From positions 4,486,501 to 4,550,500 of the forward strand of contig JAGUCH010000007.1 of the NCBI GenBank assembly GCA_019096065.1: DNA of 64,000 nt, read 5' to 3'. Under the pieces are notes generated by a model. That model was given only the letters and a program-made list of their open reading frames with translations. It was not told the origin of the DNA and made no database searches. The translations under genes and the position numbers were made by a program. Of the stretch, positions 1 to 64,000 are shown piece after piece; within the stretch, counting starts at the first letter, position 1, and every line of letters begins with the position of its first letter. Source of the stretch: Paracyclopina nana. Its lineage: Eukaryota > Arthropoda > Copepoda > Cyclopoida > Cyclopettidae.

Positions 1-258
1 CGTACTTCCCTATATTGACTCTCATGTGTAACCTACATAGCTAGATACTCCCCTCTCGAGCGTGCATGCATTCATTCTTTCTGTCTCGCTTACAGCTTAC
101 ACGTAAAATACACTCAGTACACATCTCGTATCAAAGTGGATACGTTCGCCTCGATCTGGTAAATCTCGGCGTAGCAGTGCTCACGGTTTCCTGGTACAAG
201 ACCAGGGATCCATCCGACTTAGCTCGAGTAGTGTCACCCACGAGGTCGGGATCCACCA
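1..258 (+). repeat. 5' LTR of element 1 (partial)
   Basis: This matches 6405-6674 almost base for base apart from a 12-bp gap, and ends in ATCCACCA. The first 18 bases of the LTR, including its TG, lie left of the window. Confidence 0.93.
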
Positions 259-463
259 TGGCGTCAGTTCTCAGTCTCTTTGCATAAGAGGCCCTTTCCT
301 AGAAGAGGGAAGGTTTGAGAAGCAGCCGAAGAAGGTTTGTGAGTGGAAAATTTCCGCCACCCTTGGCAGCATCACGACAACAAAGTGTGAGAGGCAGCCG
401 GAGAAGGTTTCGTGAGTGGAATTGTGAAAGTTCCGCCACCCTTGGCAGCATCACAACAAAAAA
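259..463 (+). other. Element 1 leader: primer binding site candidate and tandem duplication
   Basis: The leader opens with TGGCGTCAGTTCTCAG, the position and TGG start expected of a tRNA primer binding site; I do not assign the tRNA. From 317 a unit of about 72-79 bp is repeated in tandem (317-388 and 389-467). Both copies carry the same core, CGCCACCCTTGGCAGCATCAC, in shortened form CCACCCTTGGCAGCATCAC, separated by small indels. It may be a packaging or leader element, but that is inference. Confidence 0.6.
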
Positions 464-481
464 GTGTCAACAAAAGTGTCC

Positions 482-934
482 ATGAGCCAGGACTCAATTA
501 AAAGTGCTGGCGAAGAAGAGTGGCATACTGCAGATCAGAACGTATTTGCAGCACTTCAAAGGCAAGTGAAAGCCTTAGAAGAAGCCAAAGAAGAAGCGGA
601 GGGCCCCGAAGATACGCTCTTGGCAGCCACAAATAGTGACGAGGACACATTTGATACAAGTGTGGTCAGAGCAAATTTAGCGATGACCGAGAAGGAGAAT
701 CCAACTGACTTGCAATTGGCAATCGGAAAGCTTTCCGAAGCCAGAGGTGCAAGAGCACTCGAGGACCTCACCAAACAAATACATAGTCTAAAAGGACAAC
801 AGGAGTTGGTTGTCCAGGCACATGAATGCCGGAGAGAAGCTATGCGAGGCCCTGGAAAGGCAGAAGGATATTTCAGTTTCAGAAGCAAAAGAGCTCCAGA
901 AGCAGAAACAAAAATTGGTCGACCAGGAGAATAG
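482..934 (+). CDS. Element 1 Gag N-terminal coiled-coil ORF (apparently broken)
   Basis: This reading frame of about 150 codons starts at the first ATG after the leader. The product is charged (Glu, Lys, Gln, Ala) with heptad-like spacing, as in coiled-coil N-terminal regions of Gag proteins. After about position 830 the coiled-coil-like composition continues in the +1 frame, not this one. That frame runs to a TGA at 972-974, which is in frame with the ATG at 1002. A one-base indel plus a nonsense codon therefore seem to separate this segment from the main gag-pol ORF. Recoding at either site cannot be excluded. No known domain was recognised. Confidence 0.55.
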   Translation: MSQDSIKSAGEEEWHTADQNVFAALQRQVKALEEAKEEAEGPEDTLLAATNSDEDTFDTSVVRANLAMTEKENPTDLQLAIGKLSEARGARALEDLTKQIHSLKGQQELVVQAHECRREAMRGPGKAEGYFSFRSKRAPEAETKIGRPGE

Positions 935-1001
935 CATCATGCAGATTCTAAATAACCTGCCGGACGAGACCTGAGTCACTCAAGCTGACAAGGTCAAGGA
1001 G

Positions 1002-4000
1002 ATGTTCGAGAGAAAGGATGCCCTGGAATTGAAAGCACTGGCAATCACAGGCCGGTACGAAAAGGCCAACCCAACTGCCATATCGGCATCAAATGCACCG
1101 GCATCAGAGGACAGAAAAATTGTCAAGCCGGATGCAAATTTGAAGCCGAAAACGCTGAAGACTGGTGCTACAGCCATTGAGCTGCAGGTTTTTTTGAGGA
1201 CTTGGAAGACCTACGTTCAAGAGTCGGAGATCCAGAAGAAGTCCATCGATGCCCAGCACACTTACAGTCTGGTATTATTTGATGCCAATCTATCAGCCAA
1301 GATTTCAGCAAAGTTGAGTGCGGAATCGCCCCTTTTCATACAAGATGAAAATGTGGGCACTCCTTGGATCCTTTCAATGGAGAGGATCGTAGTAAACGAG
1401 TTCCAGCTGGCGTTTCCATTGTCTAAGAGAAGACTGGAGTGCTTTCGTCACAAAAGTACAAACTCAAGCGAGCTGCATGGAACGAGTTGGGCTGCATTTG
1501 AGCTGAAATGCAAAGCAGCCGAGTTCGAGAGCATGGACATAGAGACAGTAATGAAGTACCTCTATATGAGCTCTCTAGCTAACAAAGCCTTACGGAAAGA
1601 GCTTATCAAGGCCGACAACTTAGCTGGCGGCAAAGCAACGATGGAAGAGCTCAAATCGGCTGGCAATATGTATGATGTTAATACAGCCACCGAAGAGGGT
1701 TACGAGAACCCTACCGTGAAGAAGGCTGGGCCTACTGCTTATCGCAAGAAAAAGGCCATGGGCTCGAATGCTGGGGCTGAGGCCGCAGGTTCAAGCCAGA
1801 AGAAGAAGCATGGAGGTTGCTTTGAATGCGAAAGTAAAGAGCACCTCCGACCAAATTGTCCGAAGGCACCAACCTGTCAATTTTGCAAGAAGAAGGGTCA
1901 TGGGGCGGACAAGTGCTTCAAGAAGAAAGGCAAGGGCGAGGGTGGCAAGAAGAAGCCGAATGGGAACCCGACGAAAGCCATAAAAAAATTCACAGTTAAG
2001 TTGCCTTTGAGTTCTGATTTTTCTAGCACGTTGGAGTGTAAAAACGCTATTGCTTGCAATGAGGCAATACGCATTATGAAAAAATCAAAAGATAGATACT
2101 CTCTGCCGTTCATTTTTCAGAGTCGCATCAAGAGGATGGAGGAAGATGACGGAGGGGCAGGGGTTATCAAGATGGCGAAGACCAAGAGCAGAAAAAAGAA
2201 GGAGATGCAGCAGAAGATCTCCAAGGCAGTGAGCGGGCTGCGGCCCTCATGCCTACCCAATGCTACCAGGGTCACGTCATCAAGGCCAACTCCCAAGGCC
2301 AAGCTATTATTTTGCCCTGAGGTAGGGTCTGCTTTCTCTACGTATTGCCTGCCAGATACTGGAGCAACCATTACTGTGGTTGATGAGAAAGTTGCAGCGG
2401 AGATGGGGATGCCAATATATCCCAATCCGGAGACCGTCAGGAGCGTTGATGGCACCGAAGTGAAGACGAGCAGAACATGTGAGATTGCAATATCACGTGG
2501 CATGGAAGTGGTTGTAGTTACCAATGCAGTGGTCGCTTCACTTGGTGACGAAGAAGAGGTGATTGTCGATTGGCAGACACTGGAGATATTAGGCGTGGTT
2601 GGCCTAAACATTAACTCCACGGCAATCGCAGCAACCACAATGGATATGACTCTGGAGAGCTTGAAGCTCAAGTATGCAGAGGTCTTTGCAGACAAGCTTG
2701 ACAAAACCAGGTTTATGAAGGGTGAACCCATGAAGATCCACCTAGTGGATGGGGACATAAAACCTATGAGGATCTCTTCAACCAATGCCATACCGGTGCA
2801 TCTCAAAGCAGCGGCGGACAAGTGCATTAAGGATTTGGAGGATGCCGACATTGTCAAGAAGCTGAAGCCAGGGGAGATGACAGATTGGACCTCTAGAGGT
2901 TTCTTTGTCATCAAATCTGATGGGAAATCTGTCCGGTTGGTTACGGACTTTGTTCAGCTGAACAAGTACGTGAAGAGACCAACCCACCCCTTTACGTCTG
3001 CATTCCATTTGTTGAAGAGCATCCCTGCAAAGGCTCAGTGGTTTGTGGTCGGAGACTGTGCGCAGGGATACCACCAGATCAAGTTGGAAGAAAAGTCATC
3101 CTACTTGACTACATTTTTGCTACCACAGGGAAGATTCCGTTATGTGAGAGCTCCCATGGGGCTCACATCTTCCAGCGATGAGTGGTGCTGCAGGAGTGAC
3201 ATGATCATGACTGGCCTGAACGGAAAGGGAGTCAAATTGGTCGATGATGTCCTCATCTGGGGAGAAACAGAGCAGGAAGCCCTGCACAATCTGGATGTCC
3301 TCCTCAGCAACTGCAAAACCTATGGTGTCAGCTTATCACCCAAAAAGCTGCACATGGGTGAACGTGTCAAGTTTGCTGGATTCATGGTCAGCAAGAATGG
3401 TGTAGAACCACACGATGACAACTTGAAAGCAATCAGGGAGTACCCAAGGCCAGCCAACCAGTCGGATGTGCGAAGCTTTTTGGGATTGGCTCAAACTTTA
3501 GGAAGTTTCTTGCCTGATTTGGCCCACATGTCAGCTTCATTGAGGGAGCTAACCAAGGCCAAAGTTCAGTTTCAGTGGTTACCAAGACACGAAGAAGACT
3601 TCAACCAGCTGAAGAAGATCCTGACCGGACCTTTGTTGGTGAAGCATTTTGATGTCAACAAGACCACAGTGTTGACAACGGATGCCAGCAGGTTATATGG
3701 CATCGGCTACATTCTAACTCAGTATGACCCAAAAGACCCGGACAGGAGCTACCTGATTACCTGTGGGTCCAAGGTCAACTCCGCTGCTGAGAAGAATTAT
3801 GCAACTATTGAGCTGGAGTTGCTGGGAAAAGTCTATGGATGTGAGAAGAGCTCGCATTTTCTGCATGGCTGCCCAAAATTTTTGGTGAAGACTGACCACA
3901 AGCCTTTACTTGGTATTATGAATAAGGACATGGCAGAGATCACTAACTCCAGACTCTTGAGGCTTAGAGAGAGGCTACTACCATTCAACTTCGATTTGGT

Positions 4001-5867
4001 CTACCTTGAGGGGAAGTTAAACTTCATTGCAGATGCCTTGTCAAGACATCCCATTAACTTCTCAGATGACCACCCAGACGCTGAAGAAACAGAAACTTTG
4101 AAGAACTCAAAGATCAGCGTAATCTCAGCCCTCTCTGTCTCAGCACAAGAAGATCCGGCATTCCAAGAAATCCATGATGCAGCAAGAGCTGACAAGGAGT
4201 ATCAGGATCTAATTGAGGCCATCCAGGAAGACCTTCATCATCATAAGAAGAAGGGTGTGGCCATTCATGCATTAAAGCTGGTGCCCCAAAACCTGTGGGG
4301 GCAGCTTTCAGTCCAAGATGGAATGGTTGTCATTGATGGGAAACGTGTCTTCGTACCAAAGGAAGCACGTCCATTCATCTTGAGGACTCTTCATATTGCG
4401 CATCCTGGGCAAACGAAGAGCCTGGCTACGGCCAGACAATTCTACTATTGGAGTGGTATGACCAAGGATATCAGACAATCAGTAGAAGAGTGCGAAATGT
4501 GCCAGAAGTACATGGCCTCTTTACCGCATGATGAAGAAGGCGAGAACATGGTACCAACGGCCCCAATGCAGAGTATTGCAATGGATTTGGGCCATCATGA
4601 AGGGGCAGACTATTTAATAGTTGTGGACACCTTCAGTGGTTGGCCTTGGATTTTCAAGATGGTAAGATACACTAGTGAGGAAATCATCAAGAAGTTGACG
4701 ATCATTTTTGCCACATTTGGGTACCCGATCGTGATGAGATCCGACAATGCTGGATGCTTCATCTCTCACGAAATAATTGAGTTTTGTAAAGAGCATGGCA
4801 TTATCGCCACCACCAGCAGCCCATATCACCACGAGTCCAATAGGACCGAGGAAGCTAGTGTGAAAAACATGCAAAGGCTGGTTATGAAAACCAAGACCCT
4901 AAGGGAGATGGATGTCGTTGTGCTGAAATTTCGAAATCTGGCACGTGCTAACGCCAACTCCCCTGCGAAGATGTTTTTGGGCTGTCATTTGAGGACAAAA
5001 TTACCAATCTTGCATGAGATGACAAAGCTTGAGATGCCAGAACCCAGAGCTGAAAAGAAGCAATTGCCAAAAGAGATCATTCCAGATTTCAAGGTGGGGG
5101 AAAAAGTGCGCATGCAAAATGCGGTCACTAAGCTATGGGAGGATGTTGTAGTAATCCTCGAAGTTCGGCATTCCAGTAGAAGCTACGTCATCAAAAATGA
5201 TGATGGCGTGATAATTGTGAGGAATAAGCGCTTCTTATGCAAGCATAATGCGCAGGTGGCTGACCTCGATGCAAATGCATCTTTATGGCTAGTAATCGAA
5301 GCACCTCACTCAACGCCCAGCATCGAAAAAAATTGTCCCCCTGTAAATTGCACTTGGTCGGAGGTTATTATGGTTCCGCAAGGCTCCAGTGAGGAGGACA
5401 AGTCAGCTGCCGAGGCAACTGGCAGAGATGTCACGCATTGGATCTTCTATGGAGTGGCCTTTTGCGCTTTGATGGCTTTTCTATGGATTGGACTGCGGTT
5501 CAGGAAATGGCGGAAGAAGGCCAGCGCGAGGAAAAGGGCCAGAGACTCACTGTTGATCATGCACTCTCAAGCGGCCGCAAATGTGCAGCCACAGGTCTAC
5601 CCCCAAGCCCCTGCCCCATATGGCTGTCCAGGCTACGTGTCACCCTATGTCACGCCCTTCGCCTCGACAATGTCCATCGCCCCGACCCCTCATCCGATGG
5701 TTTACCAACCGTTTCCAGGAGTTGTACAGAGCTTGCCAAACATGGCTTATGGAGCCTCCCCGCTGGGAAGTTCACCAACGGTTTCGCATCCTGACTCACC
5801 CCCCTTGCCGGAGGACGAGCAGAGACGGCGAAATCGTCTCTTTGCCATCTCTTACAACAATATCTAA
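1002..5867 (+). CDS. Element 1 Gag-Pol polyprotein with C-terminal membrane segment
   Basis: This single 1621-residue ORF carries, in order: a capsid-like region; two zinc knuckles (near residues 273 and 292, CX2CX4HX4C type); an aspartic protease (LPDTGATITVVD, near 450); reverse transcriptase (VTDFVQLNKYV near 645, catalytic LVDD near 744 in place of the usual YVDD); RNase H (TTDASR near 890 and TDHKPL); and integrase with an H-H-C-C zinc site (about 1130-1170) and the D,D-35-E core (MDLG near 1193, RSDNAG near 1246, then TEEAS). Gag and Pol share one frame, so no frameshift is needed. The C-terminal 140 residues are odd: a hydrophobic helix (about 1479-1500, WIFYGVAFCALMAFLWIGL) followed by Arg/Lys and a Pro/Tyr-rich tail. 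This resembles a single-pass membrane protein fused to Pol. Confidence 0.9.
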   Translation: MFERKDALELKALAITGRYEKANPTAISASNAPASEDRKIVKPDANLKPKTLKTGATAIELQVFLRTWKTYVQESEIQKKSIDAQHTYSLVLFDANLSAKISAKLSAESPLFIQDENVGTPWILSMERIVVNEFQLAFPLSKRRLECFRHKSTNSSELHGTSWAAFELKCKAAEFESMDIETVMKYLYMSSLANKALRKELIKADNLAGGKATMEELKSAGNMYDVNTATEEGYENPTVKKAGPTAYRKKKAMGSNAGAEAAGSSQKKKHGGCFECESKEHLRPNCPKAPTCQFCKKKGHGADKCFKKKGKGEGGKKKPNGNPTKAIKKFTVKLPLSSDFSSTLECKNAIACNEAIRIMKKSKDRYSLPFIFQSRIKRMEEDDGGAGVIKMAKTKSRKKKEMQQKISKAVSGLRPSCLPNATRVTSSRPTPKAKLLFCPEVGSAFSTYCLPDTGATITVVDEKVAAEMGMPIYPNPETVRSVDGTEVKTSRTCEIAISRGMEVVVVTNAVVASLGDEEEVIVDWQTLEILGVVGLNINSTAIAATTMDMTLESLKLKYAEVFADKLDKTRFMKGEPMKIHLVDGDIKPMRISSTNAIPVHLKAAADKCIKDLEDADIVKKLKPGEMTDWTSRGFFVIKSDGKSVRLVTDFVQLNKYVKRPTHPFTSAFHLLKSIPAKAQWFVVGDCAQGYHQIKLEEKSSYLTTFLLPQGRFRYVRAPMGLTSSSDEWCCRSDMIMTGLNGKGVKLVDDVLIWGETEQEALHNLDVLLSNCKTYGVSLSPKKLHMGERVKFAGFMVSKNGVEPHDDNLKAIREYPRPANQSDVRSFLGLAQTLGSFLPDLAHMSASLRELTKAKVQFQWLPRHEEDFNQLKKILTGPLLVKHFDVNKTTVLTTDASRLYGIGYILTQYDPKDPDRSYLITCGSKVNSAAEKNYATIELELLGKVYGCEKSSHFLHGCPKFLVKTDHKPLLGIMNKDMAEITNSRLLRLRERLLPFNFDLVYLEGKLNFIADALSRHPINFSDDHPDAEETETLKNSKISVISALSVSAQEDPAFQEIHDAARADKEYQDLIEAIQEDLHHHKKKGVAIHALKLVPQNLWGQLSVQDGMVVIDGKRVFVPKEARPFILRTLHIAHPGQTKSLATARQFYYWSGMTKDIRQSVEECEMCQKYMASLPHDEEGENMVPTAPMQSIAMDLGHHEGADYLIVVDTFSGWPWIFKMVRYTSEEIIKKLTIIFATFGYPIVMRSDNAGCFISHEIIEFCKEHGIIATTSSPYHHESNRTEEASVKNMQRLVMKTKTLREMDVVVLKFRNLARANANSPAKMFLGCHLRTKLPILHEMTKLEMPEPRAEKKQLPKEIIPDFKVGEKVRMQNAVTKLWEDVVVILEVRHSSRSYVIKNDDGVIIVRNKRFLCKHNAQVADLDANASLWLVIEAPHSTPSIEKNCPPVNCTWSEVIMVPQGSSEEDKSAAEATGRDVTHWIFYGVAFCALMAFLWIGLRFRKWRKKASARKRARDSLLIMHSQAAANVQPQVYPQAPAPYGCPGYVSPYVTPFASTMSIAPTPHPMVYQPFPGVVQSLPNMAYGASPLGSSPTVSHPDSPPLPEDEQRRRNRLFAISYNNI

Positions 5868-5891
5868 AGTGTTTTTCTCTATGTTGCAGGC

Positions 5892-6107
5892 ATGTCAGAA
5901 GGCCAAGCTAACCGTCCCCCCGTAGATTGGGATCATCCGGATTGGGACCCCAACGCACCTGTCACGAAGTCCGAGGTCGTCAAGATCATAGACTTGAAGC
6001 GTGACGAGTTGGCCAGAGTAGTCAAAGATGATCGCCAGAAGTACGGCATGTTGGTAGCTGCAATGGTAGCTATTGGTGTTGGAATGTTCATATGGTGCTC
6101 AAAATGA
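5892..6107 (+). CDS. Element 1 small tail-anchored ORF (env-like position)
   Basis: This 71-codon ORF lies between pol and the 3' LTR, in another frame. It has a polar, Asp/Pro-rich N-terminus, an amphipathic Lys-rich stretch and a C-terminal hydrophobic segment (GMLVAAMVAIGVGMFIW) ending four residues later. That is a tail-anchor topology. The ATG sits 3 bases after TTTTTCTCTATGTTGCAG (AG at 5888-5889), which looks like a splice acceptor, so it may be made from a spliced message, as errantivirus env genes are. No homology was recognised. The splice use and membrane role are inference. Confidence 0.55.
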   Translation: MSEGQANRPPVDWDHPDWDPNAPVTKSEVVKIIDLKRDELARVVKDDRQKYGMLVAAMVAIGVGMFIWCSK

Positions 6108-6386
6108 TGACCAATGGAGGGGAGGTTGTTTTGACGACATCGCCTTGAAGAGCAACATAGAGAAATGAAGACACTGGATCGGATGATGGAACTGAATTTT
6201 GATACGCTATGCATTTTTCCTATTTTTCTATTTTCGTTAGGTTTTTTATGCTCTTATCGAAATTCTCGCTTGCTAGGTATGTCATAAATCCTAGGCCCCA
6301 AAATTAGTGTAGTTCGAGGTCAATTGATAGGCTAATATGTTAGTGATTACAGCTACCCAGGGGTATCCGTACCCACTTGGGGGAGG
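6108..6386 (+). other. Element 1 3' untranslated region and polypurine tract
   Basis: No long frame was seen here. It ends in the purine tract GGGGGAGG (6379-6386), the usual primer for plus-strand synthesis, immediately before the TG of the 3' LTR. Confidence 0.6.
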
Positions 6387-6674
6387 TGTTATATCACGTT
6401 GAAACGTACTTCCCTATATTGACTCTCACGTGTAACCTACATAGCTAGATACTCCCCTCTCGCGCGTGCATGCATTCATTCTTTCTGTCTCGCTTACAGC
6501 TTACACGTAAAATACACTCAGTACACATCTCGTATCAAAGTGGATACGTTCGCCTCGATCTGGTAAATCTCGGCGTAGCAGTGCTCACGGTTTCCTGGTA
6601 CAAGACCAGGGATCCATCCGACTTAGCTCGAGTAGTAGTGCCTTAAGTGTCACCCACGAGGTCGGGATCCACCA
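6387..6674 (+). repeat. 3' LTR of element 1 (288 bp)
   Basis: It starts TGTTATATCACG and ends ATCCACCA. From 6405 it matches window positions 1-258 with an added 12 bp (TAGTGCCTTAAG region) near 6634. Confidence 0.93.
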
Positions 6675-6850
6675 CGTTCAGGCTGGAAGTATGCCACGAA
6701 CATCCCTTACACCTCGCCCCCGAGGCTCGAGGCTGCTGTGGCTGTGACCAACACCACTCTCTCGCGTTCTGGCTGAAAGAATGCTACGAACATTGACCTC
6801 ACCCTCGCTGAGGCTGCGGTAGTCGAGGCTACCAAAGCTCACGAGCGGGA
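6675..6850 (+). repeat. Diverged 90-bp tandem duplication next to element 1
   Basis: CGTTCAGGCTGGAAGTATGC at 6675 recurs as CGTTCTGGCTGAAAGAATGC at 6765. Both are followed by similar GAACAT and GAGGCT-rich sequence, giving a 90-bp period. In one frame both units read similar peptides (an ATNI motif, then EAAV), so this may be remnant coding sequence. A stop codon interrupts the second copy. Confidence 0.6.
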
Positions 6851-7826
6851 GCACCTTGGGCAGCAGATCCCGTCACCCGCGCCGTCCATGGAGACGCCGA
6901 GTGCGGATGCTGTGCCCCCTGGTTCCATACACCAGGACCGTTTCCGCGTCGAGGCCGGGGGCGCCCCTGGAGAAGGAGGCCACCAACCCCGGGGTCACCG
7001 GAAGGGCATAACACAGTGGGCATTGCATCACTCAACAGAAAGTGCAACGAGCCACTATATGAGAGCTAGTCACTATACATGCATCGCAAATGCTAATAAA
7101 TCAAATTCGATCAACACGATCAATTCTCTGCTCATTCTCATGCTCCCAATTCGATTTGAATACCTGCGCAGCGAACTGCCGGGTCTGCCACACCCCCGCA
7201 CGTCACGATCGACGGCCTCGAGGCCGCGGTCGCCCAAAAGCCACACAGGGCGGGCCAGCAACCCCCCCTGAGGCAGAGCCGGAGCCGCTCCATTTCAATG
7301 CATTTCAACGCATAATTGCCGCTGCTGCAATTTACGCATCGGCCATCTTGCAGTGAGGCAAGAGAGCGCCAATAAACAAGCCGTAAAACTGGCCCCTTTA
7401 TGAGGGCTGCATGCTGTGCTTCACATGTGCAAGGCAATTATCGAGATTGTCTGTCAACGCACTAAAAGCCATTATTCTCGCATGCACAGCAGTCGCTCCA
7501 AACAACCTTCTTGTTTTACGATCGTCAAAATCTCCTATCGAGGACCGGATCGCACAAACAATTTCAATTGCCATGCTAAAACGATCACCCGAGGGTCGGA
7601 AAAATGCAGCGGATGCTGCGGGTGAGCGGTCGCTGCACAGGGGACGAGAGAGGCTATAAAAGATCGAGTACCAGGGGGAAAAGACACAGTTCTTTGGATT
7701 CACTCCAAGTTGTTACACCCCTGCTCTCGCGCTTTTTACGCCACTCTCGGTAAATATTCATTCACTTACTTTCACCAGGGCCTTAAGCCAACCCCTTTTC
7801 GCTTCTGCAGCCGCCGCTCATTCGTC
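6851..7826 (+). promoter_or_regulatory. Element 2 leader or 5' LTR-like region with TATA box and possible splice donor
   Basis: No convincing gene is seen. TATAAAAG at 7655-7662 is followed about 40 bases later by TCACTCC, an initiator-like sequence, the layout of a gypsy LTR promoter. CGGTAAAT (GT at 7750-7751) could be the donor for a spliced env message whose acceptor is at 13834. No matching 3' copy of this region was found, so I do not call it an LTR. Confidence 0.4.
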
Positions 7827-9194
7827 ATGCCTGCCGTTACTCATTCTCCTCCTCATGCCTCTGCAAATGAGGGACTCGGCGCGTCCCCGGACAGCCATGA
7901 GCCGAACATTGACCAACCGGGGCTCCAGCGAAGCTTCGAGGACGACCTCAGCGACCTGGGGGCCCAAGGGCCCGCCATTGGAGCCCGGCCAGGCCTAGAC
8001 CCCCTCGGGTTTCCTCGGGCCCCGGGGACGACTACTGCACCTACCACCGGGGCACGGCCCCGCACCGAGACCAGGGAAGATCCGCCACTCACCCAAGCCG
8101 AAGCTAACCTGGCCGGCGCCAGCCCAGGCACCGACGGCCTGTCGCAGGCCATGCTGCTGCAATTTATGAAGTCCATTGAGGCCCAGCGGCAGGCCGATGC
8201 GCAAGCTCGCCAGCGGGAGGCCGAATTACGCCTCTTGGAACTCAACACCCGCCGCCTCGAGGCCGAGAATGCCGCCGCCCGCAGCGGGCGCAAGCGCAAA
8301 CTCGAGGAGTTTGAGGACACGGAGGCCGACAAGTGGCTCACCTTTCGCCTCCATGTGGAAGCCACCTTCTTGGGGTCCAAGGATACCGAGGCTACCAAGA
8401 AGCTGGAGGTCAAACACGCCATGGTGGGCGCGGCTCTCCGCACCATCAACGAGGTGGACCTGTTCCAGACGGATGAGAACTTCACCCTCAAGCACCTGCT
8501 CGATGCCTACGAGAGGTTCTTCGTCACGGCCACGTCTTCTCAGGTGGCCCGCATCGCCCTCGAGACGGCTCATCAACGCGCCGATGAAGGAGTCCCACAG
8601 TGGCACGCCAGGCTGCGCAGCATCTTCGTCCGGGCTAAACCCGAGTTGGCCAAGGAAGTCGAGACCTACCCCGACCTGATCCGCATGTTCGTGACCAAAC
8701 TGCATCGCAAGGATGTGGTCATGGGCATTGCCGGACATAAGTTTGTCACCATGTCCGAGGCCCTAGAGGCCGCTAGCCAAGCCGAGTGCTGGTTGTCATT
8801 AGGGCAAGGCAAGGGCCGCGTCGCCTCCATGACTCCCGGGTCCGGCAACGACTCCCCAGTGGTATGCTTCTATTGCGAGCGCAAGGGCCACCGGAAGAGC
8901 GAGTGCAGAACCCTTGACTCCGATAAACGTAACGGCCTCTACGATCCCAAGGTGGACAAGTGGGCCCATGCGGCCTCCCTCAACAAAGATCAGGGAACTC
9001 GAGGTCAATCCTCCCGAGGTCGAGGACGACGACGGACCTCTGACCGAAAGGGGGCTTCCGATCGGCACGGCTCGTCCGGCAAAACCAGCAAGAAGCCGCG
9101 AGTCAACGAGATCCACGAGGCCGAGTCCAGGGAAGAGCCCGAGTCCGAGGCCTCGGACGACTCGGCACCGGGAAACGACTTGACCCGGTTGTAG
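7827..9194 (+). CDS. Element 2 Gag
   Basis: This 455-codon ORF starts at the ATG that opens MPAVTH. An acidic and Pro-rich N-terminus precedes a long Glu/Arg/Gln/Ala coiled coil (about 125-180). A capsid-like helical region follows (LTFRLHVEATF to about 320, resembling the retrotransposon gag domain). One zinc knuckle (CFYCERKGHRKSEC, near 347) and a basic Arg/Ser/Lys-rich tail complete it. The ORF is intact. The stop TAG overlaps a -1 frameshift signal (GGGAAAC, 9170-9176), and protease is read from frame -1. Confidence 0.85.
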   Translation: MPAVTHSPPHASANEGLGASPDSHEPNIDQPGLQRSFEDDLSDLGAQGPAIGARPGLDPLGFPRAPGTTTAPTTGARPRTETREDPPLTQAEANLAGASPGTDGLSQAMLLQFMKSIEAQRQADAQARQREAELRLLELNTRRLEAENAAARSGRKRKLEEFEDTEADKWLTFRLHVEATFLGSKDTEATKKLEVKHAMVGAALRTINEVDLFQTDENFTLKHLLDAYERFFVTATSSQVARIALETAHQRADEGVPQWHARLRSIFVRAKPELAKEVETYPDLIRMFVTKLHRKDVVMGIAGHKFVTMSEALEAASQAECWLSLGQGKGRVASMTPGSGNDSPVVCFYCERKGHRKSECRTLDSDKRNGLYDPKVDKWAHAASLNKDQGTRGQSSRGRGRRRTSDRKGASDRHGSSGKTSKKPRVNEIHEAESREEPESEASDDSAPGNDLTRL

Positions 9195-9211
9195 AGAGCT
9201 CCGGCCGGGTC
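9170..9211 (+). promoter_or_regulatory. Predicted -1 ribosomal frameshift signal, element 2 gag/pro
   Basis: The heptamer G GGA AAC (9170-9176) lies in the gag frame in the canonical X XXY YYZ phase. A 5-base spacer follows, then a 7-bp stem GACCCGG/CCGGGTC (9182-9188 with 9205-9211). The -1 frame is open across the site and runs straight into protease. GGGAAAC is a known retroviral gag-pro slip site. Function here is inferred. Confidence 0.65.
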
Positions 9212-12200
9212 CCCTCACCTTCCCTCATATTAGCAGCTCTCGACCACATCGCCAGCCATCAGCAATTCGTGGCCCAAGTTCCGATTCGCATCGGCAAGGT
9301 CAAGGCCAGGGCTCTGGTCGACAGTGGCAACAGCTGGCGCACATGTATCTCCGAGAATTTCGCACGTCGGCTCGGAGTTTTTCCGCATGGCCTCCGGCCC
9401 ATGCCCGACATGCCCGCCGTGGGCACCGCCCACGCGCAGCAGCGCCTCCAAGTCCTGGGAGAGTTGCGGCAGCCACTACGGGTGCAGCTAGGCAATCACC
9501 CCCACTCCTTCTCGATCCGGCCCGCGGTGGTGCGAAACCTCTCTATGGATTTCAATCTGTCGGGGCCGTTCCTGAGCCATCATCGCATCGATCAACTCCA
9601 CTCCCAAGGGACCCTCCGGGTGCATGGGAAACAGATTCCGTTGGTGGGCGCTCTCCAAGCCACTGTGGCCCAAGAGGAGTACGAAGTCCGGATCTTGCGA
9701 CCTGTCCAAATTCCAGCCCGCACTGTCGCCTTGGTGGCCGCAGTAGCTACCCACTGGCCTCATGGGTCCACGAGGTCCGCCGCACTCGAGGCGGAGCCCC
9801 AGTTCGCCGCACAGACGCAGCTCGCCCCCTGGAGCGTTGCATTAGACCAGCCGAGGGCCGGCGGGAACTTGTCGGTCGGGGTGTTGAATCCCCTGGATCA
9901 CCCGCTCCGTCTCAAAGGTGGAGTGGTCTATGGCACCCGCCGCACCTATGAGGGAGCCGATGTGCCCGGCGGATCCGAGGCCAGCCCTGGTGTGCAAGCC
10001 GTGCGTGCGTCCACCGCCGCGCGCAACTTCGGCCAGAAGTCGCCTGAAGTCGACACAGCCTGCCGCTATGAGCAATTTAATTTTATCATCGCCACCTTCA
10101 AACTGAAAGACAATGAAATGCGCAAGGGGGACCCCAAGCGGCTGGCCCAGGCTACCACGCTGCTCGCTGCCCATGTGAAGGCCTTTTCGCTTGACGGCCG
10201 CACCGGGCAGACCAAGTTGGTCGAACACGCCATCGACCTCAAGCCAGGGACGAAGCCCATCAACATCCGTCGATGACCTATCAACCCGAATCTCGAAGCT
10301 TCCTGAAGGAGCAGATCAAGAAATGGCTGGACGAAGAGGTTATCACACCTATCACGTCCCCTTGGTCTGCGCCTCTTGTCCCCGTCCGGAAGAAAGACGG
10401 CACGCTGAGATGGTGTGTCGACTATAGGGAACTCAACAAAGCCACTGTGGTCGACTCGCACCCCATCGGAGATGTCAGAGACAATCTCAGCCGACTGGAC
10501 CGCTCGACAGTGTTCTCGACACTGGACGCAGTGGGCGCCTTTAACGTGGTCCCCATTCGAGCGGAAGATGTCGAAAAGACCACCTTCTCTACGGGAGATG
10601 GCTCCTACGCCTTCCTCAAGATGCCCTTCGGCCTCACTAATGCGCCCAAAACGTATAGTCGTCTCAATCGGTTGGTCCTAGAAGGAGTATCATGGGATGT
10701 CGCCTTGCCCTACCTCGACGACTGCCTGGTTCACTCCGCCGACTTCGAGTCCCACCTCTGCAACCTCCGCTTAGTGTTGCAAGCCCACGAGAAGGCGGGG
10801 CTCCTGTTGAAGCCATCCAAATGCCACCTGTTCCAATCCAGAGTGACATACCTGGGACACGTTGTCACCCCACAAGGCCTCGATGTCATGCCGGCCTACA
10901 TCGACCTCATCCGTGAGTGGCCACTGCCTAATACCAGGAAGCAACTGCGGATATTTCTCGGTAAGGCCAACTACTACCGATCCTTCATCGAAAAGTATCA
11001 ACACGTCGCGGCACCCTTGTCCGACAAGCTTTCCAAGGACGACGGCACCAGCGACAACCACGTCTTCCAGCCCACTCCTGAGTACCGGGCCGCCTTCGAC
11101 GAGCTCAAGCGCAGGTTGACCTCGGCGCCCGTGCTGGCCTACCCTGACTTCGCTTCGCCTAACCCCTTTATCTTGGACACTGATTTCTCGCAAGAAAACA
11201 GGGCAGTGGGAGGAGTTCTCTCCCAAGTTCAGGATCGCAAGGAACGGGTCATTTTATACGGTGCCAAGAAGCTGAATGCGGCTCAGAGCAATTACTCCGC
11301 TAACCAGGGCGAGCTGGTGGCCGTAATAATCTTCATCAAGTAGTTTAAGTACTACTTGCAACATCGCCGTTTTATCCTGCGCACTGATCATCGGGCCCTC
11401 CTCTGGATCCGCTCCATGGAGGCCCAAACTGGCATGCTAGGCCAATGGCTCGACACCATCTCCAACTACGACTTCGAAGTAGTTCACCGGGCCGGGGTCA
11501 AGCACGGGAATGCTGACTCCCTCAGCCGCGCACCTCATTTAGAGTCGCGGGGAGATCACATCAGCTCGGATGTATCGGACGACGACTTCTTCCGGGTAGC
11601 CAGTTTGAAATTGATCCCCACAAAGCCAGAATTGTGGGCTGCAGCTCAAGAGGAGGATGACGATTTGGTCCTCTTGAAACAGCTGGTCCGGCTGAAACAG
11701 TCGCCCTCGCAGGAGAACCTCAACTCTGCGTCATCTCAAGGCCGGGTGTTACTGGAGCAGCTCAATACCATGACCCTGGATCAACAGGGGGCGCTCCGCC
11801 TGCTCGACAGGAAAAGGCAGCTTTCGCGATTGGTGGTACCCCGCAAGTGGCAAGAAGCCAGCCTCCGCCACGTGCACGACACCATGGGGCACCAGGGGCG
11901 CGACTCCGTGGTCCACCGGGCCGCTCAGCATTTCTACTTTCCGGGCATGACGCGCCTGGCCGACGAGGTCGTCAAGTCCTGCCTCCTCTGCCAGCGAACT
12001 AAGCCAGCCCAAAAGAACCAGCAACACACCCTCCGGTCGCATCATGCGGGCTACCCGTTAGAAATCTTGAGCCTGGACTACGTGGGGCTGTTCCAGCCTT
12101 CCTCGAATCGCCACCGATACTTGTTCACCGCGGGCGCGTGTTCACCAAATTGTTCGAAGCCTTTTCGTGCGGCTCCAATGATGCCGAGACAGCGGTGCGG

Positions 12201-13640
12201 TTTTTAACCACCGAAATCGTTCCTCGATTCGGCCTTCCAGAAAGACTCCACACCGACCAAGCGACCCACGTCACGGCTCATCTCATGCGGGAAGTGTGCG
12301 CCGCTCTTGGGATACAGGCCACTACTACTCCTTCGTACAACCCGCGCAGCAATCCGGTTGAAAGGGCGCACCGGGATCTCAACGAGCTAATCCGGAAGAT
12401 GATCAAAGGTCGATATGCGGATTGGGCCGAGGTTGTCCCCTTTGCGCTCTTCGTACTCTGCACCACCAAGAACCGCTCTACTGGCCTGGCGCCATACGAA
12501 ATGGTCTTCGGCCGTCAACCCTCGACCAACCTAGATTTGATCTTCGGGGACCCGCAACCGGCAGTGGCGAAGGCCACACAGGCAGGTCGTTTCGCCAAGC
12601 AGCTCAAGGAAAGAATACAGCTGGCGCATGAATGGGCACGTAAGAACATCTCCACCTCCATCGAACGACAGCGCCGAGCCTACCACATGGACAAGCGTGC
12701 ATTCCGTGTAGGGCAGAGAGTGTGGCTGTTCACTCCAAAGGTCATCCCGCGAATCTCCAAGAAACTGCAAACCTTTTGGACTGGACCTTGGACCATAGTG
12801 AAGCAGGTCAACGAGCTCACTTACGAGATCGCCCCCGATCCATCATGGGCTCACACGCGAAACCAAGTCGTTTCGGTGGATCGCCTTAAACTGTACGTCA
12901 CGTATGAGCAAAATAAGGACGACCCGCCCACAGCACCCCCGGCGGAGGATGTGGACCTGTCAATGCTGGGCGACGAGTCCACCGAGTTTCTCACGGACCC
13001 GCCAGACAACCCCGTGACAACATCGACCAGCGACTTCTCCACGCCTTACGAGTACGCGGTAGCTCCGATGGACCGGGAGTACGGGTTTCCGGAAGCCAAT
13101 AATGACCCTATTCCGGTTTTCAATGATGACCCGACCATACCTGAATACGACTGCACCCGATACGAACCTGATCCGGATGACCGGGCATCCACCCCAGAAA
13201 ATGAGCCTGAGACCGGCAGCCTGCCTACGCAAAATACACAACAGCTACAGGCATCTCCTCCCCGTGTGAATAGCCCTCAGCGCACGAGCACGGTAGTTAA
13301 GCGGAAACGCCGGTCAAATGCGCAAATGCTCCAGGCCGACACAGAACATTTCTTAGGTGGCCCCGACGCATTCTCAAAGCGATCACGTTCAAGAACCCGT
13401 AGTGGTGACAGGCAAAATGTACAAAACGACGACATTTTACTGCTGCAACACCTGCAGCCTACTCAGCCACCTATGCATCAAGTGGCAAGGTATCTGTTGC
13501 CACCATTAGAGCCGCGACCACTACCTCTCCGGCCGTCAATACCATCACCCATCAGAGAAGTGTCGCATTCAACATCGTTGTCGGCGCCATCAGCAGCGAC
13601 TGCAGAAACGTGCGATGATGTGTTCCAAGACGAAAAATAA
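9195..13640 (+). pseudogene. Element 2 Pol (protease, RT, RNase H, integrase), interrupted
   Basis: Read by -1 frameshift from gag. The segments are: to 10276, protease (ALVDSGNSW) and the RT N-terminus; 10273-11343, the RT core with catalytic YLDD near 10710 and the start of RNase H; 11344-12207, the rest of RNase H (RTDHRALLW) and integrase with its H-H-C-C zinc site (HDTMGHQGRD...CLLCQ) and first Asp (SLDYVG); 12138-13640, the remaining catalytic residues (HTDQATH, then PVERAH) and a GPY/F-like module (FWTGPWTI). A long acidic, Pro/Ser-rich tail follows, with no chromodomain seen. Breaks are a one-base frame change near 10273, TAG at 11341-11343 and a frame change near 12130-12140. Motif order is that of Ty3/gypsy. 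Confidence 0.85.
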
Positions 13641-13812
13641 CTACAGTGTACAAAGACTCTCAAATCACCAACATTCTGCTCCCTCACGACAAAGTTTGGG
13701 GGGGTGCGCTATTATTATTACTTCACATATGTATCATACCGTGCATAATTCACATCTGCTCATGTTATAAACCATGACGTTCGGTCGCAAGCAATGTTAA
13801 GACACATAATAA

Positions 13813-13835
13813 TCGCTCTCTTTCTCTCTTGCAGT
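13813..13835 (+). promoter_or_regulatory. Splice acceptor upstream of env (element 2)
   Basis: CTCTCTTTCTCTCTTGCAG is an almost pure pyrimidine tract ending in an AG at 13833-13834, 56 bases before the env ATG. Errantivirus env is translated from a spliced RNA, so this is where such an acceptor would be expected. Confidence 0.55.
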
Positions 13836-13890
13836 CTGAGTGACCAACTAACTACCTCTTAAAAGATACACTTAGCACGCTACCTCAACC

Positions 13891-15813
13891 ATGCACCCAG
13901 GCCATTGCTTGTGCAACCCTACACTGATGCTCATGGCATTCTTCATCTACAGCTACTGGATCCTCCTAGGCGAGGTGGCTCAAGCGGCAGCCTTTCCAGG
14001 ACAATCGCCTTGCCCGGCGGACCTGTTCACCCCAGACGCCAAGGTGACCTCGTTCACCACGTGCGACTGCGCGCATCCGGACGCCATGCACGAGGCCATC
14101 GACTTGAGCCAGCCTGAACTCTGTGAAGACATCCGCAGCTCTTCCCAATCACCGGTCAATATCACGATCCAGGTTTTACAGACCGCGTCGACCCTTTCCG
14201 TCAAGGCCTACCGATGCCGGGTACACATCTCACGAGAAGTCACCCGCTGCGGATACGACAGCATTAGCTACGGAAGCCAGATGACCGACGTGAATCGACC
14301 CTATCTGGTAACACCTCAAGCATGCCGAGATGCTGCCGAGAAACGCTTCCTCCTGGTGGAGGACAAAAAGGTCCAGGTCACGCTTAACAACCCGGTGTCC
14401 TTGTCCTACTTCTCGAAGGGCGGGCTCGACAAGGATCACAAATGCACGACGACCACATTTACCAGCGGCGGGATCACCTTCTCCCGCTCGTACGAAACCA
14501 CCACCATCCACGCCCTGGTGGAGCCCATCTACGGCAAGCTCAACACCACGAACGGCCGGGTGGTTTTCTCCAACCACCTGACTGCTAATTTCCAGGATTT
14601 GATTGTGCAGGACGACGCGGAGGGCACTATTGTGTGGCCCAAACGCAAGGCTCCTCGCTGCGAGGACGAGCTAAGCGAGGTATACAAGGGACCGGCCGTG
14701 CTGTACCCTCATCGCAATTCCTCCAGCCTCAGCAGCAACACTGGCCACCTGGGAGATCTACTCCTCCTCGCCCACGAAGAGGAGTCGCGGTTTGCGGGGT
14801 TTGTCTTGAAGGGTGTGCAATCCATGTGCCAGCGGCGGCTCTTCACTACGCAGCTCCGCGACTTCGCAGTCTTGATCGTTGGACCAGGGGACGGGCCTCT
14901 CCAGGCCAAGTACCTTCACCCCGAGGACATGGACGGCGCGAATATCCAGACCCAGCTGGCGTTCGTACACTCACAGCATGCGCTGCACATCCAGGACCGA
15001 TTCAAGTTCCTCCAGGAGCTCATCTGCAAGAACGAACGCTCGATTCTGCACTCTAAGCTTCAGAGCATGGCCTCCGGCTCCTTGTCGTACGCCACCCTCG
15101 ACAGCCATGGACCTGGCCACCTGGTTACCCGCGCTGGGGCCGTGGCCTATGTCACATCTTGCTACCCGGTACAGGCCGTCACGCGGTCTATTGCCAACTG
15201 TACACAAGAAATCCCCGTGCTGGTGAACAATGAAACACGGTTCGCCGACCCCCTCTCCTTTGTGCTGACCGACCGGCCCAGTGTGGTCCCGTGTGACTCC
15301 ATCACGCCTATCAAGTGGTGAATCCACAACCAGTGGATATGTGCGACTCCACAGATCCATGCTTGCATTGCCCCGACGCAACTCAATCCCATGTCGGATG
15401 CGGCGCCCCGGAGCGGGCATTATGACATCAGCCGAGGACTAGGAGGTGGCGTGTTCTCCGCAGAACAGCGAGCCAACCATATCCTCTACCTCCACCTGTT
15501 CAGCAGCCGGGAGGCTGTGGTAAATACGATCACGAGCAATGTTCTACATAACTCCCTTATCACAGGCAGTCGGTCAACTACGCTATGGACACAGGAGGAC
15601 ATAGACCAGATGGTGGACCATGTCAGCAGCGCGATCATCCCGTTCTTTAGCTCGGTGGGGAAGTACTATTCCTACTTCACGGGAACCCTCATCACCATCG
15701 GCCTGATCAAGCTGATCCTCGGCGCCGTCATTCGAATGGTTATCCTATACCGGCGACGGGACTGGGCTGGTGGATGTTATTGGCCCTCTGGCACACGGCC
15801 TTCCTCATGGTAG
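13891..15813 (+). pseudogene. Element 2 envelope glycoprotein, one in-frame stop
   Basis: The first 476 codons begin with a hydrophobic signal peptide (residues about 9-33, likely cleavage after AQA). A Cys-rich ectodomain follows with N-glycosylation sequons (NIT, NTT, NSS, NCT, NET) and paired cysteines near the N-terminus (TTCDCAHPD, then C after about 20 residues, then RCG). A TGA at 15319-15321 interrupts the frame; the same frame stays open to 15813 and contains a membrane helix (TLITIGLIKLILGAVIRMVI) and basic stop-transfer residues. The predicted whole is a type I fusion-type glycoprotein. The cysteine pattern recalls glycoproteins found in other arthropod LTR elements and, possibly, chuvirus-like viruses. 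That family assignment is a guess that a profile search must settle. Confidence 0.7.
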
Positions 15814-16073
15814 AGATGCCGTGGCGAATGCTCACCAACTTGGGGCATGATCAGATCCTGTTCCCTGGCGGAGACGACGACGACGAGGACCAACCTCCCA
15901 CGCGTGGCAGACGTCGACCTTGCACCCGGGCTGGACCCGAAGCGTACCGGCTGGCGGCCCTCAGCGATGGAGATGAAGAAGATGAATACCCCGACGATGC
16001 ACCGCCGAAATATGGATCTGCGGAGCCAGGGAAGCCGACGAACCCCGCCGGTCCGGATTCCGCCAGCGGATGA
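15774..16073 (+). CDS. Element 2 env cytoplasmic tail in shifted frame
   Basis: This 99-codon frame overlaps the end of the env ORF. It begins with a second hydrophobic stretch and then an acidic DDDDED segment and Pro-rich sequence. Because the membrane-proximal sequence of env continues more naturally here, a one-base indel near 15770 probably separates it from env. Its stop overlaps the ATG of the next ORF (ATGA, 16070-16073). Confidence 0.45.
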   Translation: MLLALWHTAFLMVEMPWRMLTNLGHDQILFPGGDDDDEDQPPTRGRRRPCTRAGPEAYRLAALSDGDEEDEYPDDAPPKYGSAEPGKPTNPAGPDSASG

Positions 16074-16360
16074 AGGAGGCTCTCTTCAAGGAGCAGGATG
16101 GCCTCTACCGGAACCTCCAGGCTCAGGTCGACGCCCTAGCAAGGCAGAACAAGACGATGCACAACTACATCATGGCTGTGCTTCCCTCTGCACCGGCGCC
16201 TAACACTGTGGCCTCTGCAACCTCGACGCCCTTGAAGTCGCCAATGGAAGGAGGAGCCACCGCGGGTCCGCCTATCTCCCCAGTAGTACCTCTGGCCACG
16301 GGATCCCCCAGGCATCGGGTACCAGCATTGCGCCGTGAGGACACGGCCACGCTTCAATAG
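16070..16360 (+). CDS. Element 2 3'-terminal small ORF, coiled-coil plus Ser/Pro/Thr tail
   Basis: This 96-codon ORF starts in an ATGA overlap with the preceding frame. It has a short amphipathic helix (MKEALFKEQDGLYRNLQAQ and on, heptad-like) and then a Pro/Thr/Ser/Ala-rich tail. It may be an accessory protein or simply the end of the env tail after another indel. Its function is unknown. Confidence 0.4.
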   Translation: MKEALFKEQDGLYRNLQAQVDALARQNKTMHNYIMAVLPSAPAPNTVASATSTPLKSPMEGGATAGPPISPVVPLATGSPRHRVPALRREDTATLQ

Positions 16361-16368
16361 GGGGAAAT

Positions 16369-16562
16369 TGTAGCAGGATCCCGAGCCTGCGTGCCTGCGC
16401 TCTCGCCTCCCTCCTGGGGCGATATTACTATGACTGTATACGGGCAGTAAATATACGACCATGCTCGAGCGAACAGCTCGACAATATATTCCCTAATACG
16501 CAGTAAGGTCTACAAGTTAATATGGCGTAGCACGTTGGTCTCAGAGTGTTCGAACCCCTACA
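16369..16562 (+). repeat. LTR-like 3' end of element 2 (194 bp)
   Basis: A purine tract (AGGGGGAAA) immediately precedes TGTAGCAGG. The block closes with CCCCTACA, so its ends are inverted (TGTAG/CTACA), as in LTRs. GC content falls sharply after this point. No second copy is in the window. Confidence 0.5.
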
Positions 16563-16833
16563 GAAAGGATCATGTGAAGTTGATATCATCTAGACTGGCC
16601 ATTCTTTGGTAAGTTTTGGCAAATTATTTTGGCTTAGTAAAAATAAGTAATATTTTAGTATGACATATTGCTTGGCATGTTGGCATACTATTATTGGGAG
16701 GCTCAACTTATTACAAATTTGGCAATTAGAACAATTGTCCTACCTTTCAACAGCATAGAAGAATTAATATTTAAGACAGAATACAAATTGCCTTAAGACC
16801 AGGCACATCTGAAGAAGACTTGTTCAAAACATC
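16563..16833. other. AT-rich spacer
   Basis: I see no gene or repeat in this stretch. It ends in the left copy of the 9-bp duplication CAAAACATC (16825-16833). Confidence 0.5.
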
Positions 16834-17529
16834 GGGTGAGCACAATAACGTCGAATTTAGAGTTGTTTTTACGTCGAATGAGTGAGTCGCATTAGCGTCG
16901 ACATCGGGCATTCACTTAAGACGACACTTTTGTCATAGTTGTTTTAATCTCGACATCCGGGCATACAATAAAGTCGACAGGTTTGAACATGTTCTTTTAA
17001 TGTCGACACCGGACGCCTTAGCGTCGACAAAAGATATTTTTTTGTCAACACACATCAGCATTATAATAGGTTACTGCATATTTGACTGTTTTAGCATTTT
17101 TTTCATAGAGGAAGTAAAATCTTAGGCTAGGTTTACTTTTTTATTATAACTGATATTTTGGGAAAAAATATCTCAGAGAAATAATGAAAAAACAAGACTT
17201 TTTTAATGGAGCAGAATGGATTTTGTTACCAAAAGACTGAGTCCAAAGTCAGAATCTGAAAAATGATTTTACAATTTACCAAAATAGCTCCAAATTCTGT
17301 CTACGCTAAAGCATGGTTTGTCGACATAGAAGCATGAGGTGTCGACATTAATGCATGATGTGTCTATGCTAATATTACATTGGTATTTCGACACAAAAGC
17401 AACTCTCACAAAAGTGTCGATGTAAAAACATCATGTAGTAAAAAAAAATGTCGACATTAAAACATCTCTCGCAAAAGTGTCGACGCAAATGCAACTCTCG
17501 CAATAGTGTCGTCGTTATTGATGGCGCCC
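16834..17529. mobile_element. Mutator-like non-autonomous element (696 bp) with 9-bp target duplication
   Basis: The left end reads GGGTGAGCACAATAACG and the reverse complement of the right end reads GGGCGCCATCAATAACG, a diverged terminal inverted repeat. The flanks are perfect 9-bp direct repeats (CAAAACATC at 16825-16833 and 17530-17538). Inside, GTCGAC-containing motifs recur at least ten times, in inverted orientation in the two halves (for example GCGTCGACA left, GTGTCGACGC right). There is no coding capacity. A 9-bp duplication with GGG ends points to the Mutator superfamily; assignment without a transposase is inference. Confidence 0.75.
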
Positions 17530-17538
17530 CAAAACATC

Positions 17539-18077
17539 AACTGATCCTCTAGATTGTCCTGAAGTTAAAGGCAAGATGTTGTAGACCGAATAAAACACAT
17601 GAAATACACGACAAATATCCAATGAAAGACTAGTGAATAGCGAAATAAAAGAATGATAAGAAAAAAAGAGGTGTTTTCTTTGTAATGGCGTGATTCGAAC
17701 TGAACCTTTTATTGAGCGAGCAAAAGAGCGCAATACTCAGCGCAACGCAAGGCAAACAAGGTGAATACAAAAAGGTGGGGTACAAACACAAGTCTTGAAG
17801 TGAGAGGCAAGTCCTAAAGTTTCAGCCAAGTCCTAAAGTTTCTGCCAAATCTTGATATATTGGCCAAGTCCTGAAGTATCAGCCAGGTTGTGAAGTATAT
17901 TGCATTTCAGCTTTAGTTTCAACTGATTCAAAGTATTAGGTCAGCCTAAATTCTATTATGGTACTATGTATTAGCGATAGTTTATATTCCTAGTTTGGAA
18001 AAGATGATGTTCCTTATCTGTCACAGCAGTTTCTATTCCTTTACTGTCACAGTAGATCCTATTCCTGCTCCACCATG
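17539..18077. repeat. Intergenic tandem repeats flanking a Mutator-like element
   Basis: No gene is seen. A ~21-bp unit (GCCAAGTCCTAAAGTTTC and variants) repeats about five times at 17789-17900. A second array of ~27 bp (GTCACAGTAGATCCTATTCC type) lies at about 18027-18077 and resumes at 25284-25440 on the far side of the next element. Confidence 0.6.
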
Positions 18078-19023
18078 GGGCGCCATTACTAAACACTACT
18101 GTTTTTACCGCTACGCATTAGTCACTACTGTTTTTGAACATATATTATAAGCACTACACTACAGACACACTAAGATCTACTGTCCATCTACTGATGTAGT
18201 AACCAATACAGAATTAAATATACTCTTTTTGTACTGACATACTAAGCACTACACTACCACTGACACTTTAGTCACTACTCCTGTCACATTAGGAGTACTA
18301 AGATTACACATTGGTATATTATTGGTATATATTATTTTAAGGTCAGGCATTTAAGGTTTGGCTTGTGAGTTTATGTTTTTAAAGTTAGGCTTTTCCACTA
18401 GAGCTTTTAAAGTATGACATATTTAAGGTTAGGTAATTCAGGCTATGCTTTCAATGTTTGGCTTTTGAAATTATGATTTGCAAGTTAGGCTTATAAAGGA
18501 AGGCTTTAAAGGTTAGGCTTTTCAGGTAATACTTAAGAATTGGGAGGGTTTTTTTTTGTTTTTGCTTTGGCTTTGGCTTTTTGATTTATTGTACAATGTT
18601 AGTGTCCGCCCAACTAGGAAAAATTAAAAATCGGGGATCGAAAATGATTCCAGAATCATGAGAGGAATTTTCGCCAGAATCTTACAAAACATCTCTCAGT
18701 ATTGTATAAACTTGTTAGCCTCTCCTGTAGATGAAGGAACATTTGCACTAAAAATTATCTATAAATTGTCCCTATAAGTAGCAAATAACTTGTCAGCCTA
18801 TTTGGAGATGGATGCCCCAAGCAACCTGGCGACAGAACAGCAACAATAATTGCTGACAGGAAAGGAACTTGATTTCCCTAATTCTTGCTAAGAATTTGAA
18901 GATGTTTGCAATTCTACTAAATTGGCCCCTCAAAACCTTGTTTTTGTTGCGTATTCGCAAAAAATGCTTTTTGTGCCTTTTTGGCCTATATGAGCTTTTA
19001 ATTCTTTTAAATTCAAGTAATTA

Positions 19024-19264
19024 TGTTATGTTTTTATAACTTTCATCATTCATGGCGCTAGCGCGTCATCCTTCAGTAATATAGTAGTATAGTAGCATAG
19101 TTCGAGCCGCGCTGCCTAACCACACTTTCACCTAGCAGGATGTGCAATGCGATTTCACCTTGACAGTACATTGTATATACAGTGCTTGGTTGAGAAATAA
19201 ACTCAGTTGTGGCTTTGTACGAGAGAAGTCAAGTTCCATAATGTAGACACCAAAATTCACAACA
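19024..19264 (+). repeat. 5' LTR of element 3 (241 bp)
   Basis: TG...CA ends, AATAAA within (GAGAAATAAACTCAG), identical by eye to 23996-24236. The 4-bp target copy ATTA precedes it; a shared A could extend this to AATTA. Confidence 0.95.
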
Positions 19265-19333
19265 ACTGGTGGCAGCTCACTTACCTGCAGCCCTGGAGGG
19301 AATGAGAAGTGAGTGATGCTGAGTCCTATTTAA

Positions 19334-20488
19334 ATGGCTGATAGTGAGGACGAATATTATGAGGACGAATTTTACGAAGAGGCTTCATCAGAGGGAACAA
19401 TTCCACCTACTGCTCCACCACAAGAGGATAACACAGAAACCTCCGCATTTCCTCAACAATGTCTGTTCACTATGGCTCAGCGTAATATCAAGGCAATTGA
19501 TGTACCCGAATTTAGTGGGGACCCGGCAGTTGACAAGCTGCAAGCACGAGCATGGGCTAGGAGGATCGACGATTTAAGAGCCCTTGCCAACGAAAACATC
19601 CCAGCTGGACAGCCGCAAAGATGGACGGACGAAATGACAGCCATGTACGCTGCCATGGCACTCAAAGCCAAGGCAGCACAATGGTATAACACCCTAAAGG
19701 AAGAGGGATTTGCTCCTAAAAAGTGGAGTGGAGTATCTGGTCTGAAGAAGGAGTTCCTGGATCATTGGCACCATGAGGCCACTTTAGCCGAACAGTCCGC
19801 AATCGAGGACAGCCTGGTGCAGGAGGCATCAGAATCCGTGCGGGATTTCTATGACCGTGTAAAAACTGGAGTCATGACCCTAATGGAAACTTTCATCGTC
19901 CTTGGTGAGGGCGAGTATGCCACAAATGATGCTGCCGTAGAAGTGTGCAAGAGGAGCGCATATGTGTTCGCATGCCGGCGAAAGTTCATTCAAGGTCTGT
20001 TACCTGCCATCAAGAAGCAGGTGATCGTGCATGACATCACGGACCTTAAGGCAATCTTAAAGGTTGCTAAGCGTGTAGAGGCCTCATTGTCAAGTGAAAA
20101 GAAAGCCACTGTACCAGTCCCTGAAGTCCATGCTGTTGAGCAAGCCGACAGTGCTCAGGAGAGCAATCCTCACAACCAGCCTCTGACACTAGAAGCACTT
20201 GTGAATCTCATCAATGGAAGTGGAGCGCAAGGACAAGCGCAAGGACAAGTGCAAGGACAAGCCCGAGGACAAGTGCGGGGTCCTGCAAGTGGACAGTTCC
20301 GAGCCAACATGGTCTGCTGGTATTGCACCAAGAAGAATCATAGTGAGGCTGAGTGCTTTTCCAGGCAAGCAGATGCTGCTAAGGGCATGTACAACCCAAG
20401 GCCTGGCAGTAAAAGAGCAACAGAGCAGGAGGCAAATAAGGTCAATGAAGTTCGTGCCTCCTACCATTCCAACCCTTTAAACTGGTAA
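19334..20488 (+). CDS. Element 3 Gag
   Basis: This 384-codon ORF begins at ATG with an acidic Asp/Glu/Tyr-rich N-terminus. A capsid-like helical domain spans about 45-250 (WARRIDDL, KAAQWYNTL, FLDHWHHEA, VRDFYDRV; the pattern of the retrotransposon gag domain). A Gly/Gln repeat (GQAQGQVQGQARGQVRG, about 297-315) and one zinc knuckle (CWYCTKKNHSEAEC) follow. The ORF is intact. The last codons form the slip site T TTA AAC; the stop TAA lies just beyond it, so pol is entered by -1 frameshifting. Confidence 0.9.
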   Translation: MADSEDEYYEDEFYEEASSEGTIPPTAPPQEDNTETSAFPQQCLFTMAQRNIKAIDVPEFSGDPAVDKLQARAWARRIDDLRALANENIPAGQPQRWTDEMTAMYAAMALKAKAAQWYNTLKEEGFAPKKWSGVSGLKKEFLDHWHHEATLAEQSAIEDSLVQEASESVRDFYDRVKTGVMTLMETFIVLGEGEYATNDAAVEVCKRSAYVFACRRKFIQGLLPAIKKQVIVHDITDLKAILKVAKRVEASLSSEKKATVPVPEVHAVEQADSAQESNPHNQPLTLEALVNLINGSGAQGQAQGQVQGQARGQVRGPASGQFRANMVCWYCTKKNHSEAECFSRQADAAKGMYNPRPGSKRATEQEANKVNEVRASYHSNPLNW

Positions 20489-20520
20489 ACGACCAGGGTG
20501 GGCTCCACACCACTGGTCGT
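20476..20520 (+). promoter_or_regulatory. Predicted -1 ribosomal frameshift signal, element 3 gag/pol
   Basis: The slip site T TTA AAC (20476-20482) is in the gag frame. A 6-base spacer (TGGTAA, holding the gag stop) is followed by a hairpin: ACGACCAG (20489-20496) pairs with CTGGTCGT (20513-20520), and GGTG (20497-20500) pairs with CACC (20508-20511), with a 7-base loop and one bulged A. The -1 frame is open from here through protease and integrase. TTTAAAC with a 3' structure is among the strongest known slip signals. Confidence 0.8.
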
Positions 20521-23427
20521 CGCAAGGTCGTTGAGCTTTTTCACGCAATCACAAGTTTCAGCCTGCTATCCTCGAATGAGAATACCAAACGACCTTTTGT
20601 ATCAATCCACAGCCTTGGAGCCACCTTTGAAATGTTGTTTGACACTGGCTCCAATATTTCCCTGTTATCGCGTATGGCATTCAGGAGAATTGCCCCCCAA
20701 CTAAGACCTCAGAGAATTACAAACGCTCCGATGTTACGTGCAACATGTGCTTCCGGAAACCCTTTAAGGATCAATGGACTTTATGAAATAGACTGTATGA
20801 TAGAAGGCCGACAGTTGAAGTGGCCATTTTACGTGTGCGAGGGACTCGCACTTGATGGGATCGTGGGTATTGACCTGATCCATGCTACCGGCTTGTTTTA
20901 TGATCCCATATCGATGAAAATCCGCTCTGCAAATAAGTTTCCACTTGAGGCCAGAACTCAGAAGAAGACGTACATACCTGCCAGAAGTGTCGCTACAATT
21001 TCCGTGCTGCTGAAGAACCAGGATAATGGGCCCTTAGCTCACTTTGAAGGATGTCTCCAAAGAAGCGATGCCATCCAACTTTGCAAGGAGGATTGCCTCA
21101 TCCGTAATAATCAACAAGGAATCGCTAATATTAAGGTTACTAATGCAGGATTATTGCCTTTTAAGATAGACAAGGTTTCTTTCACAGGGCAAATTTTGAG
21201 TGTCGATAAGATTATCCCAGTACATGATGTGTTTTTAAAAGATAAAAATGTTATAGGGAGGCCTTCTAGACAGGTGGAGGACTACATTCTAAAGCATGCA
21301 AATCTTGATCACCTTTCTCCTAATCTATGTCAGAGTTATTTCAAGTGTTTACTTCATAATTCTGACATTATTTCCACTTCAGAATTTGACTTGGGTGACT
21401 GCACCCTGATGACACACAAATTTGTCACACATGACCACCGACCAGTTCATGCTAGACAATTCCAGATTCCCATGTCACATCTTGATGAAATCAACAAAAG
21501 CATTGAAGATTGGCTGGAGATGAACACTTTGGAACCCTGCAATTCTCCCTGGAACTCAAGTATTTTCTGTGTGCCCAAGAAACTGACAGGAGCTACTGCT
21601 TGGAGACCAATGGTCGAGTATAGAAATCAAAGGATTGTTCCTGTACTTCTGCGAGGTGGTGAACCTCACAATATCCCTGTTAAGGCCATTATGGACATGG
21701 CATTTCTGAAAAAGCCACGAGAGCTTCTGAGAGTTGGTGAACCTCGCAATATCACTTTTGAGGCCATGGAGGACATGGCAGTTCTGAAGAAGTCACAAGG
21801 GCTTCTGCAAGGTGGTGAACCTCACAATATCACTTTTGAGGCCATGGAGGACATGGCATTTCTGAAGAAGTCAAGAGGGCTTCTGCAAGGTGGTGATGAA
21901 CCCCACAATATCACTTTTGAGGCCATGGAGGACATGGCATTTCTGAAGAAGTCACGAGGGCTTCTGCAAGGTGGTGAACCTCACAATATCACTTTTGAGG
22001 CCATGGAGAATATGGCAGTTCTGAAGAAGTCAAGAGGGCTTCTGCAAGGTGGTGATGAACCCCACAATATCACTTTTGAGGCCATGGAGGACATGGCAGT
22101 TCTGAAGAAGTCACGAGGGCTTCTGCAAGGTGGTGAACCTCACAATATCACTTTTGAGGCCATGGAGGACATGGCAGTTCTGAAGAAGTCACGAGGGCTT
22201 CTGCAAGGTGGTGAAACCCACAATAGCTCTGTTGAGGCCATGGAGGACATGGCAGTTATGAAGAAGCTACGAGAGCTTCTGCAAAGTGGTGAAACCCACA
22301 GTAATTCCGTCGAGGCCATGGAGGTCATGAAGGACATGGCAGTTATGAAGAGGCTACAAGAGAGTGGTGAACCCCACAGTAGCACTGTTGAGGCCATGGA
22401 GGACATGGCAGTAATGAAGAAACTACAAGAGAGTGGTGAAACCCACAGTAATTCCGTCGAGGCCATGGAGAGCCTGGCAGTTATGACGAAACTCCGGAAA
22501 TGTATTGAAACCCTTAGTATAGTTGTTGACGCCATAGAAGACAGGGCAACCATGAGGAAGCTACAATCTACAGACTTGGTTGTTGCGGCTTTACTTTCCT
22601 TTGTTAAACAAGGACTTGTACCCAGACAACCTGAGTTAAAACGGATTATTAAAAGATATGGCCCTATTTTTGGCCTCAAGAATGGCTTGTTGTTTGTGAT
22701 GAGTGGGCCCAAATCAGTGTTGGCAGAACTGGCTGTTTGTCATGCTGACATTATTAGTGCTGCGCATGCAGCTGTTGGGCACAAGGGCATCAACAAAACC
22801 AGTGAAAGAATTCATGAGCAGTATTTTTGGCCTAGTTTATTGACTGATGTTGAGGAATACATCAGTTCATGTTGGAAATGTGACAACACCAAACCTGAGC
22901 AATCACATCCAGTGGAATTGCTGCCCCACCAGCAACTCAAGGGCCCCCTGGAGAGGGTCCATGCTGACCTCTTTGGACCTTGGAGGGATTCAGATGGAAA
23001 GAAGTATATTTTGGTTATCATGAAGTCTGTTAGTAAGTATGCAGAGTTTGTCACTCTGGTGGACAAACAATCTGACACTGTTGCTGGGGCCATTTTTAAT
23101 CGATGGATTGCAAGAATCGGCTTGACAGCTGTGCTCATTGCTGATGGAGGGACAGAATTCACCTCACAGTTGAGTCAATCTCTATACAATCTGCTCCGGG
23201 TAGATAAGAGCACAACCAGCCCTAGTCACCCTCAATGCAATTCAGCTGCTGAAGTTATTAATAAGCACACTATAAGTTACTTGCCGAAGATGCTTGATAC
23301 ATTTTCTCCTTTGAGTGAGACAACAAAAATGAGTCCATTCTTCCTCCTTTTTTGGAGTGCATCCCAGAAAACCATTAATGGATCCAAATATGGTTTTAGA
23401 TACCATGATCAAGCCAGAAAACTTTAG
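20483..23427 (+). CDS. Element 3 Pol: protease, RT remnant, repeat array, integrase
   Basis: One open frame entered by frameshift (first ATG 20632). Protease has LFDTGSNISLL near 20640. The RT leader is present (DHRPVHARQ, INKSIEDWL, PWNSSIFCVPKK) up to WRPMVEYR near 21620, where the first RT motif should begin. There the sequence passes into about twelve repeats of 22-30 residues, so no YxDD and no RNase H exist. After the array come an integrase linker and zinc site (HAAVGHKG...CWKCDNTK) and the catalytic core: D in HADLFG, D in IADGGTEF and E in SAAEVINK. Near the end a six-T run (23348-23353) shifts the frame, and the C-terminal extension continues in the +1 frame. Confidence 0.9.
21655..22572 (+). 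repeat. In-frame 78/81-bp tandem repeat array inside pol
   Basis: About twelve units; the type unit is 78 bp (26 residues: GGEPHNITFEAMEDMAVLKK then SRGLLQ), with an 81-bp variant carrying one extra Asp codon. The central units (21730-22200) are nearly identical. The outer units diverge progressively, notably at the 3' end where units shorten to 22-26 residues (SGETHSNSVEAME type). Every length change is a multiple of three, so the frame is kept. Units look like a short helix plus a Gly-Gly-Glu-Pro-His-Asn turn. The minus strand is also partly open here, which I regard as incidental. Confidence 0.95.
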
Positions 23428-23836
23428 GAAAGGGTTATTGGTTTGGTTGGATTGCCCAGAACTTCTGAAATTCAACCCCAAAATTCCCCTCAAATCAGAG
23501 GAACCAGCTGCCAGCATTGCCTCTCCGATGACAACAACACCTCCACCTATTAAGCAAGAACCAGACTCTCCACTTGCGGAAGAGGTACTCATTCATGACG
23601 ATGTGAATGAACCCACTCAAGATGATGAACCACCAGACTTACCATCAAGAAGTAACCCTGGCTCTCCTAGGAAACTACTCAACCGTTTCCGTGACAGCTT
23701 CCGAGGGGGACGAGACCCCACAAGCTCATTGACACCCAATCAGGCTAGAGCTCAACGAGTTCTGATAGAAGACCAGCCTTTACCAGCCAGGGCGCCAGAA
23801 TACAAGCCTGGCCGGGGGCGACCTAAGAAAAAATGA
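23357..23836 (+). CDS. Element 3 Pol C-terminal extension, shifted frame
   Basis: This frame carries the expected continuation of the integrase C-terminus (HPRKPL, then GLLVWLDCP). A Pro/Ser/Glu-rich acidic segment (PPIKQEPDSP) follows, then a basic AT-hook-like end (GRGRPKKK). It is in +1 phase relative to the ORF ending at 23427, and the offset is explained by one extra T in the run at 23348-23353. It could be mutation, assembly error or slippage on the run. A GRGRPK tail might bind AT-rich DNA, which is inference. Confidence 0.65.
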   Translation: MHPRKPLMDPNMVLDTMIKPENFRKGLLVWLDCPELLKFNPKIPLKSEEPAASIASPMTTTPPPIKQEPDSPLAEEVLIHDDVNEPTQDDEPPDLPSRSNPGSPRKLLNRFRDSFRGGRDPTSSLTPNQARAQRVLIEDQPLPARAPEYKPGRGRPKKK

Positions 23837-23995
23837 TGTCTTCCTTAACATGACTTGGTCATAATTATCCTGTTTGACCTGACCTGACAAACCCGAAGTT
23901 TGACTTTACACTTTCTAACTTTTATGACTTGGTGGTGGTTTTCGTTAATACCTTCATCCCCCTGTTAACAACAGCTTTCTTTAGCTTGGGAGGGA

Positions 23996-24236
23996 TGTTA
24001 TGTTTTTATAACTTTCATCATTCATGGCGCTAGCGCGTCATCCTTCAGTAATATAGTAGTATAGTAGCATAGTTCGAGCCGCGCTGCCTAACCACACTTT
24101 CACCTAGCAGGATGTGCAATGCGATTTCACCTTGACAGTACATTGTATATACAGTGCTTGGTTGAGAAATAAACTCAGTTGTGGCTTTGTACGAGAGAAG
24201 TCAAGTTCCATAATGTAGACACCAAAATTCACAACA
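23996..24236 (+). repeat. 3' LTR of element 3 (241 bp)
   Basis: Preceded by the purine tract GGGAGGGA and followed by ATTA. Sequence identical by eye to the 5' copy. Confidence 0.95.
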
Positions 24237-24240
24237 ATTA

Positions 24241-25056
24241 GATACATAGTACAGTTCTTCATGTAATCGTGGCCGGATGAGTTTTCTTCTTATAAGGCTT
24301 ACAAAAATGTAAGTGAAAGTCTGAACTTGCCAAGGTTTTCATAAACAGTCCAAAATCGGCAGTTTCCTTGTCCAAAATCAGCAGTTTTGTGGGCCAAGAT
24401 TGGGGTTTTTGGGCACTTCAAAGCTAAAAAGTTTAAATGCAATGTTAGAATTTCTTTCTTGCTTTAATTTTGTTTTGCTTTACCTTTGCAGAGAAACATG
24501 GGCCCTCTTGCTTTTGTCAAGTAGTTCTTGAGCACAGTTGGGTCTTCGTTTGTCCTTGGAAGGCTTTTTTATTCTTGAAAAATCATAATTTGCAACTCAA
24601 AAATTCTAATTTTGAATTCAGTAGTTGTCTGCTGATGGCCGGCTCCAAACTGATTTCGGCAAAATTCCAGATCATTCTTGCTCAGTAATAGTAATTCAGA
24701 TTGACTTAATTTTTTATCAAGGTTACCTCGTGAAAATGTTCATCTCGTGTAATAAAAAATGTAGCTCATTCAGAGCATCACAGACTTTGCTCAGCATTCT
24801 GGACAAAAGCTTGTACTTGAAAACTACAGCAAAATGGTGAAAACTAGTACTTGCCTCATACTAGTTTGCTACAGAAATCTGCAACATTTACAAAAAAGAT
24901 CTCACATCGTAAACTTGCTCCTGCAATAGCCACATACATTTAACAGTTAGCCTCACTATCAAAATCATCTACAAGATCTCCAATATATATCCTACATTTC
25001 ACTGTCCTATTGAAACCCTGTTCCTTCATGTCTTAAACTTGTTTAGCCACGGAAAT
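24241..25056. other. Right interior of the Mutator-like element, non-coding
   Basis: AT-rich and without supported genes. Short frames present are not conserved-looking. Confidence 0.5.
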
Positions 25057-25283
25057 ATTTTTCCTAGTTGGGCGACTAGTAATTACTAATCTACATGTTC
25101 AAAAAGTGTAGTGGCTAGTGAGTATGTCAAAATGCTACTCGTTCAAAGAGTGTAGCGGTAAGTGTGTCAGTTCAGTAGTTCTTAGTAAGACTGTTCATAA
25201 AGTGTAGCTGTTGGTATGTCAGTACAGTAGTGATAAAAATTCGGGATAAGTGTGTCAGTACAATAGTGATTAGTAAGTTTCCC

Positions 25284-25440
25284 CGGAGTAGATTCTATTC
25301 CGGTACCGCCGCAGTAGTTCCTATTCCGGCTCCGTCTTCGAGTAGATTCGATTCCGGTACCGTCACAGTAGTTTCTAGCACTGAATGTTCTGGTAGATCC
25401 TATTCCGGCTTCTCGAGTAGAGGACTCAAGCAATTTAACC
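25284..25440. repeat. Short tandem array (26-28 bp), right part
   Basis: Units such as GCAGTAGTTCCTATTCCGG and GTCACAGTAGTTTCTA recur about five times. The same motif, in the same orientation, ends at 18077 on the other side of the Mutator-like element. The simplest reading is that the element inserted into this array. Confidence 0.65.
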
Positions 25441-25754
25441 CTCAGCCAGGAATGGGCAAAACATTCTTATGTGCCGGTAATTCAAAAGAGATGGCTCCCT
25501 TCATGAGTTAAGTCTACCTAGCTGCTGAGTGACACAACTGAGTCACTGAGACACTGACCAGTGACCACAGACACCTTTCCACTCACACGCGCTCTGTACT
25601 CAGACTCTCAGGCAAGTTCATTTCGGCTAGATTTGCGTTGGCGCTCAGAAATTCGTGATCGTGGAATTACAACCTATTTTTAAGGTAAGGCAAGAGAGAG
25701 TAGCCTAATTAAAGGCAGTTTCGAACTATTTTCTCTTTTGGCGTGCAAGCTTAA
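25441..25754. other. Intergenic, no gene seen
   Basis: Contains repeated short GTGACA/CTGAGTCACTGAGACACTG motifs near 25530-25570 but nothing I can assign. Confidence 0.4.
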
Positions 25755-26791
25755 GTAGCTTTCACAATTCATATATCGCCCACATTGTGCTTGTCATCAA
25801 TACCAGTAAAGGCTGCGTTAATCCAGATTACATGCTTAAAAATCATCATTTCTCTAAGTGAGTTCTGTTGTGCGACAATACCTCCAACTCCATCATCCAG
25901 AATGCTTCTGATCATCCTCATTTTTTCTTCAATTTTGCACTGCTTTTGCGCAAAGACGATTTCCACATATCTGCTTAACAAACCCCTAGGCATGCAAACC
26001 TTATTTGACCAGGCTTTCCTCGAGTTTGTTGACAGCATCTCCTATTTGTTTTACCACGTGTTTATGACCAACTCAGCCTTTGCCATCAATCGAGCCTACA
26101 ATCTCATCAATGAACCTGTCATCACCTACATCTACAAGATCATCGCAGTCCAGCTTGTCATAATTGTTACAAATGTAACCACCTCTGGAATTGGCATGTG
26201 CACCGTGCGATTTTTGAGCATTTTCAAACCTCAGGTCTTTGACAACTATTCTGATCGTAAGGTTATAAAAATCATAAGATTTGGTTCAATTGGATGGGCC
26301 TCAATTTGCACTGGATTCGACCTGGCCTTTGTCACCAACCTAGAAGATACCAAGTTCTACAAAGCATTTATGGGACTTTTAGAAGATGACATTGTGCTCT
26401 TGCAAAATGTGTCGTCCTTAATTTAAGTCTTTTAATCATGTGCTTTGTTGCTCTTCAATCGTGTATTGAGCATATCAAGTTCAAGGAGAGTGGGAATAAT
26501 TTGAGATCGTATCTTGTCAATTTGTTCAAAAATTCTGAAGATGAAGAATTCAGTGCCAGCTTTTTTAGAGGAATATTGCTCATGTTCATCATCATGATGG
26601 GGAACATTACTCTCATCAACATTCCGTTGGAACAAGAGTTCATAGCAACATCCAGCATTTCCCAATGTCTCTTCCTCAACCTGTTTTTGCTAGCTTTTTT
26701 GATGAGCAAGGGTAACAAAATGTGGAGCCACATTAAGCTGCATTATACTGACATGACTAAGCTGCACTTATCTGTAATAATCCCAAAATGA
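25755..26791 (+). pseudogene. Multi-pass membrane protein (chemoreceptor/GPCR-like), one frameshift
   Basis: Two adjoining frames (open from 25755 to 26426, then 26438 to 26791) encode several hydrophobic segments. Examples are MLLIILIFSSILHCFCA, SISYLFYHVFMTNSAFA, AVQLVIIVTNVTTSGIG, ILLMFIIMMGNITLINI and CLFLNLFLLAFLM. The polar loops include CTVRFLSIFKPQVFD. The frame changes by one base near 26415-26430, and membrane-like sequence resumes directly, so a recent one-base indel is likely. At about 340 residues and six or seven helices it fits an intronless arthropod chemoreceptor or a class-A-like receptor, but no diagnostic motif was found. The start codon is unclear: no good ATG precedes the first helix. 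Confidence 0.45.
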
Positions 26792-27004
26792 TCTCCTACA
26801 ATAAACCAACAAATCTAGAACTTTTGAAACTTTCGCTGGTTTCATACGAAATAAAAATATTCACCAATTTTATAGTGCTTTTTAAAAAGCTGTTGAACCC
26901 TAAATGAAGTAGCCCACAAACTTTTTTAATGCTGTAGGTGAAAGGTTGCGTGGCGCGTCGAATTTATTGTCCGCGAAAAGTTTCAAAACAATAACAATTC
27001 TCAA

Positions 27005-28074
27005 ATGAAGCACATGTCTCTGGGTAAGATGGAGCAAAAAGAGAATAAATTGAGCAAAAAGTCCGTCAAAATTAGCAAGAAAAGACGAGGAAAGAAGACG
27101 AAACAAAAGCCCGAGTTTACCGCCAAACTGCCGCAAAAAGGGGAAGACTTTTCGTGCAATTGGAAAAAACTTTTGACAAAAATTGAAGCAGAACCTAAAC
27201 CTCCTAAATCCAAGTTTCAAAAGCGAATGCCGCGCAAAATAAAGGAAGAAAAAGTGGTGCCCAAAAAAGCTGACATCTGGTTTGATGATGTTGACATGGA
27301 ACTGATTGATCCAGCAGATCGACCCGACCAACCATCGGCTCTGGAGGATGGCAAACAATCTTCCAAGAACTTGGTCAAAGAAAAGTCGTTTCAAGGTGTC
27401 ACAAAAATTCTTGCCATGGACTGCGAAATGGTGGGAGTTGGCTATGGTGGCAAAGATTCCATTTTAGCGAGAGTCTCAATTGTCAATCACTTTGGACATT
27501 GCTTGTATGACAAGTTTGTAAAGCCCACGGAAAAGGTGACTGACTACCGGACAGCAGTTTCAGGCATTCGGCCTGAGGACATTAAAGACGCGGAGGACTT
27601 TAAGGTTGTGCAAAAGGAAGTTTCAGACCTGTTGAATGGGCGAATTTTGGTGGGACATTCAATCAAGCACGACTTGAAAGTTCTGTTTCTTGACCACCCC
27701 AAAAAGATGATTCGTGATACTTCAGTTTACAAGCCTTTCAAAGCAGCGTTTAATGGAAAAACGCCCAGCCTGAAAAACCTATCTGCACGAATGTTAGGTG
27801 TTACAGTTCAGGTAAACTCACTTTCAACCTCACTGCTTTGTGTTCATTGAATACATTCCTATTTCCTTTGCTTCAGGAAGGTGAACACAGCTCTGTGCAG
27901 GATGCTCAGGCAACAATGAGACTCTATACGATGTTCAGAAAGCAATGGGAGGCAGAACTTGAGGCCAGGAGGTCTAAAAACGCGCCCAAATCTGTGAAAG
28001 CAAAAAAGGAGTCTGCCAAAAAAATGGCAACGTCTACAAGGCAGCAATATGAAGGCTCAAGCGATGAAGACTAA
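27005..28074 (+). CDS. REXO4: RNA exonuclease 4 (REXO4/Rex4)
   Basis: Two exons: 27005-27811 and 27877-28074 (CAG|GTAAAC donor, CTTCAG|GAA acceptor, phase 0), 334 residues. A Lys-rich N-terminus (nucleolar-type signal) precedes the DEDDh 3'-5' exonuclease domain (about 138-305): MDCEMVG gives the first Asp/Glu, HSIKHDLKVL the next Asp, and HSSVQDAQATM the His and last Asp. Rex4 enzymes act in rRNA processing in the nucleolus. A Lys-rich C-terminal tail follows. All four acidic residues and the catalytic His are present, so it should be active. It starts 213 bases after the membrane-protein remnant on the same strand. Confidence 0.92.
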
Positions 28075-28120
28075 ATATACAATTCTTTAAGAGCTTGCTC
28101 TGGTTTAATAATTTCTATCT

Positions 28121-28724
28121 CACATCAACCTGAGGGCTATTGTAACCCAGAAAAAATTGCCCACCTAAAATATATACATATTCTGAAAGCTTATGGTCTG
28201 GGGATTCATTTGGTAGTAATTTTAAAATCCTGGCCTAGCGCTTCCCATAACATAAAATTTTAAAAAACTTCTAGCGTCAAAAATATTGACTTGGTCGTAT
28301 TTTGCCTGTTAATATACCCCCAATAAAATTGCAAGATCTATATTTCTTTATTTCATAAGAAAATTGCTAGGATGCCCTGGAATCGAGATATAGTGGTGGC
28401 AGGTTTCTTCTTTGTCAAATGGCATGAGTTTATCAGTGGATGATCAGACCACAATATCTCGATTCCTGGGCATCCTAGCAATTTTTGTATGAAGTAAAGA
28501 AATATAGATCTCGCAATTCTAGGGGGGTATATTAGCATACAAAATCCGATCAAGTCAATGCTTTCAGGGCTAGAAGTTTTTTTTTAATTTTATGCTATGG
28601 GAAGCGCTAGGCCAGGATTTTAAAATTACTACCAAATGAATCCCCAGACCATAAGCTTTCAGAATATGTATATATTTTGGGTGGGCAATTTTTTCTGGGT
28701 TGCAATAGCCCTCAGGTTGATGTG
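28121..28724. mobile_element. Palindromic MITE (604 bp, arms of about 290 bp)
   Basis: The outer ends CACATCAACCTGAGGGCTAT and its exact inverse (28705-28724) are perfect. The inverted match continues almost without gap to a short centre near 28420-28430 (GCTAGGATGCCCTGG against CCTGGGCATCCTAGC). Flanking ATCT occurs on both sides (28117-28120 and 28725-28728), a possible 4-bp target duplication. There is no coding capacity. The superfamily is unknown. Confidence 0.85.
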
Positions 28725-29012
28725 ATCTGTAATTGCATTTTTTAGTTGCTGCAGCCATATACTAGTTAGAATCTATCTTGGAATCGATTTTCAATGAAGT
28801 AACTGTACTTTACCAATTAAGCCACTGCAGTGATCTCAATTTTATATCAGAAGAACGTCATTTAAATTTGTTATGGAAATCATTAATTCACAATTTTAAA
28901 AGTTGTAGGAAATTGCTCTAAAGCAGCTGGGCTGTCAGCAGCAATTAATGTTGTTGTTGGCTTTTTTTGACAAAAGCAGACAAAATCAGCTGATTTCGTA
29001 AACAAAACAAAA
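28725..29012. other. Intergenic, upstream of J-domain gene
   Basis: No gene seen; probably holds the promoter of the gene starting at 29013. Confidence 0.4.
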
Positions 29013-29630
29013 ATGTTCGTCAAATGCCTTGGATCGAAATACGGCCTTCATACTTGTGCAACACTACAAGTGAAAGCCAAGAGACACTCTTATTCACTTA
29101 ACCAGCATTCCTCACATGACAATTATTACTCACGGTTAAAAGTGAAACGAAGTGCCAGCGCCAAAGAAATAAAAAGCTCGTACTACGAGCTGTCAAAAGA
29201 GTTTCATCCGGACAAGAATTCGAGTGAACAGGCTAAATCAGCGTTCAATGCTGTGCGTGAAGCCTATGACACTTTAGGTGACAAAAGAGAGCGGCGAAAT
29301 TACGACAAGTTCCTTGATTCTGTCGACCTTCATAAGACAAAACAAACATGGTACAATTCCACCTCAAATCAACCCAGGCCCGATTCAGTGCATCAACGCA
29401 TGTCAGCTGCTCACAAGGCCTTTAATGACGATGAAAAAAGCTCACACGATCAAATGAGATCTTGGTATCTTCGTCGTGGACGAAAAGATCCGCTCCACCC
29501 GGAAAGCGAACGTTACTCCAACTTTGAAAAGAAAGTGTGCGACAACATTGATAAGCTGAAAGAGCTCAAATGGATCTATATGCTACCTCTGCTCTTTGTC
29601 TTCACCCTGGTATCATATGGCAACTCATAG
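29013..29630 (+). CDS. J-domain protein, DNAJC30-like, membrane-anchored
   Basis: This single-exon ORF encodes 205 residues. A basic N-terminus of about 40 residues (possible mitochondrial presequence) precedes a J domain at about 42-105: YYSRLKVKRSASAKEIKSSY, the HPD tripeptide in FHPDKN, and AYDTLGDKRERRNYD. A hydrophobic C-terminal segment (WIYMLPLLFVFTLVSYG) suggests a tail anchor. J domains stimulate Hsp70 ATPase. Size, layout and the absence of a Gly/Phe or zinc region match the DNAJC30/DnaJ-60 group of mitochondrial inner-membrane proteins, but that assignment is by layout only. It converges with the TIKI gene, 130 bases away. Confidence 0.85.
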   Translation: MFVKCLGSKYGLHTCATLQVKAKRHSYSLNQHSSHDNYYSRLKVKRSASAKEIKSSYYELSKEFHPDKNSSEQAKSAFNAVREAYDTLGDKRERRNYDKFLDSVDLHKTKQTWYNSTSNQPRPDSVHQRMSAAHKAFNDDEKSSHDQMRSWYLRRGRKDPLHPESERYSNFEKKVCDNIDKLKELKWIYMLPLLFVFTLVSYGNS

Positions 29631-29760
29631 TGATTGAATTTCAATTTATTTGAAACAAAAAAGATCGAGTCATGGTCAAGAATAGTAAAAATCTATCATA
29701 ACAACCTAGCTATTTTTCATTAATACTGAAAAGACAATGAAAGCCCTCATCATTACTAGT

Positions 29761-31312
29761 CTAAAATTGGAAGACCATCATCATTGTGAATATCATCATC
29801 AAAGGTCCTAGTGTCGAAGAGCTGCGATTTCTAGACGAGTTGTTCAACCCGTACCAGACTCTTAGGGAGTCGTCATCACCATCATTGGCTTCTTCTTCTT
29901 TAGGATTCTCTGTGGGTGCTTCGTCATCATACGTAGCAGTTTGTTTCCTATTGAGCATTTGCTGGAAGCGTTTCGTTTCATTCTCTTGCTCCAGCTGTTG
30001 ATGATATTGCAAAAATTGGAGGTAAGCTCGAGTCTTCTCCTCCTCTGACAAATCATCAAAGGTTCCTTGTACTGTATTGCGGCCATCTGCTGTCACTACT
30101 CTGGCACTGAGCATTCTGCAAGAAAATGCAATCAAAAAGGTTTTTAAAAAAGAGGGAGATTGAAAAGCCCAACTTACTCTGGCAGTGTTTCATTTGGTGC
30201 TATGTTCTTGACGACGAAGCCAGCGGACTTGACGTAATCCAAAACAGTGTTTTCTCCCACAAAATGAGCAGCTCCGAAAGCAAAGAAGAACGGCGTTCTG
30301 GGATGCTGAACAAGCAGGTTGATCACTCTGGAAGCCATTCTCTTATTGCGTTGGTTGATCATGTGCTCGCGGAAAAAGTTGTCAATGCTGGCAGCAAGCG
30401 CCTTCTCCATGTCTGACAACGGCTCCCATTCAGAGTCGACAGATGTGTCATGAGCCAGGCTTGGGAACATGATGGTCTCCTGGTTGAAAATAACTGCATC
30501 CAAGTTGCCTTGCCTGTAATGGCTTATGAGGTCATCAGTGGAGAAATTGGGATTTCTCATGCCAAGCCTCAAATTCTCTTGTTCTCTTAGCGTCAAATCC
30601 AGAGCAAAGTTGACGAGTGTTCTGTTCAATTGGTTGAGAGGTGAGCATTGCTCCTCAACGGTCTCTATGGCAGAAACTCTTTTCCTATTCTTCACGCCTA
30701 ACTGCGAAAGGTAAAGGTCCAAGACAGGATATCCCCTGGATGCGATGTCACTCTTGGTGAGTGAATTAACTAAAAGAGTCACCCAAATAGGCCGCTTTTT
30801 CTCCCAATTGGCTGTCATGGCCGAAAATAGGTACTGAGCATCCAAGCCTTTTCTTTCTTGGTCTTCCGTCACCCAATCTGGCATGACCTTCTTGATGTAC
30901 TCCATGTGGATTTTCAGCCGTGCAAACAGTTCAGAGGGGATTTCTTGCGACAAGTGCCTGTCATTGGGCAGCATTTGGCAGGCTGACAGCGCGGAGACAA
31001 TGTGAGGTTTGGTCAAGTCTAGCTCGAAAAAGATGCGCTTGGACCCAGCAAAAGCCTGTTTGGCATTGTCTGGAATGGCATCCCAGACACGAACATAGGG
31101 AACGTGAATGGTTCCAAAAAAGTAGGACGGTGGTGTCGATTCAACTCTCCATAAAAATGAGCCTTGCTTGCCCGAATCCGAAGGCTGGTCAATCACACTG
31201 GAGCTCTCCTTGGCCTGAAGAAGTAAGATTTGTGGGCAAAAAGTAGGGAAATAAAAAATATATTTTCGCTTACCAGGCAGAAAAAGAGGAAGAAAAATCT
31301 CCAGACCTCCAT
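29761..31312 (-). CDS. TRABD2: TIKI Wnt metalloprotease (TRABD2 family)
   Basis: Three exons on the minus strand: 31312-31274, 31214-30178 and 30115-29761 (phases 0 and 2), 476 residues. The signal peptide is MEVWRFFFLFFCL. The TIKI/TraB domain follows: FLWRVES, YFFGTIHVPY with the first GX2H metal motif (residues 47-50), FELDLTKP, CQMLP, NWEKKRPIWV, and the second GX2H (FGAAHF, about 327-330). An acidic linker and a C-terminal hydrophobic segment (LGPLMMIFTMMMVFQF) form the membrane anchor. TIKI enzymes clip the N-terminus of Wnt proteins in the secretory pathway and at the surface, lowering Wnt signalling. It is head-to-head with the C6orf136-like gene, 411 bases apart. Confidence 0.92.
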
Positions 31313-31723
31313 GATTCTCAAGAAGGCCTACAAAGATTTTCTGGGCTTTCTCATCATTGACAGTTCACAAAAAGTTTGTATAAATGACCGCTGAGGCCAG
31401 TTGATGATCTCCTTGACAGCAAAACATAAACAGCATGCAAGCAAAAGCCACGGACTCGAGCTCTCCTACTCGAAAATCTCTTTCAAATCAAATGTGGCTC
31501 TACCAAGCTTGGGAAAGACAGATTATTTCTGTCTTGCTTGGTTTTTGTTTTTATTTGTTAACCTGACATTGTCAGCGTTCCCAGTTAATTTTCCACTTCA
31601 AATATTTGCGTTATTTTGGCGTTTTTCAAACATGACTGACGGCTACTATGAGTAAATAATCAAGTTACTATACCGAGAAATATCCGTAACAGAAGAATTT
31701 TCGGGAAATTGCTAGGGTGAAAC
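31313..31723. promoter_or_regulatory. Shared upstream region of TIKI and C6orf136-like genes
   Basis: This 411-base gap separates two divergent start codons and has no ORF of note, so both promoters must lie here or within 5' exons. No specific element was recognised. Confidence 0.4.
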
Positions 31724-32569
31724 ATGGCCCTTACAATTGTGCGACAGCTCTCTTCTCTCAACGTTTGTCGACAATTGGCGCCCTTGGCAGCTATTTCAGC
31801 TTCTTCGTGTTGTCAAGAAAAACGCCAAGACTTGATTGTCGCGCGACCTCTACAAGAAGACGACATCATCGTGCTCAAATGCTCTCCAAGTGACACCTCT
31901 GGCCCAGATAAAAATTCCAACCAAAAATTGCCAGGTGGATTTGTCATTTTTCAATATTAATTCATATAATGATGTTTTGATCAGAAATTCAAATCTCAAG
32001 TTTCTGTCGCCATAGGTTTTTTATTGTGAGCAAAACCATAGTTTTAAGTTGGCTTTTCAGGCTACGTTCTCAAAGAAGTCCAAGACTTTCTCCTGACGCA
32101 GACTCAGTCATTTTTCACAGCTCTTCCCAAGCATGACATGTACCATTCACAAATGGTCTTTGAAGATCGCATAAATAACAAGGCCATCAATGGCTACATG
32201 CCCTACACGAGTTATTTGGGGCTGGTGAAAATGTACGGTCATGTAAGGTATGCTTTCGTGGCTTCGCAAGTGCAATCCTCGTGGATAACAGAGGAGAATC
32301 AGAGTGTTGGCATCCACTTCAAGTTTCACGGGATGGGAATGGTGCCAATGGCGATCAAATATTTTCCCAAGAAGCTTTTCATAAAGGATAACTTATTGCA
32401 AGAGTCAACCGTTTGGGTAGAAGCCATATCCACATTTTACATAAATAACGAGGGCAAAATCTGCAGGCATGTCATTGACAACAAAAGAGTAGACCAAGAC
32501 AAGACAGTCAAGAGCCCGGTGGATAAAGTAAAAGAAAAGCTTGCAAAGCTGAGCCCCAGTCCTGCCTAA
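31724..32569 (+). CDS. C6orf136-like mitochondrial protein (DUF2358 family)
   Basis: Two exons, 31724-31934 and 32061-32569 (CCAG|GTGGAT donor, TTTTCAG|G acceptor, phase 1), 239 residues. The N-terminus is hydrophobic and basic without acidic residues for about 30 positions, a typical mitochondrial presequence. The core contains YHSQMVFEDRI, a TSYLGLVKMYGHVRYAFV stretch, VGIHFKFHGM and WVEAISTFYINNEGKI, which I recognise as the DUF2358/C6orf136 pattern, a fold likened to NTF2-type domains. Its biochemical function is not known to me. The donor is weak (GTGGAT) but is the one that keeps frame. Confidence 0.8.
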
Positions 32570-32801
32570 TTTATATATGAGAACTGTTTACCCTCTTAGA
32601 AATAAATGCCGCGTAAAACATAAAAGTACTATATTTTGTTCTATGGCAAATGTCCTGTACAAAAGTAGTTCTGAAAATATTATTTGTATTATGCAAGCAT
32701 AGCAGTTGTTTCGATTTTGAGATCGATTGTGATGATGATGATGTGTGTATCAAATTGAGGTTGAAAATTGGTAAATGCAGGTTCTGATCATGTATGGCAT
32801 C

Positions 32802-33482
32802 TTATAGAAGAGGTTGGCCAAAGAAGCCCTCAGGTCTCTCGCTTTCTCTCAGGGTGACAGTGAAGTTGTCCACGGTGACATCAGTGACAATGATTCTTGC
32901 TCGAGCTTGACAATCAGGTGGAATCCACTCGACGAGTTCATCTTCCTCAACTATCTCTTCTTCCTCGCTCTCACTGACCATTTCCTCGTCGTTTTCTGAG
33001 GTGACAGTGTTCCTGTTTAACCTGTCAACCTGGGACAGGGGCTTGGCGCCTGGTAAACGTCTCAAGTCCGCCTCGAGTCCACTAACAGACTTTTCAAAGT
33101 CAACGTCGTCAATGTCCAGCTTCTTGGCTGTCGACTTTTCAGTAATACTTGGCTTGGGAAATTTAACTGCGGCCACAGGGGTCGATTTCTTTTTTGCCCC
33201 TTTTGCGTTCTGGCTTACATTGCTTTGATCTTGCTTCTCATTGAACTGGTCAATGAGCCTTGCATCGAGAATGTTTTCTTCTGGCTCCCAAGTGGAGTAC
33301 TTGGGTCCCCAGCCTTGCCACTTGACCAAATATTCAACTGTAAAGTGAAGATTTGCATGACTCACGATTTAAGGACATATAGTATATCAAGCAAATGAGA
33401 TCCGCTTACCCTTTCCTTTTCTCAGTCTTTTTTTCGAGATCTTTTCGGCAGCGAAAACCATTTCACCCAAGTCGGAGTCCAT
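32802..33482 (-). CDS. Pc: Polycomb (CBX-type chromodomain protein)
   Basis: Two exons, 33482-33410 and 33337-32802 (phase 1), 202 residues. The chromodomain (about 8-60) is split by the intron: [16 protein letters not shown], then [20 protein letters not shown] and [11 protein letters not shown], with the aromatic-cage positions intact. A Lys/Ser linker follows, then an acidic patch ([16 protein letters not shown]). The C-terminal Polycomb box ([16 protein letters not shown]...GFF) binds RING1 in PRC1. The chromodomain reads H3K27me3. At 202 residues it is shorter than Drosophila Pc and closer to vertebrate CBX7 in size. It is tail-to-tail with the C6orf136-like gene (233 bases) and head-to-head with Mia40. 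Confidence 0.93.
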
Positions 33483-34032
33483 GGTTGTCTTCTTTGTCGT
33501 GAGCGTCTGTCTGGATTTTTTGTGCGGTGTCGCGGCCTAATCTAATTTGTTAGTAGGCCTTTGGCCGCTTCATTTTTCTTTGTTGCCTTTGTGATGTTGT
33601 TTACATAATAAATGACGAGTCGATTAAATACCCCGAGCTACATTTAAAATTGTCGGCTTTTTGCTATTACCTTTACGTTCTTGCTTAAAATCCTAGTTTT
33701 GCTTTTTGATTATTTTCAAGAATAGAAAATATTTCATAGTTATTATTTTTGGCGCTAAATTTTGATTCATTGCTCCTGTAAAATATAAATCTTGCCTTAA
33801 AACTAGTTTTAAACTTTTGTTTTCGCAGACAAAAAAGTGTTGCCAGATCGGCTTTTTATCTCCCTTTAATCGTACAGCAAAGTTATTTAAACGAAAGAAA
33901 TTGGCTACATTACGAGATTATAGTAAGGATAACAAGTTAGGGTTCTTGGTGAAAATCACGATATTTTGTTTACGAAATTGGTTCAGTTATATTATGCATT
34001 TATAGAGGGGGACATTTTTCCGCGGTATCACC
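33483..34032. promoter_or_regulatory. Divergent promoter region, Polycomb / Mia40
   Basis: This 550-base, AT-rich gap lies between two divergent start codons. No ORF is supported and no defined motif was recognised. Confidence 0.4.
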
Positions 34033-34474
34033 ATGTCATATTGTAAGCAAGAGGGAAAAGACCAAATCATCTTCTTGAGCAAAGAAGATGCCTCCAAGCC
34101 GTCTACAGTTGAGCTCAAAGAGCCTCCAGAGGAGCCCACGGGCCTTATCACAAAAGATGGAGACATAAATTGGAATTGTCCTTGCCTTGGTGGAATGGCA
34201 GTTGGACCTTGTGGTGTAGAATTCCGAGAAGCCTTCTCTTGTTTTCATTACAGGTGATTTTCATCCCTTCACTGAATTTTGTTTTTTCTAATGTGGGTTC
34301 TTTTTCAGCGAGGCCGAGCCTAAAGGCTCGGATTGCTTTGAAAAGTTTGTCGAGATGCAAGAGTGCATGAAAGGCTATCCAGATCTCTATGATGAGAAAG
34401 AAGACTCGATGCCAAGTGAAGAAACCGAAGACAATAGTGAAAGTGATGACAGGACTGTGGCAGCCTCGAATTAA
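34033..34474 (+). CDS. CHCHD4: CHCHD4/Mia40 intermembrane-space oxidoreductase
   Basis: Two exons, 34033-34253 and 34309-34474 (TACAG|GTGATT donor, TTTCAG|C acceptor, phase 2), 128 residues. The redox CPC motif is in WNCPCLGGM. The twin CX9C fold follows: [11 protein letters not shown] and [11 protein letters not shown], each with exactly nine residues between cysteines. Mia40 oxidises small cysteine-rich proteins during their import into the mitochondrial intermembrane space, passing electrons to Erv1/ALR. Like animal homologues it lacks a long N-terminal anchor. An acidic Glu/Asp/Ser tail ends the protein. The stop is only 103 bases from the stop of the convergent DIPK2-like gene. Confidence 0.95.
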
Positions 34475-34577
34475 ACTGTCAATATCAAAATTGTCAGGTG
34501 TATTTTGAATGACAATTTACTACAGTATATAGAAGAAATGCTCGTCACAGCCGCATTTTGTTACATTTATGTTGTGG

Positions 34578-36197
34578 TTAATGTGTTGTATCTCCATCAG
34601 GCGGTCCGTCCTGTACAGCTTCATACTCATCACGACCGTTGTCTTCTAGGCCGATGTTGTCACCATCATCGTCACCTTCCGCAGTCTCAGCCTCTTGCTC
34701 GAGTGACAGCTCTTGCAAAAGCTGCAATCCTGCCTCTTGTCTAGTTTCCAAAAAAGGTGAGCTTGAGCACCTTGACAATAGTGATTCGACAAGCTTAACA
34801 TCCTGGATGACGGGTTTCTCTTCTCCGTCAACTTTTTCGTCCATATGATGAAGCAGTCCTATGCAAGAAATCATAATGACACTAATTTCTTTCAAAGCAC
34901 GAAATTGATCTTACTAACCTGGAAAAGATTTGGCTAGTGGATTTTGCCTACGAAACTCCACATCTGTCTCCAGATCCGACAAGACAAATCGACATGCCAA
35001 GCTGAACATGTGTGCAGCATAGTCGAAAATCTTGGCACACTTGTTCGTGTAGTCATCGCCCTTGTCATCAACCAAATCGTCATAGAACTCGTCGAACTTT
35101 TCCTCTGACCACCGTTCGTTTTCCGCACTGTTTCCACCCAAATTATACATGTCCTTGTCAATCAGCATGACATGTGACAAATCCTTGAGGAAGACTTGAT
35201 TGGCATCAGTGACGATGAAATTCTGGTAGCTCAAGTCTCTGGTGAAGAGCAGCCAATGCTCGTCATCTTGTATGAAGCCATCAATCATTTGCAGGATTTG
35301 AGCTGATAAGTGTACTCTTAAAGCTAAGTTTTCCTTGACGTAGAGTGACAGAGGTTTGTAAGGCCCTTGGACAAACGTGATTCGCCCACAGGCTCCAAAG
35401 TAGGGCAGTACAGGAATTTGAACTTTTTGGTTCACCATGAATTTGTAGAGAGCCACCTCAGGATTGGTGGCCAGCGTGGTAATCATAGTGACTTTCTCCT
35501 CTCCGGTCAGGGCAAGATCTTCATTGTCATCAAAAGACTGAATCAGTCCTTGCACGAGCTTCCAGGACGGGCAAATGGTCATGGGGATTCTGCGTCTTGA
35601 CACCAGATGGTACTTGTAAATGCCACGAATGCTCTCCAAGTCCGGATTGATGGCATACAGAAACTCTGAAGACTTGGCAGCCACAGATATATCACAATTG
35701 TTGTGCTTTTTGCTTTTACCTTTAAAGGAAGATCAAATAGTAGCTATTGTGAATATGCAAAGTCTAGTGAAGAAATAAGTTCAAGCCTTACTAGCTTTGG
35801 CACAAATGTAGTTTTCGAATCCTTGCAGCAATCCTGGAGAGGGTGGCTTGGGTTTCATCCAAAACCTCAATTTTCCATGCCTGTAGACTCCATAAATGGC
35901 CTGATCAAGCCCTTCTGGATATTGGATTTGGCTGCTCACCTTGAGCACTCCCTTGGATATGTCACTCATGAGCTCTTGGCAAGCATCACGACCAAAGCAA
36001 ATGGGGCAAGAAGTGTTGGCTTGAGTGAGCTCATCAATCTCCTTGGCAGTCATGGACACAGCATGGATGGAGTCTGGAGGAAGTTTGATGGTACCGCTGC
36101 TGTCATTCCAGTTTGATATCACTCCAATCAGGAGTAGGACAAAGACAGCACCCAAAACGACTCTGACGAGGTGAAATCGCCCAACTTTGATCATCAT
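34578..36197 (-). CDS. DIPK2-like secretory divergent kinase (FAM69/DIA1 family)
   Basis: Three exons: 36197-35792, 35719-34919 and 34858-34578 (phases 1 and 1), 495 residues. A signal anchor (VRVVLGAVFVLLLIGVI) places it in the secretory pathway. A cysteine motif CPICFGRDAC follows at about 62. The kinase-like region includes WMKPKPP, ENYICAKA, PYFGACGRI, TRDLSYQNFIV (the place of the catalytic loop) and LKDLSHVMLID (the place of DFG). The DIPK2 family (DIPK2A/C3orf58 and DIPK2B) contains Golgi or secreted divergent kinases; catalysis is debated. A polar acidic C-terminus (EGDDDGDN) is added here. I chose ATG 36197; the frame is open a little upstream. Confidence 0.82.
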
Positions 36198-36765
36198 TTC
36201 ATCTTGTTTGGCAACTTTGTGTAGTCCAAGAAGATGGGACCGGGTCGGCTGCACGCTGCACCAGCACTGAACCCAGGTGAAGAGGAGTCAAGATTTATAT
36301 ATTATGCTTTTATGGGCGCGAGCTGCTATTCTATGTACGCTATATATAAAGAGCTCTCTTTGTAGGTTACAACTAAAGGCTAACTCTTCACTATATACAT
36401 ATATCGAACCCACGATTATATTGCTATGTTTATGTGCTCACAATTCCATTACATGGATTGGTACTAGATTACATTTACCAAGTGCAGGTGCATTATTTAC
36501 CTTCATTAACAGGGATTTATTTCAAACCAGAAAACAGAAGGAGTTTATCATTTATTGCTGCATTTTTGAAAATTATGCTTATCAATCTCGAAAATATTTT
36601 GCCAAGCCAAATATTGGTGTTTTTTTTTGGCTTATTGTATGATGTTTATTTAAAAGACAGTTACACATTCAAAAAAGGAAGCTATGATATCATCACTAGT
36701 GATATTATTCTTATCGGAAATATAAAGTCTACATACGAAAATATTTGCGTTCCTGAATTTTGGCG
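36198..36765. other. Intergenic, no gene seen
   Basis: Upstream of the DIPK2-like gene, very AT-rich, ending in the left 9-bp duplication ATTTTGGCG (36757-36765). Confidence 0.4.
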
Positions 36766-37953
36766 GGGAAACTTTTTTTGAACTATTCCACTGCCCTTTA
36801 TGATAGAATTTTTTTATCTACTTTACTGACAGTTAATGTTATACACTTTTAGAACAAGCATTTTTTGCTCAACAGTTATAGATATTTTTTGATCTACCCT
36901 CATTGAGCATGTCCTTAAATTACATACACATTTTGCTCTACATTTTTGTCTCTTAACTATCTGGACTACTACTCACTTTTCTTTATCTACTCACTGAAGT
37001 ATTATTCACTACACTTTGAGCTATACTCTTATGTTACAAATATATTATGAACTACTGTTCATGAACATGCTTTATATGATATATTTATCCCCAATGTTAT
37101 TTCATCTACTTTTGATGAGCCTTTTTACGTTTTTGTTACTTGAGTTTTATGGTCTACTATTTCCTGCTAACTATCCTTTTTTGAGCTACTCTGACTGCTG
37201 TAGCCTATTGAAATTTGTGATTGCAATTTTTTCCTGATGGTAAAGACTTTCCCCTTCAATGATACCACTGTTTAATTGGCTTTTTTACATAAAATATATT
37301 TCCAGAACTATATCGAATATAGTCCCTGCCAGTAAAACAGAACCTTCTTTTGAAAGATGAATACAATCTAAAAAAGACGCTCATTGCTATAGAATTATTT
37401 GCTGATAGGAATGAAGTAAACATCCAAGTTCCATTTGCATAATTGCTTGAGCTGATGAGTTGTCTCCTACAATAAAATGCAATTTGGTAAGAAAGGATTA
37501 AACAAGCATAAATTCCAAAACTAAAGTTAGCTTTTATGCCAATTCAAACACCTGTAGAGAAAAAAAAAGCTTTTCCAAATTGTGTATATCAAAAAAGCCA
37601 TGTTCAAATTGTGTACCTAGATAAAAAAGTGTAGTGAAAAATCAGTGAGTAAAAGCAATCCTGGGCAAATTATGTTTGTAAAAAAAGTGTAGATCAAAAA
37701 GTGTAGGTAATAGAAAGATGGTCCAAAATGTGTAGTTCAAAAAACGGCACAAGTAGGCAAATTAATGTAATGGCCAGTAGTGGAAGAAATGTCAGTAAAA
37801 ATTATGTAGCTCTAATAATGTAGATGATTTAACGTCAGTATCAATATCAGTACTCTATAAAAATGTCAGTACAGTATCTAAGAAAATACACGTTTATCAA
37901 CAATAGACATAAAAGTGTAGGTCAAAAACCAGTAGTGGAAAATAATGGCACCC
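36766..37953. mobile_element. Mutator-like non-autonomous element (1188 bp) with 9-bp target duplication
   Basis: The left end is GGGAAACTTTTTTTGAACTA and the reverse complement of the right end is GGGTGCCATTATTTTCCACT. The right end closely matches the left end of the element at 18078 (GGGCGCCATTACTAAACACT). The flanks are ATTTTGGCG (36757-36765) and ATTTTGGCA (37954-37962), a 9-bp duplication with one mismatch. Subterminal motifs are inverted in the halves: CTACTTT, CACTACAC and CTACATTT on the left (36815-37020), GTGTAG and CAGTAGTGG on the right (37620-37945). No ORF of note; non-autonomous. Confidence 0.75.
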
Positions 37954-38039
37954 ATTTTGGCACGTACATTAATTCCCCAAATAGATCCTAAGTTGTTTGT
38001 CGTCCTTCCTTCACGAAGCACTCTAAGGCATTTTCCCAT

Positions 38040-38339
38040 TAGATCGAGCACTGAATTTTGATGAGAGTATCTCGTTCTCAACAACAGCTGAACTTTTTTG
38101 GAAAAAATTTGCTAAGGTACAGCTCTAACTACAGCTCCGATCGGAACGAAATTTTGAGGGGTTCATGGTTTCTCGGTACAATAACAAAATTCCAAATAAA
38201 AAATAGCATAACATAATATGATAAACGGTGGAACAAAAATGGGCAGATGTCGTGCTACCGTAGGCCGGCCGGTCACCTTTAGGCCGTTTTCTGTAACTGA
38301 GTTTTAAGAACGATGTACTCATCAAAATCTAGAGCTCTA
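38040..38339. mobile_element. hAT-like MITE (300 bp) with 8-bp target duplication
   Basis: Perfect 8-bp direct repeats TTTCCCAT flank it (38032-38039 and 38340-38347). The left end TAGATCGAGC...TTTTGATGAG matches the inverse of the right end (TAGAGCTCTAGATTTTGATGAG in shortened form TTTTGATGAG), with the shared motif about 17-28 bases from each tip. An 8-bp duplication with TAGA ends suggests the hAT superfamily. Non-coding. Confidence 0.7.
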
Positions 38340-38440
38340 TTTCCCATTATTATTTAATATTTTACAATGACTGAAAATTATTTCTTTTTTGAGTAAAATT
38401 GCAACTTAAACATAGTACAATTATATAAAAAGCAATATTT

Positions 38441-39756
38441 CTAAGATGAGTCAAATCGTCGATTTTTGTGATTTCGTCTCCGTTTTCTGGCAACAATGGA
38501 CAAAAGTGTGATAAGGCTAAGGATGAGCAAGAGAGCTAGCAAGGCTGCTCCAAACCAGATGAGAAATTGTGTTGCCAAAGTCATCCCTGCTTTTGTCTCC
38601 TCCTTTTCCATTGTCAAAGATGAACTCTTCAGATTATCCTCAATTATAGTATCTACTCATGAAAAAAGTGCAATTAACCTCGCAGAAAAGGTAGTTCTAT
38701 ACTATAAAGAAAATTACTTAAAGTTGTAGTCTTTATAAGATGCAAAGGAGTATTTGTGGGGGCAGCAACCAACTTTCCAGGCATTTTGGGTAAAGTAACG
38801 TTATCTTTTCCACATTGTGTCAAATCCTTCAAATTGGCTATATCTTGCTCGGTATAATCATCCAGGTTATGGAAAATCTTGAAGCGTAATAATGCCAGGC
38901 AATTTGCATCAATGGAAGAGAGCACAAAGAAAGTTTGCTCTTGAAAGGTTGCTACCACAATTTCACCTGAGCTGGCAAAAATGTGAGAGCTTTTCTTGGG
39001 CCTTTGATTATGGTAGAATCCATAATCTAAATTAGATTTGTCAGCATGCATCCAACTTCCATTCGCGGCCAGTGACATTGGATCCATAGAAATGGCAAAC
39101 GAGTTCCTCTCAACGGAATTGCATTTGCCCCTTGCAAAAAATTAGATCAGCTTTCATTGATGAATTAATCAAGATTAATTGCTACTAAATACTTGTATGG
39201 TACAGAATAGGTCAAAACGAGCCTGCGTCCCTCATCTTGAATTTTATATGGAGCTCCATTGGCCTGCATAATTTGCCAAGATATGGACCCACACACTGAT
39301 CTGGATGCTTTCCCTCCACTATTATCCCAAATCAGCAATTCTAGCCTGTTCGAGGCTACATCAGTGGCATCTCTTACAGCTCGAGTTGCTGCACAGTCTT
39401 GGAAGTCCGAGCTCAGCAATTTCAGCTTGAACCTGGAATAGTTCTCCACCACCAATCCCAAAGCCACTTGATGAAAATTGCTCTTATTGACCAATGGACT
39501 AGACATGTAATTTGAAGGGCTCGCCCCTTCATTTCCCCTTGCTCCCTCGCACAAAAAAGGTGATTGGGGTAGTGTCACACCTTCCACCATTTTCTCCATT
39601 CTCTGTGATAAAGTATAGTTTAAAACAGCTTTAAATAGGTTTTTAGAGGAAAAAGGCTACCTGCTTTATTAGTAGTGATTCTTCCCTGTTCAGCTTTTGA
39701 ATAGCTTGACAAGTCACTAAAATTGATACAAAAGCTAAAACTACTAATTTTTCCAT
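38441..39756 (-). CDS. Type I membrane glycoprotein, unrecognised, four exons
   Basis: Exons 39756-39661, 39602-39193, 39130-38718 and 38652-38441 on the minus strand join in phases 0, 2 and 1 to give 376 residues. Each junction has GT-AG sites. A signal peptide (MEKLVVLAFVSILVTCQA) leads into an ectodomain of about 290 residues with scattered cysteines (FLCEGA, QDCAAT, RSVCGS, GKCNSV, ANCLALL, TQCGKD) and sequons (NKSN, NYSR, NGSW, NVTL). One membrane helix (LIWFGAALLALLLILSLIT) is followed by a short basic tail (RKRRRNHKNRR). I do not recognise the ectodomain. The last exon is the one most easily missed, because its frame is short. Confidence 0.75.
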
Positions 39757-40007
39757 TTTTGTATTTCTGTAGCGTCAACTGGAATTCCCAGCAACTTTGA
39801 CATAGGAAGTGCTATCAACTTGGTGACTAAGCTCAGATCCTCATTTTTTTGCTAACTGATATGGAAAAAAATTTACAAAAAAAGTTTCATGGGGTCATTT
39901 TTGTTCATCTGTATGAATTTTTTTTATTGAAAAATCAATACTGGATTATAGGAAGTATGGTTAATATAATAATAATTATGTGAAGTAGTTGATTGACACC
40001 TGAAGAC
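39757..40007. other. Intergenic, no gene seen
   Basis: Short AT-rich spacer upstream of the type I membrane protein gene. Confidence 0.35.
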
Positions 40008-41352
40008 CACTTTGCCCAAGTTTGAATCCAATGTCGTCCATGACATACTTGTATTTGTCCATGCTCTGGTGTCATCCTCTTTAGCCAATAATTAGAAATG
40101 CCTTTAGTTTTGCCACCAACCATATATACATCTACATATAAAAAACAGGCTAAGACTGGATGGCCAGCCAACAAATGCAAGCAAAACTTTTAGCATAAGA
40201 ATAACAAAGAACAATCAATAAAAGCGGGATCAAACTTGAAAGCAAAGTTTTCATTGATCATATTATGAGAAACGATTGATGTCTATTGCTTTGTCTAGAA
40301 AAGTCCCAGTTCGACCATGACGAAAATTGCTAGTTTGCCCTGATATTCAAAGGAGTCACAAGCATGCTCAAAGATGCCAGCAGTTTCAGGCAAATTAGCC
40401 ATTAAAGCCAAGCTGCCAATTTTGAGATACAATTTATAGATGCCACCGTGCATACTTGAGCTATGACCACCACCAATGAAAAAAACCTCGTTTATGCTTG
40501 CAGGCGCGAAACTTGTGCAAATCCATACAAATCCATGCTAATCCATGCAAATTATACATGTTTCCGAATGTAACTCTTCAAAATATTGGTTTGCGTTTTT
40601 GTCAGAGTGGCTTAATAAAAATAAGATTTTGATTGTTGCAAATTAATTCAAAAAATGAAAGTAGAATTCAAAACGAAATAGAAAAGTATGCCATCTTTGT
40701 TAGCTAAAAACCTTCTTGGCAATTCGCGCCAACGTTGGATTTTTGTGGTTGCAGAACATCCCAATTTCCAATGATACAATTCTCCAGCAGAAGTTACGAA
40801 GTCAAAAGTCCTTTTTTCCCTCAGGTAAATAAAAGGTTTCAGCCATTCAGTTGTTCCAGGTCTTGAAAAAGCATAATTTAAGGCTGAAGCATCTTATAGA
40901 GAGATGTTATTAATGTACATGGTGTCTACATCTGCCCAAAGAAAATGCTGTGGCAAATCTAAATTAATATTGAATAAACTTAGCCATTGCAGTGAGCCAG
41001 CTAGGTTCTATCCAGATTTTTATGGCTCGATAATGAACAAGATTAGTGATGACTAGCTGGAAAAAATCCACTCACTGACACCATCTTTTAATTTGCACGA
41101 ATTCTTTGCAATTCCCAAGGAGGGCAAAAACAGAACAACAAACAATAGAACTGTAAGCGATTTCCTCTTTCAGAATGGCTATTATAAAAAGCTTCTTTAC
41201 TAGGTGTTGGTGGCTGCAGCTCCAGTAGGAATTACTGAAGTCACAAAAAAGAATTCTAGCTGCCAATGAGAAACTTGCAACGAAGCCAGTTAGTTCCATG
41301 TGACAATGAAGAAATAAACAAAGTTTCAGCAAGAAAATGACAAGCATGTAGC
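40008..41352 (-). pseudogene. Degraded kelch-like gene fragments
   Basis: Minus-strand segments read like kelch repeats of a secreted protein, but no continuous model holds. The segments are 40275-40500 (IGGGHSSSMHGGIYKLY, then MANLP, then HACDSF), 40040-40140 (VDVYMVGGKTKGISNYW, then a frame change), and 40690-40980 (DLPQHFLWADVDTMYINN, a stop, then WLKPFIYLREKRTFDFV and QRWRELPRR). A hydrophobic start at 41345-41280 (MLVIFLLKLCLFLHC) could be a signal peptide. In-frame stops and frame changes, with no clear splice sites to remove them, suggest a pseudogene. An intron-rich real gene is the alternative. Confidence 0.35.
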
Positions 41353-41588
41353 AAATTCAAGTCAAAAAAATTGATTATAGCATGAACTTTGTTGGCCAGA
41401 GAAAGAGCCCATTTTTAAAAGAGCTATTTACCGGTTCACACATGGTTGCTAGCTGGGCTCTTCTTATAGTATCAAGTCAACACAGTGACGTAGCGAATTC
41501 ATACGCATGCTACTTCGTGTTTCCAGGTTTATTCACTTATATGCAGACTAATAATAAGGTTTTCTTCTCAGCATGAAAACGAACCACT

Positions 41589-42216
41589 CTAACTGTATTG
41601 AAGGGGCGTAGAGGTTTGAATTTTTCCGTGTTCTTCTTCAATGAACCCCATCTTTCCATAGTCGGACTTATGCGTCCTAATGTATGACGGAGTGTCGGGG
41701 AACTCAGACGAAGTGGGGAAAATAATGGGCTTCCCATACATCACTTTCCACCCAACAGGCTACGAAGAGGGAAAACATGAAAAGTGCATATACGAGAGGA
41801 GTGAAAATCAAACTTACATCTGTCCAATCGTTGCCGCGGTACATTGAATAGTAGGAGAAAAACCATATGGTTCCCATGGTAAGACCAACGCCCCTCAAGA
41901 AAACTCGAGCTCCCCTGGCCTTTTTCCAGTCCATGAACTTGCTTAGGACGTTGAACTCCACTTGATCCATGGGCCACCTGAAGATTCGGCGGAAAACGTT
42001 GTAACGGGCCTTGCGGTAATCAGGGTTGCGTTCCAAGTCAAGTTTGCCATCATTGGCAGACAGGTGTTGATCATGAAGGTATTTCTTGCGCCATTCGCGG
42101 TCAATGTTGTTGAATTCTCCCTCTGGATGAACGCGAGCGTTTCTCTTCAAATAGTAGCTCTCAAGAAAATGTCGCCCTGTTCCAAAGGTGGGATTTGCAT
42201 CAGGGCCGCGATCCAT
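41589..42216 (-). CDS. NDUFB6: NADH dehydrogenase (complex I) subunit NDUFB6-like
   Basis: Two exons, 42216-41818 and 41759-41589 (GAT|GTAAGT donor, CTTCGTAG|CC acceptor, phase 0), 189 residues. The REWRKKYLHDQHLS block, the FRRIFRWPMDQVEF region and a single membrane helix (GVGLTMGTIWFFSYYSMY) are the NDUFB6/B17 arrangement; the C-terminus is polar (PTSSEFPDTPSYIR). It is an accessory subunit of the membrane arm of complex I in the mitochondrial inner membrane. It is longer than human NDUFB6 because of an N-terminal extension, as in other arthropods. Reading straight through the intron gives a spurious hydrophobic tail. Confidence 0.8.
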
Positions 42217-42650
42217 GATTTCACTGCAAAATGGCGGATCTTGACAATTTCAGCCTGATTATTGTTATTGTCCGTTACGACGGATCGATTTTAGACCCTA
42301 GACAGGATAAATCAAAGATATTTTACAATCAAAACCTTCTCAAAAATAAAACTTACTCAATCAAAATCAAATGAGTGATTAATTACAGCTTTTTAGCTTA
42401 CATGATGGATGATTTAATATGATTTAGCTAAATTGCACTTTTTTCGAAACGGCATAATAGCCTAAAATATTGCATGCTTGTTTTCTCAGGTGTTCTTTCT
42501 TTTTTCTTTTAGCCAAAAAGTTTGCGAAATCGCCGAGGTGGAATATGTGAAGGAACAACGCATATATGGAAGCGCTTTTGGGATATTTATATCAGGCTGA
42601 AAAACATAAAAACTGGAAAGATTGATCACACGAACGGTTAAAATTGTGAA
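42217..42650. promoter_or_regulatory. Divergent promoter region, NDUFB6 / C19orf47-like
   Basis: This 434-base gap lies between two divergent start codons, with no supported ORF and no specific motif identified. Confidence 0.4.
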
Positions 42651-43928
42651 ATGGCGTCCACGTCTGAATGGAATCGGTTTTTCATCGATGCCAAAATCCC
42701 TAAACATGTGGCTGCGCAATATGCCGTCATTTTTAACACCAACCGAATATCGTTTGACATGCTCATGGATTTGAACAAGGTTAGCTGGACTACGTCACCT
42801 AATGAATTATTGACATTTTCCTTTATTACTTCAGGAATACTTGAAAGACATGGAAATAACCGTGCTTGGGGATGTCATTTCCATTTTGAAGCATGCAAAA
42901 GAGGTGCAGAGCAAGCGATCGACGGACAAAATCCTTAAACCTGGCAGCAACGGGGAAAAAGCCGAGCAAGCATCTGTTCCAACTAATCAGTCGAGCATCC
43001 CAAGGAAAGTCATCAAGCTTGTCCCTGCCGAAAAGCCAGCTCCAATAATGACAAAGCCTGACGAAAAGTCCATCGCATCTCGACTGGGCCCTCCCAAGGA
43101 GCAATTATTCAGAAAAAACACCGAGGCCAAGAAACCAGTATTCTCAAGGCTGGATGGAAGGACACCCGAAAAGGCTGCCTCTCCAGTGCGAGATGGATCC
43201 AAGAGTCCTGGTATTTTGCGGAAACGTATCCGAGATGATCCAGATGAAAGAAACATTGTTAGCAGCAGCAGTAGCAGCAGCATGAGGATTTTGAAGCGTC
43301 CATCTGAACGAACCCATGACAAGCGTGTGTCATTCAACAGCAGCAGTTCAGATGAGGAAGAGCCTCTGACTAAGAAGAAGAAGAAGTACGTCATGGTACA
43401 AACACTTGCGAACGGCACCAAAGTGAAGAGCGTCATTGATCCTTCTGACCCGATCCTGCAACGGTACGATATCCAAAAGAGGTCCCTGTCGTCCTCGAAT
43501 CTTGACTCCAGATCCTCCATGTCTGCGCGGCTGGGAAGGAAAATTTCGCCACCAAGAGATACTGCTTCTTCTGTTAGATCTCGCGTAGGATCTAGGCATG
43601 TGGAAGAAAGCCTCAATGCTGATCGAGAACAGCAGAAATCTGTTAAGAGCAGGTTGTCCATGCCGGTTTCAATCAGGAGGCTGTCATCTCCCTCATCAAG
43701 GTTCAAAATGCCAAAAATAATCTTATGTCTATAATAATACTTAAATGTACTTCCAGATATGATGCCAGGGAACGAGTGCAAGAAGCTGTGGCAAGGAAAC
43801 GCATCACACCTCCGGCGGAAAGAGAGGATGGAGATCATCACTATCGAAATGTCAATTCAGCATCGAAGCCATCCCTGGCCTCTAGATTGGGGCCCAAAGT
43901 CGGCCATAGCGGCCGGAAGAATTATTGA
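42651..43928 (+). CDS. C19orf47: C19orf47-like SAM-domain protein
   Basis: Three exons, 42651-42779, 42835-43700 and 43757-43928 (phases 0 and 2), 388 residues. The SAM-like domain is N-terminal (about 5-70), split by intron 1: WNRFFIDAKIPKHVAAQYA, ISFDMLMDLNK, then EYLKDMEITVLGDVISILKH. A long basic, Ser-rich disordered region follows, with repeated SRLG/ARLG short motifs (IASRLGPP, MSARLGRK, LASRLGPK) and FSRLDGR; such SRLG motifs also occur in C19orf47. Intron 2 uses TCAAG|GTTCAA, the only donor keeping frame. AATAAA at 43973-43978 is the likely polyadenylation signal. The molecular role is unknown to me; the basic, serine-rich character suggests a nuclear protein. Confidence 0.85.
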
Positions 43929-44190
43929 GGAATGCAACTAACTTGAATCAAGTACTTTTGTGAGATCTTAAGAATAAACACACATTAACATTACGTGATG
44001 CGCGAGGCGTTCATTAGCAGACATCATAATATGACGATAATTGATTATAATAGAAAAGAGTAAACCTACACACTAATACGGAAAAAATACCGAGAGAAAC
44101 TGTGTAGAACTTGGAAGAAAGTTGTCCAAATGACTCTTCACAGTATGATGCTTGAAGGTTTCTGACAACTTTCAAAGTAACTACCGTACT

Positions 44191-45333
44191 TCATAGCCGT
44201 CCAGGATATGAAACGATCCGCGACTCATGCTGGCCCATTTGTTGAGGCGCCATGCTTATCGATGTGGTTGCCATGGGCATTTCAATACTAATCGGAATGC
44301 TAACTGGAGGCTGAGCAGGTTGTGGAGGTGCCATTCCTATAGCTTGTGGCTGAGGGCCCTTGACACTGAGCCTCAATTGTGCGTTCTGCTCCAGGAGGAA
44401 ATTGTTGGTGGTGGTCAGCTCTTGCACTTGTTTCTTCAGCTCCTCAACGCGAGACTTGAGCAGCATATTTTCATGCTGGAGCATATCCATATCAGCCGCA
44501 TTCACCTGGGTTTCGTATCCACCCTCAATGACACCACCACCATTGGAGCCTCTGATGGGGTCGAAATCCCTCCTGCGTTTATTTGGAGGTTCACTTGGGT
44601 AAGCTGCCATGCGATTGGCCGCTCCTCGTGGTCCCACCGGTGGTCCAGGAGGGCCTGGAGGTCCTGGCACTGGCATATCACCATACCTGTATTCGAAAGC
44701 ATCAGCTCAACTATTGCACGAAATGAGAATGAAGTCGAAATACCCATATGCGTCTCCGTAGCTTCCGTAGTCGTAGCCTCCGTTGTAGCAATTTGACATC
44801 TCCAGATCGTACTGCCTCGGTGACAAGTGCCTAAACCTACAAGATCGCCCACGTCTGCAATCTCCTTTGAGGAAATCCTTGCAAATCGGCCTCGCCCCGT
44901 AAAGGGCGGGTAAATCCGGCGCCACGCCCTTGGTGATGGCTTGGTCACGTATATGCGGTGGAAGGTATCCGGATCGCTTGAACTCCTCCTCCTCTTCTTT
45001 GCGGCAATGAATGAAACGGCAGTTATTTCTTCGCGAGCAATCGTTGCGATTTTGGAAGTCGTGGCAAAATACTATGGAATCCTGGAGGAGTGTGGCGGCC
45101 GCGCTGGAGCCCTCGTCCTTCCCCTCGGGATGGGCAAACTTGCACTTTTTGCCCCTGGTGCAGACGTTCCGCATAAAATCGCGGCATATGGAATTGTTCG
45201 AGTTGGACGCGGTCGCCGACGAGGATCCCGAGGCTGACGTCGAGGGCCCGTTCTGCATCCCGTCAAAGTCTCCATTGCTGCCGTCCATGCCCATGGGTCC
45301 TCCGTCGAGGTTTCCTTCGTCAACCGACTCCAT
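44191..45333 (-). CDS. ZC3H10: Zinc finger CCCH protein ZC3H10
   Basis: Two exons, 45333-44744 and 44686-44191 (phase 2), 361 residues. An acidic/Ser-rich N-terminus (about 1-48) precedes three CCCH fingers: CRDFMRNVCTRGKKCKFAH, CHDFQNRNDCSRRNNCRFIH and CKDFLKGDCRRGRSCRFRH. Then come a Gly/Tyr segment, a Pro/Gly run (PGPPGPPGPPVGP), a coiled coil (HENMLLKSRVEELKKQVQEL and on) and a Pro/Gln/Met-rich tail. The order fingers, Pro-rich, coiled coil is that of ZC3H10, an RNA-binding protein linked in mammals to mitochondrial regulation. It converges with the C19orf47-like gene (262 bases). Confidence 0.9.
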
Positions 45334-45462
45334 TTTCGGCGAAAATTTTGACAGCCACGAATAATAAACAAATACACTTTTACAACAACTCTCGCTTTTT
45401 ATTCCTCCGCCGGCGCTGCCAGACGTGCGCTGGGATTTAGCTGAAGTGCCAAAAAATGTGAT

Positions 45463-45702
45463 TCAAATCGAGTGGTTGGGGTTCCTCTTGATCTCCTCCT
45501 TGCCTGATAAAAGATTTGCAAGCGATGCTTTGAGGCGCTGGATTGTCTCCTCTTTGTGGTTGATTTCGATTTTGGCCTCAAAGTAGAGAAGTTTTACGGC
45601 TAGCAGTTCATCTTGCAGTTCTTCGTACGCTTTATGCGGACAGAAAGAGGGTGCGGACGGGTTAAGGCGCCCATTTCTGGTAGAATTGCTCAGGCTGCTC
45701 AT
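45463..45702 (-). CDS. Small coiled-coil protein, hypothetical
   Basis: A 79-residue frame starting MSSLSNSTRN. From about residue 25 it is a strong heptad-type helix (AYEELQDELLAVKLLYFEAK, then ETIQRLKASLANLL) and ends with a basic tail. The start is chosen because upstream codons in the same frame (open to 45855) look like untranslated sequence. It lies between ZC3H10, whose start is 130 bases downstream on the same strand, and the kinesin gene. I cannot assign it to a family; composition and position make it plausible but not certain. Confidence 0.45.
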   Translation of the reverse strand: MSSLSNSTRNGRLNPSAPSFCPHKAYEELQDELLAVKLLYFEAKIEINHKEETIQRLKASLANLLSGKEEIKRNPNHSI

Positions 45703-46469
45703 CGTTATTTTTATCCTCACTTGATTTGGCGGAAAAACTTTTAGCCCGATTATAGTATATTTGCAATCTTTTCTATTACTCCAGTCCAATTCGCGATAAA
45801 AAATATCCCGAGCATGGAAAATTGTGATACTAGCTACCATAAATTGTAGTGTCAAATACCAATATGGTGAATTGATCGAATAGCATTTGAAACGTCACTT
45901 AAAAAGGACGCTGAGGATTCCGTGATTGATTGCATCGAGGCGTGTGACCTCATCAGACAATCGTGGTGGCTTGGCTTACGACTGACTACTGTACTGCGCT
46001 ATATGCTCGTGGCTTTCCCTTCTGTGACAATGCATATGGTCTTGGTGGCCAGGTTCGGTTCTTGCCGGATCAACCACGTGCTGCTTTCGTTCGAGCTTGA
46101 AGTTGCAGCAGCAGCGGCAGAAGAAGCTTTCCACTCGGACTTCAGAGGCCGTCGCAGCCGCCACAGGCGTCGTCACACAAAACTTCAGCAGTTACAGCTG
46201 TTTGTGAATAACTTTTGGCATGATCTGACCACCTATCCTCAATTGCTCTCACGCAAACCTTGGCCTAGGTATCGGCAAAAAATGCAGCAGAGTGGCCTTC
46301 AAAGGCAACCAGTTTGCGAGTAAGGCCAAAGATTCAAATCTGACTTGAAGCGAAGTTCATCTCCCCGCGCCTTTAAGGATTGGTAAGCGAACTGCAGTTG
46401 CTCTTTTTTATGGCCTTGTATCCATTTTGGGCGCGGTCTCATTTTCTTCCACGTTTTTACAGTCTCATC
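45703..46469. other. Upstream region of unc-104
   Basis: No coding exon is supported. TTTTTACAG immediately before the start context of the kinesin (AG at 46461-46462) looks like an acceptor, so a 5' untranslated exon probably lies in this stretch. An open frame at 45922-46323 looks non-coding. Confidence 0.4.
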
Positions 46470-57805
<11,336 letters not shown>

Positions 57806-58320
57806 GCCAGCTTCTCCTCTAGCCTCAGAGTGGCAGTTTTGAACCAGATGACATTTTTCAAAAATAGAAGCTATTGGAGTAGCCAAGAAAGTGGATGATT
57901 TAATTGAGGCTAGAGGAGCTTTATGTTTTGCTGCTTCATCACTAGCTTTAAAAATGTAGCCACAATGAGAAAACAAGGCAAAAACGCTTCATTTCATTAT
58001 TATTATTAGCTGTTGCCCTTGCATTTGTAACTGTTACTAATTTATGATGAGCATAAAACATCATTTTAGACCCTGCATTAGAGAAGTCTTTTTGCACTGC
58101 CATGATTTACATACCAAAAAAATATGCTCTCTTTTGCATTTATGGGCATGTTGTTCCTTTTATTGTTGGCCAAGGTCATAGGGGATTTCATGATCATTTC
58201 CCAAACAACTTTCTTGGCTTGAAGGAAAAGTTGCTGTAACAAGGAAAATATTTCTTTCAGGGGAAAGTACTTATTATTATTCATCATAGTACGGTAAAAC
58301 AAACTTACAAGATAGCTATA
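57806..58320. other. Intergenic between convergent unc-104 and NOL12
   Basis: No ORF supported; both 3' untranslated regions should end here. Confidence 0.45.
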
Positions 58321-59963
58321 TTATTCAGGCACTTTTTTCTTGGGGTTGAAATGCTTAGTCCTCTTTGACTTGGCTGACTTTCTTGAAAATTTGCTCATTT
58401 GCCTTTTGCTCTTCTTTGGCATGGATCTCTGCTTCAAACTTTGCAAATCATTGAGGCTTTTGGTAATGGCCTTTTTCAAGTGCTTCTTTTTGCCTGGAAC
58501 AGCTTGTTTATTGCCATCCTCTTCAGCACCTTCTTCATTATTTTCCACTGGTTCTGTACCCTCATTTTCAGCCTCAGGTTTCACGGTGTCGGTTCTTCGC
58601 TGAAAAAACAACAACTTATTAAGGGAAAGCATTATGAGGTTTTAATAGTGATTTCAGGAAAATGAGCATAATCTAATTAGCACAACCATCAAATTGGACA
58701 ACTCATCTAAGCATAAAAGAGCCTTTTGAAAGGCCCTACTTGAAAAGGCCTTCTATACAACTTCGTTAAGGCCATAATTGAAGTGTTTCTATGCAACTTG
58801 TAAAATAGGAGAAAATTCAAACATGCTAAATCATTTCATTTAACTATCATTTTCAATAAATCCCTCAAATATTGATTTTAAGAGGAAGCTTTGGAAAGCA
58901 AATTCAGTAGGTGTTGGTTGAATGGTTTTGCCACGAATGAGACAATAATTGATCACCACAAGGAAAAGGTAGAAAGTCCTCGAAAAAGAGAAATGGTGCC
59001 AACCTTGTCTAGATCAAGATGAGTGACTGATATGGTGTGAGAGCCAAGGTCATGAACATCAGTGGGAAATGTGTCTTGAAGCAGATGCTCGATTTCTGGC
59101 ACCACTCTATGAGATGCAGAATCTGCATTCTTCATATCTTCTCGGGCTTTTTCCCTGAAAAAATATACAAAACTGCATTATTACCTGTGACACAAACTGC
59201 TACGTACAAAAAATAGGCATGCATATAAACAACAGCTTCAATCAAACAATTGACACTAACAGGTACAATTTTGGGCAAAGGGTTCATTTGAGTACTGCGC
59301 AAACATGAACTGGATCAAGGCAAGCTTAACCCATATTTAGCCTAAGCTGAAGATAGAGTCTAACTAAAGTAAACACTCAGAAAATGGGTATTTTCTTTAG
59401 CAATCACTTTAGAAAATTGTACCTTAATCAGGGTGCAATAATAAGACTAAAAGGGGAACAAGTTATTGGATCTGTTTTTTCCTACTCCAATCTATCAAGA
59501 AAGTAATCTTAGCCTGGTTAATCCCATAATGCAATTGTGTCATCTCAGCTTTTAGGCTATCCTCAAAGTCATAGAACTTCTGTAATATTTGTCTTGTATC
59601 ACAATAAGAAGTCTTTACATATAAGTGATAAATTGAGGTAAAAATATTAGTCCAAAACTAAAAATTTGAAAATTCAACTAATTCTTAATTGAGTCAAATT
59701 CTTACAATCAGCAAAATATCAAGATAGCTCATCGAAAAATAGAAAAAAGTGAATAAAGAATTAAGGATCCAAGTAATAAATGCTCACTTTGCAGCTTTAA
59801 TTTCCTCTTTGAGGCTTTTTTCAAACTGTTCACGAGCCTTTTTCCTTCTTTCCTCCTTTCTTTTGCGAAACCCAGTCAAGAAATCTCGTCTTTTGTCCTC
59901 GTTGAAGACAACTTCAGATTTCTTCCTTTTGCTCGGAGGTCCAGCTCCTCCTTTTTTGCCCAT
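58321..59963 (-). CDS. NOL12: Nucleolar protein 12 (NOL12/RRP17-like)
   Basis: Three exons, 59963-59788, 59154-59004 and 58599-58321 (phases 2 and 0), 201 residues. The N-terminal NOL12 block is clear: VVFNEDKRRDFLTGFRKRK followed by a long basic helix (EERRKKAREQFEKSLKEEIK). The middle exon carries HTISVTHLDLDK, matching the conserved hydrophobic strand of the family. The C-terminal third is acidic then Lys/Arg/Ser-rich (KKHLKKAITKSL, KSKRQMSKFSRKS), suited to nucleolar RNA binding. The yeast relative Rrp17 is a 5'-3' exonuclease for pre-60S rRNA; activity here is inferred. Confidence 0.88.
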
Positions 59964-61156
59964 TTTGTCAAAAGTTGATTTGTTTTGAATTTGAGATTTT
60001 GCGCACGCTTTGTTATTGTTTGACTCAGTAAATCAGCTGACGTGAGCAAGCGCGCGAAAATTCGAAACAGTTAATTACAACAAAGGTAAATAGCACATCT
60101 TCATGGTAAAATTGCGCTGTTAACGTCTACTACTTCTAGAGCTCTTTTATGCATTGAAGGATAATCGCAATATTACTCAATTTCCTTGGGAAAAAATCCT
60201 GCTTGGTTTCCATGACAAGAAAGAAGAACATCGTAGCATTCGAAAAACCTAATAATAAACGAATTTGAAGTATCACCTCAGAAACGCTTTTTTCAAAGGC
60301 TTGACAATTAAAGCCTTATAAAGTTATGCCTTGCTAAAAAACTAAAAAGACACTATTAATGACCTATTGGGTGTAAAGGCTCCTCAAATTAACTTGCTCC
60401 ATTTTGCTCTCTTTTTAAAAAGCTAACTTTTACCATATTTTGATAATGATGACAACCTCCATTTTTGTAATTTATTAAATTCAGCCTTTGCACATATATC
60501 ATTGCTCACCTTGGCTACAAAAGCCTAATTCACCTCGATAAAAAGCCTTACCTTTTCAGGCATCTAAGCACACATTTTAAGTGAGATGAGCAATAACAGA
60601 GATATGAGCACATGGATGAGGGGCAATTTCATCGAATCAGGCTTTATCATTCTGCATGATAGAAGACAGCAATAATTTACGTTTTATTTTACTTTTTGGA
60701 GCAGTCTCACCATTATTGTAGTGATTGATTGTAAATTGCCTGCAAATATAAAGGCTCGCGTTTTTCTAACAATTTATTGCCTTTTACATTCTTTGAAGCG
60801 CAGGAAATAATTTCAAACAGCTAAAGGCCTCTTTTTTTATTTCAGCATATTCATGCAATAATTCTTTACCCCATATGCTTTCTTCACAACAACAAATTTT
60901 TTCAAAAGCAACAAAGGCACTGAGATTTATTTTGGCGCAAAGCTGCAATATGCAAAACACTAGCTTTAATGTATTCCTGCCAGTTTTGTAGCTTAGAATG
61001 AGTCATAAAGTAGGCTTGACAAAATCTGCAATTGAGGCCTTGTACTATAGAGCCTATTTCCTAATGTTAAAAATCTAAGCTGAGATCAATGAATAAGGAA
61101 AGATCTGAAGAAAATAATATGCAATAGACTGGATTTTATTCACTTTGTGCCATTAG
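59964..61156. other. Intergenic, no gene seen
   Basis: 1.2 kb of AT-rich sequence with many short CTTTTT and GGCCT motifs and no supported gene or repeat boundary. The NOL12 promoter should lie just right of 59963. Confidence 0.45.
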
Positions 61157-63013
61157 TTACCAGAGGATACATTTATCTTCACGATTCATTGGTCCAATTG
61201 GACAGCTGAACTCACGTGCAAAATCATCCGAGTTCGAAAGGGGCCCAAAAACTCTGAATTTGCCAGGAGAATGAGGATCCGTGAGGATTTGATTCAAGAG
61301 CCCACTCGTAGTAACTTTCTCACACCAAACCTAAAAAAGGGAAAGCTTCAAAGACTCGAATAAGATTAAAGCTCCCACACAATAGTTGTAAAAACCTACC
61401 TATTATTTCACTTGTCTTTCTATGAAAAAAGTTCCCTTTTAAGGATAAAAAGGAAAGATAGAAATCGTATGAAGTATGCTTTACGTACATCTTCACTGCA
61501 AGTAATATTTCCCTAAGAAAGTGTACTTTTTAATGGTATGACGTCCGGCATCCTGCCATAAAAATGCCATTAAATTTGAAAATACTTGTAGAAAAAACGC
61601 AATGTCCTTTAAAAAGGTTTTACCCAAAAGGTATTTTTATGCACTGGATGAGTCTGGCAAAATTTTCCAATGAAAAGGCATTCTGAGTTCTGTATTTGTA
61701 TCTTTTAGAAAGCTGTAGTGAAAGCCCGATTCACTTAGCTGGATGTATTTCTTGCTATACCAGTATATTCTTGCAAAAAGGCAAAAACTGCAAAGTAGCT
61801 TCTCTATTCAACTACAATAGCAAGTCCTAGTGATTTTTTGCCTGCATTTCCACTGTACTATATGTACCAGAGCAGAAAAGAGCTATTTTTCTTAATACAA
61901 AAAAAGATGTAACATACAGGGATTTAGTACCTGAGCGTAGCTGATGAAAAACATTTGCTCTGGAGAATATTGAGTCAATCCTGGCAAACGAGGCTCTTGG
62001 CCTTGATTTTCAATGGAAATTTGGTAAGCCCTGAAAGATTCCCTGACACCACCATTGTCTGCAATATTTTCTCCCTGGGTATTTTTACCATTGACCTGAG
62101 AGTGAAACTAATATTGTCAGTATTGAAGCATCAGCCAATAATGTTCATAGTACGAACGTGGGAGTTGTTTCCCAGGTCAGGAATAAGCTCATTCACTGTG
62201 TAATTTCCGTATTGGTCAATGAAGCACTGAGCCTTGTCAGTAAAGGCTTGAATTGTCTCATCTGACCACCAAGGCTGAGCATTTCCGTTTCCGTCGTATT
62301 GGCGCCCTTGATCATCAAAGCCATGGGTGATTTCGTGTCCAATTACGACTCCAATGGCTCCGTAATTCAAGTACCTTCGTGTTAAAATATAGCAAGGATC
62401 ATGAATACTTTCAATGGAATTGATTTTCTTCTAGCCCACTTTTATCATCAAAATGCTACGGATACTGTTATTTGCGTAAAAGTAACATGGCTGACTTTAG
62501 TCCAATTTTAGATAGCAAAGAGCAATTAAATTACATACCACTATACTTTTAAGTAAGTTACTTTCTAATAGCAGAACCAAGCCAAAAAGAAACACAAAGC
62601 AAATTCCAAAATAGAATTGCTTTTAAAAGAAGATCTGTAGATAGACAGCTTCCAAAAATACAACTCACCTTGGGTAAGAAGGCGCAAAGGCAAAAAATGG
62701 TGGTTGGAGGATTCCAGCAGGAAAAGCTGAATAATGTTTGATGGAAGCAATTTAAATTACCATTTTACTAATAATGAAACTTCTGCTGCTTACAAATCGA
62801 ATTATGATTGGGAGAGTAGAAAGCATTCACAATGGCTGGAACTGTGATCCATCTGAAAATAAACGAGCTATGAGCTACAGCATAATTAATAAGATGCTAA
62901 ACTCACTCATCTCTTGCTGGAGTTTTTCTCAAAGACTCCAACTCTTTCTTTGATACCCATTCTTTGACACCAACAATGTTAGACAAATGAGTTTGTAAAG
63001 TTGGCTCTCGAAT
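61157..63013 (-). CDS. Neprilysin-like M13 zinc metalloprotease, C-terminal exons only
   Basis: Six minus-strand exons: 63013-62907, 62852-62794, 62726-62669, 62374-62158, 62095-61931 and 61330-61157. They join in frame to 259 residues. Hallmarks of M13: [30 protein letters not shown] with the HEXXH zinc motif, [19 protein letters not shown] with the third zinc ligand (Glu), [20 protein letters not shown] and a C-terminal CILW of the usual C-x-x-W form. All catalytic residues are present. Neprilysins are type II membrane peptidases that cleave short peptides outside the cell. M13 proteins are about 700-770 residues, so roughly the first two thirds lie beyond the right edge. The donor of the HEXXH exon (CCCAC|GTTCGT) is weak. 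Confidence 0.9.
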
Positions 63014-64000
63014 CTGAAAAATCAATTCTGATAACTAATCTGGAGATAATTTGAGAGCTAGGGCTGCCATCCAATATTTCCACTCCTACAGCTAGATACT
63101 AATATTCCCATAAGAGCTACTATAAATAGCCTTGTGGAACGTACTACAAAAATAAGCCTTGGCTATGTTTTCCAGTTTTCACGCTTGGCACATACTTATA
63201 CAGTCTGACCGTTCAAAATTGGACGGTACGGTATTCTAAACTTTTTGTCACATATTCAAGAAATACAGGACTTTTAAATGATAAAGTTGGAAAGATTGAG
63301 CCTTTTTCCATCTTTTTGTAAAAGTAGAAAAAATCAATTTAAAGAGGATAAAACCGGGAAAATTCAATTTTCCCAAGGTAACCCAGAAAATTGTCACGAA
63401 AATACTGATGCATTATTTATTTTTTGCTGTCATTCGGAATTCACAATAATATTTTTTATTTTGTCAGAAAACAAAAAAGATATCCAAAGGTTCAAGCTTT
63501 CCAACGATACCCATTAAGCCTCAAAATTCATGAATTCAGAACACAAACTTTTGATTCCCGCACCGTCCAATTTTGAACGGTCAGACGGTATATACATAAG
63601 CTCAGTCTCAAGATTTAGTTTGTTGAGGCTGAAAAAGTGAACAAAGCCACTGAATACGCGGGTTTACGGGGCGCGACCTGTTTGTTATTGTTTTCACGCT
63701 CTCAACAGCTGACTGAGAGTGAGCCATTCATTTTAGGGTTTGACCTAATTTTTAAGAGCTGTTTTTAAGCATAAGAAATAGTTTTTGCTTTCAAAATACT
63801 GGACATTTATGAGCATGAAAATAAAAGTAACATAAATCATCTGAACATATGGGGTTTAGAGAAGCTTGTGCTAATGCTCTAATAAGATCAACTGCTAGCA
63901 GTATCAGACATGTGCATGTCCCCATCAATCATGTCACCTCGTCCTAATTTTTTCCATATAGTGCTACCTTAAGTAAATGCTGTACTACATGCAATGAACT
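63014..64000. other. Right edge: intron or upstream sequence of the M13 gene
   Basis: No further M13 exon is recognised here. It contains a mariner-like MITE (63201-63588). Confidence 0.4.
63201..63588. mobile_element. Mariner-like MITE (388 bp)
   Basis: The left end CAGTCTGACCGTTCAAAATT and the inverse of the right end CCGTCTGACCGTTCAAAATT agree at all but one of 20 bases, and the match extends through GGACGGT. TA flanks both sides (63199-63200, 63589-63590), and the tips are inside TATA. A TA duplication with about 27-bp inverted ends fits Tc1/mariner-derived MITEs. Non-coding. Confidence 0.75.

Follow-up and report, generated by a model that had tools for sequence, protein, structure and literature searches.

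The element described here most probably belongs to a non-autonomous Ty3/gypsy-type family that lives off a related family bearing reverse transcriptase (RT) in the same genome; from sequence comparison, we put the probability of this reading at roughly 0.8. The RT and RNase H of its pol have given way to an in-frame tandem array amplified from the element's own linker, and the peptide encoded by the array appears to be drifting. The element lies in the window, the whole stretch of 64,000 nucleotides of Paracyclopina nana DNA that was analysed, and its parts are listed in Table 1.

Structure of the window element and origin of its array

Table 1. Coordinates of the window element and its parts (positions are those of the window)
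Feature	Position	Strand	Remarks
Left target site duplication (TSD) ATTA, 4 bp	19020..19023	+	Matches the right-side copy
Window element	19024-24236	+	Ends in an LTR pair; flanked by the TSD ATTA
5' LTR, 241 bp, TG...CA	19024..19264	+	0 mismatches with the 3' LTR
Putative primer binding site	19267..19284	+	First ten bases common with RT-bearing relatives (comparison of 12 array and six RT-bearing copies)
gag, 384 aa	19334..20488	+	Retrotrans_gag 23 bits, under the cut-off of 24.1
Open pol frame, stop to stop	20449..23427	+	Protease, RT stub, array, integrase core
TTTAAAC heptamer	20476..20482	+	Putative -1 frameshift site, upstream of the gag stop
Mid piece (protease-RT spacer and RT start)	21001..21624	+	Stops after WRPMVEYR, where homology with RT-bearing relatives breaks
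Junction NQRIVPV	21625..21645	+	Corresponds by homology to RNIPE, where the RNase H of RT-bearing relatives ends
Tandem array	21646..22560	+	26-27-residue units, then 23-29-residue units, degenerate last unit
Integrase, H2C2 zinc finger and core with D, D, E	22561..23424	+	Spacing from second D to E 35; C-terminal domain mostly gone
Remaining pol C-terminus	23354..23836	+	Out of frame in the window copy through a +1 near 23348 common to L010
Mosaic tract	23533..23644	+	7/7 diagnostic sites as in RT-bearing L024/L025/L027, not as in array siblings
Purine tract GGGAGGGA	23988..23995	+	Putative PPT, adjoins the 3' LTR
3' LTR, 241 bp	23996..24236	+	0 mismatches with the 5' LTR
Right TSD ATTA, 4 bp	24237..24240	+	Matches the left-side copy

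The original prediction, made from the letters of the window, described a pol frame that stays open up to the integrase and turns, where the first conserved RT motif should start (WRPMVEYR), into about twelve repeats. The frame is indeed open from 20449 to 23424 (992 aa), and the homology to RT breaks at 21624, after which the array starts. The array itself is real, but the count was slightly off, as it consists of 11 units, the last of which is a 44-residue composite. Unit lengths of 69, 78 and 81 bp were found, and the TRF scores of its 78-, 159- and 237-bp rows (1016-1046), together with its recurrence at 14 loci, leave no concern about a chance origin. The predicted removal of RT and RNase H in frame was borne out, since searches of the forward frames found neither the YxDD[VIL]L nor the TDHKP pattern at any of the 14 array loci.

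Other features were observed elsewhere in the window. A further gypsy-type element occupies positions 1-6674; it contains a 1,621-aa frame, and its LTR-like repeats (1-258 and 6405-6674) are 94.8% alike. A gypsy-type element that extends across several frames (RVT_1, RNase H, integrase) was located at 7710-15321; it is GC-rich (63% at 8001-10000), and next to its pol, on the downstream side, a 476-aa frame has Monjiviricetes_fusion as its Pfam match (E 5.7e-49), which makes it an env-like gene of the type known from negative-strand viruses. A cluster of short tandem repeats, with periods of 14 to 53 bp, lies upstream of the window element at 16898-18527. The window also carries a TIKI metalloprotease gene, for which the top matches, among the best 120 of 969, reached 91%; among the named matches, that to Anas was 59% and covered 53% of the query, and that to the copepod Lepeophtheirus was 56% and covered 96%.

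The genome of P. nana (92 Mb, 10 contigs) was searched with the array DNA, and 40 of the 41 candidates were scored, the counts being lower bounds. At least 14 array loci, the window's included, and at least 26 single-unit loci were recovered, and one further single-unit locus (L031) was reached through an integrase search. The window copy is thus not unique, and the search for other copies with the same repeat domain that had been proposed as a check was successful. All 14 array loci (L009-L022, the window copy being L022) and nine RT-bearing loci (L023-L031) were retrieved.

The RT-bearing copies carried YLDD in 9/9 cases, and an RNase H motif without a stop in the scanned segment in 8/9, L029 being broken; the segment of L028 matched both RVT_1 and RNase H. 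In these relatives, the peptide ELLRGGETHSVAIEAMEDMAAMKK occurs once, between the RNase H end and the integrase. Among the six copies in which this linker was printed, it was exact in three, had its first E changed to K in L029 and L030, and differed by two changes in L031; the other three retrieved copies (L025-L027) showed a single unit-sized match at the same place. The units of the window array (GLLQGGEPHNITFEAMEDMAVLKKSR and similar) are copies of this linker peptide. As all nine RT-bearing copies carry one unit as their RNase H-integrase linker, the array is the amplified linker of the element itself, and a foreign origin was therefore ruled out. The prediction that a repeat domain had replaced RT and RNase H stands in this form, without the notion of a foreign domain. 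The Pfam matches of the array (DrrA_P4M, SDH_beta and ANC1_spectrin) were all under their cut-offs and were taken as chance, and no homologue of the array region was found at E 0.001 among the 8000 protein-collection candidates scored.

The interval between the pol flanks was also compared. Of 25 array-free loci matched on both sides, 23 had an interval of 1,182-1,183 bp, one of 1,169 and one of 2,030; these lengths derive from coordinates only, and the nine such relatives that were read were all RT-bearing. Two loci with an integrase match had no mid match. In the 14 array copies, the distance ranged from 702 to 1,788 bp and was a multiple of three in each, with 7 to 22 units per array. The segment lost with RT and RNase H lies between VDYR and the final residues ahead of the linker, and a GATTAT repeat lies close to both breakpoints in RT-bearing L024. 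The 5' junctions of L020 and L021, both broken copies, were unlike those of the other array copies; as to a stepwise loss of RT, either the array would predate the last deletions or one deletion would have grown.

An integrase follows the array, as predicted, but it is not whole. In the window copy, the Pfam match to H2C2 was over the cut-off and that to rve under it. The zinc-finger pattern was found in 9/9 array copies checked, and D, D and E were matched in 7/9, the second D being missed by the pattern in L017 and L019. The integrase end was aligned for ten array copies (all but L013, L016, L020 and L021), and the C-terminal domain was mostly absent in the window copy and its nine aligned kin. 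Relative to the RT-bearing relatives, gaps of 6, 51, 114 and 297 bp were common to all ten; the 297-bp gap spans the RWEGPY motif. Out of 20 integrase homologues, three were inspected by eye; none had a repeated linker and all three had sequence in the region of the C-terminal domain. The sequence that these distant homologues have there supports reading the gaps as losses.

The 24 bases at the putative PPT were identical across 12 array copies and six RT-bearing copies. The TTTAAAC heptamer, presumably a -1 frameshift site, was present in all 12 main array copies and in seven of the nine RT-bearing copies; the exact pattern was not found in L020, L021, L029 and L031.

Selection on the array lineage and the fate of its open frame

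Selection was compared for gag, the protease piece (PR), the mid piece and the integrase piece (IN). Pieces covered below 80% were left out per copy (LTR of L021; gag of L017 and L021; PR of L021; mid of L016 and L021; IN of L013 and L020; tail of L009, L020 and L021). Substitution counts and trees were made without L020 and L021, and L016 was excluded from the main counts because its integrase row has an internal duplication and is misaligned. Among the RT-bearing copies, dN/dS was 0.06-0.21 for mid and IN and 0.07-0.33 for gag and PR. Within and between the array groups, the values were 0.66-2.26 for mid, 0.64-1.19 for IN, 0.23-1.75 for gag and 0.22-1.28 for PR, and those of gag and PR between the array groups remained under 1 (0.23-0.61).

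Over mid and IN, counts by site in 11 array copies gave 71 nonsynonymous against 17 synonymous changes, with no stop; this did not differ from the expectation of no constraint (25.7% synonymous, p 0.18). The RT-bearing copies gave 26 nonsynonymous and 44 synonymous changes and one stop (p 7e-11). The fixed differences between the families (55 nonsynonymous, 30 synonymous) lay between the two regimes. The plain reading of these sequence counts is that the array lineage is no longer under constraint. For the array itself, units were split by letter pattern and dN/dS was taken from the 26- and 23-residue units only; it was 1.03 for the former (n=112, 59 distinct) and 0.40 for the latter (n=40, 13 distinct). 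Gag, PR and the 23-residue units may therefore still be constrained.

In seven of the 12 main copies (L022, L010, L011, L012, L015, L018 and L019), pol can be read without interruption from the heptamer across the array and into the integrase, as counted by comparing ORF starts by hand with heptamer positions; in the other five, the frame is broken before or within the array. Inside the array, ten of the 14 copies have no stop, L013 has one, and L017, L020 and L021 have two each. A frame-breaking +1 in a T run near 23348 is common to the window copy and L010 and cuts their frame where the integrase core ends. A 1-bp gap within the last pol codons is common to L017 and L019, and private frame-breaking indels occur in the pol of L009, L014 and others. 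Stop calls in the array group numbered five in gag (two shared, three private) and one, private, in PR, and in the RT-bearing group three in gag and one in PR, all private. The two shared gag stops may have their origin in L012, L016 and L018, three copies with an altered start of gag, in which the gag homology begins 26 bases late.

These observations bear on two alternatives to drift. The first holds that the unbroken frame alone matters and not its sequence. Translation of pol to its end would aid packaging of the same RNA, possibly through ribosome transit, escape from RNA decay or a C-terminal tail kept on the Gag-Pol fusion, and the array and the stubs would serve as frame-neutral filler. 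This is possible but unlikely. All four common deletions in the integrase part are multiples of three in the ten aligned copies, whereas the indels past the stop codon in L017 and L019, of 1, 19 and 1 bp, are not; such deletions are not predicted by pure drift and count against the reading that we prefer. The lack of stops among the 88 array changes in mid and IN has a chance of 0.025, at a time when amino-acid change was near-neutral. However, this deficit disappears once L016 is counted (103 nonsynonymous, 23 synonymous and three stops), although it is the row with the misaligned integrase. The stop calls in gag and PR and the two pol frame-breakers that each occur in two copies also speak against a need for the open frame, and units of 78, 81 and 69 bp preserve the frame by themselves. 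Some early or past demand for an open frame in the array lineage is possible. Selection on this lineage, present or past, for an unbroken pol frame irrespective of its content, with translation to the pol end keeping the RNA mobilisable and the self-made array as filler in place of RT, seems improbable to us.

The second alternative was raised by the original prediction, which took the preserved frame as a sign of a benefit to the element from the repeat protein or from the linked integrase and suggested dN/dS across the repeats as a check. On this view, selection would maintain the sequence of the array protein, or of an integrase joined to it, for a task performed for the element. The flank intervals in multiples of three, the in-frame integrase deletions, the seven open frames, the matched catalytic residues and the low dN/dS of the 23-residue units are all in its favour. 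They are outweighed by the near-neutral dN/dS of the 59 distinct 26-residue units and of the flanking pol, the excess of nonsynonymous changes in mid and IN relative to the RT-bearing copies, the loss of most of the C-terminal domain, the inherited frameshifts, the stops within four arrays and the varying number of units. A selected repeat protein was dropped as the main reading on the dN/dS values; the predicted usefulness is unsupported, and we consider it distinctly improbable. The comparison suggests that the array peptide has no detectable selected function at present and that its open frame is mostly inherited.

Recent movement of the two families and probable exchange between them

Twelve array copies have two LTRs, and all 12 are bounded by matching 4-bp TSDs. 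In the window copy, the LTR pair agrees over 243 bp, counting one flanking base per side, which confirms the identical LTRs and the target duplication of the original prediction. The LTR pairs of the 12 copies had no mismatch in eight cases and 1, 2, 4 and 4 mismatches in the others (one of those with 4 also having 3 gap columns), and those of RT-bearing L023-L028, the copies compared on that side (L029-L031 being left out), had none. The TSDs and near-identical LTRs indicate that both families moved recently, and for the array form the expectation of recent movement thus holds across several copies. One array copy, at 2852-7894 of the L019 region (1-8784, C3), apparently lies inside a broken copy of the array-free family, in opposite orientation.

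Two further explanations of the array copies were weighed. That they are dead and were multiplied by segmental duplication or gene conversion instead of transposition, as the near identity of L011, L014 and L015 across the pieces compared might suggest, is extremely improbable, and segmental duplication was ruled out for the 12 complete copies covered by the test (L020 and L021 lying outside it) by a TSD in each and by 600-bp flanks that are alike between copies at one 37-bp stretch only. An assembly artefact, in which the array was collapsed or misjoined between RT and integrase, is hardly credible given that the junction VPVLLRGG is alike in 12 copies at unrelated places with differing array lengths, though arrays are hard to assemble and the exact unit number per copy may be off.

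The relationship between the families was further analysed by trees and identities. The array copies formed one clade, with a support of 100 for mid and for IN, 95 for gag and, short of significance, 92 for PR. The best trees of the LTR and the 3' tail did not unite them, but the AU test did not reject a single array clade for either the LTR (p 0.247) or the tail (p 0.48). Identity to the main RT-bearing group (L023-L028) was 88-91% in mid and 87-91% in IN. In the 3' tail, it was 96-99% for the window's group (L022, L010, L011, L012, L014, L015 and L018) and 92-94% for L013, L016, L017 and L019.

Seven of the nine diagnostic tail sites of the window copy, all within the mosaic tract, agree with L024, L025 and L027 and not with its siblings, while the two tail sites upstream of the tract and 8/8 diagnostic LTR sites match the siblings. 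Because the AU tests do not reject a single clade and the LTR sites are sibling-like, the case for exchange rests mainly on these seven sites. The tract fits a short exchange, either by template switching in shared particles or by gene conversion. In gag, L016 falls with L012 and L018, although it belongs to the other array group by its LTR and tail; this points to exchange among the array copies too.

The preferred reading, of an array family dependent on its RT-bearing relatives, would involve the following steps. In an ancestor, the 78-bp RNase H-integrase linker would have been duplicated into an array, and RT and RNase H (about 1.1 kb), together with three larger parts of the integrase C-terminus, would have been deleted in frame. 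The RNA has retained the LTRs, the primer site, the purine tract and the frameshift heptamer, and the particles, RT and integrase of the RT-bearing relatives would copy and insert it. Template switching between co-packaged RNAs may have swapped 3' segments, as the mosaic copy suggests, and probably also lengthened or shortened the array. Both the order of these events and the mechanism of array growth are what we infer. The original prediction that RT must act in trans was right in that an external source is needed and that RT-bearing relatives exist; supply in trans is itself deduced, and it is the most likely source of RT for the array form, an assignment helped by the mosaic tract of the window copy.

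Relation to known elements

The assignment to the Ty3/gypsy type rests on the LTR ends and TSDs and on the pol order of the relatives; the array form itself has no RT or RNase H. TG...CA LTRs with a short, 4-bp TSD were found in all 12 two-LTR array copies, and the order protease, RT, RNase H, integrase was found in the RT-bearing relatives, the protease by motif only; one of 20 integrase matches was gypsy-named (32% identity). The array family is non-autonomous in that it lacks an essential enzyme and shows several independent recent insertions, and an intact-enzyme family with shared ends, which the original prediction had called for, was found in the same genome. TRIM and LARD elements have no coding capacity between their LTRs, and both classes were rejected for the window copy, which encodes gag and a 992-aa open pol frame. 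TR-GAG, which has gag only, was likewise rejected, as the array family has an integrase with H2C2 over the cut-off and rve under it.

Related systems have been described. The BARE2-type and RLC_Angela elements of wheat and barley are non-autonomous LTR elements with autonomous partners, for which template switching or gene conversion has been proposed to explain exchange (PMC9744471). In the parts of that paper available to us, as is probable for the array family, a defective family is moved by a related intact one and has LTRs that follow those of its partner; the coding sequence of non-autonomous Angela is full of frameshifts and stops and the gag of BARE2 is disrupted (PMC9744471), whereas the array family lost RT and RNase H through in-frame removal, has an array at their former position and keeps an open frame in many copies. 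A group of 38 elements from Culex is similar in comprising arthropod non-autonomous LTR elements with tandem arrays, but these have, as far as the accessible text states, no coding sequence and no known master copy, and in elements of this sort the usual place of repeats is the 5' or 3' UTR (PMC3286476). In the array family, by contrast, the array lies in frame inside pol, and both the source unit and the master family are known.

TR-GAG of Arabidopsis also moved without encoding RT, and its transposition is directly evidenced; it keeps the gag frame alone according to the portion of the source consulted (PMC8704663), whereas the array family also has a protease and an integrase core. Retand and Ogre are LTR elements with variable tandem arrays; according to the accessible sections, these arrays follow pol, precede the 3' LTR and are not part of the pol frame (PMC11963269, PMC7004042). 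The non-autonomous pararetroviruses of grasses share the trait of noncoding control regions kept helper-like by recombination next to defective coding parts; they are plant pararetroviruses, and no array is mentioned in the sections of the paper available (PMC5491270). Among the matches listed, and within the parts available of the open-licence literature on RT-less or array-bearing and copepod LTR elements, no in-frame array replacing RT was found. What is new here is an in-frame array born from a pol linker and replacing RT, with the master family present; related kinds were already known.

The array was born inside a coding frame, whereas the examples in the literature, as far as the sources consulted extend, place arrays in untranslated or noncoding parts. 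One small genome holds a complete pair: a single-unit master family and a derived family in which an array of that unit replaces RT, each with young insertions. This pair lets tests ask what the RNA must keep for copying in trans, and whether the open frame is needed.
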